DNA of 64,000 nt. Origin: Lachnospiraceae bacterium (GTDB taxonomy: Bacteria; Bacillota; Clostridia; Lachnospirales; Lachnospiraceae). Below, one piece after another: positions 1-64,000 of the stretch. The position numbers were made by a program, and so were the translations under genes. The notes under the pieces were generated by a model that did no database searches, had not been told where the DNA came from, and saw only the letters and a program-made list of their open reading frames with translations. Each line of letters starts with the position of its first letter. The first letter of the stretch is position 1. The stretch covers positions 1 to 64,000 of the forward strand of contig CABJBM010000004.1 in NCBI GenBank assembly GCA_902363835.1, written 5' to 3'.

Positions 1-80
1 TTTACAGGGAGCCGAATGCGGGAAAGCCGCACGTTCGGTTCTGAGAGGGGTAAGTCCCGTAAGGGACTTATCTACTTACC
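1..80 (+). ncRNA. 3' end of a group II intron (domains V and VI)
   Basis: Positions 9-42 fold as a group II intron domain V. An outer stem GAGCCGAA/TTCGGTTC carries the catalytic AGC triad near its base, and an inner stem TGCGG/CCGCA closes a GAAAG loop. Positions 50-79 can form domain VI, with GTAAG pairing to CTTAC around an unpaired A as the branch-point candidate, and an AY-type 3' end at about 79-80. The usual inner stem has one more base pair and a GNRA tetraloop, so this copy may be slightly degenerate. The ribozyme core and any intron-encoded reverse transcriptase lie upstream, outside the window. Confidence 0.75.
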
Positions 81-271
81 AAAGTTCGATTTCAGTAGAA
101 CTCCTAAATAAAATAGCCCACTCAGAGGCAGGCACAACAAATAGACGATGGCTAAAAAAGGTCAATATAAGAACCTTCTTCAAATTCATCGCCATCATAA
201 AGAAAGAAAATTACGCTCTTATTATATTTGGAATCTTTCTTTTGGTTAAGGAAGTTTTACTTCTGAAATAA
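81..271 (+). pseudogene. Open frame downstream of the intron (3' exon of an interrupted gene?)
   Basis: An uninterrupted frame runs from the intron's 3' boundary to the TAA at 269-271. It gives about 62 residues with a basic stretch (NRRWLKKVNIR) and then a hydrophobic tail (NYALIIFGIFLLV). It has no start codon of its own at the intron junction, which is what a 3' exon would look like. I do not recognise the family. Its last 26 bases overlap the 3' end of the convergent GntR gene. It could also be a chance open frame, since 62 codons is not long for AT-rich DNA. Confidence 0.3.
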
Positions 272-968
272 GATTTACTCTTGTTCCGACGCAAATAGAC
301 AAACACAACGCTACAATCTTATTTTCGTGATAAATAAAAGTTGAAATTAATAAAAGATTGTCATCACTGGTAATTTGCAGCAGTTCTTTTATCTGTTCAT
401 CAGGTAAATTCGCATCATCAAAAATTCGGATAGTTTGACTAAAATATATATTTTCCGGTATTTCTCTCGTATTCGGAAATTCAGGTAAAAGATTTTTCGA
501 ATCAGAGTTTTGGAATGTATACATTAGACTAATAGGCGTCTCATCTACAATCTCAGAGAATTGCCCGGTTATCATATCGTTCAGACAGAGTGGTGCAAAA
601 ATATTTTTTGCAATTATTAAAATTGGAGTAGGCATATAATCCACAGGCCCAAGGTAATAGTTACGTTGTTGAAGGACTGTGTCTTTGTAAGGAAAACAAT
701 AGTGGATCAATTCCCGGTTCACTTTTGGTGGGCAGATATAATAGCCGCTTCCATGTACCCGAAGAACCATACCTTGACTAGTGAGGATTTCCAGCCCATG
801 CCGCAATGTTACTCGAGTGACATTTAATGAAGCTGATAGTTCACGTTCAGAAGGGAGTTTGTCCCCGGGTTGAAGCTGATGTTGTTCTATATATTGTTCA
901 AGATACTCGGCAATATCAAGGCTGAGTAAATTATACATTTTGGGCATAGGACGCCTGCTTTCATTCAT
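246..968 (-). CDS. GntR-family transcriptional regulator (HutC/UTRA type)
   Basis: A 240-residue protein. An N-terminal winged helix-turn-helix (about residues 15-85) shows the GntR signature PGDKLPSERELS, then VTRVTLRHGLEIL and the wing GMVLRVHGSGYYI. The C-terminal half is of UTRA effector-binding type, which usually senses a sugar or amino-acid metabolite. Its ATG follows directly after the TGA of the second GntR gene (969-971), so the two are co-transcribed and probably translationally coupled. Both point away from the PTS operon that starts at 1814 and are the obvious candidates for its control. The effector is unknown; an Amadori-sugar phosphate is an inference from context. Confidence 0.85.
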   Translation of the reverse strand: MNESRRPMPKMYNLLSLDIAEYLEQYIEQHQLQPGDKLPSERELSASLNVTRVTLRHGLEILTSQGMVLRVHGSGYYICPPKVNRELIHYCFPYKDTVLQQRNYYLGPVDYMPTPILIIAKNIFAPLCLNDMITGQFSEIVDETPISLMYTFQNSDSKNLLPEFPNTREIPENIYFSQTIRIFDDANLPDEQIKELLQITSDDNLLLISTFIYHENKIVALCLSICVGTRVNLISEVKLP

Positions 969-1715
969 TCATAGTATTTGTGAAGAAAGATGGAATTCTC
1001 CATTACGAACAACTCCATCCGTGTAATATTTAGCAAATTCAGGGACTACCATAACCTCTGTGTATTCTGCAATCTGTCCTTCCTTGGTAGAGGATGTGAT
1101 TTGGATGGAAATAACAGGGCTATCCTCCTGGCAGGAAAGTAGTTTTGCGATGGTATTATGCACTTTGGTTGCAGAAAAAACATGTCTGATATCGTGAATC
1201 TTAATTTTATTAATTGTCAGCATATCATACAGTGAATACACTTGGAAATCTATTTTATCAATATCTTTGATGCTGTTAAAGGGCAAATAAGTATTTTCGA
1301 TTGATATGGGTTGGTCATTTCCTTTCCGAAGACGAATAATCTGAAAAATATTATCCTCTTCTGGAACATGAAATATCTTTGAAAATTTATAGCCCGCATC
1401 TCGTGTTTGGGTTTTTAAAACTTTGGAAGTAGGCTCATATCCGGCTTCCTGTAAAAGTTCAGTCATGCCTTTAAAGTGAATGGATGAATCATCAATATCT
1501 GTTTTGATGATAAAAGTTCCCTTTCCATGTATACGCTTTACCAACTGCTCTTTCACAAGCTCTTTAATGGCCATTCGTATAATATTCCTATTTACAGCAA
1601 ACATTTCTGCAAGTTCTCGTTCTGATGGGAGAGGATTCCTATAGTTATAGGTTTTGTTATATATTTTGTCTTTGATTTGCTTTGAAATTTGAAACGCATA
1701 TTCTTCATTTGTCAT
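969..1715 (-). CDS. GntR-family transcriptional regulator with UTRA domain
   Basis: About 248 residues. Residues 1-70 form a GntR winged helix (LPSERELAEMFAVNRNIIR, then KRIHGKGTF in the wing). Residues about 85-235 match the UTRA ligand-binding fold, with the family-typical IRLRKGNDQPISIENTYLP segment. A longer frame extends upstream but would add a hydrophobic, AT-rich leader. I chose the ATG at 1715; an in-frame ATG at 1721 is equally possible. The gene is divergent from the PTS/SIS operon across an intergenic region of about 100 bp that holds the operon promoter, the classical arrangement for a local repressor or activator. Confidence 0.88.
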   Translation of the reverse strand: MTNEEYAFQISKQIKDKIYNKTYNYRNPLPSERELAEMFAVNRNIIRMAIKELVKEQLVKRIHGKGTFIIKTDIDDSSIHFKGMTELLQEAGYEPTSKVLKTQTRDAGYKFSKIFHVPEEDNIFQIIRLRKGNDQPISIENTYLPFNSIKDIDKIDFQVYSLYDMLTINKIKIHDIRHVFSATKVHNTIAKLLSCQEDSPVISIQITSSTKEGQIAEYTEVMVVPEFAKYYTDGVVRNGEFHLSSQIL

Positions 1716-1813
1716 TATCATCACCAACTCATACTTGTTTTTTTTATTATAGCAAATAAAAACAAAAAAATAAAGGCATAAAGCAAAATTGGTATAATAA
1801 AAACAAATAGAGG

Positions 1814-1842
1814 TTGACACAGAAAAAAGCAAGTGGTATATT
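1814..1842 (+). promoter_or_regulatory. Sigma-A promoter of the PTS/SIS operon
   Basis: A consensus -35 TTGACA at 1814-1819 and a -10 TATATT at 1837-1842 are separated by exactly 17 bases. A GGTATAWTAAAAA motif occurs twice, at about 1791 and 1836, the second copy overlapping the -10, and is a candidate GntR operator. The first gene starts at 1901. Confidence 0.75.
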
Positions 1843-1900
1843 AAAAATACAAAGTGGTTATTATCAATGCGCACAGAATAAAAAGCAGGAGGAAAGAAAG

Positions 1901-2914
1901 ATGTACGGATTTGAAAATGAGACTTATTTAAAGGTATTACATGGAGCGGCAGACAATATTGAACAAATTAAGAGGATAATGGCGGAGATTGAGGAAAAGG
2001 GGTATGACAATGTATTCCTTGTAGGAACCGGTGGAACTTACTCCATGGTAAGCCCTCTGGCTTATATGTTAAAAACTAATTCAACTTTGGAATGGTATCA
2101 TGAAATTGCAGCTGAACTGGTAAGGGCAAAACCGAAGAAGCTTGGAAAAAAATCTATTCTGATAACAGCATCTTTGACCGGTACAACAAAAGAAACAATA
2201 GAAGCCGCAGAATATGGGGCTGGTGTAGGAGCAACTGTTATATCTTTTGTTGGAGATACAAACAGTCCCTTAGGAAAGGCATCTACATATGCTATTGGTA
2301 ATGCAGCTTCTAATGATAACTTATGTGAAGAGATTTATCTTCAATTATTTGCTATTGGTGCACTTCTTATGAAGGGAAATGGAGAATTTCCGGAATGTGA
2401 ACGCTTCCTTGATAATCTCCGCCGGATGCCAGAAGTTCTTCTGAAGGTTAGAGAAGAAAATGATGAAAAAGCTCTGGCATTTGCAGAGAAACATAAAGAC
2501 ACAAATTTTCATATGTGTATTGGCGCAGGCAATACATGGGGAGAAACATATTGCTTTGCAATGTGTGTACTTGAGGAAATGCAGTGGATTCCGACAAAAT
2601 CTATCCATGCGGCAGAATTCTTCCATGGTACAATAGAAATGACAGAAAAAAATATGAGTTTTATGCTTTTTAAAGGGGAAGACGAGACCAGACCGCTGGT
2701 TGACAGAGTTGAAAAGTTCGTTAGAAAATATTCAGATGTTGTTCAGGTATGGGATACAAAAGATTATGCGCTGGAAGGAATTGATGAGGATATGAGAAAG
2801 CTTGTTGCCCCAATGGTAATGTCTTCACAGCTGGAGCGTGTAAGTTCTCATTTTGAACATGTAAGAAATCATAATTTGGATATTAGAAGATATTACAGAA
2901 CGGTAGAATATTAA
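1901..2914 (+). CDS. SIS-domain sugar-phosphate deglycase/isomerase (FrlB/GfrF-like)
   Basis: A 337-residue protein. The first SIS half (about 25-150) carries the phosphosugar-binding GTGGTYSM and ITASLTGTTKET motifs. A second SIS half follows, with IGAGNTWGE and the AAEFFHGTIE segment typical of GlmS-like isomerases and FrlB-type deglycases. FrlB-family enzymes split fructoselysine- or glucoselysine-6-phosphate into lysine and glucose-6-phosphate. Position as the first gene of a mannose-family PTS operon matches the Salmonella gfr arrangement. The start is the ATG at 1901 behind AGGAGG; an in-frame ATG upstream lies inside the promoter. Substrate identity is inferred from context; a plain aminosugar-phosphate isomerase is the alternative. 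Confidence 0.8.
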   Translation: MYGFENETYLKVLHGAADNIEQIKRIMAEIEEKGYDNVFLVGTGGTYSMVSPLAYMLKTNSTLEWYHEIAAELVRAKPKKLGKKSILITASLTGTTKETIEAAEYGAGVGATVISFVGDTNSPLGKASTYAIGNAASNDNLCEEIYLQLFAIGALLMKGNGEFPECERFLDNLRRMPEVLLKVREENDEKALAFAEKHKDTNFHMCIGAGNTWGETYCFAMCVLEEMQWIPTKSIHAAEFFHGTIEMTEKNMSFMLFKGEDETRPLVDRVEKFVRKYSDVVQVWDTKDYALEGIDEDMRKLVAPMVMSSQLERVSSHFEHVRNHNLDIRRYYRTVEY

Positions 2915-2928
2915 AAGGAGGCACAAAA

Positions 2929-3354
2929 TTGAGAAAGGTATTAGTCGCAACGCATGGGAGATTTGCAGATGGAATTAAGGAGACACTGCAGTTTATCATG
3001 GGTGATAGTTGTAAAGTTGAGATAATTAGTGCATATGTGAGCAGTGATTTTGATATGGAAGATGAGGCACGCAAGCGCATAGATGAGCTTGGCCAAGATG
3101 ATGAACTGATTGTTGCTGCAGACTTGTTTGGCGGAAGTGTGGCTAATATCTTTGCTGAGTATGTGCAGACCGGTAAAGTTCATATTCTTACAGGTGTAAA
3201 TTTACCTATGTTGATTGTACTGGCAACGTCCGTTGACTGTGAGTGCTCTACGGAAGAATTAATTCATAATGCTCAGCAGTCAGCAAAAGAAGGTATTATC
3301 TATATCAATCGGGTATTATCTGAAAGTGAAGAAGCAGAAGAGGAGATTTTTTAA
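2929..3354 (+). CDS. PTS mannose/fructose/sorbose-family EIIA component
   Basis: A 141-residue cytoplasmic phosphocarrier. The N-terminus (VLVATHGRFADGI) puts the phospho-accepting histidine at position 9, as in ManX-type EIIA domains, and DLFGGSVANIF matches the family's second loop. It passes phosphate from HPr to EIIB. The start is a TTG at 2929, set by an AAGGAGG site at 2915-2921 that overlaps the stop region of the SIS gene. The stop codon overlaps the ATG of the EIIB gene (ATGG/TAATGG junction), so the two are translationally coupled. Confidence 0.9.
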   Translation: MRKVLVATHGRFADGIKETLQFIMGDSCKVEIISAYVSSDFDMEDEARKRIDELGQDDELIVAADLFGGSVANIFAEYVQTGKVHILTGVNLPMLIVLATSVDCECSTEELIHNAQQSAKEGIIYINRVLSESEEAEEEIF

Positions 3355-3824
3355 TGGTTAAATTGATGAGATTAGATGAGCGGTTAATTCATGGGCAGGT
3401 AGCGTTTGCCTGGACAAATTCTTTATCAGCAGACTGCATTTTGGTTGCAAATGATGCGGTAGCAAAAGATAAATTACGTGCGACTTCATTAAAACTTGCG
3501 GCACCGGCAGAAGTAAAATTCGTAGTCAAGTCAGTTTCAGATGCTATTACAGCACTCAATGGACATAAAACAGACAAGTACAAACTTTTTATTCTTGTTG
3601 ACAATACAAAAGATGCATTGGCACTGGTATCAGCGGTGGAAGAGGTGAACCATGTAAACCTTGGGAATATGAAAGTAAAGGAAGGAACAAAGGTTCTTAC
3701 AAATTCTATCGCTGTCACGGAGGATGATATAAATAATATTAAAGAAATGGTTGCGAAAGGTGCAGAAGTAGAGTGTCGTGCAGTGCCGACAGATAAAAAG
3801 GTAATGGCAGAAACATTAGTATAA
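3354..3824 (+). CDS. PTS mannose/fructose/sorbose-family EIIB component
   Basis: A 156-residue protein of the EIIB-Man/Sor family. The signature LMRLDERLIHGQV places the phosphorylated histidine at residue 13; the expected Rossmann-like alternation and the region near NLGNMKVKEGTK follow. It takes phosphate from EIIA and gives it to the incoming sugar at the EIIC/EIID membrane complex. The start codon overlaps the end of the EIIA gene. In this family EIIA and EIIB may be fused or separate; here they are separate, as in the gfr and gfr-like clusters. Confidence 0.9.
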   Translation: MVKLMRLDERLIHGQVAFAWTNSLSADCILVANDAVAKDKLRATSLKLAAPAEVKFVVKSVSDAITALNGHKTDKYKLFILVDNTKDALALVSAVEEVNHVNLGNMKVKEGTKVLTNSIAVTEDDINNIKEMVAKGAEVECRAVPTDKKVMAETLV

Positions 3825-3857
3825 TCTGATATTTATGATAAGAGAGGAGAATTTGAT

Positions 3858-4610
3858 ATGTTACAAGCATTATTAGTAGCAGCTGTAGCATTTCTTGCTT
3901 CAATTGATGAGCAGACGTTTGGGGCATCTATGATGTCAAGGCCGTTATTTACCGGCCCGATTATTGGTCTGATTATGGGGGATATGACGACAGGAATTAT
4001 TATTGGTGCGTCTTTGGAAGCTATGTTTATGGGATCTATTATGGTAGGAAGTGCTGTTCCTCCAGAAGTTTATGCATCCAGCGTGCTGAGTATTGCGGTA
4101 GCAATACAGTCAGGAGCAGGAGTGGGAGCAGCAGTTGCATTGGCATTACCACTGTCAGTATTTCTGCAGATGTGGAGGAATTTCTGCTATGCAATTCCGG
4201 GAAGCTGGGCTGGAAAACAGATTGAAAAAGCACTGGATCAGAGAAATCTTAAAAAAGCAAATTTATTACACCTGACAGTTGTGCCGCTGTCAATTGGAAT
4301 TCCATCAGCGTTGCTTGTATTTATTGCAGTTGCCTTTGGCGCAAATACGATTAATACTGTTTTAAATGCAATTCCGTCAGTCGTTATGGATGGATTTAAT
4401 GTTGCAGCAGGTGTGCTTTCTTGTGTGGGACTTGCGCTTCTAATTAAAATGATGGCAAACAAAAAAGTGATTCCATACCTGTTTCTGGGATTTATCTGTG
4501 TTACATATCTTCGAATGGATGTAATCGGAGTTGCGGTAGCAGGCCTTTGTATTGCATTTATTGCAGTAAACAGCATGAAATTTGATGTTGCAGAAGAGGA
4601 GGATTTCTAA
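3858..4610 (+). CDS. PTS mannose-family EIIC membrane component
   Basis: A 250-residue integral membrane protein. The family opening is present (LASIDEQTFGASMMSRPLFTG followed by PIIGLIMGDMTTGIIIGASLEA), as is the conserved MGSIMVGSAVPPEVYASS loop. About eight hydrophobic segments are visible. It forms the translocation channel with EIID. A good site, GAGAGGAG, precedes the ATG. The gene sits 33 bp after EIIB and ends two bases before the ATG of the EIID gene. Confidence 0.9.
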   Translation: MLQALLVAAVAFLASIDEQTFGASMMSRPLFTGPIIGLIMGDMTTGIIIGASLEAMFMGSIMVGSAVPPEVYASSVLSIAVAIQSGAGVGAAVALALPLSVFLQMWRNFCYAIPGSWAGKQIEKALDQRNLKKANLLHLTVVPLSIGIPSALLVFIAVAFGANTINTVLNAIPSVVMDGFNVAAGVLSCVGLALLIKMMANKKVIPYLFLGFICVTYLRMDVIGVAVAGLCIAFIAVNSMKFDVAEEEDF

Positions 4611-4611
4611 G

Positions 4612-5442
4612 ATGGGTAAAAATGAGAATAGAGCACAAGATAACGGAATTATGTCTGCAAAAGATTACAGAAGCATTTTCTGGCGATCTTTTACAATACA
4701 AAGCTCATGGTCTTTTGATAAAATGATGGCATATGGGTATATGTATGCAATAGAAAGACCCCTTCGTAAAATATACCCCAATGACGATGATTTTTATGCA
4801 GCACTTAAACGTCATACGGAAACTTTTAACCTGACGCCACATGTATCACCTTTTGTGATGAGTCTTGGCGTTGCAATGGAAGAACAGAATGCAAAATCAG
4901 AAGAATTTGAAACGGATTCTATTAATAACGTAAAGGTCGGTTTGATGGGACCATTGTCAGGAATTGGTGATTCTTTCTTTTGGGGAACATTTCGTGTCAT
5001 TACAGCAGGTATTGGCATTGGAATAGCACAGAGTGGCAATATTCTGGGGGCTATTATTTACTTCTTGCTTTATACAGCAATTCATTTTGTTACGAAAATA
5101 CTTGCTGGAAAGTATGGATATAAACTGGGAACAAGCTTTCTGGAAAATACATCGGAAAACCATACAATGGAAAAGCTGTCATATGGTGCATCAATCTTAG
5201 GCATGACCGTAATCGGTGCAATGATTGCGACAATGGTATCATTACAAACAACACTAAGTTTTACTTTGGCAGAGGCAGAAACAACACTGCAATCAATCTT
5301 TGATCAGATTTTTCCGGGACTACTTCCACTTGGGGTGACGTTCCTATGTGTATGGTTATATAATAAAAATGTAAAAACAATCTATATTATATTAGGCATT
5401 TTTGTCGGATGTATTTTGGGGTGTTCAATTGGAATATTCTAA
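4612..5442 (+). CDS. PTS mannose-family EIID membrane component
   Basis: A 276-residue protein. A cytoplasmic N-terminus (FWRSFTIQSSWSFDKMMAYG) is followed by a conserved core with FVMSLGVAMEEQNA and VGLMGPLSGIGDSFFWGT, both diagnostic of EIID, and a C-terminal membrane part. With EIIC it forms the sugar channel. I start at the ATG at 4612, placed by AGAGGAGGA at 4594-4602; an earlier in-frame ATG would overlap EIIC by about 10 codons. The 3' end overlaps the HAD gene. Confidence 0.9.
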   Translation: MGKNENRAQDNGIMSAKDYRSIFWRSFTIQSSWSFDKMMAYGYMYAIERPLRKIYPNDDDFYAALKRHTETFNLTPHVSPFVMSLGVAMEEQNAKSEEFETDSINNVKVGLMGPLSGIGDSFFWGTFRVITAGIGIGIAQSGNILGAIIYFLLYTAIHFVTKILAGKYGYKLGTSFLENTSENHTMEKLSYGASILGMTVIGAMIATMVSLQTTLSFTLAEAETTLQSIFDQIFPGLLPLGVTFLCVWLYNKNVKTIYIILGIFVGCILGCSIGIF

Positions 5443-6076
5443 ACTTGTTATTTTTGATGTAGATGGTACCTTAAATCAGACTGAACGATATGCCATAGAT
5501 GCATATCGCAAGGCACTTACCGAAATCGGAAAAACGAACTATACAGATGCAGAATTAAGAGCGAGAATAGGGGCACCTTTTGAGGAAGATATCCTCTATT
5601 TTCTAGGGGATCAAAAAGAAACACTGGGAAATCAGTTCTTCGATAGTATCTCAAAATACTGGCTCGAAGGAATCAAAAGAAAAGCGACAACGTATCCGGG
5701 AGTCACGGAAATGCTGGAGACCTTGAAACAAAAAGGTTATCAGTTGGCAATTTGCTCCAATGCTTATCCACAGGAACTTGAGACAATACTAAATACTCTA
5801 AAGATTGGCGATCAGTTCTGTTATATTCAGGGGCTCACAGAGGCAGGAACAAAAAAAGACAGTTTACGGCTTCTTCTGAAAACCTGTAAACCTAAATGGG
5901 CGGTTATGGTAGGAGATCGAAACTATGACTGTGAAGCGGCAGAAGCAAATAATATTGGATTTATCGGATGCCTATATGGATACTGTATGCCGGGAGAGTT
6001 GAATCATTGCAAATACTTGACTAGTTCAGCTTATGAAATTCCTGATTTAACAGTAAGACTTGAACAAAATGGTTAG
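5429..6076 (+). CDS. HAD-superfamily phosphatase/phosphomutase-like hydrolase
   Basis: About 215 residues. HAD motif I is FDVDGTL near the N-terminus (nucleophile Asp and acid/base Asp), motif II is the CSNAYP region, motif III is a Lys in EAGTKKDSL, and motif IV is MVGDRNYDCEAAEANN. An alpha-helical cap lies between motifs I and II. The best start is a TTG at 5429, just ahead of the stop of EIID (5440-5442); a TTG at 5402 would add nine residues. It is last in the PTS operon and probably dephosphorylates or rearranges a sugar phosphate made by the pathway. The exact substrate cannot be read from sequence. Confidence 0.82.
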   Translation: MEYSKLVIFDVDGTLNQTERYAIDAYRKALTEIGKTNYTDAELRARIGAPFEEDILYFLGDQKETLGNQFFDSISKYWLEGIKRKATTYPGVTEMLETLKQKGYQLAICSNAYPQELETILNTLKIGDQFCYIQGLTEAGTKKDSLRLLLKTCKPKWAVMVGDRNYDCEAAEANNIGFIGCLYGYCMPGELNHCKYLTSSAYEIPDLTVRLEQNG

Positions 6077-6105
6077 GGCATTGTATATTGTCCTAACCGT
6101 TTTTC
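6071..6105 (+). terminator. Rho-independent terminator of the PTS operon
   Basis: GGTTAGG at 6071-6077 pairs with CCTAACC at 6092-6098 around a short AT-rich loop, followed by GTTTTTC. The stop codon of the HAD gene lies inside the left arm. Confidence 0.8.
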
Positions 6106-6186
6106 TTCATATCCATAGTATTTCAGTAAAACCTAATGATGGGGCTATATACAAAAATGTGGGTATAATGCCAGGAGAAATTAGAA

Positions 6187-6260
6187 ATGAAGAAATTTGA
6201 GTATGTAATATAGAATGAAGTTGGTATTCATGCAAGACAAGTTTAATATGCAGATGTTGA
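6187..6260 (+). pseudogene. Remnant of an HPr phosphocarrier gene
   Basis: An AGGAGA site at about 6173 precedes an ATG at 6187. Translation reads MKKFEYVI-stop-NEVGIHARQV-stop, which matches the N-terminus of HPr including the phosphorylated histidine of GIHAR. TAG at 6211, a further stop after GIHARQV, replacement of the invariant Pro after HAR, and loss of the remainder make it non-functional. It lies between a PTS operon and the EutH gene. It probably marks the join of a deletion that removed most of an HPr-like gene once linked to the PTS. Confidence 0.65.
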
Positions 6261-6276
6261 TAGTGAAAGGGATTTT

Positions 6277-7377
6277 ATGGGTATTAATGATATAATTATA
6301 TATATTATGGTGGTCTTTGCGGCATTGGGAGTAGTTGACAGGATTTTGGGAAACCGTTTTGGTTTAGGAGAAAAGTTTGAAACCGGTATTATGGCAATTG
6401 GAGAACTTGCAATCTCTATGGTAGGTATGATAGCACTAGCACCTGTTATGGCTAATATTTTAAAGCCGGTGATTGTGCCATTGTTTGAAATTGTAGGTGC
6501 TGATCCGGCCATGTTTGCAGGCTCGATTCTTGCTAATGATATGGGTGGAGCATCGCTGGCGCAGACTCTGGCTTTAAGCGAGGAGGCAGGCAATTTTGGT
6601 GGTCTTATTGTAGGATCAATGCTGGGTCCTACCATTGTTTTTATAATCCCGGTTGCACTGGGAATTATTGACGAGTCTGACCAAAAATATCTGGCTTCCG
6701 GTGTGCTTGCAGGTGTTATTACCATTCCAATAGGCTCTTTCGCGGGAGGTATAGCAGCGGGTTATTTACCTGTGATGGTTCTGAGAAACCTGATTCCAAT
6801 AATTTTATTTTCAGCTTTGATAGCCATCGGTTTATGGAAATTTGAAAATACATTGGTTAAAGGGGTTACTTATTTTGGGAAATTTGTTATGGCCGTAATC
6901 ACGTTGGGATTGGGCGTTGGAATTGTGGAATCACTTACAGGAATTGTCCTAATTTCCGGAATGAACCCCATTAGTGATGGTTTTGAGGTAGTGGGCAATA
7001 TTGCTATTCTACTTGCAGGTGCATTTCCGCTGGTCTATGTAATCACAAAGATTTTTAAAACGCCCCTGCTGAAATTGGGAAAAGTTCTGGGTATGAATGA
7101 AGTCGCTGCCGCAGGTTTGGTGGCAAGCCTTGCAAATAGTATTCCGATGTTCGGAATGATGAAAGATATGGACAGGAGAGGAAAGATTATAAATGTAGCA
7201 TTCACCGTATCTGCCGGATTTGTATTTGGTGACCATTTGGGTTTCACAGCAGGCTTTAATCGGAATATGATTTTCCCGATGATTGTTGGAAAACTAACAG
7301 GAGGAGTCACTGCTATTTTTGTAGCACACATTCTAGCGGGGACAGAAGAGAGAAAAACAGAGCAGATAACAAAATGA
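6277..7377 (+). CDS. eutH: EutH-like ethanolamine permease
   Basis: A 366-residue protein with about ten to eleven hydrophobic segments. The sequence has the EutH hallmarks MFAGSILANDMGGASLA, GSMLGPTIVFIIPVALG, LANSIPMFGMMKDMD and VSAGFVFGDHLGFTAGF. EutH moves ethanolamine across the membrane. No other eut genes (ammonia-lyase, shell proteins) are present nearby, so it is an orphan here; the surrounding amino-sugar PTS suggests it may serve a related amine. The start ATG at 6277 has a weak site (AAAGGGAT). No clear terminator follows. Confidence 0.88.
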   Translation: MGINDIIIYIMVVFAALGVVDRILGNRFGLGEKFETGIMAIGELAISMVGMIALAPVMANILKPVIVPLFEIVGADPAMFAGSILANDMGGASLAQTLALSEEAGNFGGLIVGSMLGPTIVFIIPVALGIIDESDQKYLASGVLAGVITIPIGSFAGGIAAGYLPVMVLRNLIPIILFSALIAIGLWKFENTLVKGVTYFGKFVMAVITLGLGVGIVESLTGIVLISGMNPISDGFEVVGNIAILLAGAFPLVYVITKIFKTPLLKLGKVLGMNEVAAAGLVASLANSIPMFGMMKDMDRRGKIINVAFTVSAGFVFGDHLGFTAGFNRNMIFPMIVGKLTGGVTAIFVAHILAGTEERKTEQITK

Positions 7378-7875
7378 GAACAGTAACAAATATTCATTGT
7401 AATTCGTTTTATAAAGCGGTAAAATGTAGAAAAAACAGTTGATTGCAGCGTCGATTTGTTTCTGCGCCCTTAGAGTCAGTAAATCAGATATAAACACGGA
7501 TTTTAATCTTATTGTAATTAATGCGGCAAACAAATCAAATTGTCATTATTTTGCCTCATATAGACGATGCTGCCACGTAAACCGCATTCTGATTCAGCAA
7601 GATTCTTATTAGTAAAAATATACATCATCACAACACACATTTGACCTTAGCTTGTTCCTCTTTCTGTTGAGATATATCTGTTGTTAATTGGTCATTTCGT
7701 GCAAAAAAAAGCTCCCACTGAAACGTCCCCCCATAAGCTGGATTTTCAGTTGAAAAACGGGAGTGCTGCTCCTGTTCTTTTTAAACTAAAAGTTCAAATG
7801 GATTATCCTTTTAAACATTCCGGCTCTCAAATGAATGCTCATTAGCTGCATATGAAATATCGAATATGCTGTTTT
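7378..7875. other. Intergenic region between eutH and the reverse-strand orphan
   Basis: About 500 AT-rich bases without a convincing gene on either strand. The only structure I can support is the reverse-strand terminator-like hairpin at 7703-7765. The rest may be decayed coding DNA, but no family can be recognised. Confidence 0.5.
7703..7765 (-). terminator. Candidate terminator for the reverse-strand orphan genes
   Basis: Read on the reverse strand, ACTCCC and ACTGAAA on the left pair with TTTCAGT and GGGAG on the right, with an internal bulge of about 8 bases, followed by eight T. It lies about 110 bp downstream of the gene ending at 7876. Confidence 0.45.
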
Positions 7876-8235
7876 TTAAGAAGACTTATATACAATTGTA
7901 ATATCTCCATCAACAAATCCCACGCCAACGCCATCATATGATTTTAATTTTTCAGCATAACGTCCATTTCCTAAATATGCTTCTATCTCACATATTGCTT
8001 TAGCAAGTATAGTTTCCCATGTCGTATCTTCTGTCCAACTTAATGGTGTATCTCTTGCTGCAAATACTTCATCACAGGCCCAATCTGAATCTTCAGCATC
8101 AAAACTACTTGTACCAACAAGTTCCATGGACCATTGATTATTTCCATTTTCGTATAGATTGAAATTAACAGCAACAATTTCTGATATAAGAGGTTTTCCT
8201 AATATGCTATCAAGCCAATTTACAAATTCATTCAT
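7876..8235 (-). CDS. Small acidic protein, possible immunity protein
   Basis: A 119-residue acidic protein without membrane segments or signal peptide. Its features are WSMELVGTSSFDAEDSDWACDE and a C-terminal GVGVGFVDGDITIVY strand region. This pattern reminds me of small proteins found next to polymorphic toxins and contact-inhibition loci, but I cannot name the family with certainty. GGAGGT precedes the ATG at 8235. It lies about 195 bp behind the next gene (8431-9063) and is read in the same direction. No toxin gene is seen in the window. Confidence 0.6.
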   Translation of the reverse strand: MNEFVNWLDSILGKPLISEIVAVNFNLYENGNNQWSMELVGTSSFDAEDSDWACDEVFAARDTPLSWTEDTTWETILAKAICEIEAYLGNGRYAEKLKSYDGVGVGFVDGDITIVYKSS

Positions 8236-8430
8236 AATGTACCTCCATATATAAATTCTAGTTTTCTTCCTGCTTTAAAGTGGGTTTTTCTTTTTTACTG
8301 AATATGTTCTTAAAAAATCCTCCCTTGTTATATAAATAGCCTATATTTCAAAACTCTCCAATAACCTGGAATTTGTGAAGACCTTATTTTATTTATAATC
8401 TCTCCAGTAAACGATAATGTGCAATGATAT

Positions 8431-9063
8431 TTACTCTAAAATATTTTTATCTACAATATATTTTAAATTTGATGGATTTATCATCCATGCCTTATCTTTT
8501 GCTCCTTGTTTATACCGGATAATATCTTGTTTTATAATTTCCGATAGGGATTCATAATAGTTCTTTGCTATTTCCTTGACATATTCTCTGCCAGCATAAG
8601 CATCTATAAACTCCAATCTTACGTTATATTGACTATAAATGTCTTTAACCGCCAATGCTTTAACACCTTCAATAAAATCAGTTTCAAATTGTTTACTTAA
8701 TGGTAAAATTGTTTCCTCTATTTGTTTACAGAGATTATTAATTGTATTTGACAAATTGTCGCTGTCTGTTATGACCCACCATTCGGCAGCAAATTTATAG
8801 TAACCAACTTGACTTTTGGTATTCAAGGTTTTATCAAATTTTTTACACCATAGTTGACAGCCACATTGTATTTCAATATTTTCATAAGACCTGTTCCATT
8901 TAGATGAATAAATGTTTATTTGAAAAACCAAATCACCAACAGTCTTTTTGATACATCTCTGACCTTTTACCATTTTCCATCCAATACGTTCAGATATTTG
9001 CTTTAAAAGGTTGTCAACTGCTTCCTTTACTGATAATGCTTTTCCTTTATTAGAAATTATCAT
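8431..9063 (-). CDS. Hypothetical protein (DUF4304-like?)
   Basis: A 210-residue soluble protein. The N-terminal half (ISERIGWKMVKGQRCIKKTVGDLVFQI, then WNRSYENIEIQ) has the layout of DUF4304-type proteins, where a single domain reads a 'hard-to-copy' strand pattern; this assignment is tentative. The start is ATG at 9063 behind GAGAGGTG. An upstream in-frame GTG lies inside that site. The gene is AT-richer than the metabolic operons around it, which fits acquisition. No catalytic motif is visible. Confidence 0.55.
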   Translation of the reverse strand: MIISNKGKALSVKEAVDNLLKQISERIGWKMVKGQRCIKKTVGDLVFQINIYSSKWNRSYENIEIQCGCQLWCKKFDKTLNTKSQVGYYKFAAEWWVITDSDNLSNTINNLCKQIEETILPLSKQFETDFIEGVKALAVKDIYSQYNVRLEFIDAYAGREYVKEIAKNYYESLSEIIKQDIIRYKQGAKDKAWMINPSNLKYIVDKNILE

Positions 9064-9271
9064 CTTCACCTCTCACAATTGTAATTTACTGTTTAGTCAG
9101 ATTATATATAATCCTAACCCGTGTAATTTTGATCAATCGCTACTTCAAAAATATTTTATTAGGCAGTACATAGGAAAGTTTACCATAATAAGGCTTATTT
9201 CTCAAGAATTATGGAAAGTGGATTTCCCCATAACTCATAAGCTCTCGATATTGTTCAAATAGTGCGGTTTT

Positions 9272-9311
9272 TTATGTAATAGAAAATCTTTATGAAATTC
9301 CTATTACATAA
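9272..9311. repeat. Inverted repeat with 11-bp perfect arms
   Basis: TTATGTAATAG at 9272-9282 and CTATTACATAA at 9301-9311 are exact reverse complements around an 18-base loop. No T-run follows on either side, so a simple terminator is unlikely. It may be an IS end relic, a small structured RNA or an operator. Confidence 0.6.
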
Positions 9312-9438
9312 GAAAAGAGCCTCAAAAAATAAGGACACACAAATAAGACGGTAAGAGTTGCATAAACACTCAATATAGAATTTGTGGAAGAAAAAAGCAT
9401 TTATGAAGAAAGGAATATGTTTCACTGGAACGTACATC

Positions 9439-9452
9439 TTGGCTCTAGCCAA
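9439..9452. promoter_or_regulatory. Palindromic operator candidate upstream of GH125
   Basis: TTGGCT and AGCCAA are perfect 6-bp arms separated by CT. The site lies 15 bp upstream of the extended -10 element, in the -35 region, where a repressor or activator could act. Confidence 0.4.
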
Positions 9453-9466
9453 CATATCGCCCTCTC

Positions 9467-9475
9467 TGGTATAAT
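9467..9475 (+). promoter_or_regulatory. Extended -10 promoter of the GH125-HK-RR operon
   Basis: TGGTATAAT is a perfect extended -10 (TGn plus TATAAT). No good -35 is present at the 17-bp position, as is common for this promoter class and for activator-dependent promoters. Confidence 0.6.
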
Positions 9476-9504
9476 AAGATCACAAATGGAAAGGACGTGA
9501 GCAG

Positions 9505-10797
9505 ATGCAGAAAATGTTAGAAAAAACACCGGATATTCTATTGTCAAGGGGAGCGGAGCTGGAGGAAGAATATAAGAAGGTATATCCCCAATTGGCGTCC
9601 CTAGTAAAACAATGCTTTTTAAATACGATTGATACCACTGTAAAAAGACTGGACGATGACAGCTTTTTTGTAATTACCGGGGATATTCCGGCTATGTGGC
9701 TGCGTGATTCGGCAGCGCAGGTAAAGCCTTATATAAAATATGCCGGTAAGGATCAGGAGCTGTGTCAGATTATAAAAGGCATTATTCGGAAGCAGGCAGA
9801 GATGGTTTGTATTGATCCTTATGCCAATGCGTTTAATGAGAGTGCCAACGGTGCGGGACATAAAGATGATACAAAGTTAAATGACTCTGTATGGGAAAGA
9901 AAATATGAAGTGGATTCCTTATGTGCCCCTGTTTATCTTTCCTGGCAATTCTGGAAAGAGACAGGAGATAAGGGGATCTTTGATGAAAAGTATCTGGATA
10001 TGCTTCACAATATTTTAGAAGTATTTACAGCGGAACAGCGCCATGAGACATCGGAGTACTTTTTCCGAAGAACTGACTGCGTGGAAACGGATACACTTCC
10101 CATGGAGGGAAAAGGGAATCCTGTAGTCTATACAGGGATGACCTGGTCTGGATTTCGCCCTTCGGATGACCGGTGTGTCTATGGGTATCTGATTCCTGCA
10201 AATATGATGGCTGTAATGGCACTTACATACGCAGAGGAAATATGCAGAACGGTTTATCAAAATGAGGAACTGGCCCGGAATTGCCAGAAGCTTTCAGCGG
10301 AAATCAGAGAGGGCATAGAGAAATATGGAGTTGTCCATCACGAAAAGTACGGTGATGTCTATGCTTATGAAACAGACGGTATGGGGCATCATATTCTGAT
10401 GGATGACGCAAATTCTCCCAGCCTTCTGGCCATTCCTTATCTGGGCTACAAAGATGCTTCCGATGAGATTTACCAGAATACCCGCAGATTTATCCTGTCA
10501 GAGGACAATCCCTACTTTTATTCCGGAACATACGCCCGGGGCATTGGAAGCCCGCATACACCAAAAGGCTTTATCTGGCACATCGGATTGACAATGCAGG
10601 CATTAACTTCCACTGACAGGGATGAGATACTGGAATGTCTGAGAATGATAGGGGCTACCCATGCCGGCCTTAACTATATGCATGAGTCCTTTAATCCGGA
10701 GAATCCGGAGGAATTTACCAGGGAGTGGTTTGCCTGGGCTAATTCCATATTTGCAGAACTGCTGGATCAATTATCAATTCAAGGGTTCTGGTTCTGA
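9505..10797 (+). CDS. GH125 exo-alpha-1,6-mannosidase
   Basis: A 430-residue cytoplasmic enzyme with no signal peptide. The family's (alpha/alpha)6 barrel signatures are clear: ITGDIPAMWLRDSAAQVKPY near residue 57, DPYANAFNESANGAG near 104, TGMTWSGFRPSDD near 210 (the general acid Asp is expected here), and MHESFNPENPEEFTREWFAWANSIF near the end. GH125 enzymes release terminal alpha-1,6-linked mannose from N-glycans and yeast mannan by inversion. It is the first gene of a short operon with a YesMN-type two-component system, and the GH38 enzyme downstream (22840) would attack complementary linkages. Confidence 0.93.
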   Translation: MQKMLEKTPDILLSRGAELEEEYKKVYPQLASLVKQCFLNTIDTTVKRLDDDSFFVITGDIPAMWLRDSAAQVKPYIKYAGKDQELCQIIKGIIRKQAEMVCIDPYANAFNESANGAGHKDDTKLNDSVWERKYEVDSLCAPVYLSWQFWKETGDKGIFDEKYLDMLHNILEVFTAEQRHETSEYFFRRTDCVETDTLPMEGKGNPVVYTGMTWSGFRPSDDRCVYGYLIPANMMAVMALTYAEEICRTVYQNEELARNCQKLSAEIREGIEKYGVVHHEKYGDVYAYETDGMGHHILMDDANSPSLLAIPYLGYKDASDEIYQNTRRFILSEDNPYFYSGTYARGIGSPHTPKGFIWHIGLTMQALTSTDRDEILECLRMIGATHAGLNYMHESFNPENPEEFTREWFAWANSIFAELLDQLSIQGFWF

Positions 10798-10844
10798 ACA
10801 ATTATGGAACAATTATAATGATCTGTATCGGGAGGAAACCAGGA

Positions 10845-12623
10845 ATGAAATTGGAATCGATCCATTCAAAGCCTATATTTATGCAGCTGGTCGTTTTTTC
10901 TCTCCTGATCAGTCTGATACCCACGTTGATTATCGGCACTTTTTTGTTCAGAATGCTGGAAAATATGGTGATGGGTGAGATGGAGGATTACCATGTCCAG
11001 ATCACTTCCCAGTATACGAAAAATATAGAGGAAAAACTGGAACAATACCAGAAGAGCTTAAGATTTATTTCCAATAATACGATGATATTAAGCACGTTGG
11101 CAGATAAGAGTCAAAACCCTTATGCCAGAGGGGAGATTATCAGCGAAGAGGTAACAAAATCTCTGCTGTTGGAAAAAAAAAGTGAAATCAGAAACTGCAT
11201 GGTTTACTCCATGGTTAAAGAGAATCCTGTATATGGAAACAGGGCTTCTATGATAGAGGAGGCCGGAAGGGAAATATGGTATCCAAAAGAACAATCAGTA
11301 GATGAGGGGTGGTTTTCATACTTTGTCCTGGGAGACAAAGAGCCCCTTTTATCCATAGTGAAAAAAATAGAAAGACTGGACACAGATAGTCTGACCAGAA
11401 CACAGCTGGGGATTGTAAAACTGGATGTTTACATGACAAAATTGTTTGCACCGGCCGCTTTAATCCATGACAGCAATGCGACCTATGATGTGATTGTATA
11501 TAGCGGGGATTCGGAGATACTGTATTCCACAGCTGCAGATACTGCTCCGGTTTTGCAGGCATATTTAAAGAACCATGACAAAGAAAACCAAAAGAGCAGT
11601 TCCATCCAGGAAATCAACACCTACGTGGTTGAGCAAAAAGACTTAGACAGCTACGGGATGAAGCTGTTGTTCCTCTTTAACAATAAGGAAATACTGGAAA
11701 GAAGGGCTGAAATCCAGTGGCTGGTGCTTCCATTGATAGGAGTGCTGATTCTGATCATCATCGGCTGTTCCTATGTGTACAGCAGAGGTTTCTCCTCCCG
11801 GATTGCCCTTCTGCTTCAGAAGTTCCGCACGGCAGAAACCGGAGATCTGACCATACAAGCTCCTATTAAGGGAAAAGATGAGATTGCAGAACTGGATCAC
11901 CAGTTTGATCACATGCTGCTGAAGCTGGATCAGCTGATTAAAAAGAATTATATCCAACAGCTTGAAAATAAGGAAAACCAGCTTCAAAACCTGCAGCTGC
12001 AGATTAATCCTCATTTTCTATATAATACCTTGGAGACCATCAGCTCTATTGCAGCAGTGAAGCAGGTATTTGTGGTGTGTGATATGTGCCAGAGGCTGGG
12101 GGAGATTTTCCGGTACAGCCTGGGAAAGGATTATGGTGAGACCGTAACACTGGAGCAGGAGCTGTCCCATATTAAGAACTATATTTTTATTCAAAAAATC
12201 AGGTATGGAAACCGTTTTGAGGTCTTCTACAATATTGAGGTGGATGACCAGAAGTATTGCCTTCCCAGGTTTATTTTGCAGCCGATTGTGGAAAATGCGA
12301 TTGTTCATGGTCTGGGTGAACTGACCAGCACAGGAACTTTTGAAATCTCCGCTTATGAAGAAGGGGAAATGCTTTGCATCTGTATTGAGGATGACGGAGT
12401 GGGTATGGACAATCAGGAGGTGGAAGCATTAAGTGCTTATATTAACAGCACCGAACCGGATAAAAAGAAGAATAAAAGCATAGGAATCAAGAATGTAAAC
12501 CAGAGGATTAAATTGTCCTGTGGGGAGCAGTATGGAATCATCATAAAAAGTCATCCGTATCAGGGCAGCCGGTTTACACTTCGTCTGCCTGTAGTCAAAG
12601 GAGGTGAGGCGGATGAGGTATAA
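10845..12623 (+). CDS. Sensor histidine kinase (YesM-like)
   Basis: About 592 residues. The order is N-terminal transmembrane helix, an extracellular sensor region of about 250 residues, a second helix near 285-310, a HAMP linker (AETGDLTIQAPIKGKDEIAELDHQF), a His_kinase domain with the H-box LQINPHFLYNTLE, and a HATPase_c domain (VENAIVHG, EDDGVGM). It phosphorylates the regulator encoded next. I start at ATG 10845 behind GGGAGG; the ATG at 10818 would overlap nothing useful and has no site. Genomic position implies sensing of extracellular mannosides. Confidence 0.92.
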   Translation: MKLESIHSKPIFMQLVVFSLLISLIPTLIIGTFLFRMLENMVMGEMEDYHVQITSQYTKNIEEKLEQYQKSLRFISNNTMILSTLADKSQNPYARGEIISEEVTKSLLLEKKSEIRNCMVYSMVKENPVYGNRASMIEEAGREIWYPKEQSVDEGWFSYFVLGDKEPLLSIVKKIERLDTDSLTRTQLGIVKLDVYMTKLFAPAALIHDSNATYDVIVYSGDSEILYSTAADTAPVLQAYLKNHDKENQKSSSIQEINTYVVEQKDLDSYGMKLLFLFNNKEILERRAEIQWLVLPLIGVLILIIIGCSYVYSRGFSSRIALLLQKFRTAETGDLTIQAPIKGKDEIAELDHQFDHMLLKLDQLIKKNYIQQLENKENQLQNLQLQINPHFLYNTLETISSIAAVKQVFVVCDMCQRLGEIFRYSLGKDYGETVTLEQELSHIKNYIFIQKIRYGNRFEVFYNIEVDDQKYCLPRFILQPIVENAIVHGLGELTSTGTFEISAYEEGEMLCICIEDDGVGMDNQEVEALSAYINSTEPDKKKNKSIGIKNVNQRIKLSCGEQYGIIIKSHPYQGSRFTLRLPVVKGGEADEV

Positions 12624-14223
12624 TTTACTGATTGTAGATGATGAAGAATTAATACGCCAGGGATTGCGGGCACGGCTGGAGTATTTGAAAATTGATACAT
12701 ATGAAATATTTGAGGCAGCAAATGGTATGGCAGCTTTGGAGGCTGTAAAAAATCATCCGATTGATATTGTGATTACGGATATAAGGATGCCGGACATGGA
12801 CGGGCTCACCCTGATTCATGAGATAAAAAAGCTTCAAAAAAACATGCAGTTTGTAGTCCTGAGCGGTTATGCAGAGTTTTCTTATGCAGAAACCGCAATT
12901 CGCCTGGGAGTAAAGGCTTATCTGTTGAAACCTCTGTCCAATGAAGAACTGAAAAAGACATTTAAGAAGCTATATCAGGATATGGAGCGGGATTCCAAAA
13001 TCAGAAGTGCCATGTGGCGGCAGACAAGAATGGATCGGGAGAAGCAGGAATACCTTCAGGAAAAGGCAATTAATGCACTGCTTTTTGACACTTCAGCTAA
13101 AACCATGGATTATAAGGGCTTATGCGAAATCTGCGGAACAGATGCCGGCAATTGCAGCAGGAATATGTTTATGATGCTGTCTGTTATCCATATCAACGGG
13201 GAAACCTATGACAATATGAAGTTCCGCCGGATGGATTGTGATTTAATACGGTTTTCTGTTGGAAATGTTTTTCTTGAACTGGAATCTTCCTGCGGAAAAC
13301 AGATTGTGAACAGCCTTTCTGATAATAATCAATTGTATGCTGTTTTTTTTATGGAGGATGAAAAGAGACTGAGGAATGAAGTGGAGCGTATTTTCCTTGA
13401 GATGCGTTCTGTTCTGGAAAAGAGGATGAATATTTATCTGACATTAGGGGTGAGCAGATACACGCTTTTACTGGGAAGAAAATCAGCTTCAGAAGCACTT
13501 GGAGCTTTGAAACAGAGAATCATTTATGGAGATTCCAATATATATTTCTATGAGGATACCGGGATCTTCAGCGAACAGAAATTTCCGGTTTCTCAGATTC
13601 ATCTGCTGGATTCCTATTTGGAGAAAAATGAAATTCATAAGATAAAGAATCTTTTGCAGGAAATTTTCTCCGAAGAACTGATGCGTAAGTATGGGACGCC
13701 TTATCTGAGAATTATGTGGGTGCGGATTTTAAATGTGATTCTCCAGCATTATGATAAAAAAAGAAGGGCCTCCAGCATGGAAAAACTGTTGATGAGTTTT
13801 AATCTGCCGGATCAGATTCAATCGGCTTCTGAAATTCAACAGCGCATTATCGATATCATCATGGAGTGTGTCCGTGCAGAAGCTGTGAATGACATGAATG
13901 CCAGGAGCAAAATCCAGATGGCGGTCCGGTATATTCAGGAACATTACAGTGAAAATATTGCAATTAATGATTTAGCAATGAGCTATGGTATGAGCCCAAA
14001 TTATTTCTCGTCAATATTTAAAGCGGAGACCTCACAGTCTGCTGTGAATTATATTACGGAACTAAAAGTCAAAAAGGCACAGGAACTGCTTGAAAATTCG
14101 GAACTCAGCGTGGTGGATATTGCAAAGCGAACCGGATATGAAGACAGTCAGTATTTCTTCCGGGTATTCAAAAAACACACAGGTATGACGCCTCTTGGTT
14201 ATCGGGAACAAAACAGAATGTAA
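12613..14223 (+). CDS. Response regulator with AraC-type output (YesN-like)
   Basis: A 536-residue protein. A receiver domain (1-120) has Asp56 in DIVITDIRMPDMDG and the conserved Lys in AYLLKPLS. A central linker of about 300 residues follows. A C-terminal AraC/XylS double helix-turn-helix (about 435-535) shows IQEHYSENIAINDLAMSYGMSPNYFSSIFK and DIAKRTGYEDSQYFFRVFKKHTGMTP. Its ATG lies inside the last codons of the kinase gene, behind AAAGGAGGTGAG, so it is coupled to it. It probably activates this operon and the ABC/mannosidase operon downstream. Confidence 0.92.
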   Translation: MRYNLLIVDDEELIRQGLRARLEYLKIDTYEIFEAANGMAALEAVKNHPIDIVITDIRMPDMDGLTLIHEIKKLQKNMQFVVLSGYAEFSYAETAIRLGVKAYLLKPLSNEELKKTFKKLYQDMERDSKIRSAMWRQTRMDREKQEYLQEKAINALLFDTSAKTMDYKGLCEICGTDAGNCSRNMFMMLSVIHINGETYDNMKFRRMDCDLIRFSVGNVFLELESSCGKQIVNSLSDNNQLYAVFFMEDEKRLRNEVERIFLEMRSVLEKRMNIYLTLGVSRYTLLLGRKSASEALGALKQRIIYGDSNIYFYEDTGIFSEQKFPVSQIHLLDSYLEKNEIHKIKNLLQEIFSEELMRKYGTPYLRIMWVRILNVILQHYDKKRRASSMEKLLMSFNLPDQIQSASEIQQRIIDIIMECVRAEAVNDMNARSKIQMAVRYIQEHYSENIAINDLAMSYGMSPNYFSSIFKAETSQSAVNYITELKVKKAQELLENSELSVVDIAKRTGYEDSQYFFRVFKKHTGMTPLGYREQNRM

Positions 14224-14230
14224 AAAGTGA

Positions 14231-14279
14231 AACACCGTTAAATTTTGTAGAATCCTCTACTAAAAAACGGTGTTTTTTT
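14231..14279 (+). terminator. Rho-independent terminator after the two-component genes
   Basis: AACACCGTT at 14231-14239 pairs with AACGGTGTT at 14266-14274, followed by a run of T. The loop holds a smaller GTAG/CTAC stem. Confidence 0.85.
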
Positions 14280-14280
14280 A

Positions 14281-14627
14281 TTTCCATACGGAAATAACTA
14301 CAGCGCTTCCTGTGATGAATCTTACCGGAGCTTATGCGGTTTGGTATGCATACAAAAAGTAGTGAGAGAAGGGAAATGAAAGCTGTGCCCTGGTTCTTCC
14401 TGCTGGAGGCACTGGAACTGACAGGGATATGAGCCGAAAAAGATATTTCTGCGATACTGATAATCCTGCCCTTTGCTATGATCACAGCTTCCCTGATGGA
14501 TGTCAATACCTTGTTTGTCAACCATTGCCGTTTTGAGCATAGTTGAAAAACTGGGGTAGGACATAACCATAGGAAGCTGGATCGTAATAACTCTGTCTGC
14601 ATTAGCTGCATGGGCCTGGCCTCATAG
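14281..14627. pseudogene. Decayed coding stretch, possibly a membrane transporter
   Basis: No intact gene is present. Two short forward-strand segments in different frames look protein-like: a TALPVMNLTGAYAVWYAY segment at about 14299-14361, ended by a stop, and ISAILIILPFAMITASLMDV at about 14447-14507. Frame changes and stops separate them. The hydrophobic character fits the remains of a multi-pass transporter such as a MATE-type exporter, but the family cannot be established from such short pieces. Confidence 0.25.
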
Positions 14628-15536
14628 TCATAAGTGAATCACCGGGCTTACACACACCAGGTTTTCCAAAACAACATCTTTTTCGTAAAGCTTTGGAATG
14701 ATTATGGTATCCTGCCCGAATTCCGTCACCGGAATCCGGTCATAGGGATGACAGGTTAAGGTGGTTGAACCGGATTTCAGAGTAATGATATAATCTTCTG
14801 GCAAGGCAGGTATGTATCCCGCTTTTTTTGTCTGGTGAACAGAAAAATGAATCATGCCGTCCTCCTTTTGGATTTCCAGCAAAGGGCCTTTGCATATCCA
14901 GGTTTTTTGCATGTGTATGGCATCTACCAGTTCCTGGCTTACGTCACCGCCTTTTTCACCCTGAATGTAGGTGGCGTAATGTCCGGAAAAAGAGCTGTTG
15001 CCATGCAGATCCATGCCGCAGGTAGCAGATAGTTTTTCACCGGAAAGCACCAAAGATTCCCAGAGCAACAGAGCCTTTTCATTTACCTCATGAAGGGGTT
15101 CGGGGTTATTAAAAATCTCAATAAAATCACAGCAGGAATAGTCAGTAACAGTCATTACAAACCGGCATCCCTGGGCAAAAGGCCAGCCATAGGAAAAAGG
15201 ATGGGCGATGCCCACCAGTGCACCTTTGGCCCGGGCAGCCAAAAAGAGCAGCTCCGGTTTATGTTTGTTGATATTCTCCCAGGGAACATACTCTTTTAAG
15301 TTCAGGCAGAGAATGTGCCCATAGTAGGTTGTATATTCCATGCCAGGAATAAAAGATATGGGCAGGTGTGTTTTTTCCAGAATTGCCTGGATTTTTTTAT
15401 GTCCGGATATGGTGTTGTGATCGGTGAGGGCAAAAGCGTCCACTTGGTCAGCTGCCATAAGCTCCGTCAGTTCACGGCAGGTGCAGGAAGCATCGGATTC
15501 GTTGGTATGATTGTGTAGTTCCAGTCTTTTATACAT
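14628..15536 (-). CDS. PHP-domain phosphoesterase
   Basis: A 302-residue protein of the polymerase-and-histidinol-phosphatase superfamily. Metal-binding motifs are LHNHTNESD (His8, His10), ALTDHNTISG, the Glu of GMEYTTYYGHILCL, IAHPFSYG and GMDLHGNS. PHP enzymes hydrolyse phosphoesters using two or three metal ions. It precedes a second PHP gene transcribed in the opposite direction (16230) and sits between the mannosidase operons, so a phosphorylated glycan substrate is plausible. It is followed on its 5' side by the small gene at 15552 with 15 bp between them, indicating one transcript. Confidence 0.85.
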   Translation of the reverse strand: MYKRLELHNHTNESDASCTCRELTELMAADQVDAFALTDHNTISGHKKIQAILEKTHLPISFIPGMEYTTYYGHILCLNLKEYVPWENINKHKPELLFLAARAKGALVGIAHPFSYGWPFAQGCRFVMTVTDYSCCDFIEIFNNPEPLHEVNEKALLLWESLVLSGEKLSATCGMDLHGNSSFSGHYATYIQGEKGGDVSQELVDAIHMQKTWICKGPLLEIQKEDGMIHFSVHQTKKAGYIPALPEDYIITLKSGSTTLTCHPYDRIPVTEFGQDTIIIPKLYEKDVVLENLVCVSPVIHL

Positions 15537-15551
15537 AGCAGGTTCCTCCTA

Positions 15552-16022
15552 TTATCGTACCCGTACAGTCAGGGTGTAATCCGTGTTGTCAAGAAGCACG
15601 GAAAAAGCCAGAATTGTAACTTTTAAAACTCCTTCAATGGAGGCCTGGGGAATGCAGCCTTCTGTAGCTTCTTCAGAAGTAAAGTGCATATGCCTGGTGG
15701 TCAGCTGCCGGTGGATGCATCCGATAAATTCATCGTTTAACATTGCCAGGGTATGAATCTCGGTTTTCATCTGGTTATAGATGGCATCCTCCAGTTCTTC
15801 CGGGGAAGACAGGGTTAAATCATACGCTTCTTTACAGTAATCAAGCAGCCTTTGTTTCAGCTCAGGTGTTATATCTTCGGGAGAAAAATGCCGGGGCCCG
15901 AAAGAAAATTCGATATCCAGTTCTTCATAGGTTTCATCCAGGCAGACAGTATAGGAAATCTGCCCGATAAAATCTTTTGAAAGCTTTCCCTGGACCTGAT
16001 AGATAGTTTTCATTTCATCCAT
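15552..16022 (-). CDS. Conserved hypothetical protein in the mannoside locus
   Basis: A 156-residue acidic, soluble protein. I see no known motif. It is rich in alternating beta and helix patterns (for example YEELDIEFSFGPRHFSPEDI, and SIEGVLKVTILAFSVLLDN). I have a vague memory of a DUF6669-type annotation for similar clostridial proteins, but cannot confirm it. It is the first gene of a reverse-strand transcript with the PHP gene, driven by the promoter at 16064-16092. Its position implies a role linked to sugar-phosphate handling; no more can be claimed. Confidence 0.7.
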   Translation of the reverse strand: MDEMKTIYQVQGKLSKDFIGQISYTVCLDETYEELDIEFSFGPRHFSPEDITPELKQRLLDYCKEAYDLTLSSPEELEDAIYNQMKTEIHTLAMLNDEFIGCIHRQLTTRHMHFTSEEATEGCIPQASIEGVLKVTILAFSVLLDNTDYTLTVRVR

Positions 16023-16063
16023 AGTCGTATATCTCCATTTTTATTTTTTATTAATTCCAGTCA

Positions 16064-16092
16064 AGAATAAGCAATCATTTTTCCAATGTCAA
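16064..16092 (-). promoter_or_regulatory. Sigma-A promoter of the reverse-strand PHP transcript
   Basis: On the reverse strand the -35 is TTGACA (16087-16092) and the -10 is TATTCT (16064-16069), with a 17-base spacer. Confidence 0.6.
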
Positions 16093-16100
16093 GCATTGGA
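16082..16100. promoter_or_regulatory. Operator-like palindrome over the -35 element
   Basis: TCCAATG (16082-16088) and CATTGGA (16094-16100) are perfect 7-bp arms with a 5-base spacer. They overlap the -35 of the reverse-strand promoter, so a bound protein would block it. The divergent forward promoter is 64 bp away. Confidence 0.5.
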
Positions 16101-16163
16101 GAGCAATCGTAGAAATATCCAGTTTTTTTGAAAGTTGTGTGCATTATAAGAAAAACAATGTTT

Positions 16164-16172
16164 TGATATACT
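16164..16172 (+). promoter_or_regulatory. Extended -10 promoter of the large mannoside operon
   Basis: TGATATACT fits the extended -10 pattern TGn-TATAnT. The first gene starts 58 bp downstream. There is no good -35. Confidence 0.45.
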
Positions 16173-16229
16173 ACTTATATTGGAAGAAAATCAAGTGGCC
16201 AAAAAGAAGGGCCGGAAAGGAGGCTTTAT

Positions 16230-17141
16230 TTGGAAAAGAGAACTCTGTATAAGGAAGGAAGCTTTAAAAAAGGGAACTTACATACCCATTCTACCTGGTC
16301 TGATGGAATGAATCCTCCGGAGGAAGTGGCAGAACATTACCGCGGCAAAGGGTATGATTTTCTGGCGATCACGGATCACTGGGTATATGGAATTCATCCT
16401 GAGCTTTGCAGGGAAGATTTTCTGGTGTTTCCGGGTACGGAACTGGATATAGAACTTCCTGGGAGAAAGGATCATCATCTGGTTGGGCTGGGTTTGCCGG
16501 AAACCAATAAAATCCCGGAAGGTTATTCGTTTATGGAAGAGCGGAAGAGAAATGCCTTAAGTACCCCTGAGAGGATCATAGAATATTTTGGGCAGAAGGG
16601 AAATGTCACATTATATGCACATCCGTACTGGTCGAAAGTGGACTCTGTTGATATCAAGTATCTGCAAGGCATGATAGGAATGGAAATCTATAATCATGGA
16701 TCAGAATTTGAATCAAATAACGGCAATTCGGAAACGTACTTTGACCATTTTCTCTTTGTGAGAAACAGGATCAACTGTTTTGCCACAGATGATGCACATA
16801 ATCTGGAAGAACATAGCCTGGGCGGTTTTGTGATGGTTAAAACCAGGGAATTTACTCACAGAGGGATCATGCAGGCCTTGAAAGATGGCAGCTTTTACGC
16901 ATCCTCCGGTCCACTGATCCAGGACTTTTATGTAAAAGATCATCAGGCAATAATAACCTGTGCAGCCTGTCAGGACATCTATTTTCAGACACCTCACCGG
17001 AGCGGCCATCTCCACAGTGATGAAGAAAGCTTAACAGAGGGAAAGTTTGAACTGAATGGCGATGAGGAATATGTACGTGTGACGCTGAAGGATTCCCATG
17101 GGAAAAAGGCTTGGAGCCAGCCTGTATGGCTCTGGTTATAG
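16230..17141 (+). CDS. PHP-domain phosphoesterase
   Basis: A 303-residue protein. Metal-binding motifs are NLHTHSTWSDG (His18, His20), AITDHWVYG, FPGTELDIELPGRKDHHLVGLGL, LYAHPYWS and FATDDAHN. It is a three-histidine-rich PHP enzyme of the same superfamily as the divergent gene at 14628 but clearly distinct in sequence. The start is a TTG at 16230, fixed by AAAGGAGG at 16216-16223. It opens the operon that carries the ABC importer, kinase and GH38 mannosidase. A cytoplasmic phosphoesterase in such a place may clear phosphate from imported oligosaccharides. Confidence 0.87.
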   Translation: MEKRTLYKEGSFKKGNLHTHSTWSDGMNPPEEVAEHYRGKGYDFLAITDHWVYGIHPELCREDFLVFPGTELDIELPGRKDHHLVGLGLPETNKIPEGYSFMEERKRNALSTPERIIEYFGQKGNVTLYAHPYWSKVDSVDIKYLQGMIGMEIYNHGSEFESNNGNSETYFDHFLFVRNRINCFATDDAHNLEEHSLGGFVMVKTREFTHRGIMQALKDGSFYASSGPLIQDFYVKDHQAIITCAACQDIYFQTPHRSGHLHSDEESLTEGKFELNGDEEYVRVTLKDSHGKKAWSQPVWLWL

Positions 17142-17153
17142 GGAGGGCTAAAT

Positions 17154-17933
17154 GTGCTGAAACTCGTAACATTCAATATAAGATGTGATTACGATCAGGA
17201 TAAGGGCAACAGTTTCCGATATCGGAAATCACTGATCCTGAAACAAATACAAAAGGAGAAACCGGATCTGATCTGCTTTCAGGAGGTGCTTTCTCATGTG
17301 GCAGCGTGGTTAAAGGATGTGTTAGATGATTATTATGTGGTCGGATGCGGGAGAAGTGAAACGCTGGAGGATGAAGAAGTGGCTGTGGCATACAAAAAGA
17401 AGCGGCTGAATCTGATCTCCATGGACACTTTCTGGCTTTCTTTACAGCCTTACCGGCCTGCCAGCAGGTATGAAGAACAGTCAACCTGTCCCCGGGTATG
17501 CACGGAAACATTGTTTGAAGATCTGGAGGAAAGGCAGGTGTTCCGTCTTTTTAATATTCATCTGGATCATCAGGGGGTACAGGCAAGGATTCTGGGGTTA
17601 AAGCAGGTACTTAAAAAGGCGGAGGAAGCAAAGCTGTTTCCCGAAGCGTCTGTGATTCTGGCAGGTGATTTTAATGCAGAACCGGATGGCAAAGAGCTTC
17701 TTGAGATAAAGCGGCGTCCGGAGTATAGGAATATCACAGAAGGCATTGGAGTTACATATCACGGCTTTGAGCCGGAAGATGAACCGGAGTGTATTGACTA
17801 TATTTTTATCAGAAACTCAAAAGGTGAAAGCATCGGCCTTAGATGCCGGTCTGTGGATAAATGGGAGGAGAGTGAGGAGGGCGTGTGGCTGTCGGACCAC
17901 TACCCTGTCTGCGCTTTGCTGGAATGGATTTGA
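17154..17933 (+). CDS. Endonuclease/exonuclease/phosphatase (EEP) family hydrolase
   Basis: A 259-residue protein. EEP motifs in order are TFNIRCD (Asn8), FQEVLSH (catalytic Glu), FNIHLDHQG, LAGDFNAEP, and the C-terminal LSDHYPVCA (catalytic His). There is no signal peptide, so it acts in the cytoplasm. The family includes sphingomyelinases, inositol-phosphate phosphatases and enzymes from yeast-mannan loci of Bacteroides. The GTG start lies behind GGGAGG. With two PHP proteins close by, a phosphodiester or phosphomonoester on mannan is the most likely target, though this is an inference. Confidence 0.87.
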   Translation: MLKLVTFNIRCDYDQDKGNSFRYRKSLILKQIQKEKPDLICFQEVLSHVAAWLKDVLDDYYVVGCGRSETLEDEEVAVAYKKKRLNLISMDTFWLSLQPYRPASRYEEQSTCPRVCTETLFEDLEERQVFRLFNIHLDHQGVQARILGLKQVLKKAEEAKLFPEASVILAGDFNAEPDGKELLEIKRRPEYRNITEGIGVTYHGFEPEDEPECIDYIFIRNSKGESIGLRCRSVDKWEESEEGVWLSDHYPVCALLEWI

Positions 17934-17962
17934 TAAAAAGTCATCAAAAGGGGGGATATTTT

Positions 17963-18889
17963 ATGCAATATGAGCCGCCAAAACAGCCGCTGGGAAAAAG
18001 GTTGTTTCGTTACTGGCCGCTGTATGTGATGCTTCTGCCTTGTATTATTTACTACATATTGATTTGCTATGTACCTATGGCAGGCTTGGTATTAGCTTTT
18101 AAGGATTATTCATTTAAGAAAGGAATCTGGGGAAGCCCATGGGTGGGATTTAGGTATTTTAAGACGTTCTTTTCCAGCTATGACGCTCCAAGGCTGGTGA
18201 AAAATACTTTAACCGTGGGTGTGATTAAGTGTATTCTGGAATTTCCGTTTGCAATAATACTGGCACTGATGTTAAATGAGCTTCGCAGCATGAAGTTTAA
18301 GAAGGTCGCACAGACGATTACATATCTTCCTCACTTTCTGTCTTCGATTATTATTGTTACGATGCTGCAGAGAATTCTGGCTCCCAACACAGGTGTGCTG
18401 AATCAGGCAGTTTCAGCACTGGAAGGAGATGGCAGTACGTTTTTCCTGATGGAGGCAAAATATTTTTTCCGAATTCTGTTTTCCATGGATTTGTGGAGGA
18501 ATATCGGCTGGGATTCCATCATCTATCTTGCGGCAATCAGTTCCGTAGACACTTCTCTGTATGAAGCGGCGGAGATGGATGGCTGCGGCAAGTTAAAAAA
18601 GATGTGGAATATTACGCTGCCCAGTATACGCGGAACCATAGGTCTTCTGTTTATCATGGGTGTGGGAGGACTGCTTTCCTCCGGAGTAGAGCAAATCTGG
18701 CTTCTGCGCACGCCCGGTAATATGTCACTGGCAGATACTCTCGATGTCTTTGTACTTCGGACCGGTATCCAGGGCGGGCAGTTTGGCTATGCAACAGCCA
18801 TTGGCTTAATACAGGGGCTTGTGGGCCTGGTATTGGTTGTAGTATGCAATAACCTCAGTAAAAAGGTTACTGAGGTTGGACTTTGGTAA
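17963..18889 (+). CDS. Sugar ABC transporter permease (LplB-like, CUT1)
   Basis: A 308-residue membrane protein with six predicted helices. The binding-protein-dependent permease signature EAAEMDGCGKLKKMWNITLP is present near residue 200. The N-terminus (LFRYWPLYVMLLPCIIYYILICYVPMAG) matches LplB-type permeases that work with large binding proteins. The start is ATG 17963 behind GGGGGGAT. It pairs with the second permease at 20786. No ATPase gene is in the operon, so a shared MsmK-like ATPase encoded elsewhere must energise it. Confidence 0.92.
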   Translation: MQYEPPKQPLGKRLFRYWPLYVMLLPCIIYYILICYVPMAGLVLAFKDYSFKKGIWGSPWVGFRYFKTFFSSYDAPRLVKNTLTVGVIKCILEFPFAIILALMLNELRSMKFKKVAQTITYLPHFLSSIIIVTMLQRILAPNTGVLNQAVSALEGDGSTFFLMEAKYFFRILFSMDLWRNIGWDSIIYLAAISSVDTSLYEAAEMDGCGKLKKMWNITLPSIRGTIGLLFIMGVGGLLSSGVEQIWLLRTPGNMSLADTLDVFVLRTGIQGGQFGYATAIGLIQGLVGLVLVVVCNNLSKKVTEVGLW

Positions 18890-18927
18890 TATTTTTATAA
18901 CTATATTTTTCTAGGGAGGTATTAAAT

Positions 18928-20676
18928 ATGAAAAGGGAAACTTTAAAACGTTGGCTGGCAGTGTCCATGGCCGGAGCCATGGCGTTGACAACGCTGGCAG
19001 GCTGCAGCACCCAGGGCAATAGCAGCAGTACTGCAAAAGGAGAAGAAAGCAGCACAGATCATTCCGATAAGCCGGATACCTGGATTGCAGACCGTACCAT
19101 TACGGTTCAGGCTTATGTAAATGATATCGGGGATACGCTTCCGGATGATTTTAACAACACGGAAACAATGAAGAAGATTACGGAACTGACGGGTATTAAG
19201 CTGGATGTCCGGTATACGCCCGGAGACAGTGATTCAAAAGTACTGGCTTCCCAGCTTGCATCAGGAACCATCCCGGATGTGATTGTCAGCTATCTGGATG
19301 ACTCCACAAGAAAGGAATTCCCACTGCTGTATAAGGCTGCTAAGGATGGCATGTTTGCAGATGTTTCTGATTATATGAAGAGCAGTAAAGTGTATTCCAA
19401 ATATTATGAAGATGATTACCTTCCCCAGGATACCCATGATAATATTGTGTTCAGAAAAAATCTGGACGGCGTCTATATGTGGCAGATGAATATAGACGAG
19501 ATTGACCGTTCTCTGGAATACAATGCGGATGAAGAATATGTGGGCGGTATGTACATTCAGTCTGCCATTGCGGATGCTCTTAATATTGATCCAAGAACAA
19601 TTAATACACAGGACGACTTTTATAACCTGCTGGTCAAGATTAAAGAAGGCGGCTTTAAGGATGATAACGGCAATGATGTGTATCCATTGGGGCCGAAATA
19701 CTGGGGCGGTTCTGCTGATCCCCTGAAATTTATCACCGCCGGATATAATTGGGGAGTCAGTGATAATTATAATCTGGATACAGATGGAAAAGTAAAACAC
19801 ATTGCTGAAACAGATTATGCCTATGACCAGATTAACTTTGTGAGAAAGCTTCTTAACGAAGGACTTATGAATCCTGAGTTCTTTACCATGGACTCCACCC
19901 GTGCGGAAGAGGTTTCCAGAAATCACAGCTCGGCAATCATGGCAGATGTTCATAATTATGAAGAAATCGTATATGGAAGTGGTGACTGGGTACCTCTTGG
20001 GCCGTTGAATGATATTCAGGGAGACAACAAGGAAGTGGTACACGGCAAGTCTCACCGCGGATGTATGGCAATCTCTGCAAATGCTGAGAAGCCGGAAGAG
20101 ATATTCCAGTTCTTTGACTGGCTGTCTACAAAGGAAGGGCAGATCATCGCCCAATATGGCGCTGAGGGAGTATCCTATGACATGGTAGACGGCTATCCGC
20201 GGTTAAAGGATGAGGTTGTTAAGAAATTAAATGAAGGTGATACGGATTATCTGATTAATACAGTTGGTTCCGGTCTTGGCGGTTCAGGAAATTACTTTTT
20301 TGAATTTGTGCTGACCAATAAAAACAACATTGATAACTTTGGGGAGTCACGTCCCGGTGCATCTGCAGGTGAATCCACTTTTGCAAGAAGTGTACAGATT
20401 GCCAGGGATTATCCGGTGGAAAAGAAACTGGTTCCGGGGCTTGATGCCACGGCATACTTATCGGCAGATGAACTGGCGGATGTTAAGATGCAGATGGAGC
20501 TTCTGGACTGGAAAGAAACCTTCATACAGGCATGCTTCGCGAAATCAGATGATGAGGTGAAATCAATTGTTGAATCCTTTCGTGCCCAGCTTAGAGCGGC
20601 AGGTGTGGAAAGATTTGAGGATCATGTGAAAAAGGTATACGATGAAAATCCGAAATCAGTAACATTTTATAAGTAA
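18928..20676 (+). CDS. Oligosaccharide-binding lipoprotein (LplA-like)
   Basis: A 582-residue lipoprotein. A signal peptide ends at the lipobox LAGC (Cys26), followed by a Ser-rich spacer. The mature part is a two-lobed extracellular solute-binding protein of the long LplA/YtcQ class that takes complex oligosaccharides. Genes of both permeases flank it, and a strong hairpin follows its stop codon. In this locus the ligand is most likely a mannooligosaccharide or an N-glycan fragment. Nothing looks truncated or shifted. Confidence 0.92.
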   Translation: MKRETLKRWLAVSMAGAMALTTLAGCSTQGNSSSTAKGEESSTDHSDKPDTWIADRTITVQAYVNDIGDTLPDDFNNTETMKKITELTGIKLDVRYTPGDSDSKVLASQLASGTIPDVIVSYLDDSTRKEFPLLYKAAKDGMFADVSDYMKSSKVYSKYYEDDYLPQDTHDNIVFRKNLDGVYMWQMNIDEIDRSLEYNADEEYVGGMYIQSAIADALNIDPRTINTQDDFYNLLVKIKEGGFKDDNGNDVYPLGPKYWGGSADPLKFITAGYNWGVSDNYNLDTDGKVKHIAETDYAYDQINFVRKLLNEGLMNPEFFTMDSTRAEEVSRNHSSAIMADVHNYEEIVYGSGDWVPLGPLNDIQGDNKEVVHGKSHRGCMAISANAEKPEEIFQFFDWLSTKEGQIIAQYGAEGVSYDMVDGYPRLKDEVVKKLNEGDTDYLINTVGSGLGGSGNYFFEFVLTNKNNIDNFGESRPGASAGESTFARSVQIARDYPVEKKLVPGLDATAYLSADELADVKMQMELLDWKETFIQACFAKSDDEVKSIVESFRAQLRAAGVERFEDHVKKVYDENPKSVTFYK

Positions 20677-20684
20677 GATATGAA

Positions 20685-20755
20685 GGGGGCGTAAAATGCA
20701 AAAATTCAACAAGATATGGCCTATATCTTGTATGGAGAATTCATTTTGCGCCCCC
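20685..20755 (+). promoter_or_regulatory. Long intercistronic hairpin between binding-protein and permease genes
   Basis: GGGGGCGTAAAATG (20685-20698) pairs with CATTTTGCGCCCCC (20742-20755), 14 pairs with one G-U. Two inner stems, AATTC/GAATT and AAGATAT/ATATCTT, extend the fold almost to its tip. There is no T-run, so termination is unlikely. The likely effect is protection of the upstream binding-protein mRNA. An ATG at 20696 lies inside the left arm and would be hidden, which supports the later permease start at 20786. Confidence 0.75.
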
Positions 20756-20785
20756 CTGAAGAAAGAGGAAAGGATTGGACAGAGA

Positions 20786-21685
20786 ATGAAACGTTTTATA
20801 AAGACAAATCCAATGGACCGGGCAATGCAGATATTGATTTATATAATAATCATTGCACTTTGTCTGATTATTCTGCTTCCGTGTTTAAATGTACTGGCTC
20901 TTTCTTTTAATGATGGAAAGGACGCTGCCCGGGGTGGCATCTGGTTCTGGCCAAGGGAATTTACATTAAACAATTTTAAAGAGGTATTTAAAGACGGAAG
21001 TATCATGAATGCATATGGCATCACTTTGGCAAGAACAGGAATCGGAACTTTTTTTAGTCTGATGGTCACTACCATGGCAGCCTTTGTACTGAAACAGAAT
21101 GATCTTCCCGGGCGTAAGCTCATCACGATTCTGATTACCTTTACCATGTTGTTTGGAGGCGGTCTGATTCCTACCTATATCCAGTATAAGAATCTGCATT
21201 TGCTGAATTCTTTCTGGGTATATGTAATTCCAGGCCTGGTGAGTGTAACGTACCTTATGATGGTGAGAAGCTTTTTTGAGGGGATACCGGACAGTCTGGA
21301 AGAGTCGGCAAAGCTTGATGGATGCGGATATTTTCAGATTTATACAAAAATCATGCTTCCTTTAAGTAAACCGGTAATTGCTGTTGTGGGACTTTATACG
21401 GCGGTGAATCACTGGAATGATTGGTTTGCCGGAGCATTCTATATGAATAATACGAAGTTATGGCCGGTTCAGACCGTATTGCAGCAGATGCTGACAAAAG
21501 CCATGAGTTCTCAGCGGGAGGTTACTTCCGTGGCTCAGGCACTGGCCCATAATACGGCAACCGTAACTTCAGATTCGTTAAAAATGGCGGCAGTTGTGGT
21601 AACCACAGTACCGATTCTCTGTGTATATCCTTTTATACAGAAATATTTTGCCCAGGGCGCTATGATTGGTGCGGTCAAAGGGTGA
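20786..21685 (+). CDS. Sugar ABC transporter permease (LplC/CUT1)
   Basis: A 299-residue membrane protein with six predicted helices. The EAA-type loop LEESAKLDGCGYFQIYTKIMLPLSKP is near residue 190. The N-terminus MDRAMQILIYIIIIALCLIILLPCLNVLALSFND is typical of LplC-type subunits. I choose ATG 20786 because the alternative ATG at 20696 is buried in the hairpin and would add a non-conserved 30-residue leader; the GAGGAAAGGA site at about 20765 is a fair but distant match. It forms the channel with the permease at 17963. Confidence 0.9.
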   Translation: MKRFIKTNPMDRAMQILIYIIIIALCLIILLPCLNVLALSFNDGKDAARGGIWFWPREFTLNNFKEVFKDGSIMNAYGITLARTGIGTFFSLMVTTMAAFVLKQNDLPGRKLITILITFTMLFGGGLIPTYIQYKNLHLLNSFWVYVIPGLVSVTYLMMVRSFFEGIPDSLEESAKLDGCGYFQIYTKIMLPLSKPVIAVVGLYTAVNHWNDWFAGAFYMNNTKLWPVQTVLQQMLTKAMSSQREVTSVAQALAHNTATVTSDSLKMAAVVVTTVPILCVYPFIQKYFAQGAMIGAVKG

Positions 21686-21703
21686 GTGCCCAGGGGAGTG
21701 AGA

Positions 21704-22657
21704 ATGAACGAAAAAAGATGGGATTTATACGTTTACGGTGATGTAAATATTGATATTGTAATACCTGGTGTGGAAAAGTTCCCTAAGCCGGGACAGGAGG
21801 ATGAGGTTCCGGTTATGGAGACTTTTGTAGGCGGCGGAGCCGCCCTGCTTGCACTGGGTATGGGGAAACTGGGGCTGCATCCGGTGTTTCAGGGAGAAGT
21901 GGGAGATGATTGCTATGGAGCGTTCATCCGGAAGATATTTCGGGAAAATAATATAGACGACTCCCTTCTCCGAACAAGCAAAACACAAAAGACAGGCATT
22001 TCTTTAAGCTTTACAAACGAGAAAGACAGGTCTTTTTTAACCTATCGCGGAACCAACGAAAGCATTAATATTGATACCGTTGATGTAGAGAAGGTAAATG
22101 ATGCTTCTCATATTCATGTGACAGGTTATGCAGGTTCCACAAATCACGATTCTTATTTAAGATTCCTCCGGCGAATCAAAGAGGAAACACAAGCTACGGT
22201 TTCCTTTGACGTAGGATGGGATTCCACAGGGGAATGGAAACGGGAGATTTATCAGCTGTTTCCTTATATTGACGTCTTGTTTATGAATGAAACAGAAGCC
22301 CGGCATTACGGGCGGAAACATAATGCGAAAGAGGTCGCGCTGGATTTTGCGGCGTATTGCGGACTGGCAGTGATTAAGCTGGGAAAACAGGGTTCCATTG
22401 CCGTAAAAGGGAAAGATATTTATGAGGCAGCCGCTTATACGGTGGAGGCCATAGATACCACTGGAGCCGGAGATTCATTTAATGCGGGGTTTTTGTATGG
22501 ATTTTTAAAAGAAAAATCACCAGAGGATTCTCTGCGGTGCGGGAATGGCTGCGGTGCCTTGTCAGTGACCGCACTTGGAGGAAACACAGGGTTTCCCACA
22601 GAGAGCAGGCTTATGGAGTTTATACAGACTTATAGGGAAAGGAGGATGGCAAAATGA
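21704..22657 (+). CDS. PfkB-family sugar kinase
   Basis: A 317-residue ribokinase-like protein. The N-terminal GDVNIDIVIPGVEKFPKPGQE and ETFVGGGAALLALGMGKLG segments bind sugar. The C-terminal signature DTTGAGDSFNAGFLYGFL holds the catalytic Asp and the anion hole. It phosphorylates a sugar or sugar-like product after the mannosidases act; mannose is a candidate, but PfkB enzymes cover many substrates. ATG 21704 follows GGGGAGTG. The stop overlaps the small gene at 22654 by four bases (ATGA), a sign of coupling. Confidence 0.88.
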   Translation: MNEKRWDLYVYGDVNIDIVIPGVEKFPKPGQEDEVPVMETFVGGGAALLALGMGKLGLHPVFQGEVGDDCYGAFIRKIFRENNIDDSLLRTSKTQKTGISLSFTNEKDRSFLTYRGTNESINIDTVDVEKVNDASHIHVTGYAGSTNHDSYLRFLRRIKEETQATVSFDVGWDSTGEWKREIYQLFPYIDVLFMNETEARHYGRKHNAKEVALDFAAYCGLAVIKLGKQGSIAVKGKDIYEAAAYTVEAIDTTGAGDSFNAGFLYGFLKEKSPEDSLRCGNGCGALSVTALGGNTGFPTESRLMEFIQTYRERRMAK

Positions 22658-22836
22658 AGCTTGCAGTGATTGGAGGGGCAGACTTTATTGTAACGGCCCT
22701 TCGTGTGTGGGGAGATGCTGTGAAAACACAGTCAAGAGAAACTGCCGTCAAAGCGCTGACGCTGCATCCTCTGGTAAATTCCTATTCCTTGGCAAAGCAG
22801 CTGGTGGATAGATACCATGGGCGTATGGAGGAATGA
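22654..22836 (+). pseudogene. Internally deleted GH4-family glycosidase (60 codons)
   Basis: The frame reads MKLAVIGGADFIV at its start, the NAD-binding N-terminus of GH4 6-phospho-glycosidases. It then jumps to SRETAVKALTLHPLVNSYSLAKQLVDRY, which is like the C-terminal end of the same family. About 380 residues in between are gone, and the join is in frame. A good ribosome site (AAAGGAGG) remains, so a short peptide may still be made. It lies between PfkB and GH38 without interrupting the operon. GH4 loss suggests that phosphorylated disaccharides were once also used here. Confidence 0.7.
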
Positions 22837-22839
22837 AAA

Positions 22840-25800
22840 ATGCCATTTGATTTTCACAATCGGGACAGAATTAAAAATATCATAGAGGAGTTGGAAAGCC
22901 TTAGATATAGAGAAAGAAAAGACCTGAAAGGGTTGTTATTATGGGAAGATAATGGGGCAGTAGGAAACAGAATTCCCCAAGGGACAGGAATGCCGGTGGA
23001 AGCCGGTTTTTGCTGGAAGGGCTGGGATCGTTATAACTGGCTGACTGCTGACGTAGAAATTCCCCAGGAATGGAAGGATAAAGAGGTTCTGGGACTGTTT
23101 GATTTTGGTGCCCGGATTGGAACGGGAAATAACGGGGATTTTGAGAGTTTACTGTACTTAAACGGAAAGCCTTATCAGGCAGTGGATGGAAATCACCGTG
23201 AAGTATTTTTGGAGCCGGCAGTAAATGGCCATTCCCAGGATCTGAAATTTCGTCTGTGGTCGGGATTAAGCGGCGGAGGAATTCCGGAGGAAAAGATGAT
23301 GGAAATCCGCCGGGCGCAGATAGGAATTCTTGATCATCCCACAGACGATCTGTATTATCTGGCAAAGGCAGCGCTTGAGACTTATGATTTGCTGCCAGTG
23401 GGAAATGAGTATAAAGAATGGATCTTGAATATTCTGGTCAATACTTTTACCAAGGTTAACTTTACAGAGCCGGGAAGTGAGGGATTTTATGAGACCGTGA
23501 AAATAGCCTGGCAGTTCCTTGACTCAAAGATGGATGGCAGGGGAAAGCCGGATGTGAATGTAAGCCTGATCGGACACACGCACATTGATGTGGCCTGGCT
23601 GTGGCGGCTGCGCCATACAAGAGAAAAGGCCGCACGCTCATTTTCTACCGTGAACCGGCTTATGGAGAAGTACCCTGAATATTTGTTTCTTCAGACACAG
23701 GCACAGTTATACGAGTATATCAAGGAAGATTATCCCGATATCTATACATATATTCAAAAGCGTGTGAAAGAGGGAAGATGGGAACCCTCCGGAGCCATGT
23801 GGGTGGAGTGCGACTGCAACTTAGCTTCCGGAGAATCCATCATTCGCCAGATTCTTATTGGCAAAAATTTCTTCAGACAGGAGTTTGGCTATGAAAGCGA
23901 ATACTTATGGCTGCCGGATGTGTTCGGATACTCCTGGGCACTGCCCCAGATTTTAAAAAGGTCGGGTATAGATACCTTTATGACCACAAAAATAAGTTGG
24001 AACGACACCAATCGTCTGCCTTATGATACTTTCCTCTGGAAAGGAATGGACGGAACTGAAGTGACGGCCCATTTTATCACAACAACAGACCCCGGAGAGG
24101 ACTACTATACCTATAATGGCAATACCAGTCCGGACGCCATAAAAGGTGTGTGGGAGCAGTATAAAAATAAGGATACCAATAAAGATCTGCTGATTTCCTT
24201 TGGATTCGGTGATGGGGGCGGCGGCCCTGCCAGAACCCAGATAAAGCAGGCAGAAGCCGCAAAAAAGATTCCTGGTCTGCCTCATGTAAAAATGGAGATG
24301 CCTACGGAATATTTCCGCCGTTTAAACCGGACATTGAAAGAAAATCCTATGGAGGGCTATATTCCCGTGTGGGATGGAGAACTGTATCTGGAGTTTCACA
24401 GGGGGACCTATACTTCTCAGGCCTACAATAAGAAGATGAACCGGAGAATGGAATATCTTCTTCGTGATACAGAGATGCTTTCCGTACTGGCAGGGACGGC
24501 TGCGGGACTGCCTTATGATTATGATAATCTTTTAAAGGCGTGGAAAATTGTGCTGTGCCACCAGTTCCATGATATTCTTCCCGGCTCTGCTATTAAAGAA
24601 GTGTATGAGGACAGCCATGTGGAATACGGCAGGGCTCTGCAGCTGGTAAGGGAAACCATGGAAGCGGTAAATCAGGCGCTTTATACACCGGAAGCAGGAT
24701 GTTATACGGTGTTCAATAACTCCAACTGGGTGAGAAGCGGGGCAGCTTTTATCCATATGACTGATGCAGAGCTTTCTCATTATAAAGGGTACATGGTAAC
24801 AGATGAGGACGGTCAGGAAGTAAAAGCAGTGTGGAAAGAAAATGGGGTGCTTATATGGGTTTTCCAGATACAGCCATTCTCATTTTCTGCCTTCCGCTTT
24901 GTAACCAAAAAAGCCGGTCATACCGGTGGGGAGCTGTCAGATTCTATGGTAGAAGCATCTCAGATTGAAACGCCATTTTACACGGTTTCCTGGAATGAAA
25001 AGGGTCAGTTGAACCGTATCTACGATAAGAAAGCGGAGCGTGAGGTTCTTCCTGAAGGGAAATGTGCCAATGTGCTTCAGATTTTTGAAGACAAGCCCAG
25101 ATGTTTTGATGCCTGGGAACTGGAGCCTACCATTGACTTAAAAAGAGAGACAGTGGAGAACTGTATTGCGGTCAATACCAGAAAACACAGTCTGGGCTGG
25201 GAAGTGGAGTTTTCCTGGCTGTATCATAAGTCTAAGATCCGGCAGACTATGTGCCTGTATGAAGAGAGTCCGCGGATTGATTTTAAGACAATCGTTGACT
25301 GGCAAGAGCGTCAGAAGCTGTTAAAGACCAGCTTTCCAGTGGATGTGCGTGCGGTGGATGCCCGGTTTGATATTCAAAATGGAAATATCCGCAGGCCGAT
25401 TACCAGGAATACCACCTGGGAAGCTGCCAAGTTTGAGGTGGCAGCTCACAAATGGGTGGATATCTGGGAAACCGGCTATGGAATGGCTGTGTTGAATGAC
25501 TGCAAATACGGTCATGATGTGAAAGAGGATACCATCCGTCTGACTCTTTTAAAATCGGCAGTGGATCCTGATTATACGGCAGATCTTGGAACCCATGAAT
25601 TTGCGTATGCAATTCTGCCTCATCATAAGGAATGGTATGAGGCGGGCATTGAGCAGCAGGCATTTGATTTAAATAATCCGCTGACCGGAAAGCCGGGTCA
25701 AAACAGGCTGGGAAGTGAAAGCTGGATTTCATTTAATCAGGAGAATCTGGCTGTTGATGCGCTGAAACGTGAAGAAAATGGAGAACGCATCATACTTCGT

Positions 25801-25971
25801 TTCCATGAGTTTGAGGGCAGAAGATGTTCTGTGAAAATCAGCAGCAGACTGCCGGTAAAACAATGGTGTGAGTGTAATTTGATGGAAGAGGAGACAAAGT
25901 TTAACCTGGGAGAGATTCAAGTACCGCTGAAACCTTATGAAATAAAGACATTATTGCTGGAGCTGGAATAA
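22840..25971 (+). CDS. GH38 alpha-mannosidase
   Basis: A 1043-residue cytoplasmic enzyme without signal peptide. Metal and catalytic motifs are LIGHTHIDVAWLWRLRHTREK (His246, His248, Asp250), GAMWVECDCNLASGES, and WLPDVFGYSWALPQ where Asp360 is the expected nucleophile. HQFHDILPGSAIKEVYED follows, and a C-terminal beta domain fills residues about 640-1043. GH38 enzymes remove alpha-1,2/1,3/1,6-mannose with retention and need a divalent metal. Together with GH125 it would dismantle imported mannooligosaccharides. The gene starts three bases after the GH4 remnant ends. Confidence 0.95.
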   Translation: MPFDFHNRDRIKNIIEELESLRYRERKDLKGLLLWEDNGAVGNRIPQGTGMPVEAGFCWKGWDRYNWLTADVEIPQEWKDKEVLGLFDFGARIGTGNNGDFESLLYLNGKPYQAVDGNHREVFLEPAVNGHSQDLKFRLWSGLSGGGIPEEKMMEIRRAQIGILDHPTDDLYYLAKAALETYDLLPVGNEYKEWILNILVNTFTKVNFTEPGSEGFYETVKIAWQFLDSKMDGRGKPDVNVSLIGHTHIDVAWLWRLRHTREKAARSFSTVNRLMEKYPEYLFLQTQAQLYEYIKEDYPDIYTYIQKRVKEGRWEPSGAMWVECDCNLASGESIIRQILIGKNFFRQEFGYESEYLWLPDVFGYSWALPQILKRSGIDTFMTTKISWNDTNRLPYDTFLWKGMDGTEVTAHFITTTDPGEDYYTYNGNTSPDAIKGVWEQYKNKDTNKDLLISFGFGDGGGGPARTQIKQAEAAKKIPGLPHVKMEMPTEYFRRLNRTLKENPMEGYIPVWDGELYLEFHRGTYTSQAYNKKMNRRMEYLLRDTEMLSVLAGTAAGLPYDYDNLLKAWKIVLCHQFHDILPGSAIKEVYEDSHVEYGRALQLVRETMEAVNQALYTPEAGCYTVFNNSNWVRSGAAFIHMTDAELSHYKGYMVTDEDGQEVKAVWKENGVLIWVFQIQPFSFSAFRFVTKKAGHTGGELSDSMVEASQIETPFYTVSWNEKGQLNRIYDKKAEREVLPEGKCANVLQIFEDKPRCFDAWELEPTIDLKRETVENCIAVNTRKHSLGWEVEFSWLYHKSKIRQTMCLYEESPRIDFKTIVDWQERQKLLKTSFPVDVRAVDARFDIQNGNIRRPITRNTTWEAAKFEVAAHKWVDIWETGYGMAVLNDCKYGHDVKEDTIRLTLLKSAVDPDYTADLGTHEFAYAILPHHKEWYEAGIEQQAFDLNNPLTGKPGQNRLGSESWISFNQENLAVDALKREENGERIILRFHEFEGRRCSVKISSRLPVKQWCECNLMEEETKFNLGEIQVPLKPYEIKTLLLELE

Positions 25972-25981
25972 AAGGGAGCCA

Positions 25982-26150
25982 TGAACATGAGGATTCAATT
26001 CACCTGCAGTCCTGTACGCGAAAGCAGGAACTTACGGGGCTGAACCGCAAAGAGATTTATGAGAGCTGTGACAGCCTGGCTGACTACGGAGAAACCTGTT
26101 ATACCTTTGTTGTGGGTAACAGTATGGCTATTGAAGGAAGGAAACGATAG
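25982..26150 (+). pseudogene. Unidentified gene fragment between GH38 and the 525-residue gene
   Basis: After a short start (MNMRIQFTCSPVRESRNLRG, then a stop), another frame reads QELTGLNRKEIYESCDSLADYGETCYTFVVGNSMAIEGRKR and ends at a TAG just before the next ATG. The codon use looks like real protein. It appears to be the joined N- and C-terminal ends of a gene that lost its middle, as with the GH4 remnant 3 kb upstream. I do not recognise the family. Confidence 0.4.
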
Positions 26151-27728
26151 ATGGATTTTGTATTTTATGAAAAAATATCAAGGGAAGTGTTGGAGAACTA
26201 TCTGTCCCGCTGCGTAACTGCAGCGGGATTATTCGAAAGTCAAACCCTTATGGATGATCTGCGGGTTATTAAAGAAATGGGCGTAAAGTTTCTGGGAAGG
26301 GCCTCCGGAATTTGGTATATGCCAATGGAGGACGAGGAGCATTTCCGCCTTTCCAGGGAACTGGCGGAAAAAGTCCATGCTGTGGATCCGGACATTATTC
26401 TTCAGGCTTGTGTGTTTGAATGGATTGTGGAGAGGATGGAGGAGATCAGGATACCGGCCTATGTGTTCAAAGCCTTTGGGATGAAGCACGAAGAGAGAAC
26501 CTTTCGGATGCAGGAGGCGTTATTTACAGATGAATCCTCCGGTTATATAAGCCGCAGACAAGACCCGTCTAAAAATGGAGGTATCCCGGATCTCTCCCGC
26601 CGGGAAGCCCGGATGTGGTTTTATTACCGGGCAACCAGATATATTGACTGTGGTTATGAAGCTTTGCATATGGGACAGGTGCATTTATACACAGCTCATG
26701 ATCCGGGTATGGAAAAGACAGCGCAGCTTTTTGCCATGATACGGGAGTATGCCAGAGTAAATGGGAGACGGCGCAAGGTGCTTCTGGATGCCCACACCCA
26801 TGGAGTGAATATCCGTGGGAAGCTGTTGTTTGATTATCATGCAATGCCATTTACCAGAGTTCCGCTTCTGGAAGTACCCGGGGAGAAGCTGGTGCTGGTG
26901 AGAGAGGGCTACAGTGAAGGGGGAGAAAACCCCAATGGATGGTCTGCAGAAACAATGCCTTATTTGATGGAGTATGATAATTGGGGCGGTTTAGCGGTGG
27001 AAGACCGGGATTTCTATTCAAGAGAAGAGCTGGCATGGAAGGATTGGTGGGGATATGATCAGATTGCCTGGTTTGCCAATCAGCCAGAAGAGAGCCGAAA
27101 TCATTTTCTGGAGTATACTTACAAATGGACGGAGATCAATAATCCCAATGCTTATTTTGAACTGCCATTTCGCCGGATGCTGGGAGATGGGGCGGTTGCA
27201 GGAATAAGAGCTGACAACGGAGAACCGGACCGTCAGAATTTTTATCAGATAAACCGGAAGAGTTCCGATTGCCCCATGGGATTCAGTCAGGAGGAGACGG
27301 CAAAGCGGTTATGGGCTACCGGACATGAATTGAGAAAAAAAGCGGCCAATCCTGAGATGATTATCCATTATGGGGCCGGAGAAGTCTATGATGAAAAGAC
27401 CGGAATGAAGCTGCCGGAGAAAATTGTGGTATATGGAAGTTTTCAGCCTCATGTGGGTGCAGTAAAAAATGATTCCAACAGCGAAGTGACCCGGATGTAT
27501 TACATAGGTGACAACACTTATGCACTTTCTGTTGTGATGCCGTTTGCAGGGACTTATGATTATTCGGTAGCGACTTACGGAACGCTGTCGGCTACCTATC
27601 AGGAAGACAGATATCCCAGAAGCGGCTCAAGCAATAAGGCACATTTCATCACGGAAAAAGATAATATGGCGGTGCGTTTTCAATACCGGTTTATGACTAA
27701 TGAAGTTACAGTAGAGAAGTTTGATTGA
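26151..27728 (+). CDS. Conserved hypothetical protein of the mannoside operon
   Basis: A 525-residue soluble protein, last in the operon. The N-terminal two thirds alternate helices and strands like a TIM-barrel glycosidase, with potential active-site stretches YIDCGYEALHMGQVHLYTAHD and VLLDAHTHGVN and many acidic and aromatic residues. The C-terminal part (about 430-520) is beta-rich. I know no family for it. Context makes an unclassified carbohydrate-active enzyme the best guess. ATG 26151 follows GGAAGGAAACG. The gene is intact and in typical codon use. Confidence 0.75.
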   Translation: MDFVFYEKISREVLENYLSRCVTAAGLFESQTLMDDLRVIKEMGVKFLGRASGIWYMPMEDEEHFRLSRELAEKVHAVDPDIILQACVFEWIVERMEEIRIPAYVFKAFGMKHEERTFRMQEALFTDESSGYISRRQDPSKNGGIPDLSRREARMWFYYRATRYIDCGYEALHMGQVHLYTAHDPGMEKTAQLFAMIREYARVNGRRRKVLLDAHTHGVNIRGKLLFDYHAMPFTRVPLLEVPGEKLVLVREGYSEGGENPNGWSAETMPYLMEYDNWGGLAVEDRDFYSREELAWKDWWGYDQIAWFANQPEESRNHFLEYTYKWTEINNPNAYFELPFRRMLGDGAVAGIRADNGEPDRQNFYQINRKSSDCPMGFSQEETAKRLWATGHELRKKAANPEMIIHYGAGEVYDEKTGMKLPEKIVVYGSFQPHVGAVKNDSNSEVTRMYYIGDNTYALSVVMPFAGTYDYSVATYGTLSATYQEDRYPRSGSSNKAHFITEKDNMAVRFQYRFMTNEVTVEKFD

Positions 27729-27740
27729 ATTAATAAGAAT

Positions 27741-27771
27741 GGCGCGGGTGGATTTTACCGGCGCTATTTTT
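27741..27771 (+). terminator. Terminator of the mannoside operon
   Basis: GGCGCGGGT pairs with ACCGGCGCT (one G-G mismatch and a terminal G-U), followed by ATTTTTAAAA. It lies 13 bp after the stop codon of the 525-residue gene. Confidence 0.65.
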
Positions 27772-27934
27772 AAAAATCTAAAGTTATGAAAGCATGATGA
27801 GGTATTTACCCGGAAAGTGGTGGAATAAGTTGTACCGGTTCAGGATGTGAACCAGCACATGAAGGAAAGTCTTTTCCTTTCATTCATCACATGATAAGAT
27901 AATCACGTATAAAAACACTTAAGAGAAAGGATAC

Positions 27935-28414
27935 ATGAGTATGAGTAAAGTATGGAAAGTAAAGGTTGATGAAAAGGATTATGAGATCAAGCTGAAGGGG
28001 AGTAAGGTTCTTGTGAATCATGAAGAAAAAAAGCTGAAGGACTTCCTTGTTAAGCGAGAGTGGTTTCAGACTGCTTATACCGTAGATGTTGGCACTAAAA
28101 AGGCTTTGTTGATTGTAAGTTCCCTGATTGGGGGAACTAAGCTGGTCATTGACGGGAAAGACTGTGCAACCGGTGAAGCATATATTCCTGTTAATATCCC
28201 TAAATGGGCATATGTTTTTATGGCGTTGCACTCCATAAATCTTATAAATGGTCTTTTGGGAGCATTGATCGGTATAATCGGCTGTTCTGCTACTGTTTCT
28301 ATTTCTTCCAACAAAAAAATCCATATAGCCGCAAGAGTGGCTCTGGATATTGTGGTGCTGATTTTGACTTATGTTTTGGTTTTTGGAGTTGGATTTGCAT
28401 TAGCACAGTTATAA
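27935..28414 (+). CDS. Small membrane protein of unknown function
   Basis: A 159-residue protein. The first half is soluble (VDEKDYEIKLKGSKVLVNHEEKKLKDFL, an SH3-like or beta-sandwich pattern), and the second half has two hydrophobic segments near 90-115 and 130-158. It is 16 bp upstream of a DUF1189 protein gene and probably co-transcribed with it. A tandem ATG (27935 and 27941) leaves the start uncertain by two residues. I do not recognise a family. Confidence 0.7.
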   Translation: MSMSKVWKVKVDEKDYEIKLKGSKVLVNHEEKKLKDFLVKREWFQTAYTVDVGTKKALLIVSSLIGGTKLVIDGKDCATGEAYIPVNIPKWAYVFMALHSINLINGLLGALIGIIGCSATVSISSNKKIHIAARVALDIVVLILTYVLVFGVGFALAQL

Positions 28415-28430
28415 GGAAGGAAAGATAAAA

Positions 28431-29243
28431 ATGAACATATTTAAGGAACTTATATTATCTCTTTATGATTTTAAATGCTTTAAAGAATTTATAAAAAATA
28501 AACGCAGCAAGGTTTTTTTAGCAGGAGTTGTTCTTATGGTCATATATTTTTCCCTGACCATGATTGTTCCTTTTATAAAATTTCAGTTCAAAACAGGCGG
28601 ATTTGTAAAAATTATAGAAGATTATGTTCCTGATTTTGAGTTGAGCGACGGCACTCTTTGGGTTGAGAAGCCTATTGAATACGAAAAAGATGGTACGTAT
28701 ATTTATATAGATACGGCCCCGGATCTCTCTTTTTATGATGTGGATGAGATCGGGGAATATATTTCAGATTATTATCAGGCAGTCCTGATGGATTCGGAAA
28801 AGATTATTGTGAAAAATAAAGGTGAAATTATGGGAAGATATTTTTCCGAATTTGACATGGATTTCAGCAGGAAGACGCTTCAGCAATGGGTACCAAATGC
28901 CTATCTGATTGTAACAGCTTTTATGGTTCTGGCATTCATATTTATGACGGCGTTGTTTTTCTTTGGAGTACTGGTCGTTGCCCTTATTGGGATGATAGTT
29001 GCCTCCTGCATGAAATACCGTCTGACCTTTGGACAGTTGTATCAGATGGGGGTCTATGCCAGAACGCTGCCTTTATTGATTAAGGCAATTATGTCCTTTC
29101 TGCCGTTTTCCATACCAATGTTCGGGATCATTAATTTTGGACTTTCCGTATTATATATTGTACTTGCCATTCAGAAGATAAAGGAGTCTGATCTGCAAAA
29201 CCCCATGGAGTTTGTTTCAGAACAAGGTGATTATTTCAGATAA
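28431..29243 (+). CDS. DUF1189-family membrane protein
   Basis: A 270-residue protein. A short cytoplasmic N-terminus (MNIFKELILSLYDFKCFKEF) precedes one helix at about 28-50. An extracellular acidic domain of about 110 residues follows, then three to four helices from about 160 to 255. This layout and the N-terminal motif match DUF1189 proteins, which are widespread in Firmicutes and have no established function. It follows the small membrane protein gene with a clear AAGGAAGG site. Confidence 0.78.
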   Translation: MNIFKELILSLYDFKCFKEFIKNKRSKVFLAGVVLMVIYFSLTMIVPFIKFQFKTGGFVKIIEDYVPDFELSDGTLWVEKPIEYEKDGTYIYIDTAPDLSFYDVDEIGEYISDYYQAVLMDSEKIIVKNKGEIMGRYFSEFDMDFSRKTLQQWVPNAYLIVTAFMVLAFIFMTALFFFGVLVVALIGMIVASCMKYRLTFGQLYQMGVYARTLPLLIKAIMSFLPFSIPMFGIINFGLSVLYIVLAIQKIKESDLQNPMEFVSEQGDYFR

Positions 29244-29417
29244 AAGCAAGACAGGACATGTGGTTTAATAAGTTCAATTGTATTCAAATAAAAAGTGCAT
29301 CCCTGAAGACGCACCTTATGCAATATAATATCAAAACAAAAGTATAAGTCTACTCTTTTTATTTTTTTTATGTTATAGTTTTAACATTGAATTATATGAG
29401 ATAAAGAAACACGCAAA

Positions 29418-29630
29418 ATGCGCTTTAACGGATATCAATTACCTTATGGCCAGGTAATACATAAGCCGGAATTAGGAAATAGCGAACCGCCCCGGCTTTA
29501 TTCGATTGAAGAGTTGAAAAATATTCTTGAGATTCGAAATATGAAAATTGAAGGAACGTTCTCTGATTATTACGGCACGGAATCATCACCTAAATATATG
29601 CAGTTAATGGTATTTCCACAAAAGATATGA
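29418..29630 (+). pseudogene. C-terminal fragment of a class I SAM methyltransferase
   Basis: A 70-codon frame. The part IRNMKIEGTFSDYYGTESSPKYMQLMVFPQK matches the usual end of small SAM-dependent methyltransferases, where the last strands carry a G-T-F-S-D-Y pattern. The SAM-binding N-terminal domain is absent. The preceding bases have no ribosome site of note. It is therefore best read as a relic rather than a working enzyme. Confidence 0.5.
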
Positions 29631-29724
29631 TTTCTTAACTGAATGTAAAGGTATTGAACAATCCTAGATTCAAAAGAAGCAGAGAGATAATTGGATAAAA
29701 CGACAGAAAAGGAATAGACGGACA

Positions 29725-30360
29725 ATGATAAACAGAGAAGATATGCTGGAACTGACAAGGCGGATGACCCTTGCCCGGACCTCATTTACAAGGATTGCAG
29801 GGTGCTATGTTGATAGGGAGGGAGAGTTTGATGGGAGTTTTAATACAAATTTCTTAAAATTATCTCCATCAGAGCGAACCAAAAAACTGAAGCTGGCAAA
29901 GGAGATTCCCTTTTCTGCTACCAATGTAAACTTAAAGAAATATGAATTTCCACAAAGCCTGCGAAAGCCGGGGAGCATGTGGCAGCTGCTTATGGCGATG
30001 AATGAATGCGGATTAAAAAATGATGCCCTGATGGACACATTTTATGATATTGTCATGGAAAACTACCATACGGATTTGGAATATGCCATTTTACTTTTCC
30101 ATGATCGCTATGATATTCCGGCAAAGGCTTCGGATAAGGAGAGATTGTGGGAATCGGAAGAAGTGTTTGAATATATGATCTGTGCTATCTGCCCGTTATC
30201 AGGAGAGTATGAGCCAGGGAAGCCGGAGTGTGGATTCTTATTTCCCGCCTTTACAGACAGAAGCGGTGATCTGAATCATATTGATGTATTTCAGGCAGAT
30301 GCGGACCGGCCGAACAAGGAAATCCTGGAGGTATTGGGAATCGGCAGTGCCAGAACTTGA
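29725..30360 (+). pseudogene. DUF4317 protein, C-terminally truncated
   Basis: A 211-residue frame starting MINREDMLELTRRMT, with ARTSFTRIAGCYVD, DGSFNTNFLKL and ICPLSGEYEPGKPECGFLFPAFTDRSGD. This is the N-terminal half of DUF4317 proteins, which as I recall are about 380-400 residues. The frame ends after NKEILEVLGIGSART, where the family continues. No in-frame or shifted continuation was seen downstream. It may be non-functional, or a half-length variant. The function of the family is unknown. Confidence 0.7.
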
Positions 30361-30449
30361 CAGGGAGTGAAAAGGCCCCCTAAATGAAACATATACCGTT
30401 TTTTTAGTGGTATTGTCCGTAATCAACAAAAGAGGGAGGTCAATGCAAG

Positions 30450-31445
30450 ATGAAAAACAGAAAAAGCCGGCTATGGAACCGGCGGCTTGCCGCTCTGATA
30501 TGCTCGGTAGGAATGATGGCAGCCTTGACTGCTTGTTCCGGTAAAAGGGTGATTTCGGCGGAGTCCCAAGTACCTGCAGGGGAAACCGTGGCACCGGAGG
30601 AACCTTCTGCAGATCGGAATGACGCCAGGGGCGGGAAAACAGATGGTAATGATCTAAAACAGGAGCAGGAAAATCAAGCCTTGGAAACAGGCAGTTTTTC
30701 AGAAGAACAGAGCAATGCTGCAGAAGCAATTAAAGACAGTGAGGCAGAAAAGACGGAAGCTGTTAAAAATCATTCCGATAGCATTGAAAAACAGCTGGAT
30801 CTTATTTCCGAAAATGTTGCGGTCTGGTGGGGAGACGATGATATTCTTTTTGGACGTTATGGTTATTCTGTTACGGATTTTAATCGGAATGGCCGGTTGG
30901 AAATTATTGCCTCCTCCTGCCAGGGAAGTGGTTTTTATACACGCAGTTCTATCTGGGAGGTAAATGAGTCCATGAACGGATTGTTGCCGGTTGAAAAGAA
31001 TATATCTGAGGGTGATTCTGAGGCAGATGTTATCACGGATTCAGTACCTGTCTACTATGATGCGGCGGCAAACCGTTACTATTTTATTTTCGATGATGTA
31101 ATACGAGCCGGAGGGGCAGCGTATTATTACAACAAGCGGGCTGTCTGGCTGGAGAATGGATTCATGGAACAGCAGTATCTTGCTTCTCAAAGTATGATTT
31201 TTTCGGATGGGAGTGACAAGCCCGTGATCACTTCTGACGATGCTGACGGCCATTCTATTACGGAAGACCAATACAATATAATTGCGGATACCCTCTATGG
31301 AGATTTGGAAAAGCTGCAAGCCTCCCTCTTCTGGATAGAAGCTGATGATATTTCTGAGACTGGAGATAAGACGATTGCTGAAATTAGTGGAGAAGCAATC
31401 CGAAAACTCATAGGTGAGTCCTGGGATGGGTTTCAGATAAAGTAA
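30450..31445 (+). CDS. Hypothetical lipoprotein
   Basis: A 331-residue protein with an arginine-rich signal peptide and lipobox LTAC (Cys29). A low-complexity Glu/Ser/Ala linker fills about 35-115. A C-terminal domain from about 120 has VWWGDDDILFGRYGYSVTDFNRNGRLEI, which resembles FG-GAP/EF-hand-like calcium loops (D-x-N-x-N-G). The function is unknown. It is preceded by GAGGGAGG and followed by a long bidirectional hairpin terminator. It stands alone between the DUF4317 relic and the convergent AraC gene. Confidence 0.75.
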   Translation: MKNRKSRLWNRRLAALICSVGMMAALTACSGKRVISAESQVPAGETVAPEEPSADRNDARGGKTDGNDLKQEQENQALETGSFSEEQSNAAEAIKDSEAEKTEAVKNHSDSIEKQLDLISENVAVWWGDDDILFGRYGYSVTDFNRNGRLEIIASSCQGSGFYTRSSIWEVNESMNGLLPVEKNISEGDSEADVITDSVPVYYDAAANRYYFIFDDVIRAGGAAYYYNKRAVWLENGFMEQQYLASQSMIFSDGSDKPVITSDDADGHSITEDQYNIIADTLYGDLEKLQASLFWIEADDISETGDKTIAEISGEAIRKLIGESWDGFQIK

Positions 31446-31488
31446 AACAGGGAAAAATAGTAAGCTATATGATAGAATCAGTAATCTA

Positions 31489-31560
31489 AACAGCTCTTGA
31501 TACAAGAATGGCATGGGGTCAAACACCCTTCGCTCCATTCATGGATCAAGAGCTGTTTTT
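31489..31560. terminator. Long bidirectional terminator between convergent genes
   Basis: AACAGCTCTTGAT (31489-31501) and ATCAAGAGCTGTT (31544-31556) form a 13-bp perfect stem, with T-runs after it on the forward strand. The loop is about 42 bases. It serves the lipoprotein gene and probably the convergent AraC gene. Confidence 0.75.
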
Positions 31561-31598
31561 AATAGACGGTACTTTTCCTATGGCGGCTTGGATCGTTC

Positions 31599-32582
31599 TT
31601 ATAAATTAAAAGTCTTCCTGAATTCGCTTGGTGTAATTCCATGAACATCATAAAAAGCAGCAGCAAATTTAGACGCATTTTTATAGCCGCACAGCTCCGA
31701 AATATCCCGGATACTCAAATGATCCGCAGATAAAAGCTGCATGGCACGTTTCATTTTTTCCCTGCGGATATAATCGTAAAGGGGAATCTGATAAATGTTT
31801 TTAAAGCTGAGGCGTAATTTGCTCTCGCTCATGTCTGCTATTTTTGTCAATTCTTCCATTGGCGGAACCTGGAGAACATTTTCGTCAATTTTCAGTTTTA
31901 CAGAGTAAACTTTTTTCTTGTTTTCCCACGTTACATAGTTTCTGCGGCTGCTCCTCCGCTCCGGAATTGCAGGATAGTTCCGGGCGATTGAGCATAAAAG
32001 ATGAAGTACCATTCCTTCATAGGCAAGAAGGGGCATATCCCCATTGCGTATTGCCCAGCGGATCTGTTCTAATATCATCATGGTGTTTGGTGTGTTGTAA
32101 TGTTCTGATTCCCATGCGTCTGCATCTGCAATGCTGATTTTCGGAGGGTTGTTTTTTGATTGCAAAAAAGGCTGTAAAAAATCATCAAAAACCAGAACAC
32201 TGGTAAAGCAAGTGTGGATTCCTTTTGGAAAGGTTAAATGAAATGGACGGCCGGGATTAATCAGAACATGGGTCATGGGAGTAAATGTAATTGCTGCTTT
32301 GCCTTGCTGGGAATATATCATATTGCCGCAGTCAATACAAAAAATCCACAAACAAGGCTTTTTCACGTCTATGGTGTGGACAACTTTTTTATCCGGGGTA
32401 AACCATGCACTGGAAACAAACAGGCCTTCTGCAGGGCATGATTCAACAATCCAGCCATTGGACCAATGTGGGGGAAGATAATATCCGATTCCCTGTCCGT
32501 AGGTACGCTGATTCAAATTATATTTTTTTGCCATGGCTCCCCATGAGGCGGATTGGTATTCATTCATTGCATAATGGCTCAC
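31599..32582 (-). CDS. AraC-family transcriptional regulator of the iron-uptake operon
   Basis: A 327-residue protein. A variable N-terminal domain of about 225 residues (IGYYLPPHWSNGWIVESCP, then a cupin-like region with THVLINPGRPFHLTF) precedes a C-terminal AraC HTH domain (PPMEELTKIADMSESKLRLSFKNIYQIPLYDYIRREKMKRAMQLL, then IRDISELCGYKNASKFAAAFYDVHGITPSEFR). It resembles PchR/YbtA-type regulators that sense ferric siderophores. It is divergent from the siderophore uptake operon starting at 32909, across a 326-bp control region. It likely activates that operon when its ligand enters the cell. Confidence 0.87.
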   Translation of the reverse strand: MSHYAMNEYQSASWGAMAKKYNLNQRTYGQGIGYYLPPHWSNGWIVESCPAEGLFVSSAWFTPDKKVVHTIDVKKPCLWIFCIDCGNMIYSQQGKAAITFTPMTHVLINPGRPFHLTFPKGIHTCFTSVLVFDDFLQPFLQSKNNPPKISIADADAWESEHYNTPNTMMILEQIRWAIRNGDMPLLAYEGMVLHLLCSIARNYPAIPERRSSRRNYVTWENKKKVYSVKLKIDENVLQVPPMEELTKIADMSESKLRLSFKNIYQIPLYDYIRREKMKRAMQLLSADHLSIRDISELCGYKNASKFAAAFYDVHGITPSEFRKTFNL

Positions 32583-32785
32583 TTTCTAAATGTCTGAATA
32601 TTACACTCTTAAACCATACCTGAATTATATCTGAAATAAGAAAAAAAGACAATGATCCAATTTAATTTATTTATACTCCATATATTTAAAGATAAATAGT
32701 AACAATCATTGAAAAACATCGGAAAAAAGTGTATTTGAGCAGTTAAGTGAAAAAATAAACTTCCCAATATTGGACATAGGCTCTA

Positions 32786-32814
32786 TTGACGTGCATTTCT
32801 TATTATGCTAGTAT
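32786..32814 (+). promoter_or_regulatory. Sigma-A promoter of the iron-uptake operon
   Basis: TTGACG (32786-32791), a 17-base spacer, and TAGTAT (32809-32814). The palindrome at 32823 begins nine bases after the -10, where it would cover the transcription start. Confidence 0.6.
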
Positions 32815-32822
32815 TCTGCTTA

Positions 32823-32838
32823 GTTAGTTAAAACTAAC
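32823..32838. promoter_or_regulatory. DtxR/IdeR-like iron operator candidate
   Basis: GTTAGTT and AACTAAC are perfect 7-bp arms separated by AA. With its flanks the site resembles the DtxR/IdeR consensus (TTAGGTTAG...CTAACCTAA). It overlaps the expected start of transcription of a siderophore uptake operon, as an iron-dependent repressor site should. Confidence 0.45.
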
Positions 32839-32908
32839 ACAGAGCATATATAAGTAAGCGCCCGCGCTGTAAAAAAGAAAATCATCACTATTTTTAAGGA
32901 GAATCAAT

Positions 32909-33841
32909 ATGAAGAAAACAGGGATTATATATTGTTTCATGTTTATGCTTTTATTTACCTTAACAGGCTGCGCCAATGGAAGCCGGGAAAATTCTAAAAC
33001 ATCGGATATGCATACAATAAACACAGCAATGGGAGAAATCCAAGTTCCCAAAGAGCCACAGCGCGTAGTAGTGAATTGGTACATAGGAGATGTGCTTTCT
33101 CTGGATTTGAATGTAACCGGATATAACGCATGGGAGCAGGAAACCATGCCATTTTATGAGAAGTTTCCTTCTGATGCTAAGCTGGAAAACTGGGCAGCAG
33201 AAGATATTATGGCTGCTGCGCCGGATTTGATCATCACTTATCAGGCAGAGGATTTTGAAAAGTTTGGAAAAATAGCTCCGGTACTGGTAATTACGGAAGA
33301 AAGCGTAAACTCTGTTGAACGTCTGCGCATCATTGGAGAGGCAACAGGAAAATCAAAAGAAGCAGAAGCATTGATTGGGTCTTTTGAAGAAAAGCTTACC
33401 GCCGCAAAGGAAGAACTGCAAAGTGAAAAATACCAGGGAAAGACATTTAGCATTTTGGAAGACTGGGGGCCAACCGGTGATTGGAACGGTGTGGCCTATG
33501 AGACCGGTTCCAGAGGAGGAACTTTAGTTTACAGCTGCCTTGGCCTTAATAAACCGGAGAAGCTGGAGAAGCTGATCAAAGAAGGCGGCAACAGCAGAGG
33601 TACTTTAAGCTATGAGGTTGCTCATGAATATTTTGGTGACTATATCTTATGGTTCCAGCAGGAAGGTAAAGATTCAGAATATGCGAAAACGGATATCTGG
33701 AAAAGCATTCCTGCAGTTGCAGAAGGCCGGATTGCAGAAATCCCGGGAAAATATCAGGGATTGTTTTACTATTCTGATGTAGCCAGCTTAACTGCACAGT
33801 TGGATTATACAATTTCCGCAATTCAGGGAATGTCGGAATAA
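32909..33841 (+). CDS. Ferric-siderophore-binding lipoprotein (FhuD/FepB-like)
   Basis: A 310-residue lipoprotein with a signal peptide ending at LTGC (Cys21). The mature part is a type III periplasmic-binding-fold protein (NTAMGEIQVPKEPQRVVV, then APDLIITY, and a long central helix near IIGEATGKSKEAEALI). It captures ferric siderophores at the cell surface and passes them to the permeases encoded next. It is the first gene after a likely iron-repressed promoter. A partial second copy of such a gene follows at 33870-34039. Confidence 0.9.
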   Translation: MKKTGIIYCFMFMLLFTLTGCANGSRENSKTSDMHTINTAMGEIQVPKEPQRVVVNWYIGDVLSLDLNVTGYNAWEQETMPFYEKFPSDAKLENWAAEDIMAAAPDLIITYQAEDFEKFGKIAPVLVITEESVNSVERLRIIGEATGKSKEAEALIGSFEEKLTAAKEELQSEKYQGKTFSILEDWGPTGDWNGVAYETGSRGGTLVYSCLGLNKPEKLEKLIKEGGNSRGTLSYEVAHEYFGDYILWFQQEGKDSEYAKTDIWKSIPAVAEGRIAEIPGKYQGLFYYSDVASLTAQLDYTISAIQGMSE

Positions 33842-33869
33842 GGATCAGACAGCCGGCGGTAAAACCAGA

Positions 33870-34039
33870 GTTATAAAGACTGCTCATGGAGATGTGAAGA
33901 TAGCGGAGTAATTATAACATGTTGCATAGGAGATGTTATAGCTCTTGGAGTAAAGCCGGCAGCGGTTTATGATGTTACAGGAACCGCGTATGAAAAAGAA
34001 GTGGAGAGTTTACCGGTTTGGGACAAATTTGAAGCCTGA
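33870..34039 (+). pseudogene. Fragment of a second siderophore-binding-protein gene
   Basis: Between the binding protein and permease genes, one frame reads KTAHGDVKIAE then stops, and the next frame reads VIITCCIGDVIALGVKPAAVYDVTGTAYEKEVESLPVWDKFEA then stops. Together these match the N-terminal lobe of FhuD-like proteins, including the equivalent of YIGDVLSL in the intact neighbour. A frame change separates the parts and the rest of the gene is missing. It is the relic of a paralogue or of an earlier copy that was replaced. Confidence 0.6.
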
Positions 34040-34086
34040 ATATGCTTAAGTAACTGGAAGGTCTCCGCGGAAAGGAACAGACCACA

Positions 34087-35115
34087 ATGAAAATTACATC
34101 AATAAGGCAGCGGAAGAAAGGCTCCGCCGGCTTTTCTATTTATATGATTCTTGGATTCGGACTTTTGCTTTTTATGTCGGCTGCCTCCATTTCTTTTGGA
34201 GCTGCCGACATGCGCTTTGCTACGGCCTGGGAGGCGATTTTCCGGTTTGATCCGAATATGACAGAGCATCAGATTATTCAGACACTTCGCCTTCCCCGTA
34301 CTGTGGCAGATTTAATGGTGGGATGCAGCCTGGCAATTTGCGGAGCAATCATGCAGGGGACAACACGAAATCCCCTTGCTGACTCCGGGTTAATGGGAAT
34401 CAGCTCCGGTGCCACCTTTGCCATGGCGCTGTGTATGGCATTTCTGCCTGGGCGCACCTATGGCCAGACCATTCTGTTTGCATGCATTGGAGCTGCAATT
34501 GCAACGGCAATGACCTATTTCATTGCTTCTTTTGGAAAAGGGGGAATGACGCCTCAGCGTCTTGTATTGGCAGGGATTTCTATTTCCATGCTGTTTGGGG
34601 CATTCAGCCAGTACCTTTCCATTAAATACCGTCTTGGACATGCCCTTGCCTATTGGACAGCAGGAGGAACTGCAGGAGCCAAATGGAGTGAGCTTGTGAT
34701 GATTCTTCCTCTTTTCGCTGCAGGAGTGCTGGCAGCGATTTCTCTTTCCCCTTCTGTTACGGTAATGAGCCTGGGGGAAGAAGTTGCAACTGGATTGGGG
34801 CTGAGAACCAGATTGGTCAAAGGGATTTCAACGGTGATTGTGCTGCTTCTTACCGGACTTTCCGTGATCATTGTAGGCCCGGTTGGGTTTGTTGGGCTTA
34901 TTACGCCTCATATGGTTCGGTATATGGTAGGAGTGGATTACCGGTACATCATCCCGGCATCAGGGCTTTACGGGGCCTTGCTTACGGTTTTTGCTGATTT
35001 GGCAGGAAGATTAATCAATAAGCCTTACGAGACTCCAATCGGAATTATATTTGCGGTGATCGGTGTTCCTTATTTCCTCTATCTTGCAAGAAAGCAAAGG
35101 AGGGAATTTGAATGA
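34087..35115 (+). CDS. Iron-siderophore ABC transporter permease (FecCD family)
   Basis: A 342-residue permease with about ten helices. Family markers are LRLPRTVADLMVGCSLAICGAIMQGTTRNPLADSGLMGISSGA, LVLAGISISMLFGAF and FVGLITPHMVRYMVG. It pairs with the second permease, whose ATG overlaps this gene's stop by four bases. Together they form the heterodimeric channel for ferric siderophores. The start ATG 34087 follows GGAAAGGA with an adequate spacing. Confidence 0.93.
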   Translation: MKITSIRQRKKGSAGFSIYMILGFGLLLFMSAASISFGAADMRFATAWEAIFRFDPNMTEHQIIQTLRLPRTVADLMVGCSLAICGAIMQGTTRNPLADSGLMGISSGATFAMALCMAFLPGRTYGQTILFACIGAAIATAMTYFIASFGKGGMTPQRLVLAGISISMLFGAFSQYLSIKYRLGHALAYWTAGGTAGAKWSELVMILPLFAAGVLAAISLSPSVTVMSLGEEVATGLGLRTRLVKGISTVIVLLLTGLSVIIVGPVGFVGLITPHMVRYMVGVDYRYIIPASGLYGALLTVFADLAGRLINKPYETPIGIIFAVIGVPYFLYLARKQRREFE

Positions 35116-36125
35116 AAAAACAGGGTTATCCGGCTAAGCGGGGAATGTTCATTTTTCTGACTATGATCATCTTGATGGCGGCAGTCGCTGTGATCAGCAT
35201 TAACTCCGGAAAGATGAATCTCACTCCCGGAGAAGTTTTGAATGTAATCCTGGGAAAAGGAACCCCGCAGCAAAACTTAATTATTCTGGAATTCCGCCTT
35301 CCCCGCATTCTTTTATCAATACTCGTGGGAGTGGGAATGGGCATTTCCGGATGTATTATGCAGAGCCTTCTGCGAAATGATATGGCAAGTCCCGGGACTT
35401 TAGGAATCAGTTCCGGTTCAGGATTGTTTGTGCTGATTTTTGTTGTATTGTTTTCTGCGAAAACAGCATCATCTGCGATTTTAATGCCATTGCTTTCTTT
35501 TATGGGAGGAATGACAGCCGCAGGACTGATTTTTTTACTTTCTTACAGAAAAGGGAAAGACATTTCTCCTACAGGGCTGATTTTAACAGGTGTTGCGCTG
35601 GGAAGCGGATATGGAGCTTTAACCACGCTGCTGACTCTTAAACTGGATCAGAATCAGATGGATTTTATACAGCGCTGGAGTGCCGGAAGTTTATGGGGAG
35701 ATGAATGGCGTTACCTTGCCGTACTGATTCCCTGGACATTGATTTTATGCGGATATGTATTTTATAAAGCCCATATTTTAAACATCCTTAACCTTGGAAA
35801 TGAAGCGGCAGCAGGCCTTGGTGTTGCAGTGAAACCTGAATTTATGGGATTAACGGCAGCAGCAGTGGCACTTTCTTCGGGAAGCGTATCCCTGGGAGGG
35901 AATTTCTTCTTTGTAGGAATGATTTCCCCTCATATGGCAAGAAAATTAATGGGGCCAAACCATAAGCTTTTCCTTCCAGGCTCCGGGCTTTGCGGTGCAA
36001 TTATTGTACTTCTTGCAGATACCATAACAAGAACCATCAGCCTGGGGGCAGATGTGCCTACAGGTATTGTAATTACGGTGCTCAGTACACCATATTTTTT
36101 ATATTTATTGGCAAAAGCAAATTAA
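35112..36125 (+). CDS. Iron-siderophore ABC transporter permease (FecCD family)
   Basis: A 337-residue protein of the same family as its neighbour, with FRLPRILLSILVGVGMGISGCIMQSLLRNDMASPGTLGISSGSG, LILTGVALGSGYGALTTL and VGMISPHMARKLMG. The ATG at 35112 overlaps the stop of the first permease (ATGA), so the two are made in equal amounts. It ends ten bases before the ATPase gene. Confidence 0.93.
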   Translation: MKKQGYPAKRGMFIFLTMIILMAAVAVISINSGKMNLTPGEVLNVILGKGTPQQNLIILEFRLPRILLSILVGVGMGISGCIMQSLLRNDMASPGTLGISSGSGLFVLIFVVLFSAKTASSAILMPLLSFMGGMTAAGLIFLLSYRKGKDISPTGLILTGVALGSGYGALTTLLTLKLDQNQMDFIQRWSAGSLWGDEWRYLAVLIPWTLILCGYVFYKAHILNILNLGNEAAAGLGVAVKPEFMGLTAAAVALSSGSVSLGGNFFFVGMISPHMARKLMGPNHKLFLPGSGLCGAIIVLLADTITRTISLGADVPTGIVITVLSTPYFLYLLAKAN

Positions 36126-36135
36126 GGAGAATGAT

Positions 36136-36957
36136 ATGAACAGCATTGCAACAAAAAAGTTGGATATTGCCTATGACAATGCTCTGATTGTGGAGAATTT
36201 AGATATGGCAATTCCTCATAAAAAAATCACTTCAATTATTGGTCCCAACGGATGCGGAAAATCCACAGTTTTAAAAGCAATCGGACGTATTCTAAAACCA
36301 AAGAACGGAATGGTTTATTTAAATGGAGGTGATATCTCCACACTTCCGACAAAGGAAATTGCAAAGAAAATGGCGATTTTACCCCAAACGCCTGCCGCAC
36401 CCAGCGGATTGACAGTAGGTGAACTTGTTGCATATGGACGGTTTCCCCATCAAAATGGGTTTGGAAAATTGACTCCTGAAGATAAAGAAATTGTGCAATG
36501 GGCAATCTCAGCAACCAAGCTTATGGATTTGGAGCATCGTGAAATCAATACGTTGTCAGGAGGACAGCGGCAAAGAGTCTGGATTGCCATGGCCCTTGCC
36601 CAGCAGACAGATTTAATTTTACTGGATGAACCAACCACTTACCTGGATCTGGCTCATCAGCTGGAAATATTGGAGCTTTTGTACGGATTAAACCGCAGCC
36701 AGGGATGCACCATTGCCATGGTTCTTCATGATTTGAATTTGGCAGCCCGCTTTTCTGACTATATGATTGCGGTCAGGGAAGGGAAAGTCATTCAGCATGG
36801 CAGACCAGAGGAAGTAATGGTACCCCATGTTTTAAAAGAAACGTTCTCCATAGATGCCAAAATTGTCAAGGAGCCGGGAACAGGGCGGCCGGTTTGTCTG
36901 ACGTATACCCTTTTACATCAGGAACGGATGTTTGAAAAGGAGGCGATTTCTGTATGA
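36136..36957 (+). CDS. Iron-siderophore ABC transporter ATPase (FepC/FhuC-like)
   Basis: A 273-residue ATPase. Walker A is GPNGCGKST (36-44), the signature is LSGGQRQR, and Walker B is LILLDEPTTYLDLAHQ, the last part being characteristic of the siderophore class. It powers the FecCD permease pair. The stop codon overlaps the ATG of the next gene by four bases, tying the exporter-type gene to the same mRNA and perhaps to the same pathway. Confidence 0.94.
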   Translation: MNSIATKKLDIAYDNALIVENLDMAIPHKKITSIIGPNGCGKSTVLKAIGRILKPKNGMVYLNGGDISTLPTKEIAKKMAILPQTPAAPSGLTVGELVAYGRFPHQNGFGKLTPEDKEIVQWAISATKLMDLEHREINTLSGGQRQRVWIAMALAQQTDLILLDEPTTYLDLAHQLEILELLYGLNRSQGCTIAMVLHDLNLAARFSDYMIAVREGKVIQHGRPEEVMVPHVLKETFSIDAKIVKEPGTGRPVCLTYTLLHQERMFEKEAISV

Positions 36958-38678
36958 GAACTGCATTGCGGATATTTCGGGAAGCGAAAAAGTACCGGAT
37001 TTATCTGATTTTTTCTCTTTTTGCCCTGGTAATATCCACGGCAGCCGGATTTTATACGCCCTGGGCGTTAAGGGAATTAACCGCCCTTGCTACGGAGGGA
37101 ATAAGCAATTTCCAGGCACAGGCCCTGCGCATCGGACTATTGCTTCTGGCTGCAACCACAATCCAGGTGGCAGGAACCTCTGCGGCCGGATATCTGAATC
37201 ATTATGCTGCCCTTCATTATGTGGCAGACTTACGTAAACGGCTTTACGGAAAGCTGCAGCATATGAGCCTGAGTTATTTTCACAAAAGCAGGACAGGAGA
37301 TCTCACCAGCCGTGTCGTAAATGATACTCTGGATGCAGAGGTACTTTTGGCCCATGTGATTCCGGATTTTTTAGTCAATATCCTTACATTTATGGGAGTG
37401 GGAGCGTTGCTGTTTACAATCAATGCAAAACTTGCCGCAATGAGTCTTGTTACCATACCTTTTTTGCTGGGGATTACTATTTGGCAGAGCCGCCATGTAT
37501 CCCCTTCATGGAAAGAAAACTCCCGAGTGAGAGGAGAGCTTGCAGGAAAAGTGCAGGATAATTTATCAGGTATTAAAGAAATTCAGATTTTTAATCAGCA
37601 AAGCCATGAAGAAGGTAACATTGCTGATCTTTCCCTTCGCCACAGCCTGGCATATCTTCGTGCAAGTTTCTTCTTTGAGACAACCTATCCCTTACTTGCA
37701 TTTGTCACTGCTCTTGGAACGGTGATTGTAGTGGTATACGGCGGGTACTTGGTGGGAATTGGAGAAGTGGATATTGCGGACATTGTTGGGTTTGTTATGT
37801 ATTTATCAATGTTTTATGGACCTGTAAAAAGCTTTTCCGGCCTTGCAGAACGGGCCGGTGAGGCTGGGGCCGGTTGCAGACGGGTGTTTGATGTGTTTGA
37901 TGAGATACCGGAAGTAAAAGAAAAGAAAAATGCAAAAGACCTTAAAAGGGTACAAGGTAAAATTGTGCTGAAAGATCTTTCCTTTTCATATCAGGAAGAT
38001 ATTTCGGTAATGAAAAATATTAACCTGACGATTGAGAAAGGGCAGACAGTGGCCTTGGTTGGGACAACAGGTGTAGGTAAGAGCACTATAGCAAACCTGA
38101 TAAACCGGTTTTATGACCCTCAGGAAGGAGCCGTTTTCATTGACGGAGTTGATATCCGGGAGGTGACCCTTTCCAGTTTACGGGACAATATTTCCATGGT
38201 GCTGCAGGATACATTTCTTTTTAATGGAACTGTGTATGAGAACATTGTATACGGCTGGAAGGATGCGGCAAGAGAAGATGTCATTGCGGCGGCAAAAGCG
38301 GCTAATGCCCATGATTTCATTGAAAAAATGGAAAATGGCTATGATACGTTTATCGGAGAACGGGGTGTTTTGCTGTCCGGGGGGCAGAGACAGAGAATTG
38401 CCATTGCCCGAGCCATTTTAAGGGATTCCCCGATCCTGATCTTAGATGAAGCGACTTCTGCTTTGGATACGAAAACAGAAAAGGAAATTCAGGCAGCTTT
38501 GAATGAAATATCAAAGGAACGAACGACCATAATGATTGCTCACAGGCTTTCTACTACCCGGGAAGCCGATTTGATTGTAGTGCTGGATGGAACCGGTATT
38601 GCAGAGATGGGGACTCATGATGAGCTGATGAGAAAGGGTGGAATTTTTGCCCGCCTTCATGGGGCTCAGGCATCTTAG
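36954..38678 (+). CDS. ABC transporter, fused membrane and ATPase domains (exporter type)
   Basis: A 574-residue protein. Six helices (about 1-310) of the type I exporter fold precede a nucleotide-binding domain with Walker A GTTGVGKST, signature LSGGQRQR and Walker B ILILDEATSALD. It would act as a homodimer. Exporter-fold proteins in siderophore operons can be importers (YbtPQ- or IrtAB-like) or can export siderophores or heme. The tight overlap with the FepC-like gene argues for a role in iron handling. No siderophore synthesis genes are in the window. Confidence 0.88.
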   Translation: MRTALRIFREAKKYRIYLIFSLFALVISTAAGFYTPWALRELTALATEGISNFQAQALRIGLLLLAATTIQVAGTSAAGYLNHYAALHYVADLRKRLYGKLQHMSLSYFHKSRTGDLTSRVVNDTLDAEVLLAHVIPDFLVNILTFMGVGALLFTINAKLAAMSLVTIPFLLGITIWQSRHVSPSWKENSRVRGELAGKVQDNLSGIKEIQIFNQQSHEEGNIADLSLRHSLAYLRASFFFETTYPLLAFVTALGTVIVVVYGGYLVGIGEVDIADIVGFVMYLSMFYGPVKSFSGLAERAGEAGAGCRRVFDVFDEIPEVKEKKNAKDLKRVQGKIVLKDLSFSYQEDISVMKNINLTIEKGQTVALVGTTGVGKSTIANLINRFYDPQEGAVFIDGVDIREVTLSSLRDNISMVLQDTFLFNGTVYENIVYGWKDAAREDVIAAAKAANAHDFIEKMENGYDTFIGERGVLLSGGQRQRIAIARAILRDSPILILDEATSALDTKTEKEIQAALNEISKERTTIMIAHRLSTTREADLIVVLDGTGIAEMGTHDELMRKGGIFARLHGAQAS

Positions 38679-38683
38679 ATAAT

Positions 38684-38698
38684 AGAAAATCATTATCA
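38684..38698. promoter_or_regulatory. Fur-box-like site
   Basis: Read on the reverse strand, TGATAATGATTTTCT matches the 7-1-7 Fur consensus (TGATAATnATTATCA) at 13 of 15 positions. It lies just after the stop codon of the ABC gene and no gene starts directly behind it, so its purpose is unclear. Confidence 0.35.
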
Positions 38699-38895
38699 AA
38701 TTATTCTTAATGAAAGAAGGGATAAAAATAGCCGGCAAACGCAGCTTATGAAGTTCGCTGAACATGGCCTTTTGGAGAAAAAAGTCTCAATAAATTAGTG
38801 AATTGGTGATAAAGGTTCCATTGACTAGCTTCTGTTTTTAAAGTAAGATACTACCATATATTGACAATATACGACATGTTTTTTGCCGCAGCCCT

Positions 38896-38922
38896 TAAAA
38901 TATGCCGTGTGGTTGCCTGAAG
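38896..38922 (+). promoter_or_regulatory. SigD (sigma-28)-like promoter of the chemoreceptor
   Basis: TAAA (38896-38899), exactly 15 bases, then GCCTGAAG (38915-38922), compared with the motility consensus TAAA-N15-GCCGATAA. The -35 half is perfect and the -10 half only partial. Confidence 0.35.
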
Positions 38923-38959
38923 AGTCATACAATCACAAATTCTTAAAGGAGATTAAAAC

Positions 38960-40543
38960 GTGAGTATTAAGAAAATTATTTACAGCACAATGGCCTGCCT
39001 TGTTCTTCTAAGCGTTTTTAACACTGGTTTGATGTTTTTGCTTTTAAACCAGAATCAGAGCAACGGCAAGATCGTGAACTATTGCGGCGTTGTCAGAGGT
39101 GCAACACAGCGCATTATGAAGCTTCATTTGCTTGATCAGCCGGTGGAAGAGCAGATCGCTAAGGCAGAGAAGGCCATGGATGGAATCATTGCAGGCGACA
39201 GGGAGCTGGGACTTCCGGTGCCAAGGGACAAAGAACTGGTGGAACAGATGAAGGAGATCCGTACATACTGGAAAGAACAGATTCTGCCCCTTTTAAACGA
39301 AAAACAAAATGACAAGCTTCTGGAAAACAGTGAAGAGCTTTTTAACAAAAGCAATGCTGCTGTTTCCCAGGCAGAAAAGTACTCCGCCCAGGGGATTGTA
39401 ATGCTTAAGATTGTGAGCATCCTTACCTTGGGAATCAATTTGATCTCCATTGCCTTTATTCTGATAATCATCCGCAGAAAAATCCTACTTCCGGTGAAAA
39501 CCTTAGAAGGCGGGATGGAGCGCCTTTCCCAGGGGGATTTACAGAGTGAGATCGATTATTCTTCCAGCAATGAGCTGGGAATGCTGGCAAACAGCATGCG
39601 GGTGTCCATTAACACTCTTTCCGATTATATTTCCCGCATCGGGGATTCCATGAAGCAGATGGAACAGGGGAATTTTGACCTTCCTTCCCAGCAGTATATC
39701 GGAGATTTTACCAATATCGGGCATTCCATTGAGAAGTTTTCCGCCCAGATATCAGAGACTCTTGGCCAGCTGCACCAGACCTCTGAACAGGTATCCTCAG
39801 GAGCGGATCATGTTGCGGCAAGCTCCCAGCTTCTGGCTGTGGGGGCTGCGGAGCAGAACAGCGCAATTGATAACTTGTCTCATGCTGTGGAAACCATTGT
39901 AACAAAAATAGATTACACCACAGAAAATGCCAGTATTTTTAACAGCAAAGCCCAGACAATGGGGGTAAGCCTTGATGAGAGTGAACAGCAGATGCGGCTT
40001 TTGCTTCAGGCGATGGATGCCATCCGGAGAAATTCAGAGGAAATTATAAAGATCAACAAAACCATTGAGGACATTGCATTCCAAACCAATATTCTGGCAT
40101 TAAATGCGGCTGTTGAAGCGGCAAGGGCTGGAGAGGCCGGAAAGGGGTTTGCCGTGGTGACAGATGAAGTGCGGAACCTGGCTGCAAAGAGTGCGCTTGC
40201 TGCAAAGAACACCTCGGAACTGATTGACGTTTCCGTTAAATCTGTTGAGTCAGGAAAGGATTTAACCGATTCCATGGCCCGGATACTCAATACCGTTTTA
40301 ATGGATGCCAGGGAGATCGCTTCCGGCATCGGGGAGATCCAGTCGGCCTCACAGGAGCAGAGCCTTTCTGTTTCCCATATTACTGACAGTGTGGAGAAAA
40401 TTACCGCAGTAGTGCAATCCAATTCAGCTACTGCACAGGAAAGTGCCGCTGCAAGTGAGGAACTTTCCGCACAGGCAAGAATGCTCAGCAGCCTGGCCAA
40501 CCAGTTTACTTTAAAGAAAAACAGTGATATCAGCTTTATGTAA
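38960..40543 (+). CDS. Methyl-accepting chemotaxis protein
   Basis: A 527-residue protein. A first helix at about 6-27, a four-helix-bundle-like sensor region of about 130 residues, a second helix near 150-172, a HAMP domain ([20 protein letters not shown]), and a long cytoplasmic coiled coil. The hairpin tip is [43 protein letters not shown]. It relays a ligand signal to CheA. The GTG start lies behind AAAGGAG. It stands alone, and the ligand is unknown. Confidence 0.94.
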
Positions 40544-40659
40544 GGGTCTGAAGCAGTGAGACTGATAGAAATGCCTGTGCCGGACAGCCGGGCTGGCTGA
40601 GTGTTGCATTGCTTATCAAAAGGGATAAATGTTATCCTTTGTCAGGGATATAATAAAAG

Positions 40660-40695
40660 AAGGCGCTGATTTATTTTTAACGGATCAGCGCCTTC
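40660..40695. terminator. Bidirectional terminator between chemoreceptor and response regulator
   Basis: AAGGCGCTGAT and ATCAGCGCCTT are perfect 11-bp arms. The reverse strand continues with CTTTTATT, so it best serves the regulator gene ending at 40754. A weaker hairpin (AAAGGGATAA/TTATCCTTT) lies at about 40619-40641. Confidence 0.7.
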
Positions 40696-40753
40696 AGATT
40701 ATTATCTATTATTTTATAATTGCCTGCACGCTTTTTTGCTGACAGCAGGAGTT

Positions 40754-41554
40754 TTATAAAGTCTGCTTCCCATCCCCTGCCTCCATAAATTTAGCCGGAG
40801 AGCAGCCAATGTACTTCTTAAATACCTTAATAAAATACTTATATTCAGAAAATCCCACCATCTCTGCAATTTCATAAATCTTATACTGATCTGATTTCAG
40901 AAGCTCCACAGCCTTTTGCATCCGGTAGCGGTTCAAAAAATCATTGAAGGTGTAGCCGGTCTCGCTTTTAAATTTCGTATTTAAGTAGGTACAGGAAAGA
41001 CTATATTCTTCACTTAAATCGGTTAAGGAAAGGCGGGAAGAGTAATGCTCTTCAATGTACTTTACCATTGCGCTTACATATTTATTTTTGAAGTTAACGG
41101 TTTCAGAAATATCTGTTTCTAAAATGCCCAGCTTTTTCTTTTCCATATCAATTTGCCGCATGTATCCTTTTAACCGTGTATTTGCTTCCAGCTTTTCGGT
41201 TATCTTATGAATTGCATCATAAAGTTCTGTAAATTCCACAGGTTTTAACAGATATTCTGTGACGCCAAGGCGAATCGCCTTTTTGGCAAATTCAAATTCA
41301 CCGTATCCGGACACAATAATGGCTTCATAGCCGTATTCTTTAATGCTTTCCTCCAACATCTGCAGGCCGTTCATGATGGGCATGTTGATATCCACAATTA
41401 CGATGTCAGGCTTATTGTCCTTGATCTTTTGAATTCCATCGACTCCGTCTATGGCTTCGCCTGCCACCACGCAGTTAAGCTCCTGCCAGTTTACCATGAA
41501 CATCAGACCTTTTCTGATGATATCTTCATCTTCTACAAGTAAAACCTTATACAT
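40754..41554 (-). CDS. Response regulator with AraC-type output
   Basis: A 266-residue protein. The receiver domain has Asp55 in DIVIVDINMPIMNG and Lys in YLLKPVEF. A short linker precedes an AraC-type DNA-binding domain (MVKYIEEHYSSRLSLTDLSEEYSLSCTYLNTKFKSETGYTFNDFL, then IYEIAEMVGFSEYKYFIKVFKKYIGCSPAKF). It is shorter than the regulator at 12613 because the central region is missing. ATG 41554 overlaps the end of the kinase gene by eight bases. The neighbouring iron transporter is its likely target. Confidence 0.9.
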   Translation of the reverse strand: MYKVLLVEDEDIIRKGLMFMVNWQELNCVVAGEAIDGVDGIQKIKDNKPDIVIVDINMPIMNGLQMLEESIKEYGYEAIIVSGYGEFEFAKKAIRLGVTEYLLKPVEFTELYDAIHKITEKLEANTRLKGYMRQIDMEKKKLGILETDISETVNFKNKYVSAMVKYIEEHYSSRLSLTDLSEEYSLSCTYLNTKFKSETGYTFNDFLNRYRMQKAVELLKSDQYKIYEIAEMVGFSEYKYFIKVFKKYIGCSPAKFMEAGDGKQTL

Positions 41555-43271
41555 AATAATCCTCCATATCTGCGGGCATGGTAACAGTGACCCGTGTGCC
41601 AAAACCTGGCTGGCTTTCGATTGTCAGGCCATATCCAGGACCATATAACAGCCGGACAACCCGGTGGGAATTATAAAGACCAATATGTTCCTTATATTCG
41701 TCCTCTGACTCCAGCCCGGCCCGCAGGCTGGCAAGGCGTTCTCCGTCAATGCCGCTTCCGTCATCCTCCACACAAAGCTCCAGCAGGTCATCATGCACAC
41801 ATCCGGTGATCTCAATGGAGATGGAGTGGGTATTTTTCATGCCGTGAACCAGGGAGTTTTCTACAACCGGCTGAAGCAGCAGCTTTGGAATCCGGTATTC
41901 CAGCAGTTCCTCCGGAATATCAATATGATATTTCAAACGCCGGTTATAGCGCATTTTTTGTAATAGGAGATAATCATTGATATATTCAATATCCGTTCTG
42001 AGTGAAACAATGGTGCTGCCATAATGAATGCTGTAGCGCATGAGGCTGGCAAAAGACTGAACCATATCAGAAGCTTTTGCTGCATCGATCATAATTTCAT
42101 ACCGGAGGGTCTCCATAACATTGAAAATAAAATGAGGGTTAAATTGTTCTTCCAATTGTTTGATTTCCATGATCCGTTTTCGTTCGGACAGTTCACTGTT
42201 ATAAGTCAGCAGTTCTTCCCGCTGTATTACCATGTGGCGGTATGCGTCATCCAGCTTCTGGAATTCATCGAATACCTGGGAACGGAGCTGATAGTCCATG
42301 TTGCCCTTTCCCATCTGCTCGATGGATTTCTGGAGTTCATTGATGGCCAGCAGGTTTTTCTGGGTAATGTGTTCGGTTACAGGAAGCGAAATGATCACTA
42401 AGAGGATTCCTACAATAAGCATGAATATAAAGCCATAAAACAGCAGATCTTTTTGATATTCAGTGGAAACCAGTGAATATAAGATCAGAGCGCTTCCGGG
42501 AAGGGAACTTTTTTGAATGTGATAATGTTTTCCATTGACCTTTACTATATTTCCTTCCTGCCAGTCCATCCGATATTTTCCAGAAGGGTATTTGTCCATT
42601 GGGTCAGTCTGCTGGCGGCTGATAGAAAAGATCAGATTATCATATCGGTCCGTGATGATAACATCATCCAGAGGATATTTGCGGATGATCTCATAGAGAT
42701 AGGAATCCAGCAGGTCAAAAAACAGATAGCCCGTAAGGGTGCCTTCATTTACCACGGCTTTGCCAAGAATCAGATCTCCTGCCTGCCCATGGGCATAGTT
42801 TAACCGGCTTGGCAGTGTGAAGATTTTTTCGGGCTGTTCCTGCATCTGGCTGGTCATTCGGCGAAAGATATCGCTGTCAAGGAAAATTTCCTGATTGCCG
42901 GCAAATAAATTGCTGCTGACCATGCGCCCGTTCTGGTCCAGGAGTATAAAGGAGGACCGTATTGTCTGGGCATTGGTAAAGTCATAAAGAAGGCGGTTAT
43001 TTGCAGTGATGACGGCAGAGTCTGTGCTGTCCAGCGCGGTCAGCAGATCCGGACTTTTGGAAAGCTGGGCCAGCCCCTGGTGGTAGAGTTGGAGCTGTTG
43101 ATCCAGGGTTTTGGATAACTGAGTATGATTTCTTTTATTAAAGCCGGAGATGAGCCACTGTACATTGATTAACAGGAATAAAAGAACCAGCACAAATAAT
43201 AGTGAGATGATGGAAAGAGCGTATTTGATAAAGGATTTTTTGATATAGTCTTTGTACCGGTTACTTTTCAT
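41547..43271 (-). CDS. Sensor histidine kinase (YesM-like)
   Basis: A 574-residue protein. An N-terminal helix at about 16-36, an extracellular sensor domain to about 275, a second helix near 280-300, a HAMP region (LQKSIEQMGKGNMDYQL), an H-box EEQFNPHFIFNVMETLRYE, and HATPase motifs VENSLVHGM and EDDGSGID. I start at the ATG at 43271, placed by GGAGGTCC nine bases upstream; the longer frame has no site. It is transcribed with the response regulator and probably senses extracellular iron or its ligand. Confidence 0.9.
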   Translation of the reverse strand: MKSNRYKDYIKKSFIKYALSIISLLFVLVLLFLLINVQWLISGFNKRNHTQLSKTLDQQLQLYHQGLAQLSKSPDLLTALDSTDSAVITANNRLLYDFTNAQTIRSSFILLDQNGRMVSSNLFAGNQEIFLDSDIFRRMTSQMQEQPEKIFTLPSRLNYAHGQAGDLILGKAVVNEGTLTGYLFFDLLDSYLYEIIRKYPLDDVIITDRYDNLIFSISRQQTDPMDKYPSGKYRMDWQEGNIVKVNGKHYHIQKSSLPGSALILYSLVSTEYQKDLLFYGFIFMLIVGILLVIISLPVTEHITQKNLLAINELQKSIEQMGKGNMDYQLRSQVFDEFQKLDDAYRHMVIQREELLTYNSELSERKRIMEIKQLEEQFNPHFIFNVMETLRYEIMIDAAKASDMVQSFASLMRYSIHYGSTIVSLRTDIEYINDYLLLQKMRYNRRLKYHIDIPEELLEYRIPKLLLQPVVENSLVHGMKNTHSISIEITGCVHDDLLELCVEDDGSGIDGERLASLRAGLESEDEYKEHIGLYNSHRVVRLLYGPGYGLTIESQPGFGTRVTVTMPADMEDYYV

Positions 43272-43340
43272 GGGGAGGACCTCCAAATGTATCGATGTAT
43301 GGTTAATAATCAGGGGGATTAAGCGCATGGGGTTATAGGT

Positions 43341-43349
43341 ATTATATCA
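43341..43349 (-). promoter_or_regulatory. Extended -10 promoter of the two-component genes
   Basis: On the reverse strand the bases read TGATATAAT, a perfect extended -10. The kinase gene starts 70 bp downstream. Confidence 0.5.
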
Positions 43350-43365
43350 TAAATCCGCAGTTCAA

Positions 43366-43390
43366 CCCATAAAACCTGCGGTTTCATGGG
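43366..43390. repeat. Inverted repeat upstream of the kinase promoter
   Basis: CCCATAAAACC (43366-43376) and GGTTTCATGGG (43380-43390) pair over 11 positions with one mismatch around TGC. It lies in the -35 region and upstream of the kinase promoter, so it may be an operator; no T-run follows on either strand. Confidence 0.4.
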
Positions 43391-43498
43391 CTCATGGGTA
43401 TTCGCCTTATGAAATAAGCCATAAAAGGATTTTCTCATGTGCAGGCACAATGAAAGTCTTTTTATGACTTATTTCCCACTGCTCATTACTTTCGTGGA

Positions 43499-45163
43499 TT
43501 ATATACTAATATCATTGCTGCCTGTTAATTTGAAGAACAAAAGCAGCGATAAGATACTGGTCAGGGTTAAGATGGTTGAGTAAGCGGCAGCATTGCCGAA
43601 ATTGCTTCGAATGACCTCTGCATAAATAGCCACGGTCAGTGTCTGAGTTTTGCTGGTATAGAGGATGATAGAAGAACTCAGCTCACTGATTAAGGTGATC
43701 CAGCTCATGATGGCGCCGGATAATACACCTGACATCATCATGGGGACTGTAATTTTTGCAAATGATTTCGTTTCTGAACAGCCCAGACTGATGGCGGCCT
43801 CCTCCACACTGGGGCTGATCTGTCCGATTATGGCGGTGCTGGAGCGGATGGTGTAGGGCATGCGCCGGATGGACAGTGAGATAATGATAATGAGTGCAGT
43901 ACCGCTTAAGAGAAACGGTTTTGTGTTAAATGCATATAAAAACGAGATACCCAATACAGAGCCTGGTATGATGTATGGAAACATGGTGACCGTATCAAGG
44001 ATATTGGTTAAAAGTGATTTTTTTCGTACAGTCAGATAGGAGATCAAAATTCCCAGCACCACCACAATAGCGATGGCAGACAGCCCGAATAAATAGGTAT
44101 TGAAAATAGCGCTGTTGTTATTCTTTGAAAACAGTGTGTTCCGGTAGTTATCCAGAGAGAATCCGCCGGTGTATACGCTTCCTCCTCCTGTAGCCAGGAA
44201 GGAAGTGAAGATGACTGTTAGCTGCGGAAGAATGGCGATGAAGACAACCAGGTATACAAACAGGTGGGATAATACATTTTTAAGACCAGTGCAATGTTCT
44301 GCTTCCATAGGTTTCAATGCTGTCATGGAATAGGTATAGCGGTTTCCAAGGTAGCGCTGGAAGAAGAATAACAGCAGAGTGATGCCGATGATAATGACAC
44401 AGAGTGCGGCAGCAAAGTGGTCATCCGTACTGACCTCGCCCATAAACTGGCTGTACATTAAAACCGGAAATGTCTTATAACCTTCACCGATCAGCATAGG
44501 GGTACCAAAGTCGGAGAACACTCTCATAAATACCAGCAGGGAGCTGGCAAGCATGGTGGGCATGACCAGCGGCACGATTACCTGCAGCACTCTCTGCACG
44601 GCACTGCATCCCAGGCTTTCAGCGGCTTCATTTAAGGAGTTATCCAGGTTTTTAAGAGCGCCTGAAATATACATATAAACCAGTGGAAAGGATTGCAGAG
44701 AGAAGACCAGGACAATTCCGGCAAATCCATAAATGCCGTTTAACTTCACATGAAACAGATTGTTTAAGATCCTGGTGATAAAGCCGTTGCGCCCCAGTAA
44801 CTGGATCCAGGCATAGGCTCCGATAAATGGCGGAGAAAGATAGGACATGACGATCAGGATATTTAAATACTTACTTCCTTTGATTCGCACGCTTCGTAAA
44901 ACATACGCCATAACCAGGCCCAGAGCAGCCGCCAGCAGGGTGGAAACAATGGTGACTTTAAAGCTGTTTACCAGAGTGCTCCAGTAATATTTTCTGGCAA
45001 AGAATTTACCGAAATATGCAAGACTGAAGGAACCATCTTCTGAGAGCACGCTCTTATATAAGATCAGAATTAAGGGGTAGACCACAAAGATAAGAAAAAG
45101 GGCGAGAATCCCCAGTGCCATGGCTACCCAGATATTGAACTTCTTTTCACCGGCATACCTCAT
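43499..45163 (-). CDS. Ferric-iron ABC transporter permease, two fused domains (FbpB-like)
   Basis: A 554-residue membrane protein with twelve predicted helices. Two EAA loops (EAAESLGCSAVQRVLQVIVPLV near 190, and EEAAISLGCSETKSFAKITVPMM near 460) show that two permease halves are joined, as in FbpB, AfuB and SfuB. It forms the channel for ferric iron delivered by the binding protein at 46357. Its start overlaps the ATPase gene's stop by four bases. No terminator with a T-run follows; the next gene downstream begins about 230 bp away. Confidence 0.92.
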   Translation of the reverse strand: MRYAGEKKFNIWVAMALGILALFLIFVVYPLILILYKSVLSEDGSFSLAYFGKFFARKYYWSTLVNSFKVTIVSTLLAAALGLVMAYVLRSVRIKGSKYLNILIVMSYLSPPFIGAYAWIQLLGRNGFITRILNNLFHVKLNGIYGFAGIVLVFSLQSFPLVYMYISGALKNLDNSLNEAAESLGCSAVQRVLQVIVPLVMPTMLASSLLVFMRVFSDFGTPMLIGEGYKTFPVLMYSQFMGEVSTDDHFAAALCVIIIGITLLLFFFQRYLGNRYTYSMTALKPMEAEHCTGLKNVLSHLFVYLVVFIAILPQLTVIFTSFLATGGGSVYTGGFSLDNYRNTLFSKNNNSAIFNTYLFGLSAIAIVVVLGILISYLTVRKKSLLTNILDTVTMFPYIIPGSVLGISFLYAFNTKPFLLSGTALIIIISLSIRRMPYTIRSSTAIIGQISPSVEEAAISLGCSETKSFAKITVPMMMSGVLSGAIMSWITLISELSSSIILYTSKTQTLTVAIYAEVIRSNFGNAAAYSTILTLTSILSLLLFFKLTGSNDISI

Positions 45164-46260
45164 ACCTGATCCCTCCTGACCACAAGATTTCTATTACCGT
45201 CTTCCGTATAAATATTGATCTTTTGAGGCTGTACCGCAAGACGAATCGGAGAACCATCGGGGATGATATCCCAGATATCGGAATTCTGGATGACTTCGAT
45301 TTCCTGACCGTCTGCAAGGACAACAAAATAATGGGTGGTAATGCCAAGAAATACACTGCTTTTTACGGTTGCAGGGATGCCTGTGCCATCTGCCTGGTTG
45401 ATGATGAATTCTTCAGGGCGGATGGATACCTTGATATTCTGGCCGTCTTTTACTTCCTGGATTAACTGATCCATGGGGACGGTATAATCCTGAATCTGAA
45501 TGGAGGTCTGACCGTTTTTAACTGATGTTTTACCGGAAAGGATATTGGATAAGCCGATAAAGGTGGATACAAATAAGTTTGCGGGACGCTGATAGATGTT
45601 CTTAGGGGTATCGATTTGCTGAATGACACCGCCGTTCATAACAGCGATCCGGTCTGATACGGCCAGGGCCTCTTCCTGGTCATGGGTTACATAAACAGTG
45701 GTGATGCCTATCTGCTGCTGAATCCGCTTAATGGCATTTCTCATTTCCACACGGAGCTTTGCATCCAGGTTTGACAGCGGCTCATCCATCAGAAGAACCT
45801 CGGGATGAATAACAATTGCCCGTGCTAAGGCAACGCGCTGCTGCTGGCCTCCTGACAGTTTGGCGGGCATACGATTTTTTAAATGGTCGATTTTTACGAT
45901 TTTTAGGATCTCATCCACCTGGGCCTCCATTTGGGATGCAGGTATCTTTCTGTTTTTCAGTCCAAAAGCCACATTATCCTTGACCGACATGTGAGGGAAA
46001 ATGGCATAGTTCTGGAAGACCATACCCATGTTTCGTTTGTTGGTGGGGATGTCGTTGATTACTTTCCGGTCTACCTTGATTTCACCGCCCTCAATGCTGT
46101 TAAAGCCGATGATCATTCGAAGCAAGGTTGTCTTGCCGCAGCCGGATGGTCCCAGCAGGGTGAAGAACTCCCCGGGTTTGATATCCAGTGATAATCCGTT
46201 GATAATAGTATCTTTTCCAAATCGTTTTACCGCGTTTTCTATACTGATTGCTACTCCCAT
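45160..46260 (-). CDS. Ferric-iron ABC transporter ATPase (FbpC/PotA-like)
   Basis: A 366-residue protein. Walker A is GPSGCGKTT (37-45), the Q-loop is MVFQNYAIFPHMSVKDNVAFGL, the signature is LSGGQQQR, and Walker B is VLLMDEPLSNLDAKLR. A C-terminal TOBE domain (about 280-355) is present, as in FbpC, PotA and CysA. It powers the fused permease. It is separated from the binding-protein gene by a hairpin attenuator. Confidence 0.93.
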   Translation of the reverse strand: MGVAISIENAVKRFGKDTIINGLSLDIKPGEFFTLLGPSGCGKTTLLRMIIGFNSIEGGEIKVDRKVINDIPTNKRNMGMVFQNYAIFPHMSVKDNVAFGLKNRKIPASQMEAQVDEILKIVKIDHLKNRMPAKLSGGQQQRVALARAIVIHPEVLLMDEPLSNLDAKLRVEMRNAIKRIQQQIGITTVYVTHDQEEALAVSDRIAVMNGGVIQQIDTPKNIYQRPANLFVSTFIGLSNILSGKTSVKNGQTSIQIQDYTVPMDQLIQEVKDGQNIKVSIRPEEFIINQADGTGIPATVKSSVFLGITTHYFVVLADGQEIEVIQNSDIWDIIPDGSPIRLAVQPQKINIYTEDGNRNLVVRRDQV

Positions 46261-46298
46261 AGTTCCTCTCTCCTAACGTAATCCGTATTTTTTGGTAC

Positions 46299-46337
46299 AA
46301 AAAGACTGCCCCTGACTGAGTCTCAGGCAGTCTTTTG
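46299..46337 (-). terminator. Hairpin between binding-protein and ATPase genes
   Basis: AAAAAGACTGCC pairs with GGCAGTCTTTTG, with an inner CTGA/TCAG stem. On the reverse strand a T-run follows (CTTTTTG). It lies 20 bp after the binding-protein gene and would let only part of the transcripts continue into the ATPase and permease genes. Confidence 0.75.
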
Positions 46338-46356
46338 TTTGGATTGATGCAGTTTA

Positions 46357-47463
46357 TTAATCCATGGATGTTTCCATGTGCTCACTGAACAGGTTTGTGA
46401 TCTCCAATTTGTGCTCTGCTACCCATCCTTCATCATAGTTATCAAATAATTTAATCTCGCTTTGAGGTTTCATATAATCAGCCAGAGTGGCATCTTTTCT
46501 CAGCGGCCTTACGGTCAGTGTGGAACCGACTGCATTCTGGATTTTTTCAGACAGCATGTAATCCACAAATTTCTTTGCATTTTCCGGATGCTTGCAGTCT
46601 TTTAGAATCTGTACGGATTCACCGGGGAAGATGGCTCCTTCTACCGGGAATACAACTTCTACTGCGGCACCTTCCTTAACATAGTTGGCAGCAGGATCTT
46701 CCCAGGTTAAGCCAACCACATATTCCCCTTCAGCCACGCCTTTATATACCTGGCTGGAGCTGTTGCACATTTTTCCGTCTAAGTTGGCGATAAACTTGTC
46801 TACATAGGCCCATGCTTCGTCTGAAAGGGGATCGCCGTCTTTGCCCATGCCGTAAAGCATAGCCAGTAATGACTGGAATGCGGAACTGGAGTTTACAGGA
46901 TCGCCAAATGCGATTTTTCCTTTTAATTCAGGATTTAATAAATCCTCAAATCCTTCGATCTTCATATCGCCTTTTAAGTCCTTGTTTACGATCATAACAG
47001 TAGGATCTGCAAATGCAGGGGTAAAGTAACCGGTGGTGTTTTTGAAAGCATCGATCATGTTGCTGTCTTCGGAAGATACATATTCCATGAACAGGTCTTT
47101 GGATGCGGATAACATGGTCTGGTCAGCGACCCAGAAGATATCGCCAAGAGGATTGGCTTTTTCTGACTGAGCTCTCTTTAACAGTTCTCCGGTTCCGGCG
47201 ACCACCACCTCCACTTTAATGCCGGTATCTTTTTCAAATTCAGGAATCACGGCATTGTTTAAAGATTCGCCGCGGGCGGTATAAACGACCAGAACAGGAT
47301 CTTCTTCCCCTGGTGTCTCAGCGGCGGCTTGGGTTTTTCCGGTATCTGCCGCTGTGTTAGTATCTGCCGGTGCTTTAGTATCTGCCGGTTTTCCGGAGCT
47401 GCAGCCGGTGGCTGCCAGTGCCATGGCTAATATGACCGCTGATATTGTTGCTGCTTTTTTCAT
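46357..47463 (-). CDS. Ferric-iron-binding lipoprotein (FbpA/AfuA-like)
   Basis: A 368-residue lipoprotein with lipobox ATGC (Cys21) and a Thr/Ala/Asp-rich linker (about 25-55). The mature part is a type II binding fold (VVYTARGESLNNAVIPEFEKDTGIKVEVVVAGTGELLKRAQ, and GDIFWVADQTML). It is most similar in outline to iron(III)-binding proteins that pair with fused permeases. It is first in the operon, followed by a partial terminator, which explains a higher dose of binding protein. The promoter lies at 47513-47541. Confidence 0.9.
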   Translation of the reverse strand: MKKAATISAVILAMALAATGCSSGKPADTKAPADTNTAADTGKTQAAAETPGEEDPVLVVYTARGESLNNAVIPEFEKDTGIKVEVVVAGTGELLKRAQSEKANPLGDIFWVADQTMLSASKDLFMEYVSSEDSNMIDAFKNTTGYFTPAFADPTVMIVNKDLKGDMKIEGFEDLLNPELKGKIAFGDPVNSSSAFQSLLAMLYGMGKDGDPLSDEAWAYVDKFIANLDGKMCNSSSQVYKGVAEGEYVVGLTWEDPAANYVKEGAAVEVVFPVEGAIFPGESVQILKDCKHPENAKKFVDYMLSEKIQNAVGSTLTVRPLRKDATLADYMKPQSEIKLFDNYDEGWVAEHKLEITNLFSEHMETSMD

Positions 47464-47512
47464 GTGATTTTCTCCTCCCTATGGGTGTTTCACTGGTTTA
47501 TCTGATGGTTTC

Positions 47513-47541
47513 ATTTTATCTGTAAGGGCCGGAAATGTAAA
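47513..47541 (-). promoter_or_regulatory. Sigma-A promoter of the ferric-iron transporter
   Basis: On the reverse strand: -35 TTTACA (47536-47541), 17-base spacer, -10 TAAAAT (47513-47518). The repeats at 47554-47584 lie directly upstream. Confidence 0.5.
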
Positions 47542-47553
47542 TCCGACAATATC

Positions 47554-47584
47554 ACACAAAGGTGTAAAATACACAACAGGTGTA
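47554..47584. promoter_or_regulatory. Tandem 12-14-bp half-palindromic motifs upstream of the iron promoter
   Basis: ACACAAAGGTGT (47554-47565) and ACACAACAGGTGTA (47571-47584) are two near-copies, each an imperfect palindrome, about 18 bp apart centre to centre. They begin 13 bp beyond the -35 element. Spaced direct repeats next to a -35 are typical of AraC-type activators. Confidence 0.45.
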
Positions 47585-47748
47585 TGATTGCCGGTAATGA
47601 TCTTACCTTAGAGAGAATTTATGTAAACTTAATTAAAGCGGTGGAAAGGGAAGAACGGCCTGTGTCTGCCTGTAAACGTGAAGCCGAATAAGTTTCTCCC
47701 CCCAAAATAAAATAGTGCTTCATAATGTAGTTTATAGCCAAAAGTAAA

Positions 47749-47785
47749 CCGTCCTGCTGACTGGAAACCAGCAGGACGGCCTTTA
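47749..47785. terminator. Terminator downstream of arsR-type gene
   Basis: CCGTCCTGCTG and CAGCAGGACGG are perfect 11-bp arms with a 9-base loop. The forward side has CCTTTATTT and the reverse side TTTACTTTT, so both are modest. It lies about 85 bp beyond the ArsR gene. Confidence 0.65.
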
Positions 47786-47865
47786 TTTGAGATTATTTTC
47801 TGAACCGAATAGAAAAGTGGGTTCATTTTTCTTGTTCTGTCACCGGCAGGGAGCAGGTAACCCTT

Positions 47866-48150
47866 TCATTCACTGCAATAATACTCTTTAATTGAACCAA
47901 TCAGGGCTATTACGCGCTGGTCCTGAATCCTGTAAACCACATTCATACCCAGCTTTTCGGAAGCCAGAATTCCGGCTGTTTTCATTTGGTTCAAATGCTG
48001 TGAGAGCGCAGAAGCTGTAATGTTTGGAGTGAATTTGTGGATTTCCCCTACGGTAAGCGGCCCTTGTATCAGCGCACACAGAACCAGCAGACGATGTTCA
48101 TTAGCCAGTATTTTAAGCAGCTCCGCTATCTTTTTCGCTTGTTCTTCCAC
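47866..48150 (-). CDS. ArsR-family transcriptional regulator
   Basis: A 94-residue winged-helix protein. The pattern KILANEHRLLVLCALIQGPLTVGEIHKFTPNITASALSQHLNQMKTAGILASEKLGMNVVYRI matches ArsR regulators, which usually respond to metals or redox changes. The metal-binding cysteine pair of ArsR/SmtB is not present in helix alpha-3; Cys25 and the penultimate CSE are the only cysteines. It starts with GTG and overlaps the preceding gene by 38 bases. It is last of a three-gene transcript and probably controls it. Confidence 0.85.
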   Translation of the reverse strand: MEEQAKKIAELLKILANEHRLLVLCALIQGPLTVGEIHKFTPNITASALSQHLNQMKTAGILASEKLGMNVVYRIQDQRVIALIGSIKEYYCSE

Positions 48151-48727
48151 AGTCAGTACACTCCTTTCCTTGTTTGAGCTGGCAGATCCCCTGTGTCATT
48201 GTCCCCATAGGGCAATATACACACCAGGTGCGAGGACGAAACAGAATCATAGTGACAAGACCCAGTATAGTGGAGGTCAACATCACTCCAAAAAAACCAA
48301 AGGCATACTGTGCGATCCAGGGGCTCGCCATACCTACTTCGGCCCATTGCCAGGGCAGCTTAAACATCCAGAGGAGAGTTACCGTTTCCCGCAGCGGAGC
48401 ACCGGTAAAGACTTTATAGGTGTTAAGAAGCATCAGGCAAAACATAGTCATAAAAAAGGTGAGAAATCCGTACCGGAACCAGCGGCTGCGCAGAAATTTA
48501 GGCGGCTTCCTATTGCGGGACAGCTTCAGTCTGGTTCCAAGTAAACCAAGCAGCTGGCCGCGTCCGCAAAAACGGTTGCAATACGTTTTGCTGCCGCCAA
48601 TGGCGGCAACCAGCAGAGGAATTACAAAAAACACCATTCCCAGCCATGCAAAAAGAATATTGAACAGGCCAAGGGTCAAATAAAGCAACTCGGCAATCCA
48701 GAGAAAATCATACCATTTCTTTTTCAT
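48113..48727 (-). CDS. NapH/CcoG-like 4Fe-4S membrane protein
   Basis: A 204-residue membrane protein with four or five helices. Cysteine motifs are SKTYCNRFCGRGQLLGLL near residue 48, WCVYCPMGTMTQGICQ near 170, and CTDCG near the end. This is the design of NapH/CcoG-family electron-transfer proteins. I start at the ATG at 48727 behind GGAGGGC, four bases inside the ferredoxin gene, rather than at the longer frame. It likely receives electrons from, or gives them to, the ferredoxin encoded just upstream. Confidence 0.8.
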   Translation of the reverse strand: MKKKWYDFLWIAELLYLTLGLFNILFAWLGMVFFVIPLLVAAIGGSKTYCNRFCGRGQLLGLLGTRLKLSRNRKPPKFLRSRWFRYGFLTFFMTMFCLMLLNTYKVFTGAPLRETVTLLWMFKLPWQWAEVGMASPWIAQYAFGFFGVMLTSTILGLVTMILFRPRTWCVYCPMGTMTQGICQLKQGKECTDCGRTSEKDSGAA

Positions 48728-48930
48728 ACCGCTGCCCTCCGGTCCGCAATCGTGATAACATCGGCAGGACATATCCTGGCGCACTTGCCGCATCCTATAC
48801 ACTTTTCACTGTCAATCAGGGCACTAACCCCCGAATTAATGCTGATGGCCTCTTTCGGACAGGTTGTTACACAACACCCGCAGGCTACGCATTCCCTTCC
48901 GATGCGGGCAATCCTGGTTGCTTTGTTCAT
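48724..48930 (-). CDS. Small ferredoxin, 2[4Fe-4S]
   Basis: A 68-residue protein with two cysteine motifs, CVACGCCVTTCPKEAI and CIGCGKCARICPADVI. These bind two cubane clusters. It is first of a transcript with the NapH-like protein and the ArsR regulator, from the consensus promoter at 48966-48994. An unusual RTARIGREC N-terminal extension has no other visible feature. Confidence 0.92.
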   Translation of the reverse strand: MNKATRIARIGRECVACGCCVTTCPKEAISINSGVSALIDSEKCIGCGKCARICPADVITIADRRAAV

Positions 48931-48965
48931 GGCTACCTCCTTGAATAAGTAATTAAGATATTTCT

Positions 48966-48994
48966 AATATACTTTATTTACTTACATCTGTCAA
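48966..48994 (-). promoter_or_regulatory. Consensus sigma-A promoter of the ferredoxin operon
   Basis: On the reverse strand: -35 TTGACA (48989-48994), 17-base spacer, -10 TATATT (48966-48971). ATAAGTAA and TTACTTA arms at about 48946-48952 and 48978-48984 flank the -10 and are a possible ArsR site. Confidence 0.75.
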
Positions 48995-49033
48995 GACAAT
49001 AATATTTTTAGTTTGAAACAGTGGAGCAGAGCA

Positions 49034-49069
49034 AGAAAAAAGCCGCAGAATAAGGAAATGTTCTGCGGC
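49034..49069 (-). terminator. Terminator of the quinone / electron-transfer operon
   Basis: On the reverse strand GCCGCAGAA pairs with TTCTGCGGC, followed by TTTTTTC. It lies 35 bp beyond the last permease gene and closes the run of genes starting at 60261. Confidence 0.88.
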
Positions 49070-49102
49070 AAATCTTGGAATCTGCTAATATTGTTAAGGC
49101 AT

Positions 49103-49840
49103 TTACTTCGTTCCTCTGCACAGCACACACTGAATCCCATCCAATATCCAGAACAATGCTGCTCCTACCACCGACATGACCATAATGCCGCCGTACATCT
49201 GAATATAGTTGATTCTGGACCAGGCATCCAGGATGTAATAACCCATTCCCCAGCGTGTTCCATAGGCTTCTACAATCAAAAGGATGGCCAGAGAGGTTCC
49301 TGCTCCGATCCGGATGCTGGTAAACAGCTCCGGCAGTACTGCTGGCAGGGTGATATCCTTTAAGATGCTACTTTTATTGGCTCCGGCGCTTTTGGCCACA
49401 TAATAAATGCCCTGGTCGATATGCTCCGCCGCATCCCGGACAGCGACAATGATCTGGAATACCGTGGTCAGAACAATGATGAGAATTTTGGAACCATTGC
49501 CCAGCCCTAAAAGCAGCATACAGACAGGAAGCAGGGCTGTCTTTGGAATGGGATAGGAAAAGTACACCAGAGGATGAAGAATACGGTTGGCAATGGGGGA
49601 GGAAGCCATAATAAGCCCTATGGGAATGCCCATGAAAAGGGCAATGGATAAACCTGCCGCCACCCGGCCTAAGCTGGCCCCTATGTGAAGCCAGAGCTTT
49701 CCGTTCATCACCTGGCCGAATTTTCCATAGACAGTGAGAGGGCCGGGAAGCACTGGGGTGGATAAAAAGGATGCGAGAAGGAACCATAACAAATTTACAA
49801 GCAAGAACCCCTTTAAAAAGACCCACATTTTCTTCCTCAT
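49103..49840 (-). CDS. ABC transporter permease (SsuC/TauC family)
   Basis: A 245-residue permease with six predicted helices, and the conserved loop VAKSAGANKSSILKDITLPAVLPELFTSIRIGAGTS. This family moves sulfonates, nitrate, thiamine precursors and aromatic acids. It works with the ATPase and binding protein encoded upstream. Its ATG overlaps the ATPase stop by four bases. Its position behind UbiX, UbiA and UbiD genes suggests a quinone precursor as the cargo, an inference. Confidence 0.9.
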   Translation of the reverse strand: MRKKMWVFLKGFLLVNLLWFLLASFLSTPVLPGPLTVYGKFGQVMNGKLWLHIGASLGRVAAGLSIALFMGIPIGLIMASSPIANRILHPLVYFSYPIPKTALLPVCMLLLGLGNGSKILIIVLTTVFQIIVAVRDAAEHIDQGIYYVAKSAGANKSSILKDITLPAVLPELFTSIRIGAGTSLAILLIVEAYGTRWGMGYYILDAWSRINYIQMYGGIMVMSVVGAALFWILDGIQCVLCRGTK

Positions 49841-50574
49841 ATTTCATCCGCCTTTATGATTTTCTCCGTGATCTGCCGGGCCAGGTCCCCATAGGCTGCT
49901 TCGGAAGGACGTTTTATGCCTTGCCATGGATTTGCAGCGAAGAAATTAAAGCTGCCGCCCCGTTCCATAACCGCAATCCAATGGGCAAGATAAAGGGCAT
50001 CCTCTACCCCATGGGTGACCATAACTGTGGTGGGCTTTTTTTCCTTCCAGATGCGCAGAAACAGCTCCCTTGCAGTCAAAGCAGCTCCAATGTCCAGAGC
50101 TGCGAAAGGCTCGTCCATGAGGAGAAGTTTTGGATCCATAAGAAATGCCCTTGCAAGAGCTACACGCTGTGACTGACCGCCGCTTAGTGTGCCTGGATAG
50201 CGGTCTAAAAGCTCCTGAATCCCCAGTTCCTTACACAGGCTGGAAAGATGTGTTTCCATGTCCCTTGTATTTCCTCTGATTTTTGCTGTATAAAGGCAGT
50301 TTTCCCTTACGGTTTTCCAGGGCAGAAGCCCGTAATTCTGCGGAATCAGCCCAATAGAACATGTTTTAGGGTCAAGTCCGGCTCCATCCAGGGTGACAGA
50401 ACCCTCATAAGGCAGAATCCCGGCCAGGGCGTGAATCATGGTGGATTTTCCGCAGCCGGAGGGACCCGCCACGGCCAGGACTGTTCCTGTCTCAAGCGGC
50501 CAGGACATCTGGTCAATGACCTTCTGTATCCCGCCCTTTTTATATGTGACAGAGATATCTTTCACTTCCAGCAT
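49837..50574 (-). CDS. ABC transporter ATPase (SsuB/TauB family)
   Basis: A 245-residue ATPase. Walker A is GPSGCGKST (37-45), the Q-loop is GLIPQNYGLLPWKTVRENCL, the signature is LSGGQSQR, and Walker B is LLLMDEPFAALD. The aromatic/sulfonate-type ATPase energises the permease encoded downstream. It follows the binding-protein gene by 27 bp with a GGGAGGG site. Confidence 0.92.
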   Translation of the reverse strand: MLEVKDISVTYKKGGIQKVIDQMSWPLETGTVLAVAGPSGCGKSTMIHALAGILPYEGSVTLDGAGLDPKTCSIGLIPQNYGLLPWKTVRENCLYTAKIRGNTRDMETHLSSLCKELGIQELLDRYPGTLSGGQSQRVALARAFLMDPKLLLMDEPFAALDIGAALTARELFLRIWKEKKPTTVMVTHGVEDALYLAHWIAVMERGGSFNFFAANPWQGIKRPSEAAYGDLARQITEKIIKADEI

Positions 50575-50601
50575 GTGGTTCCCTCCCTTATCCTTACTTT
50601 T

Positions 50602-51576
50602 CTATTTCAGTTCTTCTGTAAGCTGATCAGGCTTTAAATCAGGGCTGCATAATCCCTTTTTTGCCGCCCATTCCACAGCAGCCTGTAAGTCATCCGCTTT
50701 TGGAAGTTCATTTTTACGGTATACCGGCAGTTTAATGTTCCCGGTAAGCTCCTCAGGATAACCTGCCCCTTTGATAACAATGGCTTCATATTCGTTCAGA
50801 GGCGTGCTGTTAAGATAGCCCACAGCCTCATCGTATGCCTGATACATCTTTTGAATGGTATCGGACTTTTCATCAATGGCTTTCTTCGTAAATGCAGATA
50901 CGGCGGGATACAGTCCGTCTGTGTTGGCGCTTCCCAGGACCACCGCTCCATCCTTGATGGCAAGGGTGGAAAATGGTTCAGGCAGAAGGACCAGATCTAT
51001 CTTGCCGTTTCTCAGCATTTCAAGCCTGTCAGGGATACGGGGTACCACCTGCTTGTCCAGATACGTATCATCCAACCCCGCATTATTTAAAATATAATCC
51101 AGGGAATATTCGATCAGCGTGTTTTCTGAAATTGCAATGCTTTTTCCTGCCGCATCGTCCAGGGAAGTGATCCCGGTATCTTTTCCGGCCAGCAGCACAT
51201 AATCTCCGTCCGTACATCCGGTTGCCTTTACATCCAGTCCGGCGTTCTGATACATGCACAGTCCGATAAAGTCGGTAAATACCCCGTCTAATTTATCTGC
51301 CTGAAGAGCTGCATCCCGGTCTTTTGCAGAAGAGAATACCTGCATATCCAACTGGAATCCGTACTTTTTGTCAAGTCCCTGTTCTGTGATTATGGTAAGG
51401 GGCACAATATCGGAAGAATACATGACGCCCAGATGAACCGTGGTATCGACCGGTGTCTTTGCCTTGCCGGTACAGCCGCCAAGAATGGCAGCCGCTGCGC
51501 CGCACAGCAGCAGAGTGAGAATTTTTCTGTTTTTCAAATGAGAATGTTTTACAGCGTTTTTTTCAGATTTATTCAT
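50602..51576 (-). CDS. ABC transporter substrate-binding lipoprotein (NMT1/SsuA-like)
   Basis: A 324-residue lipoprotein with lipobox LGGC (Cys35). The mature part is an NMT1/SsuA-type fold (VHLGVMYSSDIVPLTIITEQGLDKKYG, DGVFTDFIGLCMYQNAGLDVKATG, and GKSIAISENTLIEYSLDYIL). This fold binds sulfonates, nitrate, taurine, thiamine precursors and, in MqnA/MqnD relatives, futalosine-pathway intermediates. I start at ATG 51576 behind AGGAAAA. In this operon its ligand is likely a small aromatic or naphthoic acid used for quinone synthesis; sulfonates are the alternative. Confidence 0.88.
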   Translation of the reverse strand: MNKSEKNAVKHSHLKNRKILTLLLCGAAAAILGGCTGKAKTPVDTTVHLGVMYSSDIVPLTIITEQGLDKKYGFQLDMQVFSSAKDRDAALQADKLDGVFTDFIGLCMYQNAGLDVKATGCTDGDYVLLAGKDTGITSLDDAAGKSIAISENTLIEYSLDYILNNAGLDDTYLDKQVVPRIPDRLEMLRNGKIDLVLLPEPFSTLAIKDGAVVLGSANTDGLYPAVSAFTKKAIDEKSDTIQKMYQAYDEAVGYLNSTPLNEYEAIVIKGAGYPEELTGNIKLPVYRKNELPKADDLQAAVEWAAKKGLCSPDLKPDQLTEELK

Positions 51577-51635
51577 ATGTTTTCCTATAATCCTTTTATG
51601 AGGTTCCATTTATTTTTTGTTTCCATATTTATTTT

Positions 51636-52220
51636 CTATAGTTCTTCTTTCCATCTCTTATACCGGTGGTTTTCCACCCTTAAGCAGTCAAGTACGCGTC
51701 CGGCCATGAAATCCGCCATATCATCAAGACTTTTCGGCTTCTGGTAAAAGGCCGGCATGGCAGGGACCATAAATGCACCGCATTCTGCCAGAGTCAGCAT
51801 GTTCTTCAAATGAATCTGGGACAGAGGCGTTTCCCTGGGCATTAAGACCAGCGGACGGCGCTGTTTTAATGCCACATCGGCAGCCCGTGTAATTAAATCC
51901 GGGGTAATGCCTGCCGCAATATGGGCCAGCTTTGACATGGAGCATGGCGCAATGACCATTCCATCGGTCAGATGAGAACCGCTGGCAGCCGCAGAAAACA
52001 GATCCTTGTTATTCTCCAGGATAAGCCGGTCTGTGAAACGTTCTTTAAAATCAGCGATCCATTCTCCTGTTTCCCGCCCGGTTTCGTAGGCAACGACCTT
52101 TTCCCCTGTTTGCGTCAGGATGAGCCGTACCCTTGCTCCTGCTTCAAGCAGGGCTTCTGTTGTCCGAAGGCCGTAGATGCTGCCGCTTGCGCCTGTGATT
52201 CCAACTACATACTGTTTCAT
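51636..52220 (-). CDS. ubiX: UbiX-family flavin prenyltransferase
   Basis: A 194-residue protein with the UbiX opening VVGITGASGSIYGLRTTEALLEAG, IAPCSMSKLAHIAAGI, and VLMPRETPLSQIHLKNMLTLAECGA. UbiX joins a dimethylallyl group to FMN and so makes the prenylated-FMN cofactor of UbiD. It lies between the binding-protein and UbiA genes, with UbiD just upstream, so a complete UbiD/UbiX pair is present. In the futalosine route the same partner is called MqnM. Confidence 0.94.
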   Translation of the reverse strand: MKQYVVGITGASGSIYGLRTTEALLEAGARVRLILTQTGEKVVAYETGRETGEWIADFKERFTDRLILENNKDLFSAAASGSHLTDGMVIAPCSMSKLAHIAAGITPDLITRAADVALKQRRPLVLMPRETPLSQIHLKNMLTLAECGAFMVPAMPAFYQKPKSLDDMADFMAGRVLDCLRVENHRYKRWKEEL

Positions 52221-52247
52221 AGTCTGTCTCTTTCCCTTTCCATTCCA

Positions 52248-53126
52248 TTATAAATATACATCCAGAGTTCCGAAAACCAGAAACACAATGCTGGTGATCT
52301 GGCTGATGCTATATGACGCGATATTGACATTTTCCAGGTGATCCGGTGATACCAGCCGATGCTGGATCACCATAAGGACTGCGATGATTCCCAAGCCTGT
52401 TCCGTAAAGCGCACCAAACTGGGGATAAAGCAGCACTCCGGCGGCACACAGGCAAAACAGCGCAGCCCCATGGAACAGGGTGCTGATCAATAAGCCGCCT
52501 TTTACGCCAAACCGCACCGGAATGGAGTGAAGGCCGTTTGTTTTGTCAAATTCATAATCCTGAGTGCCGTAAATAATATCAAAGCCAGCCGTCCATAGGC
52601 AGTTGGCCGCACCAAAGAAAAGGGGGATCAGGGAAAATTTTCCTGTTACCGCCAGCCAGGCCCCCACCGGAGCGCAGGCGCATGTGATTCCCAGAACCAG
52701 ATGGCATGTCCAGGTGAAGCGCTTTGTGTAGGAATAGATTGTCATCAGGAACAGGGCCAGGGGGGACAGGAGGAGGCATAACAGGTTTAAGCGGGAGGCA
52801 CTGAACACCATCACCAGAAAGCACATAGCCACCAGAACCAGGGTTTCCTTTTTTCCGATTTCTCCCTGGGGAATCTGGCGGCCTGCTGTCCTGGGGTTTT
52901 TTGCATCGATCCTGGCATCCACCACCCTATTTAGGGCGTTGGCCCCTGTTCTGGCGCTTAAAAAGGCAAGGGCAGCCCAGAACACGACCTTTAAATCGGG
53001 CCGCCCTCCGGATACAGCCAGCAGGGCGACTGCGGCAAAGGCCAGAGAGAAGATGGTATGGCTGAACATGACCAGCTTCCCGTATTCATTCAATTTATTT
53101 ACTATTTTTCCAATGATCCATCCCAT
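52248..53126 (-). CDS. UbiA/MqnP-family polyprenyltransferase
   Basis: A 292-residue membrane protein with eight to nine helices. The first Asp-rich motif is NRVVDARIDAKNPRT (Asn66, Asp70, Asp74), and the second is DIIYGTQDYEFDKTNGLHSIP. ARIDAKNPRTAGRQIPQG is close to UbiA and MqnP, and less like MenA. It attaches a polyprenyl chain to an aromatic acid. It overlaps the UbiD gene by 32 bases. The polyprenyl chain would come from the synthase at 57264 of the same operon. Confidence 0.9.
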   Translation of the reverse strand: MGWIIGKIVNKLNEYGKLVMFSHTIFSLAFAAVALLAVSGGRPDLKVVFWAALAFLSARTGANALNRVVDARIDAKNPRTAGRQIPQGEIGKKETLVLVAMCFLVMVFSASRLNLLCLLLSPLALFLMTIYSYTKRFTWTCHLVLGITCACAPVGAWLAVTGKFSLIPLFFGAANCLWTAGFDIIYGTQDYEFDKTNGLHSIPVRFGVKGGLLISTLFHGAALFCLCAAGVLLYPQFGALYGTGLGIIAVLMVIQHRLVSPDHLENVNIASYSISQITSIVFLVFGTLDVYL

Positions 53127-54825
53127 AAGTACTCCATTTCTCTGATACCTTCTTTTTTATCTCATCTGTCATCACAATATCTTCCGGCCAGGGACGGGTA
53201 AGCCCTTCTTCCAGCCGCTTTCTGGTGGCATCAAAGGCAACCCTTCTGCCTTCCGTAAACATATCCCTGGTGACATCAATATTGTTGAACACTCTCCACA
53301 TGACGGTGGAATGGTCTGACGGGTCCACATCCTCATCCACAACCAGGATGAGGGAAGCCTTTTTCTCTTCCAGAGCGGCAAGTGCTTTCCGTCTGCCATC
53401 CCATGGCTGTTCTTTGTGTACAGGCACGACCTTAAGGGCTCCTTCTGTGAAGGCTTCTTTTCCTCTGCTGGTGGCGTCTACGCCAAGCCGTCCCCCATAC
53501 AAGGGATAATCCGAGGAGTGGTCCAGGGCATCCAAAGGCCCTTTGCTGACCACAAAATCTTCTTTTGGATCCGCATAACGTAAAATTTCCTGCCACACAG
53601 CAGCCGTATCACAGGGATCTATGGTTTCGTCAACCGCCACGATCATCTTGGCAGACCTCATCTGTCCCATGCCCCAAATGGCATTCATGACGGTTCTGGC
53701 TGCCCCCGGGTAAGATTGCTTTACCGATACCATGGCGCAGTTATGAAAGACTCCCTCAAAGGGCAAATGAATATCCTGAAGTTCAGGTATTGCCATTTTT
53801 AAAATTGGAAGGAATATCCGTTCCGTGGCCTTAGCCATATAGCAGTCTTCCATGGGAGGTTTGCCTACCACGGTGGCAGGATAGACCGGATGCTTTTTAT
53901 GGGTGATGGTTGTGATATGAAATTTGGGATACCAGTCTGCCAGGGAATAATATCCGGTATGGTCTCCGAACGGGCCTTCCCAGACCAGCTCTTCCCCGGG
54001 ATCCACATAGCCCTCCAGCACAAATTCAGCGTCTTCCGGTACGTATAAGTCATTGGTGATGCATTTCACCATTTTTACCGGGCGTTTCCGGAGAAATCCG
54101 GCCAGCATCATTTCATCCAGCTTGGGAGGAAGGGGGGCTGTGGACGCGTAGGTGACAGCCGGGTCGCCTCCCAGAGCAACGGATACGGGCATTGGACAGC
54201 CTTTTTTCCGGTATGCTTCGTAAATACCGGCTCCGTCCTTGTGCTTTTGCCAGTGCATGGCTGTTGTCTTAGAATCCAGCACCTGCATCCGGTACATGCC
54301 TATGTTCTGAAGCTTTGTATCAGGATATTTTGTAAAGACAAGGGGAAGTGTAAAGAAACGCCCTCCGTCAAGAGGCCAGCACTGCAGAACCGGCAGCTGC
54401 CCCAGATCCGGCTCCCTTTCGATTACTTGCTGGCAGCTTGGCCGCCTTATATGAAATTTACTCCGGAAAGGAAAACAGCATAACAGGCGCAGCAGCCTGG
54501 GCGCAGAGAAAATCAGTTTTAAAAACGATGAATAGTTTCCAAAATCCAGATAGGCTCCAATATCTTTCCCAATATCGTCCAGGCTGTCCGCTCCAAGGGA
54601 AAGGGCCATTCTGCTGTCTGTACCAAAGGCGTTCATCAGCACCGGATAGGGAGAACCTTCCACATGTTCAAACAGAAGCGCCTTATTGCCGGAACCGTCC
54701 GCCTTGCAGACCCTGTCTGTGATCTCCGTTATTTCCAGGAGAGGGGATACTTTATCCGTTACCCGGATCAGCTCCCCTCTCTCTTCCAATATATGAATAA
54801 AATCCTGCAGTCCTTTATATGACAT
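53095..54825 (-). CDS. ubiD: UbiD-family decarboxylase
   Basis: About 576 residues. Family motifs are LPVLQCWPLDGGRFFTLPLVFTK, GMYRMQVLDSKTTAMHWQ, PEDAEFVLEGYVDP, ATERIFLPILKMAIPEL and LGVDATSRGKEA. UbiD enzymes use prenylated FMN, made by UbiX, to decarboxylate polyprenyl-aromatic acids in quinone synthesis (UbiD, MqnL) or free aromatic acids. Here the UbiA partner argues for quinone synthesis. The start is ATG 54825 behind AAAGGAGG. Upstream of it lies an array of four tandem repeats reaching its ribosome site. Confidence 0.92.
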   Translation of the reverse strand: MSYKGLQDFIHILEERGELIRVTDKVSPLLEITEITDRVCKADGSGNKALLFEHVEGSPYPVLMNAFGTDSRMALSLGADSLDDIGKDIGAYLDFGNYSSFLKLIFSAPRLLRLLCCFPFRSKFHIRRPSCQQVIEREPDLGQLPVLQCWPLDGGRFFTLPLVFTKYPDTKLQNIGMYRMQVLDSKTTAMHWQKHKDGAGIYEAYRKKGCPMPVSVALGGDPAVTYASTAPLPPKLDEMMLAGFLRKRPVKMVKCITNDLYVPEDAEFVLEGYVDPGEELVWEGPFGDHTGYYSLADWYPKFHITTITHKKHPVYPATVVGKPPMEDCYMAKATERIFLPILKMAIPELQDIHLPFEGVFHNCAMVSVKQSYPGAARTVMNAIWGMGQMRSAKMIVAVDETIDPCDTAAVWQEILRYADPKEDFVVSKGPLDALDHSSDYPLYGGRLGVDATSRGKEAFTEGALKVVPVHKEQPWDGRRKALAALEEKKASLILVVDEDVDPSDHSTVMWRVFNNIDVTRDMFTEGRRVAFDATRKRLEEGLTRPWPEDIVMTDEIKKKVSEKWSTYGMDHWKNSK

Positions 54826-54834
54826 ACGGCCTCC

Positions 54835-55040
54835 TTTCCTCTTTCTTGCCCATGCCTTTTGAATATTCATGTATACTCTCAGGGTGTTTCCTCTTTCCTG
54901 CCCATGCTTTTTAGCATCCAGGTACCCTCAGGGGTGTTTCCTCTGCATCGTCCATGCTTTTTTGGCATCCAGGTATACCCGCAAGGAGTTCCTCCTAATC
55001 CAGCCCATGGTTATAGGGCATCAGGCATACCTGCAGAGTG
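54835..55040. repeat. Four tandem 50-52-bp degenerate repeats
   Basis: Units at 54835-54886, 54887-54936, 54937-54988 and 54989-55040 each begin TTTCCTC or TTCCTCC, contain a CCATG...GCATC(C)AGG(T/C)A core and end in (G)GGTG or similar. The core can form a hairpin (ATGC...GCAT). The array fills the gap between the ApbE and UbiD genes up to the ribosome site of UbiD. Identity between units is imperfect, so the array is old or under selection. Confidence 0.75.
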
Positions 55041-55049
55041 TTTGTAAAT

Positions 55050-56123
55050 TTAACGGTCATGACTGCGGTACGCCTCATAGCCGCTGCTGGTCCGGATGCT
55101 CTCATCCGGCATAACCCACATTGCTTCTACTCCCTCCAGGCTCTCAATCAGAGCCAGTCCTTTTTCATAGGGCAGGTTAAATATGGCAGTAGTCAAAGCG
55201 TCTGCCCACCCGGAATCCCTGCACACAATGGAGACTGCCCGGAAGTATGCTGCGGGCATTAATGTATCGGGATCAATAATGTGGTGGTATTTTACCCCAT
55301 CCACAATATAGTACCTTTCGTAATCGCCGCTGCTGACTAAGGAAAGTCCGTCCAGATCCAAAGTATCAATGGCGGTCTTTTCGCTGTCAAGGTCCGGATT
55401 TTGAATATCCAGCTTCCAGGGTTTTCCGTCTGCCCGTCTTCCAACGGCGCGGATATTGCCTCCTACGCTGAGAAGGATATGATCAATACCCTTTGCTTCC
55501 AGGAATTCTGCTACCCGCTCCGTGGCATAACCTTTTGCAATGGATCCTACATCCAGTCTCATATCAGGATCTGCCAGATAAACGGTGGAGGCTTCTTCAT
55601 CGATAATGAGATTTGAAGAATCCGTATGAAGGGAGGCCGCTTTCAGTGTATCCATTGGGGGAACTTCGGCAGTATCCGGGTCATCGATTCCCCTTGTGCG
55701 GTAGTCGTGCCAGATGGACAGAACACTTCCCATGGCCACATTTATCTTGCCGTTTGTTTTTTTATCAGCTTCTTTGGCCACTTTCAGCATATCAATGATC
55801 TTTTGGTCCACTTTTACAGGGCTTTTTCCGGCATTATCATTGATGGTCTTAATATTGGCAATTCCTTCGTAATCGTTATAGATATCATATAACTTGTGGT
55901 ATGTTTCCAGCTCGTCATGAATGTCTGTAGCAATCTGGCTGAATTCCTCTTTGTTTTCTGCATACCCGACGATCTGGGTGACTGTATCAAAGAGATTCAA
56001 AAATTCGGCGTGGAATCTTTGTGCCTTTTTCGCTCCTATGGCGGCGGTGTTAACCGCCGCCATAGTAAGCGCTGCCAGAGTTCCGGCAATTATTATGAAT
56101 GTTAATACTTTTTTATTTTGCAT
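55050..56123 (-). CDS. ApbE-family FMN transferase (FmnB-like)
   Basis: A 357-residue protein. An N-terminal hydrophobic segment (VLTFIIIAGTLAALTMAAV) anchors it outside the membrane. The catalytic domain has LDVGSIAKGYATERVAEFLEAKG, ILLSVGGNIRAVG, HHIIDPDTLMPAA and a conserved Asp/Thr pocket near ADALTTAIFNL. ApbE enzymes move FMN from FAD onto Ser/Thr of acceptor proteins. The acceptor is the PplA-like lipoprotein whose gene overlaps this one by 11 bases. The start ATG is at 56123. Confidence 0.92.
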   Translation of the reverse strand: MQNKKVLTFIIIAGTLAALTMAAVNTAAIGAKKAQRFHAEFLNLFDTVTQIVGYAENKEEFSQIATDIHDELETYHKLYDIYNDYEGIANIKTINDNAGKSPVKVDQKIIDMLKVAKEADKKTNGKINVAMGSVLSIWHDYRTRGIDDPDTAEVPPMDTLKAASLHTDSSNLIIDEEASTVYLADPDMRLDVGSIAKGYATERVAEFLEAKGIDHILLSVGGNIRAVGRRADGKPWKLDIQNPDLDSEKTAIDTLDLDGLSLVSSGDYERYYIVDGVKYHHIIDPDTLMPAAYFRAVSIVCRDSGWADALTTAIFNLPYEKGLALIESLEGVEAMWVMPDESIRTSSGYEAYRSHDR

Positions 56124-57228
56124 TTGCTTCTGCCTTGGAGAGGCCTTTCTGGAAATCGCCAATACCAACGGTTACGCTGGCTTTTAAGTCGGCATCAGTA
56201 GGTGCGCCTTCGTTTTCATCAATTGCCAGTCCGGCGATCTCACTTGCTGTCTTGCCAACTGCATAATCTGCGAAGCTGGCAGCCTGCTCATTCCACTCTT
56301 TTCCGATTGAGGAAGCTTTTTTCATTCCATAAGCATCACCTAACTGATTCTTGGTCTTGAAATCAGTGGACTTTAAGTCGCTGGTAAGCTTACCTGTTGC
56401 ATCAAAGTTTACGTTAACCTGGGAAGCATCAATTACACAGCTTGTGATCTTGCCGTCTGCACCAAAGCTGGCAATGGTGTAGGTAGAATATGCCTGTGCT
56501 ATGCCAGCAGCATCTGCAGCAGCATCTTTGGACTTGCTGATACCTGTAACAATACCATAGCCCAGCTTGTCACCAGCCTGTGCGCCGGTGCTCTTGGCAT
56601 TTGCCACAGCCTGATCTACAACATCAATAAAGTCTCCGATATGAACGGTAATGGTAGCCTTTAAATCAGCATCTTCTGCAACACCATCAGAAGAAACGGC
56701 AATTCCCTTTACTTCATCAGCTGTTTTTCCGATTACATACTGTGCAAAGCCGGCAGCCTGCTCGTTCCATTCCTTGCTGATGCCGGAAGCTTTTTTCATG
56801 CCATATTTTTCACCCAGTTCATTTTTGGATTCAACAACAGTACCAAGATCTGTAAGCAGTTTACCTTCTTTGGAGAAGTTCACCTTGGTCTGAACGGAAT
56901 CAATCTTGCAGTCTACGATCTTGCCGCTTTCGTCAACCAGTACGGCTGCAAACATAGTATCTACTTCTGCGAGACCATCTTTTTCACCGGCATCTGTGGA
57001 TTTACCGATGGAAGAAAGGACTGCGTAACCTGTGGAAAGGGCACCGGCTGCTGCTTCATTCTTTGCAGCTTCTGTGGTGGTCTCAGCCTGTGTGGTAGGC
57101 GCGGCAGTGGTTGCTGCCTCTGTTGGTGCAGCAGTGGTTGGCGCCTGCTTTAAATTAGAAGAACAGCCTGCCAGAATGGATGCTGCTGCCATAAGGCCGC
57201 AGCTTAAAGCTAATACTCGTTTTTTCAT
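56113..57228 (-). CDS. PplA-like lipoprotein with two repeated FMN-acceptor-type domains
   Basis: A 371-residue lipoprotein: lipobox LAGC (Cys22), a Thr/Ala-rich linker (25-62), then two similar domains at about 64-200 and 222-360. Each has the pattern of a Gly-Tyr opening, a KYGMKKAS or AYGMKKAS segment, SKEWNEQA or GKEWNEQA, Gly-Lys-Thr, and a closing DADLKAT or DADLKAS motif. That last motif resembles the flavinylation consensus (D-x-x-S/T-G-A-T/S) but has Leu-Lys where Ser-Gly is usual. The layout matches PplA of Listeria, a surface protein with two covalent FMN groups that carries electrons outwards. Confidence 0.82.
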   Translation of the reverse strand: MKKRVLALSCGLMAAASILAGCSSNLKQAPTTAAPTEAATTAAPTTQAETTTEAAKNEAAAGALSTGYAVLSSIGKSTDAGEKDGLAEVDTMFAAVLVDESGKIVDCKIDSVQTKVNFSKEGKLLTDLGTVVESKNELGEKYGMKKASGISKEWNEQAAGFAQYVIGKTADEVKGIAVSSDGVAEDADLKATITVHIGDFIDVVDQAVANAKSTGAQAGDKLGYGIVTGISKSKDAAADAAGIAQAYSTYTIASFGADGKITSCVIDASQVNVNFDATGKLTSDLKSTDFKTKNQLGDAYGMKKASSIGKEWNEQAASFADYAVGKTASEIAGLAIDENEGAPTDADLKASVTVGIGDFQKGLSKAEANAK

Positions 57229-57263
57229 AGAAATTACTCCTCCTTATGTTGCTTTATATTGTA

Positions 57264-58250
57264 TTATTTTTTAATACCATAATAAGATTTATCCACCACG
57301 GTCATGATCCTGGCCTTTTTAGCTTCGGATAATTCCAGATTCCTGATGGTGTTTGATGCTTTCGCATAGTATCTGCCGGCTACGGCTTTTGTATAAGTAG
57401 TTCCGCCTGCTTCCAAAACTCTGTCATAAAGCTCCTTGGCGGAAACCAGGCCATTTTTCACCTGTCCTAAAAAGTTCTCATCCTGTTTCATGGCATGGAT
57501 GAGAGGCAGGGTGACAACCCCTTCTTCATAATCTGAGCGGACATTCTTCTTTGCCTGCTTCTCCTCCATCTCATAATCAATGCAGTCATCCATAAGCTGG
57601 AAGATCATGCCCACATCGTTGCCAGCCTTCCGGTACATGCGAAGCTTTTTCTCATCCTTTGTGGACAGCATGGCGCCGCCGTGAAAGGAGGCCTCAAAAA
57701 GTGCTGCTGTCTTTCCCTTGATGATGCTTAAGTAACGGTAAACCGATAAATCCAGGTTGCCATTGTTAATTTCCTGACGAAGCTCGCCCATGCAAATCCT
57801 GGACAGGTAATTGGGCATATCCAAAGCGTTATACTCGTTTCTTTGAGGAATGGAAGTTGCCAGCTTAAGAGCCAGGGACAATAAGTAGTCTCCGCATATG
57901 ACTGCCACCTTTTTTCCAAACCTCTTTTGAAGTGTTTCGATTCCACGCCTTGTATCGGCTTCATCGATCACGTCATCATGAACCAGCGTAGCCAGATGCA
58001 GCAGTTCAACCGCAGATGCCAGAGCGACGGCCTCATCCGGGACTTTATCCTCCTCATCCATGGAACAGGCCAACAGCCCATAGGCACGGATGAATTTGCC
58101 GGTGGATTTCGCCAGATGAGCCGTATAATGCCTGATGACAGGAGGCGCTGAAGATAAATGCTTTTCCACAGCTGATGCCATTAAATGAAAAGCCTCTTCA
58201 AACTCATACCGCGGCCCGCCGGCATCCTCCAACATTTCTCTATTAGTCAT
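57264..58250 (-). CDS. Polyprenyl diphosphate synthase
   Basis: A 328-residue all-alpha prenyltransferase. The first Asp-rich motif DDVID is at 92-96 and the second DDCID at 221-225. GKTAALFEASFHGGA lies between. It elongates isoprenoid chains from FPP or GGPP; the chain length (hepta- to octaprenyl) is set by residues before the first motif and cannot be fixed by eye. In this operon it supplies the tail for the UbiA enzyme. Its start overlaps the NDH-2 gene by eight bases. It corresponds in role to DmkB of the Listeria locus. Confidence 0.92.
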   Translation of the reverse strand: MTNREMLEDAGGPRYEFEEAFHLMASAVEKHLSSAPPVIRHYTAHLAKSTGKFIRAYGLLACSMDEEDKVPDEAVALASAVELLHLATLVHDDVIDEADTRRGIETLQKRFGKKVAVICGDYLLSLALKLATSIPQRNEYNALDMPNYLSRICMGELRQEINNGNLDLSVYRYLSIIKGKTAALFEASFHGGAMLSTKDEKKLRMYRKAGNDVGMIFQLMDDCIDYEMEEKQAKKNVRSDYEEGVVTLPLIHAMKQDENFLGQVKNGLVSAKELYDRVLEAGGTTYTKAVAGRYYAKASNTIRNLELSEAKKARIMTVVDKSYYGIKK

Positions 58251-60261
58251 TGTATAAATACCACTTCCTTATGAAGGGAAGTTTTCTCCATTTTTTCTTA
58301 AGCCAGGGCATGAAATAATAATCAAGTCCAAGGGTTCTGCCGCCGCCGATCAGGACTGCTATGCCGGCGAAAATCATCCAGAACGTGTTTAAGTAAAGAC
58401 CGGTGGTACAAACGAACATAAACTGAAGCACCAGGGACGCTGCGGAAGAAAGAAAATTGAACAAGCCGGCCATTAAGGCAAGGCCGATCAGGATTTCCGC
58501 AATTACAATACCTCGCTGCATGAACAGCTGCAGTCCGCCGTTTGGCAGAATTACATTGTTCACAAACCAGTTCATTGGAGCAAAATCCAGTTTAAAGGCA
58601 TAATCAGACAAAGTGGCATGGGATAAGCCCACAGAGCTGACAAGGGTGGCGTCTATCAATCCTAATATATGATAGGAGAAAACAGGTACACCGCTGGAAA
58701 CTGCATCAGCCACAGCACCTGTGGCACTGGAAACCGCATCAGCCGCCGCCGAAGTTGCGCTGGAAACCGCATCAGCGGAAGGAGCTGCTCCTCCGATGCC
58801 TGTGATCCCGTAGGGAGACAGAATGTTGTTAAAGAACTGATTGGCTCCGCCAAAGAATCCGCTGAGCATTGGCTGGTCCATCCAGCCTTCCACAATCTTC
58901 ATAACCCCTTCAAATACCCATACGGCACCTAGCCAGACACGCAGAGGCATGAGCAAAAAGCTTGGGGTCCTGTTGGAGAAATGGCCGCCCAGGAAGCTTC
59001 TGCGGTTGCGGATGGTAAAGAATTCGTGGCACACATAACTCCAGATCTTATTCCAGCCCAACACCTGGATAAAATAAATCACATTGATAAAATGCTTGGA
59101 AAGCATGGCAAAGAAGGAACACAGGTTAAACATGAGATTGGGAAGTCCTACCCGTGCCACCCCATAGCGGCCGCCTACGGAGACCATGACGCCGTGGAAG
59201 GATGGTTTATATTCTTCCATGGCTCCTGCCCCGGTAACGGCGCATACCAGATTATGGGCAGCGGTATGAGCGCTTTGCTCACAGTTTTCCACCATCTGGG
59301 GAACTGGTTCCTTTTCTCCCTGAGGCACATACATCATATTGTCGCCGACAACATAAACCTCTTCGTGATCTTTGGCCCGCAGGAAAGAATCCACCTGAAT
59401 TCTTCCGCGCCCTACGGATTCCAGGGTTTTTGCCGCTTCCCCGGTAATATCTGCACTTTCAATACCGGCTGTCCAGATTACTGTTCCTGCCGGATAACGG
59501 TTTTTCTTACCATTTTGATTCAGTTCGATGAAATCCTCGCCAATGGCAGTCACTCCGGTTTCCATCATAACCTTTACGCCCATTTTTGTCAGGCGCTTTT
59601 CTACCTTGCCGGACAGTTTTTCCGGAAGGATGGGCACTGACCGCTTTAAAATATCCACATCATGCATGGACACAAGAGAAGGATCGATTTCATACTCTTC
59701 ACATAAGAAGGGTACATATTCCGCCAGTTCTCCTGCCATTTCCACACCGGTAAAACCGGCTCCTACCACGTAGAAAGTTAAAAGACGGCGCTGTTCCGCC
59801 TCATTTGGTTCACAGGCTGCTTTGCGGAACACCTGATGAATCTGTTCTTTTAATAATACAGCGTCCTCATAGGACCAAAGCTTATAAGAATGTTCTTCTG
59901 CACCTTCCACACCGAAATAGGTGGGCTTGGAGCCGGCGGCCAGAACCAGATAGTCATAATCGTATTCGCCCTGGCTTCCTTTCAGCTTTTTCTCTTCAAT
60001 GGAGATCTGGCTGATGGTGTCTGTGATAATTTCCACATTTCTGCCGGCAAACACTTTTTTTAAGCTGATGCGGATGCTGTCTTCCTCCACCCGCCCGGCG
60101 GCTACCTCGTGAAGCTCTGTGAGCATGGTATGGAACGGATGCCTGTCAATAATGGAGATGCTTACCTCATTGTCCATCTTCATCTTACGGAACTTTTTTT
60201 CCAGTTTTTTGGCAGTTAAAATACCGGCGTAGCCGGCACCTAACACTACTATTCTCTTCAA
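58243..60261 (-). CDS. ndh2: Type II NADH dehydrogenase fused to a DoxX-like membrane domain
   Basis: A 672-residue protein. Residues 1-420 are a flavoprotein with FAD motif GAGYAG (8-13) and NAD motif GAGFTG (167-172), plus VVGDNMMYVP near 304. Residues about 430-650 are a four-helix DoxX-like domain, and a low-complexity repeat (496-524) lies in a loop between helices. NDH-2 enzymes oxidise NADH and reduce quinones without pumping. The start is a TTG at 60261 behind AAGGAGG. It is first in the operon. The Listeria Ndh2 of the electron-transfer locus likewise has an extended membrane C-terminus. Confidence 0.9.
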   Translation of the reverse strand: MKRIVVLGAGYAGILTAKKLEKKFRKMKMDNEVSISIIDRHPFHTMLTELHEVAAGRVEEDSIRISLKKVFAGRNVEIITDTISQISIEEKKLKGSQGEYDYDYLVLAAGSKPTYFGVEGAEEHSYKLWSYEDAVLLKEQIHQVFRKAACEPNEAEQRRLLTFYVVGAGFTGVEMAGELAEYVPFLCEEYEIDPSLVSMHDVDILKRSVPILPEKLSGKVEKRLTKMGVKVMMETGVTAIGEDFIELNQNGKKNRYPAGTVIWTAGIESADITGEAAKTLESVGRGRIQVDSFLRAKDHEEVYVVGDNMMYVPQGEKEPVPQMVENCEQSAHTAAHNLVCAVTGAGAMEEYKPSFHGVMVSVGGRYGVARVGLPNLMFNLCSFFAMLSKHFINVIYFIQVLGWNKIWSYVCHEFFTIRNRRSFLGGHFSNRTPSFLLMPLRVWLGAVWVFEGVMKIVEGWMDQPMLSGFFGGANQFFNNILSPYGITGIGGAAPSADAVSSATSAAADAVSSATGAVADAVSSGVPVFSYHILGLIDATLVSSVGLSHATLSDYAFKLDFAPMNWFVNNVILPNGGLQLFMQRGIVIAEILIGLALMAGLFNFLSSAASLVLQFMFVCTTGLYLNTFWMIFAGIAVLIGGGRTLGLDYYFMPWLKKKWRKLPFIRKWYLYND
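58690..58776 (-). repeat. Internal 33-bp repeats coding ADAVSSAT units
   Basis: Residues 496-506, 507-517 and 518-524 of the NDH-2 protein repeat ADAVSSAT(S/G)A(A/V), a Ser/Ala-rich stretch. The DNA is accordingly repeated every 33 bases (2.6 copies). It lies in a predicted loop between membrane helices. Confidence 0.85.
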
Positions 60262-60311
60262 GTCTTCCCCTCCTTGTATGATAGCGGCTCAAAAAATGCC
60301 ACTTTGACATT

Positions 60312-60320
60312 ATTATAACA
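60312..60320 (-). promoter_or_regulatory. Extended -10 promoter of the quinone / electron-transfer operon
   Basis: On the reverse strand TGTTATAAT is a perfect extended -10. The TTG start of the NDH-2 gene is 50 bp downstream. Confidence 0.6.
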
Positions 60321-60470
60321 TACTGGCAGTGTTTTTACCAGAATTTTATCTCAAAACGATAATTTTTCCCACTTTATAAAATTGTTACTTTTGATGGTTC
60401 CGGTAATGGTCCCGGGCCTTTTTGTTATTTCATAGTATTTGTTAAAAATAAATTGTTTATAGATGTATTT

Positions 60471-60495
60471 CCTGTTTTCTTATTTTATAAACAGG
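60471..60495. promoter_or_regulatory. Operator-like inverted repeat in the divergent region
   Basis: CCTGTTT (60471-60477) and AAACAGG (60489-60495) are perfect 7-bp arms with an 11-base spacer. It lies just upstream of the forward extended -10 at 60503-60511, and about 150 bp from the reverse promoter. Confidence 0.4.
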
Positions 60496-60502
60496 ACAGG
60501 CA

Positions 60503-60511
60503 TGCTATAAT
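60503..60511 (+). promoter_or_regulatory. Extended -10 promoter of the NusG-domain-II gene
   Basis: TGCTATAAT is a perfect extended -10. The gene starts about 40 bp downstream. Confidence 0.6.
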
Positions 60512-60551
60512 AAAAACTCAGGATATTTAAGAGAAATATGAGGTGAAAAAT

Positions 60552-60917
60552 TTGAAACATTTTAAAAATTTGACGGTAATACAAAAAAGAGAGCTGATCC
60601 TGATTGCCGCAATCCTGGCGATATCAGGGCTGCTCTCCGCGGTATTTTATGCCGGAAATAGAAAAGCGCCGGAGCAGGTGGTGGTTACTGTAGACGGCAA
60701 GACTGTGGCTACCCTGGATCTTCATAAGGATACTGATATGATCATCGACGGCCATGGAGGTACGGATCATCTGGTCATCAAAGATGGCTATGCCAGAATT
60801 ACGGAAGCTTCCTGTCCTGATAAAGTGTGCGTCCGCACCGGAAAGATCCATAAAAGCGGTGAACTGATTGTATGCCTGCCAAACCGGGTGGTGGTGACAA
60901 TCGAAGGCGGAGAATAA
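60552..60917 (+). CDS. NusG-domain-II membrane-anchored protein (EetA-like)
   Basis: About 121 residues. One N-terminal helix (LILIAAILAISGLLSAVFYA) anchors a small extracellular domain with VVVTVDGKTVATLDL, HLVIKDGYARITEASCPDKVCVRTGKIHKSGELIVCLPNRVVVTI. The CPDKVC motif is typical. Such NusG-domain-II proteins occur in extracellular electron transfer loci. I place the start at TTG 60552, with GAGGTG as the ribosome site; the GTG at 60543 lies inside it. It is divergent from the NDH-2 operon. An EetB-like partner is not seen nearby. Confidence 0.85.
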   Translation: MKHFKNLTVIQKRELILIAAILAISGLLSAVFYAGNRKAPEQVVVTVDGKTVATLDLHKDTDMIIDGHGGTDHLVIKDGYARITEASCPDKVCVRTGKIHKSGELIVCLPNRVVVTIEGGE

Positions 60918-61024
60918 AGAGGTTTTGGGATGACCGGAACCTTTTTTGCCTTTTTGAATATACTGCCCTTTTATGGATCATAATATCCCGTATTGGAATA
61001 AAATGTATCGTTATTTGAAAAATA

Positions 61025-61053
61025 TTTACATCTTTTAGGGGTTATGTTATTCT
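61025..61053 (+). promoter_or_regulatory. Candidate promoter of the AAA/TOPRIM pair
   Basis: TTTACA (61025-61030), 17 bases, TATTCT (61048-61053). The first ATG is 27 bp downstream. Confidence 0.4.
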
Positions 61054-61080
61054 GTGGTCAGGAAGGGAGCTGGTAGAAGA

Positions 61081-62484
61081 ATGATTCAGGCTGAGGTTCG
61101 CATAAGTGAAATTGAATTAAAAGGATTTAAGAATACCCAATACGGACGGATTGTAATGCCGTCTGCCGGAAATAAGGACTTTGTCTCAAAAACAGCGGAT
61201 ATTCTGGGTATTTACGGCCAGAATGGTTCGGGAAAAACGGCAGTGATCGAGGCTATGGAATTTGTCCAGGTTTTGCTCACAGGACAGCCTCTGTCCAGGG
61301 AAACGGTCCACTTTATTTCCAAAGAGTCAGAGACCTGTACCATTACGGTTAAGTTTATTATCCAGGCTGACGGCAGAAAGGCCATGGCAGAGTATTCCGT
61401 CCAGTTAAAGAGAATTTCAAAAGACGAATTTGAAATCAGCCGTGAGATCCTCTGTGCAGCTGCCTGGAAGGGAGAGAAGTTTGAGAGCAAAAAAACCGTG
61501 ATCGATTATGATCTGCATTCGGAAGGCGCGATATTCACTCCTAAATACCGGTTGGAAGACTTAATGCGGGAAAGCGATGAAAATAAGGTGAATTTAAGCG
61601 TTGCAAAAAGAATCGCCCGGAAAGACCTTGTTTCCTTTATTTTCGGCCCGGAAAGCAGATCCGTATTTTTATCCGCTGCAGACGGTGCTTCTGAGGACTA
61701 TGCTTATATCATTGAATCCCTTTATCAATACGCAGGCATGAACTTATTTGTGATTTCCAATGCCCATTCCGGAGCCATCAGCATGAATTTCATGATCCCT
61801 TTTGCCTTTCGTCTGGATCTTGGGGAGAGGATTGCAAAGGGAGACTTGCTTATAAGGCTTGATGAGCCATCAGTGATCAGCAAAGAGCATTTTAAGCTGG
61901 CAAAGCAGATCATCCATGAGATGAATGTGGTCCTTGACACCATAATCCCCGGCCTTTCCATCGGGATTTATGACTTTGGCGAACAGCTTCTTGAACGGGG
62001 AGAAACGGGGCACAGGGTGGAATTGATTTCAAAACGGGGAGAGATCATAATTCCCCTGAAATATGAATCAGAGGGAATCATTAAGATCATTTCCGTTTTA
62101 AATGCTCTTATGTGTGTTTACAATAACTCCTCCATGTGCCTGATTATTGATGAGCTGGATTCCGGGGTATATGAATACCTTTTAGGGGAGCTGCTTTCTG
62201 TTTTTGAAAAAGGGGCAAAAGGGCAGTTGATTTTCACATCCCATAATTTACGTGCACTGGAAATGCTCAATAAAAACAGCATTGTTTTTTCCACGACCAA
62301 TCCCTCCAACCGGTATATCCGCCTGCAGAATATAAAGAGCAATCATAATTTGCGGGATATGTATTTGCGGAGCATTATATTAGGCGGTCAAAAGGAAGCT
62401 ATTTATGAGGAAACCGACAGCGTAGAAATTGGCCGCGCGTTCCGGCGTGCCGGAAAGGCGGTGGGGGATGGGAACCAAAACTAG
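61081..62484 (+). CDS. AAA-family ATPase (AbiL/RloA/AriA-like)
   Basis: A 467-residue ATPase. Walker A is GQNGSGKT (46-53) in an ABC/SMC-type N-terminus (EIELKGFKNTQYGRIVMP), a long helical insert follows, and Walker B is CLIIDELDSGVYEYLLGELLSVFEKGAKGQLIFTSHN near 360-400. It belongs to the OLD/AAA_15/AAA_21 group. Partners in phage defence with a TOPRIM protein include AbiL, RloAB and PARIS (AriA/AriB). Its gene ends 17 bases inside the TOPRIM gene, so both are made together. ATG 61081 follows AAGGGAG. Confidence 0.85.
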   Translation: MIQAEVRISEIELKGFKNTQYGRIVMPSAGNKDFVSKTADILGIYGQNGSGKTAVIEAMEFVQVLLTGQPLSRETVHFISKESETCTITVKFIIQADGRKAMAEYSVQLKRISKDEFEISREILCAAAWKGEKFESKKTVIDYDLHSEGAIFTPKYRLEDLMRESDENKVNLSVAKRIARKDLVSFIFGPESRSVFLSAADGASEDYAYIIESLYQYAGMNLFVISNAHSGAISMNFMIPFAFRLDLGERIAKGDLLIRLDEPSVISKEHFKLAKQIIHEMNVVLDTIIPGLSIGIYDFGEQLLERGETGHRVELISKRGEIIIPLKYESEGIIKIISVLNALMCVYNNSSMCLIIDELDSGVYEYLLGELLSVFEKGAKGQLIFTSHNLRALEMLNKNSIVFSTTNPSNRYIRLQNIKSNHNLRDMYLRSIILGGQKEAIYEETDSVEIGRAFRRAGKAVGDGNQN

Positions 62485-63163
62485 GAAGGTGATCCTGTTT
62501 GTCGTGGAAGGGCCCACAGACGAGGAGACTCTTAGCCCGGTTTTCAAAAAGGTGTATCAAAGGGAAGACGTCCGTTTTCATGTGGTTCACGGGGATATGA
62601 CAAGCAATTGGTCCGTATCAGGCGCCAGTGCGCTTAAAACGGTTTATGAGCATATTGAGGTGGAAAGAAAGCGGTATGGTATTGAAAAAAGAGACATTAT
62701 GAAGGTGATTCATCTTGTGGACATTGACGGGGCATTTATTCCGGAGGACCGGGTCATTGGCGGCAAGGCGGGAATTGTGCGGTATTTTGATGACCGGATT
62801 GAATCTTCAGACCCTGACAGGATCATTGAACGGAATAGGAGAAAGTCTCAGGTGCTGCACCGGCTGTGCACGGCTGATACCGTTGGTAAAATTCCGTATT
62901 TTATTTATTATTTTTCCCGGAATCTTGAGCATGTGCTTCATAATAAGGATGAGGATCTGACTGATGATGAAAAGATAAACTATGCAGATGCTTTTGCAGA
63001 TAAGTATGGTTCGGATCAGAAGGGTTTTCAGGCATTTATTTCCTCTGGTGATTTAGCAGTTTCCGGTGATTTTCGGGAAACATGGAATTTTATCATGCAG
63101 GATTTGAATTCATTACACAGGCACTGTAACCTTCATCTTCTTTTTCAGGAAAAGGAACAGTAA
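62468..63163 (+). CDS. TOPRIM-like protein paired with the AAA ATPase
   Basis: A 231-residue protein. TOPRIM motifs are FVVEGPTDEE (Glu14) and VIHLVDIDGAF (Asp85, Asp87), a metal-binding trio used by OLD nucleases, primases and topoisomerases. The rest is helical. The start is ATG 62468, preceded by AAAGG and a G-rich stretch. The overlap with the ATPase gene suggests a two-subunit nuclease that is switched on by the ATPase. No toxin/antitoxin name can be assigned with certainty; RloB- or AriB-like are candidates. Confidence 0.8.
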   Translation: MGTKTRKVILFVVEGPTDEETLSPVFKKVYQREDVRFHVVHGDMTSNWSVSGASALKTVYEHIEVERKRYGIEKRDIMKVIHLVDIDGAFIPEDRVIGGKAGIVRYFDDRIESSDPDRIIERNRRKSQVLHRLCTADTVGKIPYFIYYFSRNLEHVLHNKDEDLTDDEKINYADAFADKYGSDQKGFQAFISSGDLAVSGDFRETWNFIMQDLNSLHRHCNLHLLFQEKEQ

Positions 63164-63189
63164 GATAAAGCAGATAACGGGAGGAAGTT

Positions 63190-63663
63190 ATGAGCAAATA
63201 TGAAAATGCAATGGCAGTTATGGAGGAATTGTTTTCAAAAGATTGTACATTTGCCCTGGCAACATCAAATGACACCAGGCCATCCGTACGGATGATTGAT
63301 ACCTATTATGAAAATGGCTCGTTTTATGTTGTCACATATGCGGGTTCAGGCAAGGTAAAGGATCTGGAAGTTAATAATAAGGTGGCCCTTTGCAGCATGG
63401 GTTATCGTTTTGAGGGCAGTGCTTTTGTCATAGGCCATCCTCTGGACCCTGAAAATTCCCGTATCCGGGAAACGCTCATTCAGGTATTTGAGCCATGGTA
63501 TTTTAAGCATAACAACGAAAAAGATGAAGCCATGTGTTATGTGAAAATTGATTTGGAGAGTGGTTTTTTCTATAAAGACGGGACAGGATATAAGGTTGAT
63601 TATGTAAACCGGACAGCAGAGACTTTTCCCTTTGTATTTGATATTGTGCTTCCGGAAGACTGA
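63190..63663 (+). CDS. Pyridoxamine 5'-phosphate oxidase-fold flavoprotein
   Basis: A 157-residue protein with the split-barrel FMN-binding pattern: CTFALATSNDTRPSVRMIDTYYENGSFYVVT, then GKVKDLEVNNKVALC and VIGHPLD. Such proteins bind FMN or F420 and often act as general or cofactor reductases. It follows the TOPRIM gene by 26 bp with a GGGAGGA site and may be co-transcribed, but its function in the pair is not obvious. It could be an independent housekeeping gene. Confidence 0.88.
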   Translation: MSKYENAMAVMEELFSKDCTFALATSNDTRPSVRMIDTYYENGSFYVVTYAGSGKVKDLEVNNKVALCSMGYRFEGSAFVIGHPLDPENSRIRETLIQVFEPWYFKHNNEKDEAMCYVKIDLESGFFYKDGTGYKVDYVNRTAETFPFVFDIVLPED

Positions 63664-63746
63664 TTATTTATTTAAATGAAAAAAGACGTAACCATGGCTC
63701 TTAAAAAGGAATAGCATACATTAAACATATTGTGCAGAGTGGGATC

Positions 63747-64000
63747 ATGGGATACTATATAACCGTTGAAAAGAATGTAAACATATACGTGGAAGATTTA
63801 AATCCGGACTGTGAGAAGACAATTTTATTTCTTCATGGCTGGCCGGGGAGCCATAGGCTTTTTGAATACCAGTTTGATGTTCTTCCTAAGATGGGATTTC
63901 GCTGTATCGGCATTGATACAAGAGGATTTGGAAATTCTGATAAGCCGTTTTGCGGGTATGATTATGACCGTCTGGCCGATGATGTTAAGGCGGTCATTGA
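63747..64000 (+). CDS. Alpha/beta hydrolase, truncated by the window end
   Basis: An ATG at 63747 opens a frame that stays open to the window edge. It reads TILFLHGWPGSHRLFEYQFDVLP with the oxyanion-hole motif HGWPG, followed by GFRCIGIDTRGFGNSDKP. These match alpha/beta-hydrolase-fold esterases and epoxide-hydrolase-like enzymes. The nucleophile elbow and the rest lie beyond base 64000. The ribosome site is weak. Confidence 0.85.
   Translation, partial: MGYYITVEKNVNIYVEDLNPDCEKTILFLHGWPGSHRLFEYQFDVLPKMGFRCIGIDTRGFGNSDKPFCGYDYDRLADDVKAVI

Follow-up and report, generated by a model that had tools for sequence, protein, structure and literature searches.

Why should a run of genes for extracellular electron transfer (EET) carry enzymes for the last steps of quinone synthesis and, next to them, an ABC importer of its own? 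The question is raised by a reverse-strand gene run in the 64,000-nucleotide stretch of DNA analyzed here (the window). We propose that the locus couples a flavin-type EET module to a quinone-salvage module that would import a ready-made aromatic acid, and we assign this reading a probability of roughly 0.6. In 2016 it was suggested that gut microbes share soluble quinone precursors with one another, and the genes for their transport were said to "remain to be annotated" (PMC4746308). In the relevant portions of that paper and of a 2017 paper no importer of quinone precursors is known, and we found none in the literature since 2017. Judged by gene content, the importer in the window is a candidate for this long-sought transporter.

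Results

The open reading frames and their translations bore out a minus-strand run of ten genes in the order first described, from NDH-2 to the ABC permease (Table 1), and Pfam and NCBIfam profile searches confirmed the families of all but the lipoprotein. Intergenic spacing, computed from the ORF starts as listed, lies between −56 and +35 bases throughout, with the sole exception of 179 bases between the ApbE and UbiD genes. The UbiD gene has a better start at 54825, since GGAGG precedes its second ATG, and a 324-residue form of the substrate-binding protein (SBP) starting at 51576 matches most close relatives in length. The terminator placed at 49.03 kb was also found (GCCGCAGAA / TTCTGCGGC followed by six T); its loop of 10 kept it out of an automated scan with a maximum loop of 8. 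As for the promoter placed near 60.3 kb, an extended −10 element (TGTTATAAT, 60320-60312) is present upstream of NDH-2, but no good −35 element was seen beside it. The divergent NusG domain II gene lies on the plus strand, as claimed, with a promoter-like sequence (60484-60511) ahead of it. Anaerotruncus (L002) has the EET genes directly next to the UbiD-importer genes but in divergent orientation, so the run in the window may be read as two transcripts. A search of the window with Rfam found no riboswitch; its single match was a group II intron at 7-80.

Table 1. Features of the EET and quinone operon and its surroundings in the window.
Feature	Position	Strand	Evidence or remark
NusG domain II membrane protein, EetA-like, divergent	60543..60917	+	PF07009, E 3.5e-33
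NDH-2 (Ndh2), C-terminal membrane domain	58243..60261	-	PF07992, E 2e-36
Polyprenyl diphosphate synthase	57264..58250	-	PF00348, E 6.8e-54
Two-domain lipoprotein, PplA-like by position	56113..57228	-	no Pfam/NCBIfam match; without canonical ApbE motif
ApbE FAD:protein FMN transferase	55050..56168	-	PF02424, E 3.3e-69
51-bp tandem repeat, 2.8 copies	54835..54975		fills most of the ApbE-UbiD gap
UbiD-family decarboxylase, MqnL (SCO4490) equivalog	53095..54870	-	TIGR03701, 600.8 bits (cut-off 495.9)
UbiA-family prenyltransferase, grouping with MqnP	52248..53126	-	PF01040, E 4.5e-55; tree
UbiX flavin prenyltransferase	51636..52220	-	TIGR00421, 212.6 bits (cut-off 108.9)
Importer substrate-binding lipoprotein (SBP)	50602..51609	-	NMT1_2, E 4.8e-13
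ABC transporter ATPase	49837..50574	-	PF00005, E 3.3e-30
ABC transporter permease	49103..49840	-	PF00528, E 2.1e-19
Intrinsic terminator, 9-bp stem and T run	49036..49069	-	sequence reading

The EET half resembles the FLEET locus of Listeria and the Lactobacillales in its EetA-like protein, its surface lipoprotein and its uninterrupted series of EET-type NDH-2, polyprenyl synthase and ApbE genes; the NDH-2 shares 93% identity with that of Lacrimispora celerecrescens (genome G001). The window differs from that locus in adding UbiD, UbiA, UbiX and the ABC importer, and tblastn with the proteins of relatives as queries matched no DmkA/MenA-like or EetB-like gene in the 64 kb, an EetB-like gene elsewhere in the genome being possible. 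In several relatives the EetA-like gene adjoins an EetB-type gene (PF07456 for the L033 copy). A full FLEET locus was rejected as a description. The UbiA in the window groups with MqnP, and the lipoprotein has no PplA-type [S/T]GA[S/T] motif. To our knowledge, the Listeria EET locus has no UbiD or UbiX. The union of EET genes with quinone-making genes and an importer, which the earlier note had pointed out, recurs in relatives: at least two EET genes lie within the examined stretch in 10 of 67 loci, and of 11 further genomes of the class with loci examined, four (G120, G164, G149 and G097; L076, L077, L080 and L082) have EET genes next to the cassette.

The lipoprotein had been described as a double-domain protein of the PplA type. 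Its AlphaFold model (pLDDT 85) contains two similar domains, and hhalign relates it at 96% to a Paenibacillus EET-locus lipoprotein, a remote kinship only. The two-domain part of the description stood. The ApbE flavin-attachment motif [ST]G[AV][ST] occurred in 0 of 27 sequences (the window lipoprotein and 26 aligned relatives). The lipoprotein of an Enterococcus EET locus carries the motif DVVTGAT twice. No Pfam or NCBIfam model matched at E ≤ 0.001, a PDB search gave three weak matches, all in the signal-peptide and linker part, and Foldseek with the model returned nothing at E ≤ 0.001, so that an FMN-binding fold is neither supported nor excluded. The motif search lends no backing to covalent FMN on this protein.

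By its score above the cut-off of the equivalog model, the UbiD is an MqnL, the decarboxylase of the futalosine pathway. The UbiA groups with MqnP in the tree (94/93), yet lies below the cut-offs of the MqnP models; for both proteins, the MqnL/MqnP models outscore the E. coli-type ones. With UbiX, which was found near the importer in 41 of 67 loci, the set resembles the late futalosine steps (MqnP, MqnL, MqnM) and differs from that pathway in the importer beside the late enzymes and in the scarcity of MqnA/MqnD described below.

The SBP is probably lipid-anchored, with GGC after a hydrophobic stretch, and its structure model (pLDDT 87) has the fold of SsuA and PqqT. SsuA, PqqT, and the nitrate and bicarbonate binders all score alike in the fold comparison, and a fold common to binders of such varied ligands cannot name the ligand; likeness of the modeled fold to PqqT, a PQQ-binding SBP (9b1u, 9ooz) with 18% identity, would likewise leave it unassigned. 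Sequence searches of the PDB with the SBP returned no match, either alone (E ≤ 0.01) or as a profile (E ≤ 0.001). The earlier note had called the importer SsuABC-type. Its place in the SsuA/TauA/NMT1-type superfamily holds, given a lipid-anchored SBP of that fold, an ATPase and a BPD permease, but an aliphatic sulfonate importer proper was rejected because the SBP reaches 80.9 bits against the SsuA family cut-off of 163.5.

We then compared ring synthesis with the presence of the cassette, using PF02621 (MqnA/MqnD) and MenD as markers of the two known ring routes only. Among 63 genomes, those of relatives only, MqnA/MqnD matched strongly in three (3 of 49 in a first set, 0 of 14 in a further set), MenD in four, and neither in 56. 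Strong PF02621 matches in the 49-genome set scored 128-231 bits, with one fragment of 31 bits in G030. Matches below 50 bits were left uncounted; 5 of 49 genomes (26-34 bits) and 3 of 20 genomes of the class (29-47 bits, all three MqnL-positive) exceed Pfam's 26-bit cut-off in this weak range only. Sub-cut-off matches to the MenD model TIGR00173, seen in 40 of the 49 genomes and in all 14 of the further set, were treated as other TPP enzymes. The claim of a self-contained quinone module is therefore not supported, as most relatives are without markers of both known naphthoate-ring routes; to judge from these gene inventories, it is more likely that import takes the place of making the ring.

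An even sampling of the class gave 393 genomes, of which 18 carry MqnL. The SBP, scored over the best five candidates per genome, was present in all 18 (one copy in contig-edge pieces), a near-perfect co-occurrence, and strong MqnA/MqnD in none. A similar NDH-2, called by similarity among the best three candidates, so that matches of 300-400 bits are not necessarily all EET enzymes, was found in 17 of the 18 and in 62 of the 375 others. The contig scan of the genomes used two peptide patterns and was non-exhaustive.

Discussion

These observations suggest that the host, a Lacrimispora-like anaerobic bacterium, imports a quinone ring instead of making it. In the proposed scheme, the SBP, ATPase and permease would take up a soluble aromatic acid produced by other microbes, UbiA would prenylate it with a tail from the polyprenyl synthase, and UbiD, with prenylated FMN from UbiX, would remove the carboxylate from the prenylated ring. 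The resulting membrane quinone would accept electrons from NDH-2 and pass them by way of the surface lipoprotein to outside acceptors, with ApbE supplying flavin to surface proteins. The cargo is most likely a dihydroxynaphthoate and, by orthology, we infer 1,4-dihydroxy-6-naphthoate, the intermediate on which MqnP acts in the futalosine pathway.

One could envision four other explanations. The first is that the cargo is a benzoate of the 4-hydroxybenzoate type and the product a prenylated benzoquinone, hydroxylated by a U32 protein in the lineages that bear one. In 21 of the 67 loci the cassette is accompanied by genes for a U32 protein and a class III aminotransferase, and all 21 U32 proteins contain the CX6CX15CX3/4C motif, the pattern described, in the portion of the source cited, for the O2-independent U32-family hydroxylases UbiU and UbiV (PMC6747719). 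Two U32 proteins were scanned and scored 151-160 bits with the UbiU model, one of them also matching UbiV weakly in its C-terminal half; Paenibacillus sinensis has U32, aminotransferase and UbiA inside an EET locus (L097) that is separate from the Mqn operon of the same species (L092); and the closest solved UbiA structure is a 4-hydroxybenzoate prenyltransferase (4od4). However, the model of the tRNA hydroxylase TrhP outscores UbiU on these proteins, with all scores below cut-off, and the sister-form U32 differs from UbiU/UbiV in being one longer protein. It has no match in the window (tblastn) and no full-length ortholog in the genomes with the window's type of operon (G001-G003, G006-G008; an N-terminal match in G001 only), and a prenylphenol left by decarboxylation would still need another hydroxyl to be a quinone. 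Since the model scores and the tree also favor MqnL/MqnP, we regard a benzoate cargo as unlikely.

A second explanation is that the cargo is unrelated to the ring (for example a sulfonate, or a precursor of thiamine or of the flavin needed by NDH-2, ApbE or UbiX), the ring being made by an unknown route, which the absence of MqnA/MqnD and MenD would still allow. SsuA/NMT1-type families span many cargoes, and eight Lactobacillales loci (L055, L056, L058, L059, L061, L062, L064 and L065; 34-38% identity) have the importer with no UbiA or UbiD nearby. In three Enterococcus loci (L049, L050 and L054) a U32 gene follows straight after the SBP, and three Paenibacillaceae have both Mqn genes and the importer. 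The cargo may therefore vary, and a single function for all 67 loci was rejected, as the eight Lactobacillales loci may carry another cargo. For the window, an unrelated cargo is improbable: the SBP follows MqnL throughout the class sample and its gene often directly adjoins that of UbiX or UbiA, a link that a general need for flavin or sulfur would not create, and the SsuA score falls short.

The third explanation is that the cargo is 1,4-dihydroxy-2-naphthoate (DHNA), handled by UbiA and UbiD instead of or beside DmkA. External DHNA supports EET in Lactiplantibacillus plantarum and allows certain gut bacteria to grow (PMC10746273, PMC5738691). The auxotrophic EET of L. plantarum resembles the proposed scheme in its dependence on a quinone made by others, and differs in that the portions of the reports cited name no dedicated importer and no UbiD or UbiX (PMC10746273, PMC8837199); EET accounts, to the extent cited here, name DHNA/DMK, EetA, EetB, FmnA, FmnB, ndh2 and pplA (PMC9973259, PMC8837199). 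Four of the 67 loci have DmkA-type genes together with the cassette, and L. celerecrescens also carries a DmkA-like MenA, by which DHNA could be used without UbiD. Because MenA/DmkA converts DHNA to DMK in one decarboxylating step, UbiD and UbiX would be superfluous for DHNA, but it is UbiD that the importer accompanies, and searches of G002 and G003 found no DmkA, which makes this cargo quite improbable. Finally, export or recycling of a quinone intermediate by the ABC proteins is hardly credible, because it is importers that are built in this way, from a lipid-anchored binding protein of this type and such a permease.

If import of a naphthoate ring is indeed the function, then electron export in some fermenting Clostridia, such as the 18 MqnL-bearing genomes sampled, depends on neighbors, and this dependence can be recognized by a marker gene. 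The SBP is a concrete, clonable protein linked by gene order and genome co-occurrence to enzymes that would use such a precursor. The U32-bearing sister form of the cassette, present for instance in Clostridium homopropionicum, hints, from its gene content, at a different quinone. More tentatively, and with odds that we put below even, the family of SBPs beside UbiD/UbiA might be the missing soluble-quinone-precursor transporter of the Firmicutes, the quinone pool of the cassette might be dedicated to EET and differ from menaquinone, and the sister form (Clostridium, Enterococcus, Paenibacillus) might yield an undescribed quinone, its ring altered by the U32 hydroxylase-like protein and the aminotransferase.

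Two smaller observations concern the late enzymes. Among the best 30 matches listed from plasmid records, UbiD and UbiA reach at most 39% identity. Counting against the proposed scheme, the UbiD gene is broken or fragmented in three genomes (G012, G017 and G044).

Gene organization of the operon

The predicted operon comprises ten genes on the minus strand. Those for NDH-2, a polyprenyl synthase, a lipoprotein with two domains and ApbE come first, followed by UbiD, UbiA, UbiX and the three components of an ABC importer. It terminates in a perfect 9-bp stem followed by six T residues, and a NusG-II gene is divergent from it. The gene run described in an earlier note was borne out with respect to the genes, their families other than that of the lipoprotein, the terminator and the divergent NusG-II. 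Intergenic spacings are −56 to +35 bases, with the exception of 179 bases ahead of UbiD; a 51-bp tandem repeat (2.8 copies) that is possibly a leader or spacer occupies most of this gap. The nearest relatives of the operon are found in Lacrimispora: the substrate-binding protein of the importer is 99% identical to its closest protein and 93% to that of L. indolis, and NDH-2 is 93% identical to the L. celerecrescens copy.

The lipoprotein is predicted, with high confidence, to fold into two alike domains, and no solved structure matched the model at E<=0.001. It is related to a lipoprotein of the Paenibacillus extracellular electron transfer (EET) locus (hhalign 96%) and weakly to an Enterococcus lipoprotein carrying two DVVTGAT motifs (90%, the signal peptide contributing in part). 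A motif of the DVVTGAT type is missing from the window lipoprotein and 26 relatives, and thus, covalent FMN on the lipoprotein stays a putative feature. The sequences DADLKAT and DADLKAS are taken as the equivalent stretches.

Quinone enzymes resemble those of the futalosine pathway

The window UbiD scored 600.8 bits with the model of the futalosine-pathway decarboxylase (TIGR03701; curated cut-off, 495.9); the E. coli-type model gave 340 bits. UbiA scored 199-279 bits with three models of MqnP, the prenyltransferase of that pathway, versus 123 bits with the proteobacterial UbiA model, each score being below the model's own cut-off. In a tree of 46 rows, the window UbiA belongs to a group of 38 rows that also contains UbiAs linked to the importer and MqnP sequences from Mqn operons of Paenibacillus and Gorillibacterium. 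E. coli UbiA falls outside this group (support 94/93, slightly below the tool's mark), and MenA/DmkA are distant from it. Given the long branches leading to the E. coli sequences, and because the tree does not settle the position of MqnP within the group, we regard the grouping as moderate evidence. The nearest solved structure to the window UbiA is a 4-hydroxybenzoate enzyme. As judged from their sequences, the window enzymes serve the last quinone steps, downstream of ring formation.

The importer is linked to UbiA, UbiD and UbiX

A scan with the binding-protein alignment, taking one genome per species, gave 67 loci. On the same strand and within 7-9 kb, UbiA or UbiD was present in 54 loci and UbiX in 41; an ATPase lies within 3 kb in 58 loci and a permease within 8 kb in 57. 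Immediately upstream of the binding protein, the called ORF is UbiX in 31 of 64 loci and UbiA in 20. The 13 loci without a nearby same-strand UbiA/UbiD include eight from Lactobacillales and two from Paenibacillus; among the 13, one has a divergent UbiD-UbiA (L026), one is cut by a contig end (L016), and one has only a U32/aminotransferase pair (L036).

Because these loci were selected by the importer itself, the association was also tested in an even sample of 393 genomes from the class to which G003, a genome with a window-type operon, belongs. The futalosine-type decarboxylase MqnL exceeded its cut-off in 18, all of which have the binding protein, 17 in full and G131 as two contig-edge pieces, one of them ~110 bases from the G131 UbiD. 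The binding protein was detected at E<=1e-40 in 28 of the 393 genomes: 17 with MqnL, G239 (197 bits) and 10 others whose matches (141-176 bits) look like paralogues. With all 28 counted, co-occurrence with MqnL gave a Fisher p of 1.5e-21 (n=393).

Ring-making genes are scarce in the relatives

The earlier note had proposed a self-contained module for quinone making. Ring-making genes were sought in 63 genomes of relatives, namely 49 with the binding protein and the 18 MqnL-positive class genomes, four being shared. Strong MqnA/MqnD (PF02621) was found in three of the 49 (Paenibacillus sinensis, P. forsythiae and Gorillibacterium), five more clearing Pfam's cut-off at just 26-34 bits, and in none of the 18, three of which gave weak matches (29-47 bits). 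MenD was over its cut-off in four of the 49 and in none of the remaining 14. Self-contained quinone making was thus not borne out, given that 56 of the 63 genomes have neither strong MqnA/MqnD nor MenD; the module most likely finishes quinones from an imported ring. In G017, MenD is present and the importer-linked UbiD is broken, as if salvage were dispensable in this single case; G012 and G044, neither of which has MenD over the cut-off, likewise carry a broken or fragmentary UbiD. The G017 UbiD (G017:C1:5259861-5261154) is split in two and has an internal stop codon.

Association with electron export

An NDH-2 homolog scoring >300 bits is present in 61 of the 63 genomes, the exceptions being G143, with none, and G030, with a 203-bit match and a contig-end fragment. 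Among the 393 class genomes, 79 have the homolog at E<=1e-60 (17/18 with MqnL versus 62/375 others; p 4.8e-12). At least two EET genes share the examined stretch with the importer in 10/67 loci, and EET genes adjoin the UbiD/UbiA/UbiX-importer cassette in four of 11 class genomes examined, which do not include G131, G254 and G429. G002 and G003 have the same gene set as the window, and the importer-linked UbiA is the sole UbiA-superfamily protein found in either genome; therefore, on this predicted gene content, their EET quinone must either be made through the cassette route or be acquired ready-made from the surroundings.

Two forms of the cassette

In 21 of the 67 loci, from Clostridium, Enterococcus, Geosporobacter and others, the cassette also includes genes for a U32 protein and an aminotransferase of class III (families assigned on the L033 pair). 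All 21 U32 proteins have the pattern CX6CX15CX3/4C, which an excerpt of PMC6747719 reports across U32 families. Two that were scanned matched the tRNA hydroxylase TrhP best and UbiU second, all below the cut-offs. Among genomes with window-type operons, a full-length U32 ortholog is absent from G001-G003 and G006-G008. The EET locus of P. sinensis (L097, G029:C153) carries NDH-2, polyprenyl synthase, UbiA, class III aminotransferase, U32, and EetB- and EetA-type genes; its UbiA is a second, EET-linked prenyltransferase in a genome whose separate Mqn operon (L092) encodes an MqnP as well. The U32 distribution and this layout raise the possibility that the two forms make different quinones, and that a dedicated quinone serves EET.

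L097 also has two ATPases, which may be ECF-A. In four loci (L042, L043, L053 and L066), a gene oriented divergently to UbiD encodes a protein of 123-127 aa (PF21758 in the L043 copy), which we take to resemble LpdD, a partner protein in other UbiD systems. Two class-sample loci (L075 and L078) have a gene of ~1135 aa between UbiA and the binding protein.

Relation to published work and neighboring features

Among the matches listed in a literature search that mostly did not cover subscription papers and preprints, none named an importer of quinone precursors and none dealt with this gene combination. Excerpts of two papers state that quinone-precursor transport genes are still to be annotated (PMC4746308) or that none have been described so far (PMC5738691), and a passage of a third expects quinone uptake in L. 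plantarum via yet unidentified pathways (PMC10746273). The locus is a variant of the EET locus whose ABC importer is a testable candidate for the uptake of quinone precursors.

Near the operon, the binding protein and permease of a second importer matched 2-aminoethylphosphonate-type models best, below the cut-off. The AAA/RecF-like ATPase and the overlapping 244-aa gene at the other side could be a defence pair.

Positions of the operon, its elements and neighboring features in the window
Feature	Position	Strand	Remark
Ten-gene operon	60261-49103	-	
51-bp tandem repeat	54835-54975		Mostly in the gap between ApbE and UbiD
Terminator	49069-49036		
ABC importer with fused double permease	43499-47463	-	NCBIfam; near operon
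ArsR-type regulator and cysteine-rich membrane protein with 4Fe-4S domain (PF12801)	47866-48802	-	Downstream of terminator
AAA/RecF-like ATPase and overlapping 244-aa gene without family match	61054-63163	+	
Group II intron match	7-80	+	Rfam RF00029, 53.9 bits; window edge
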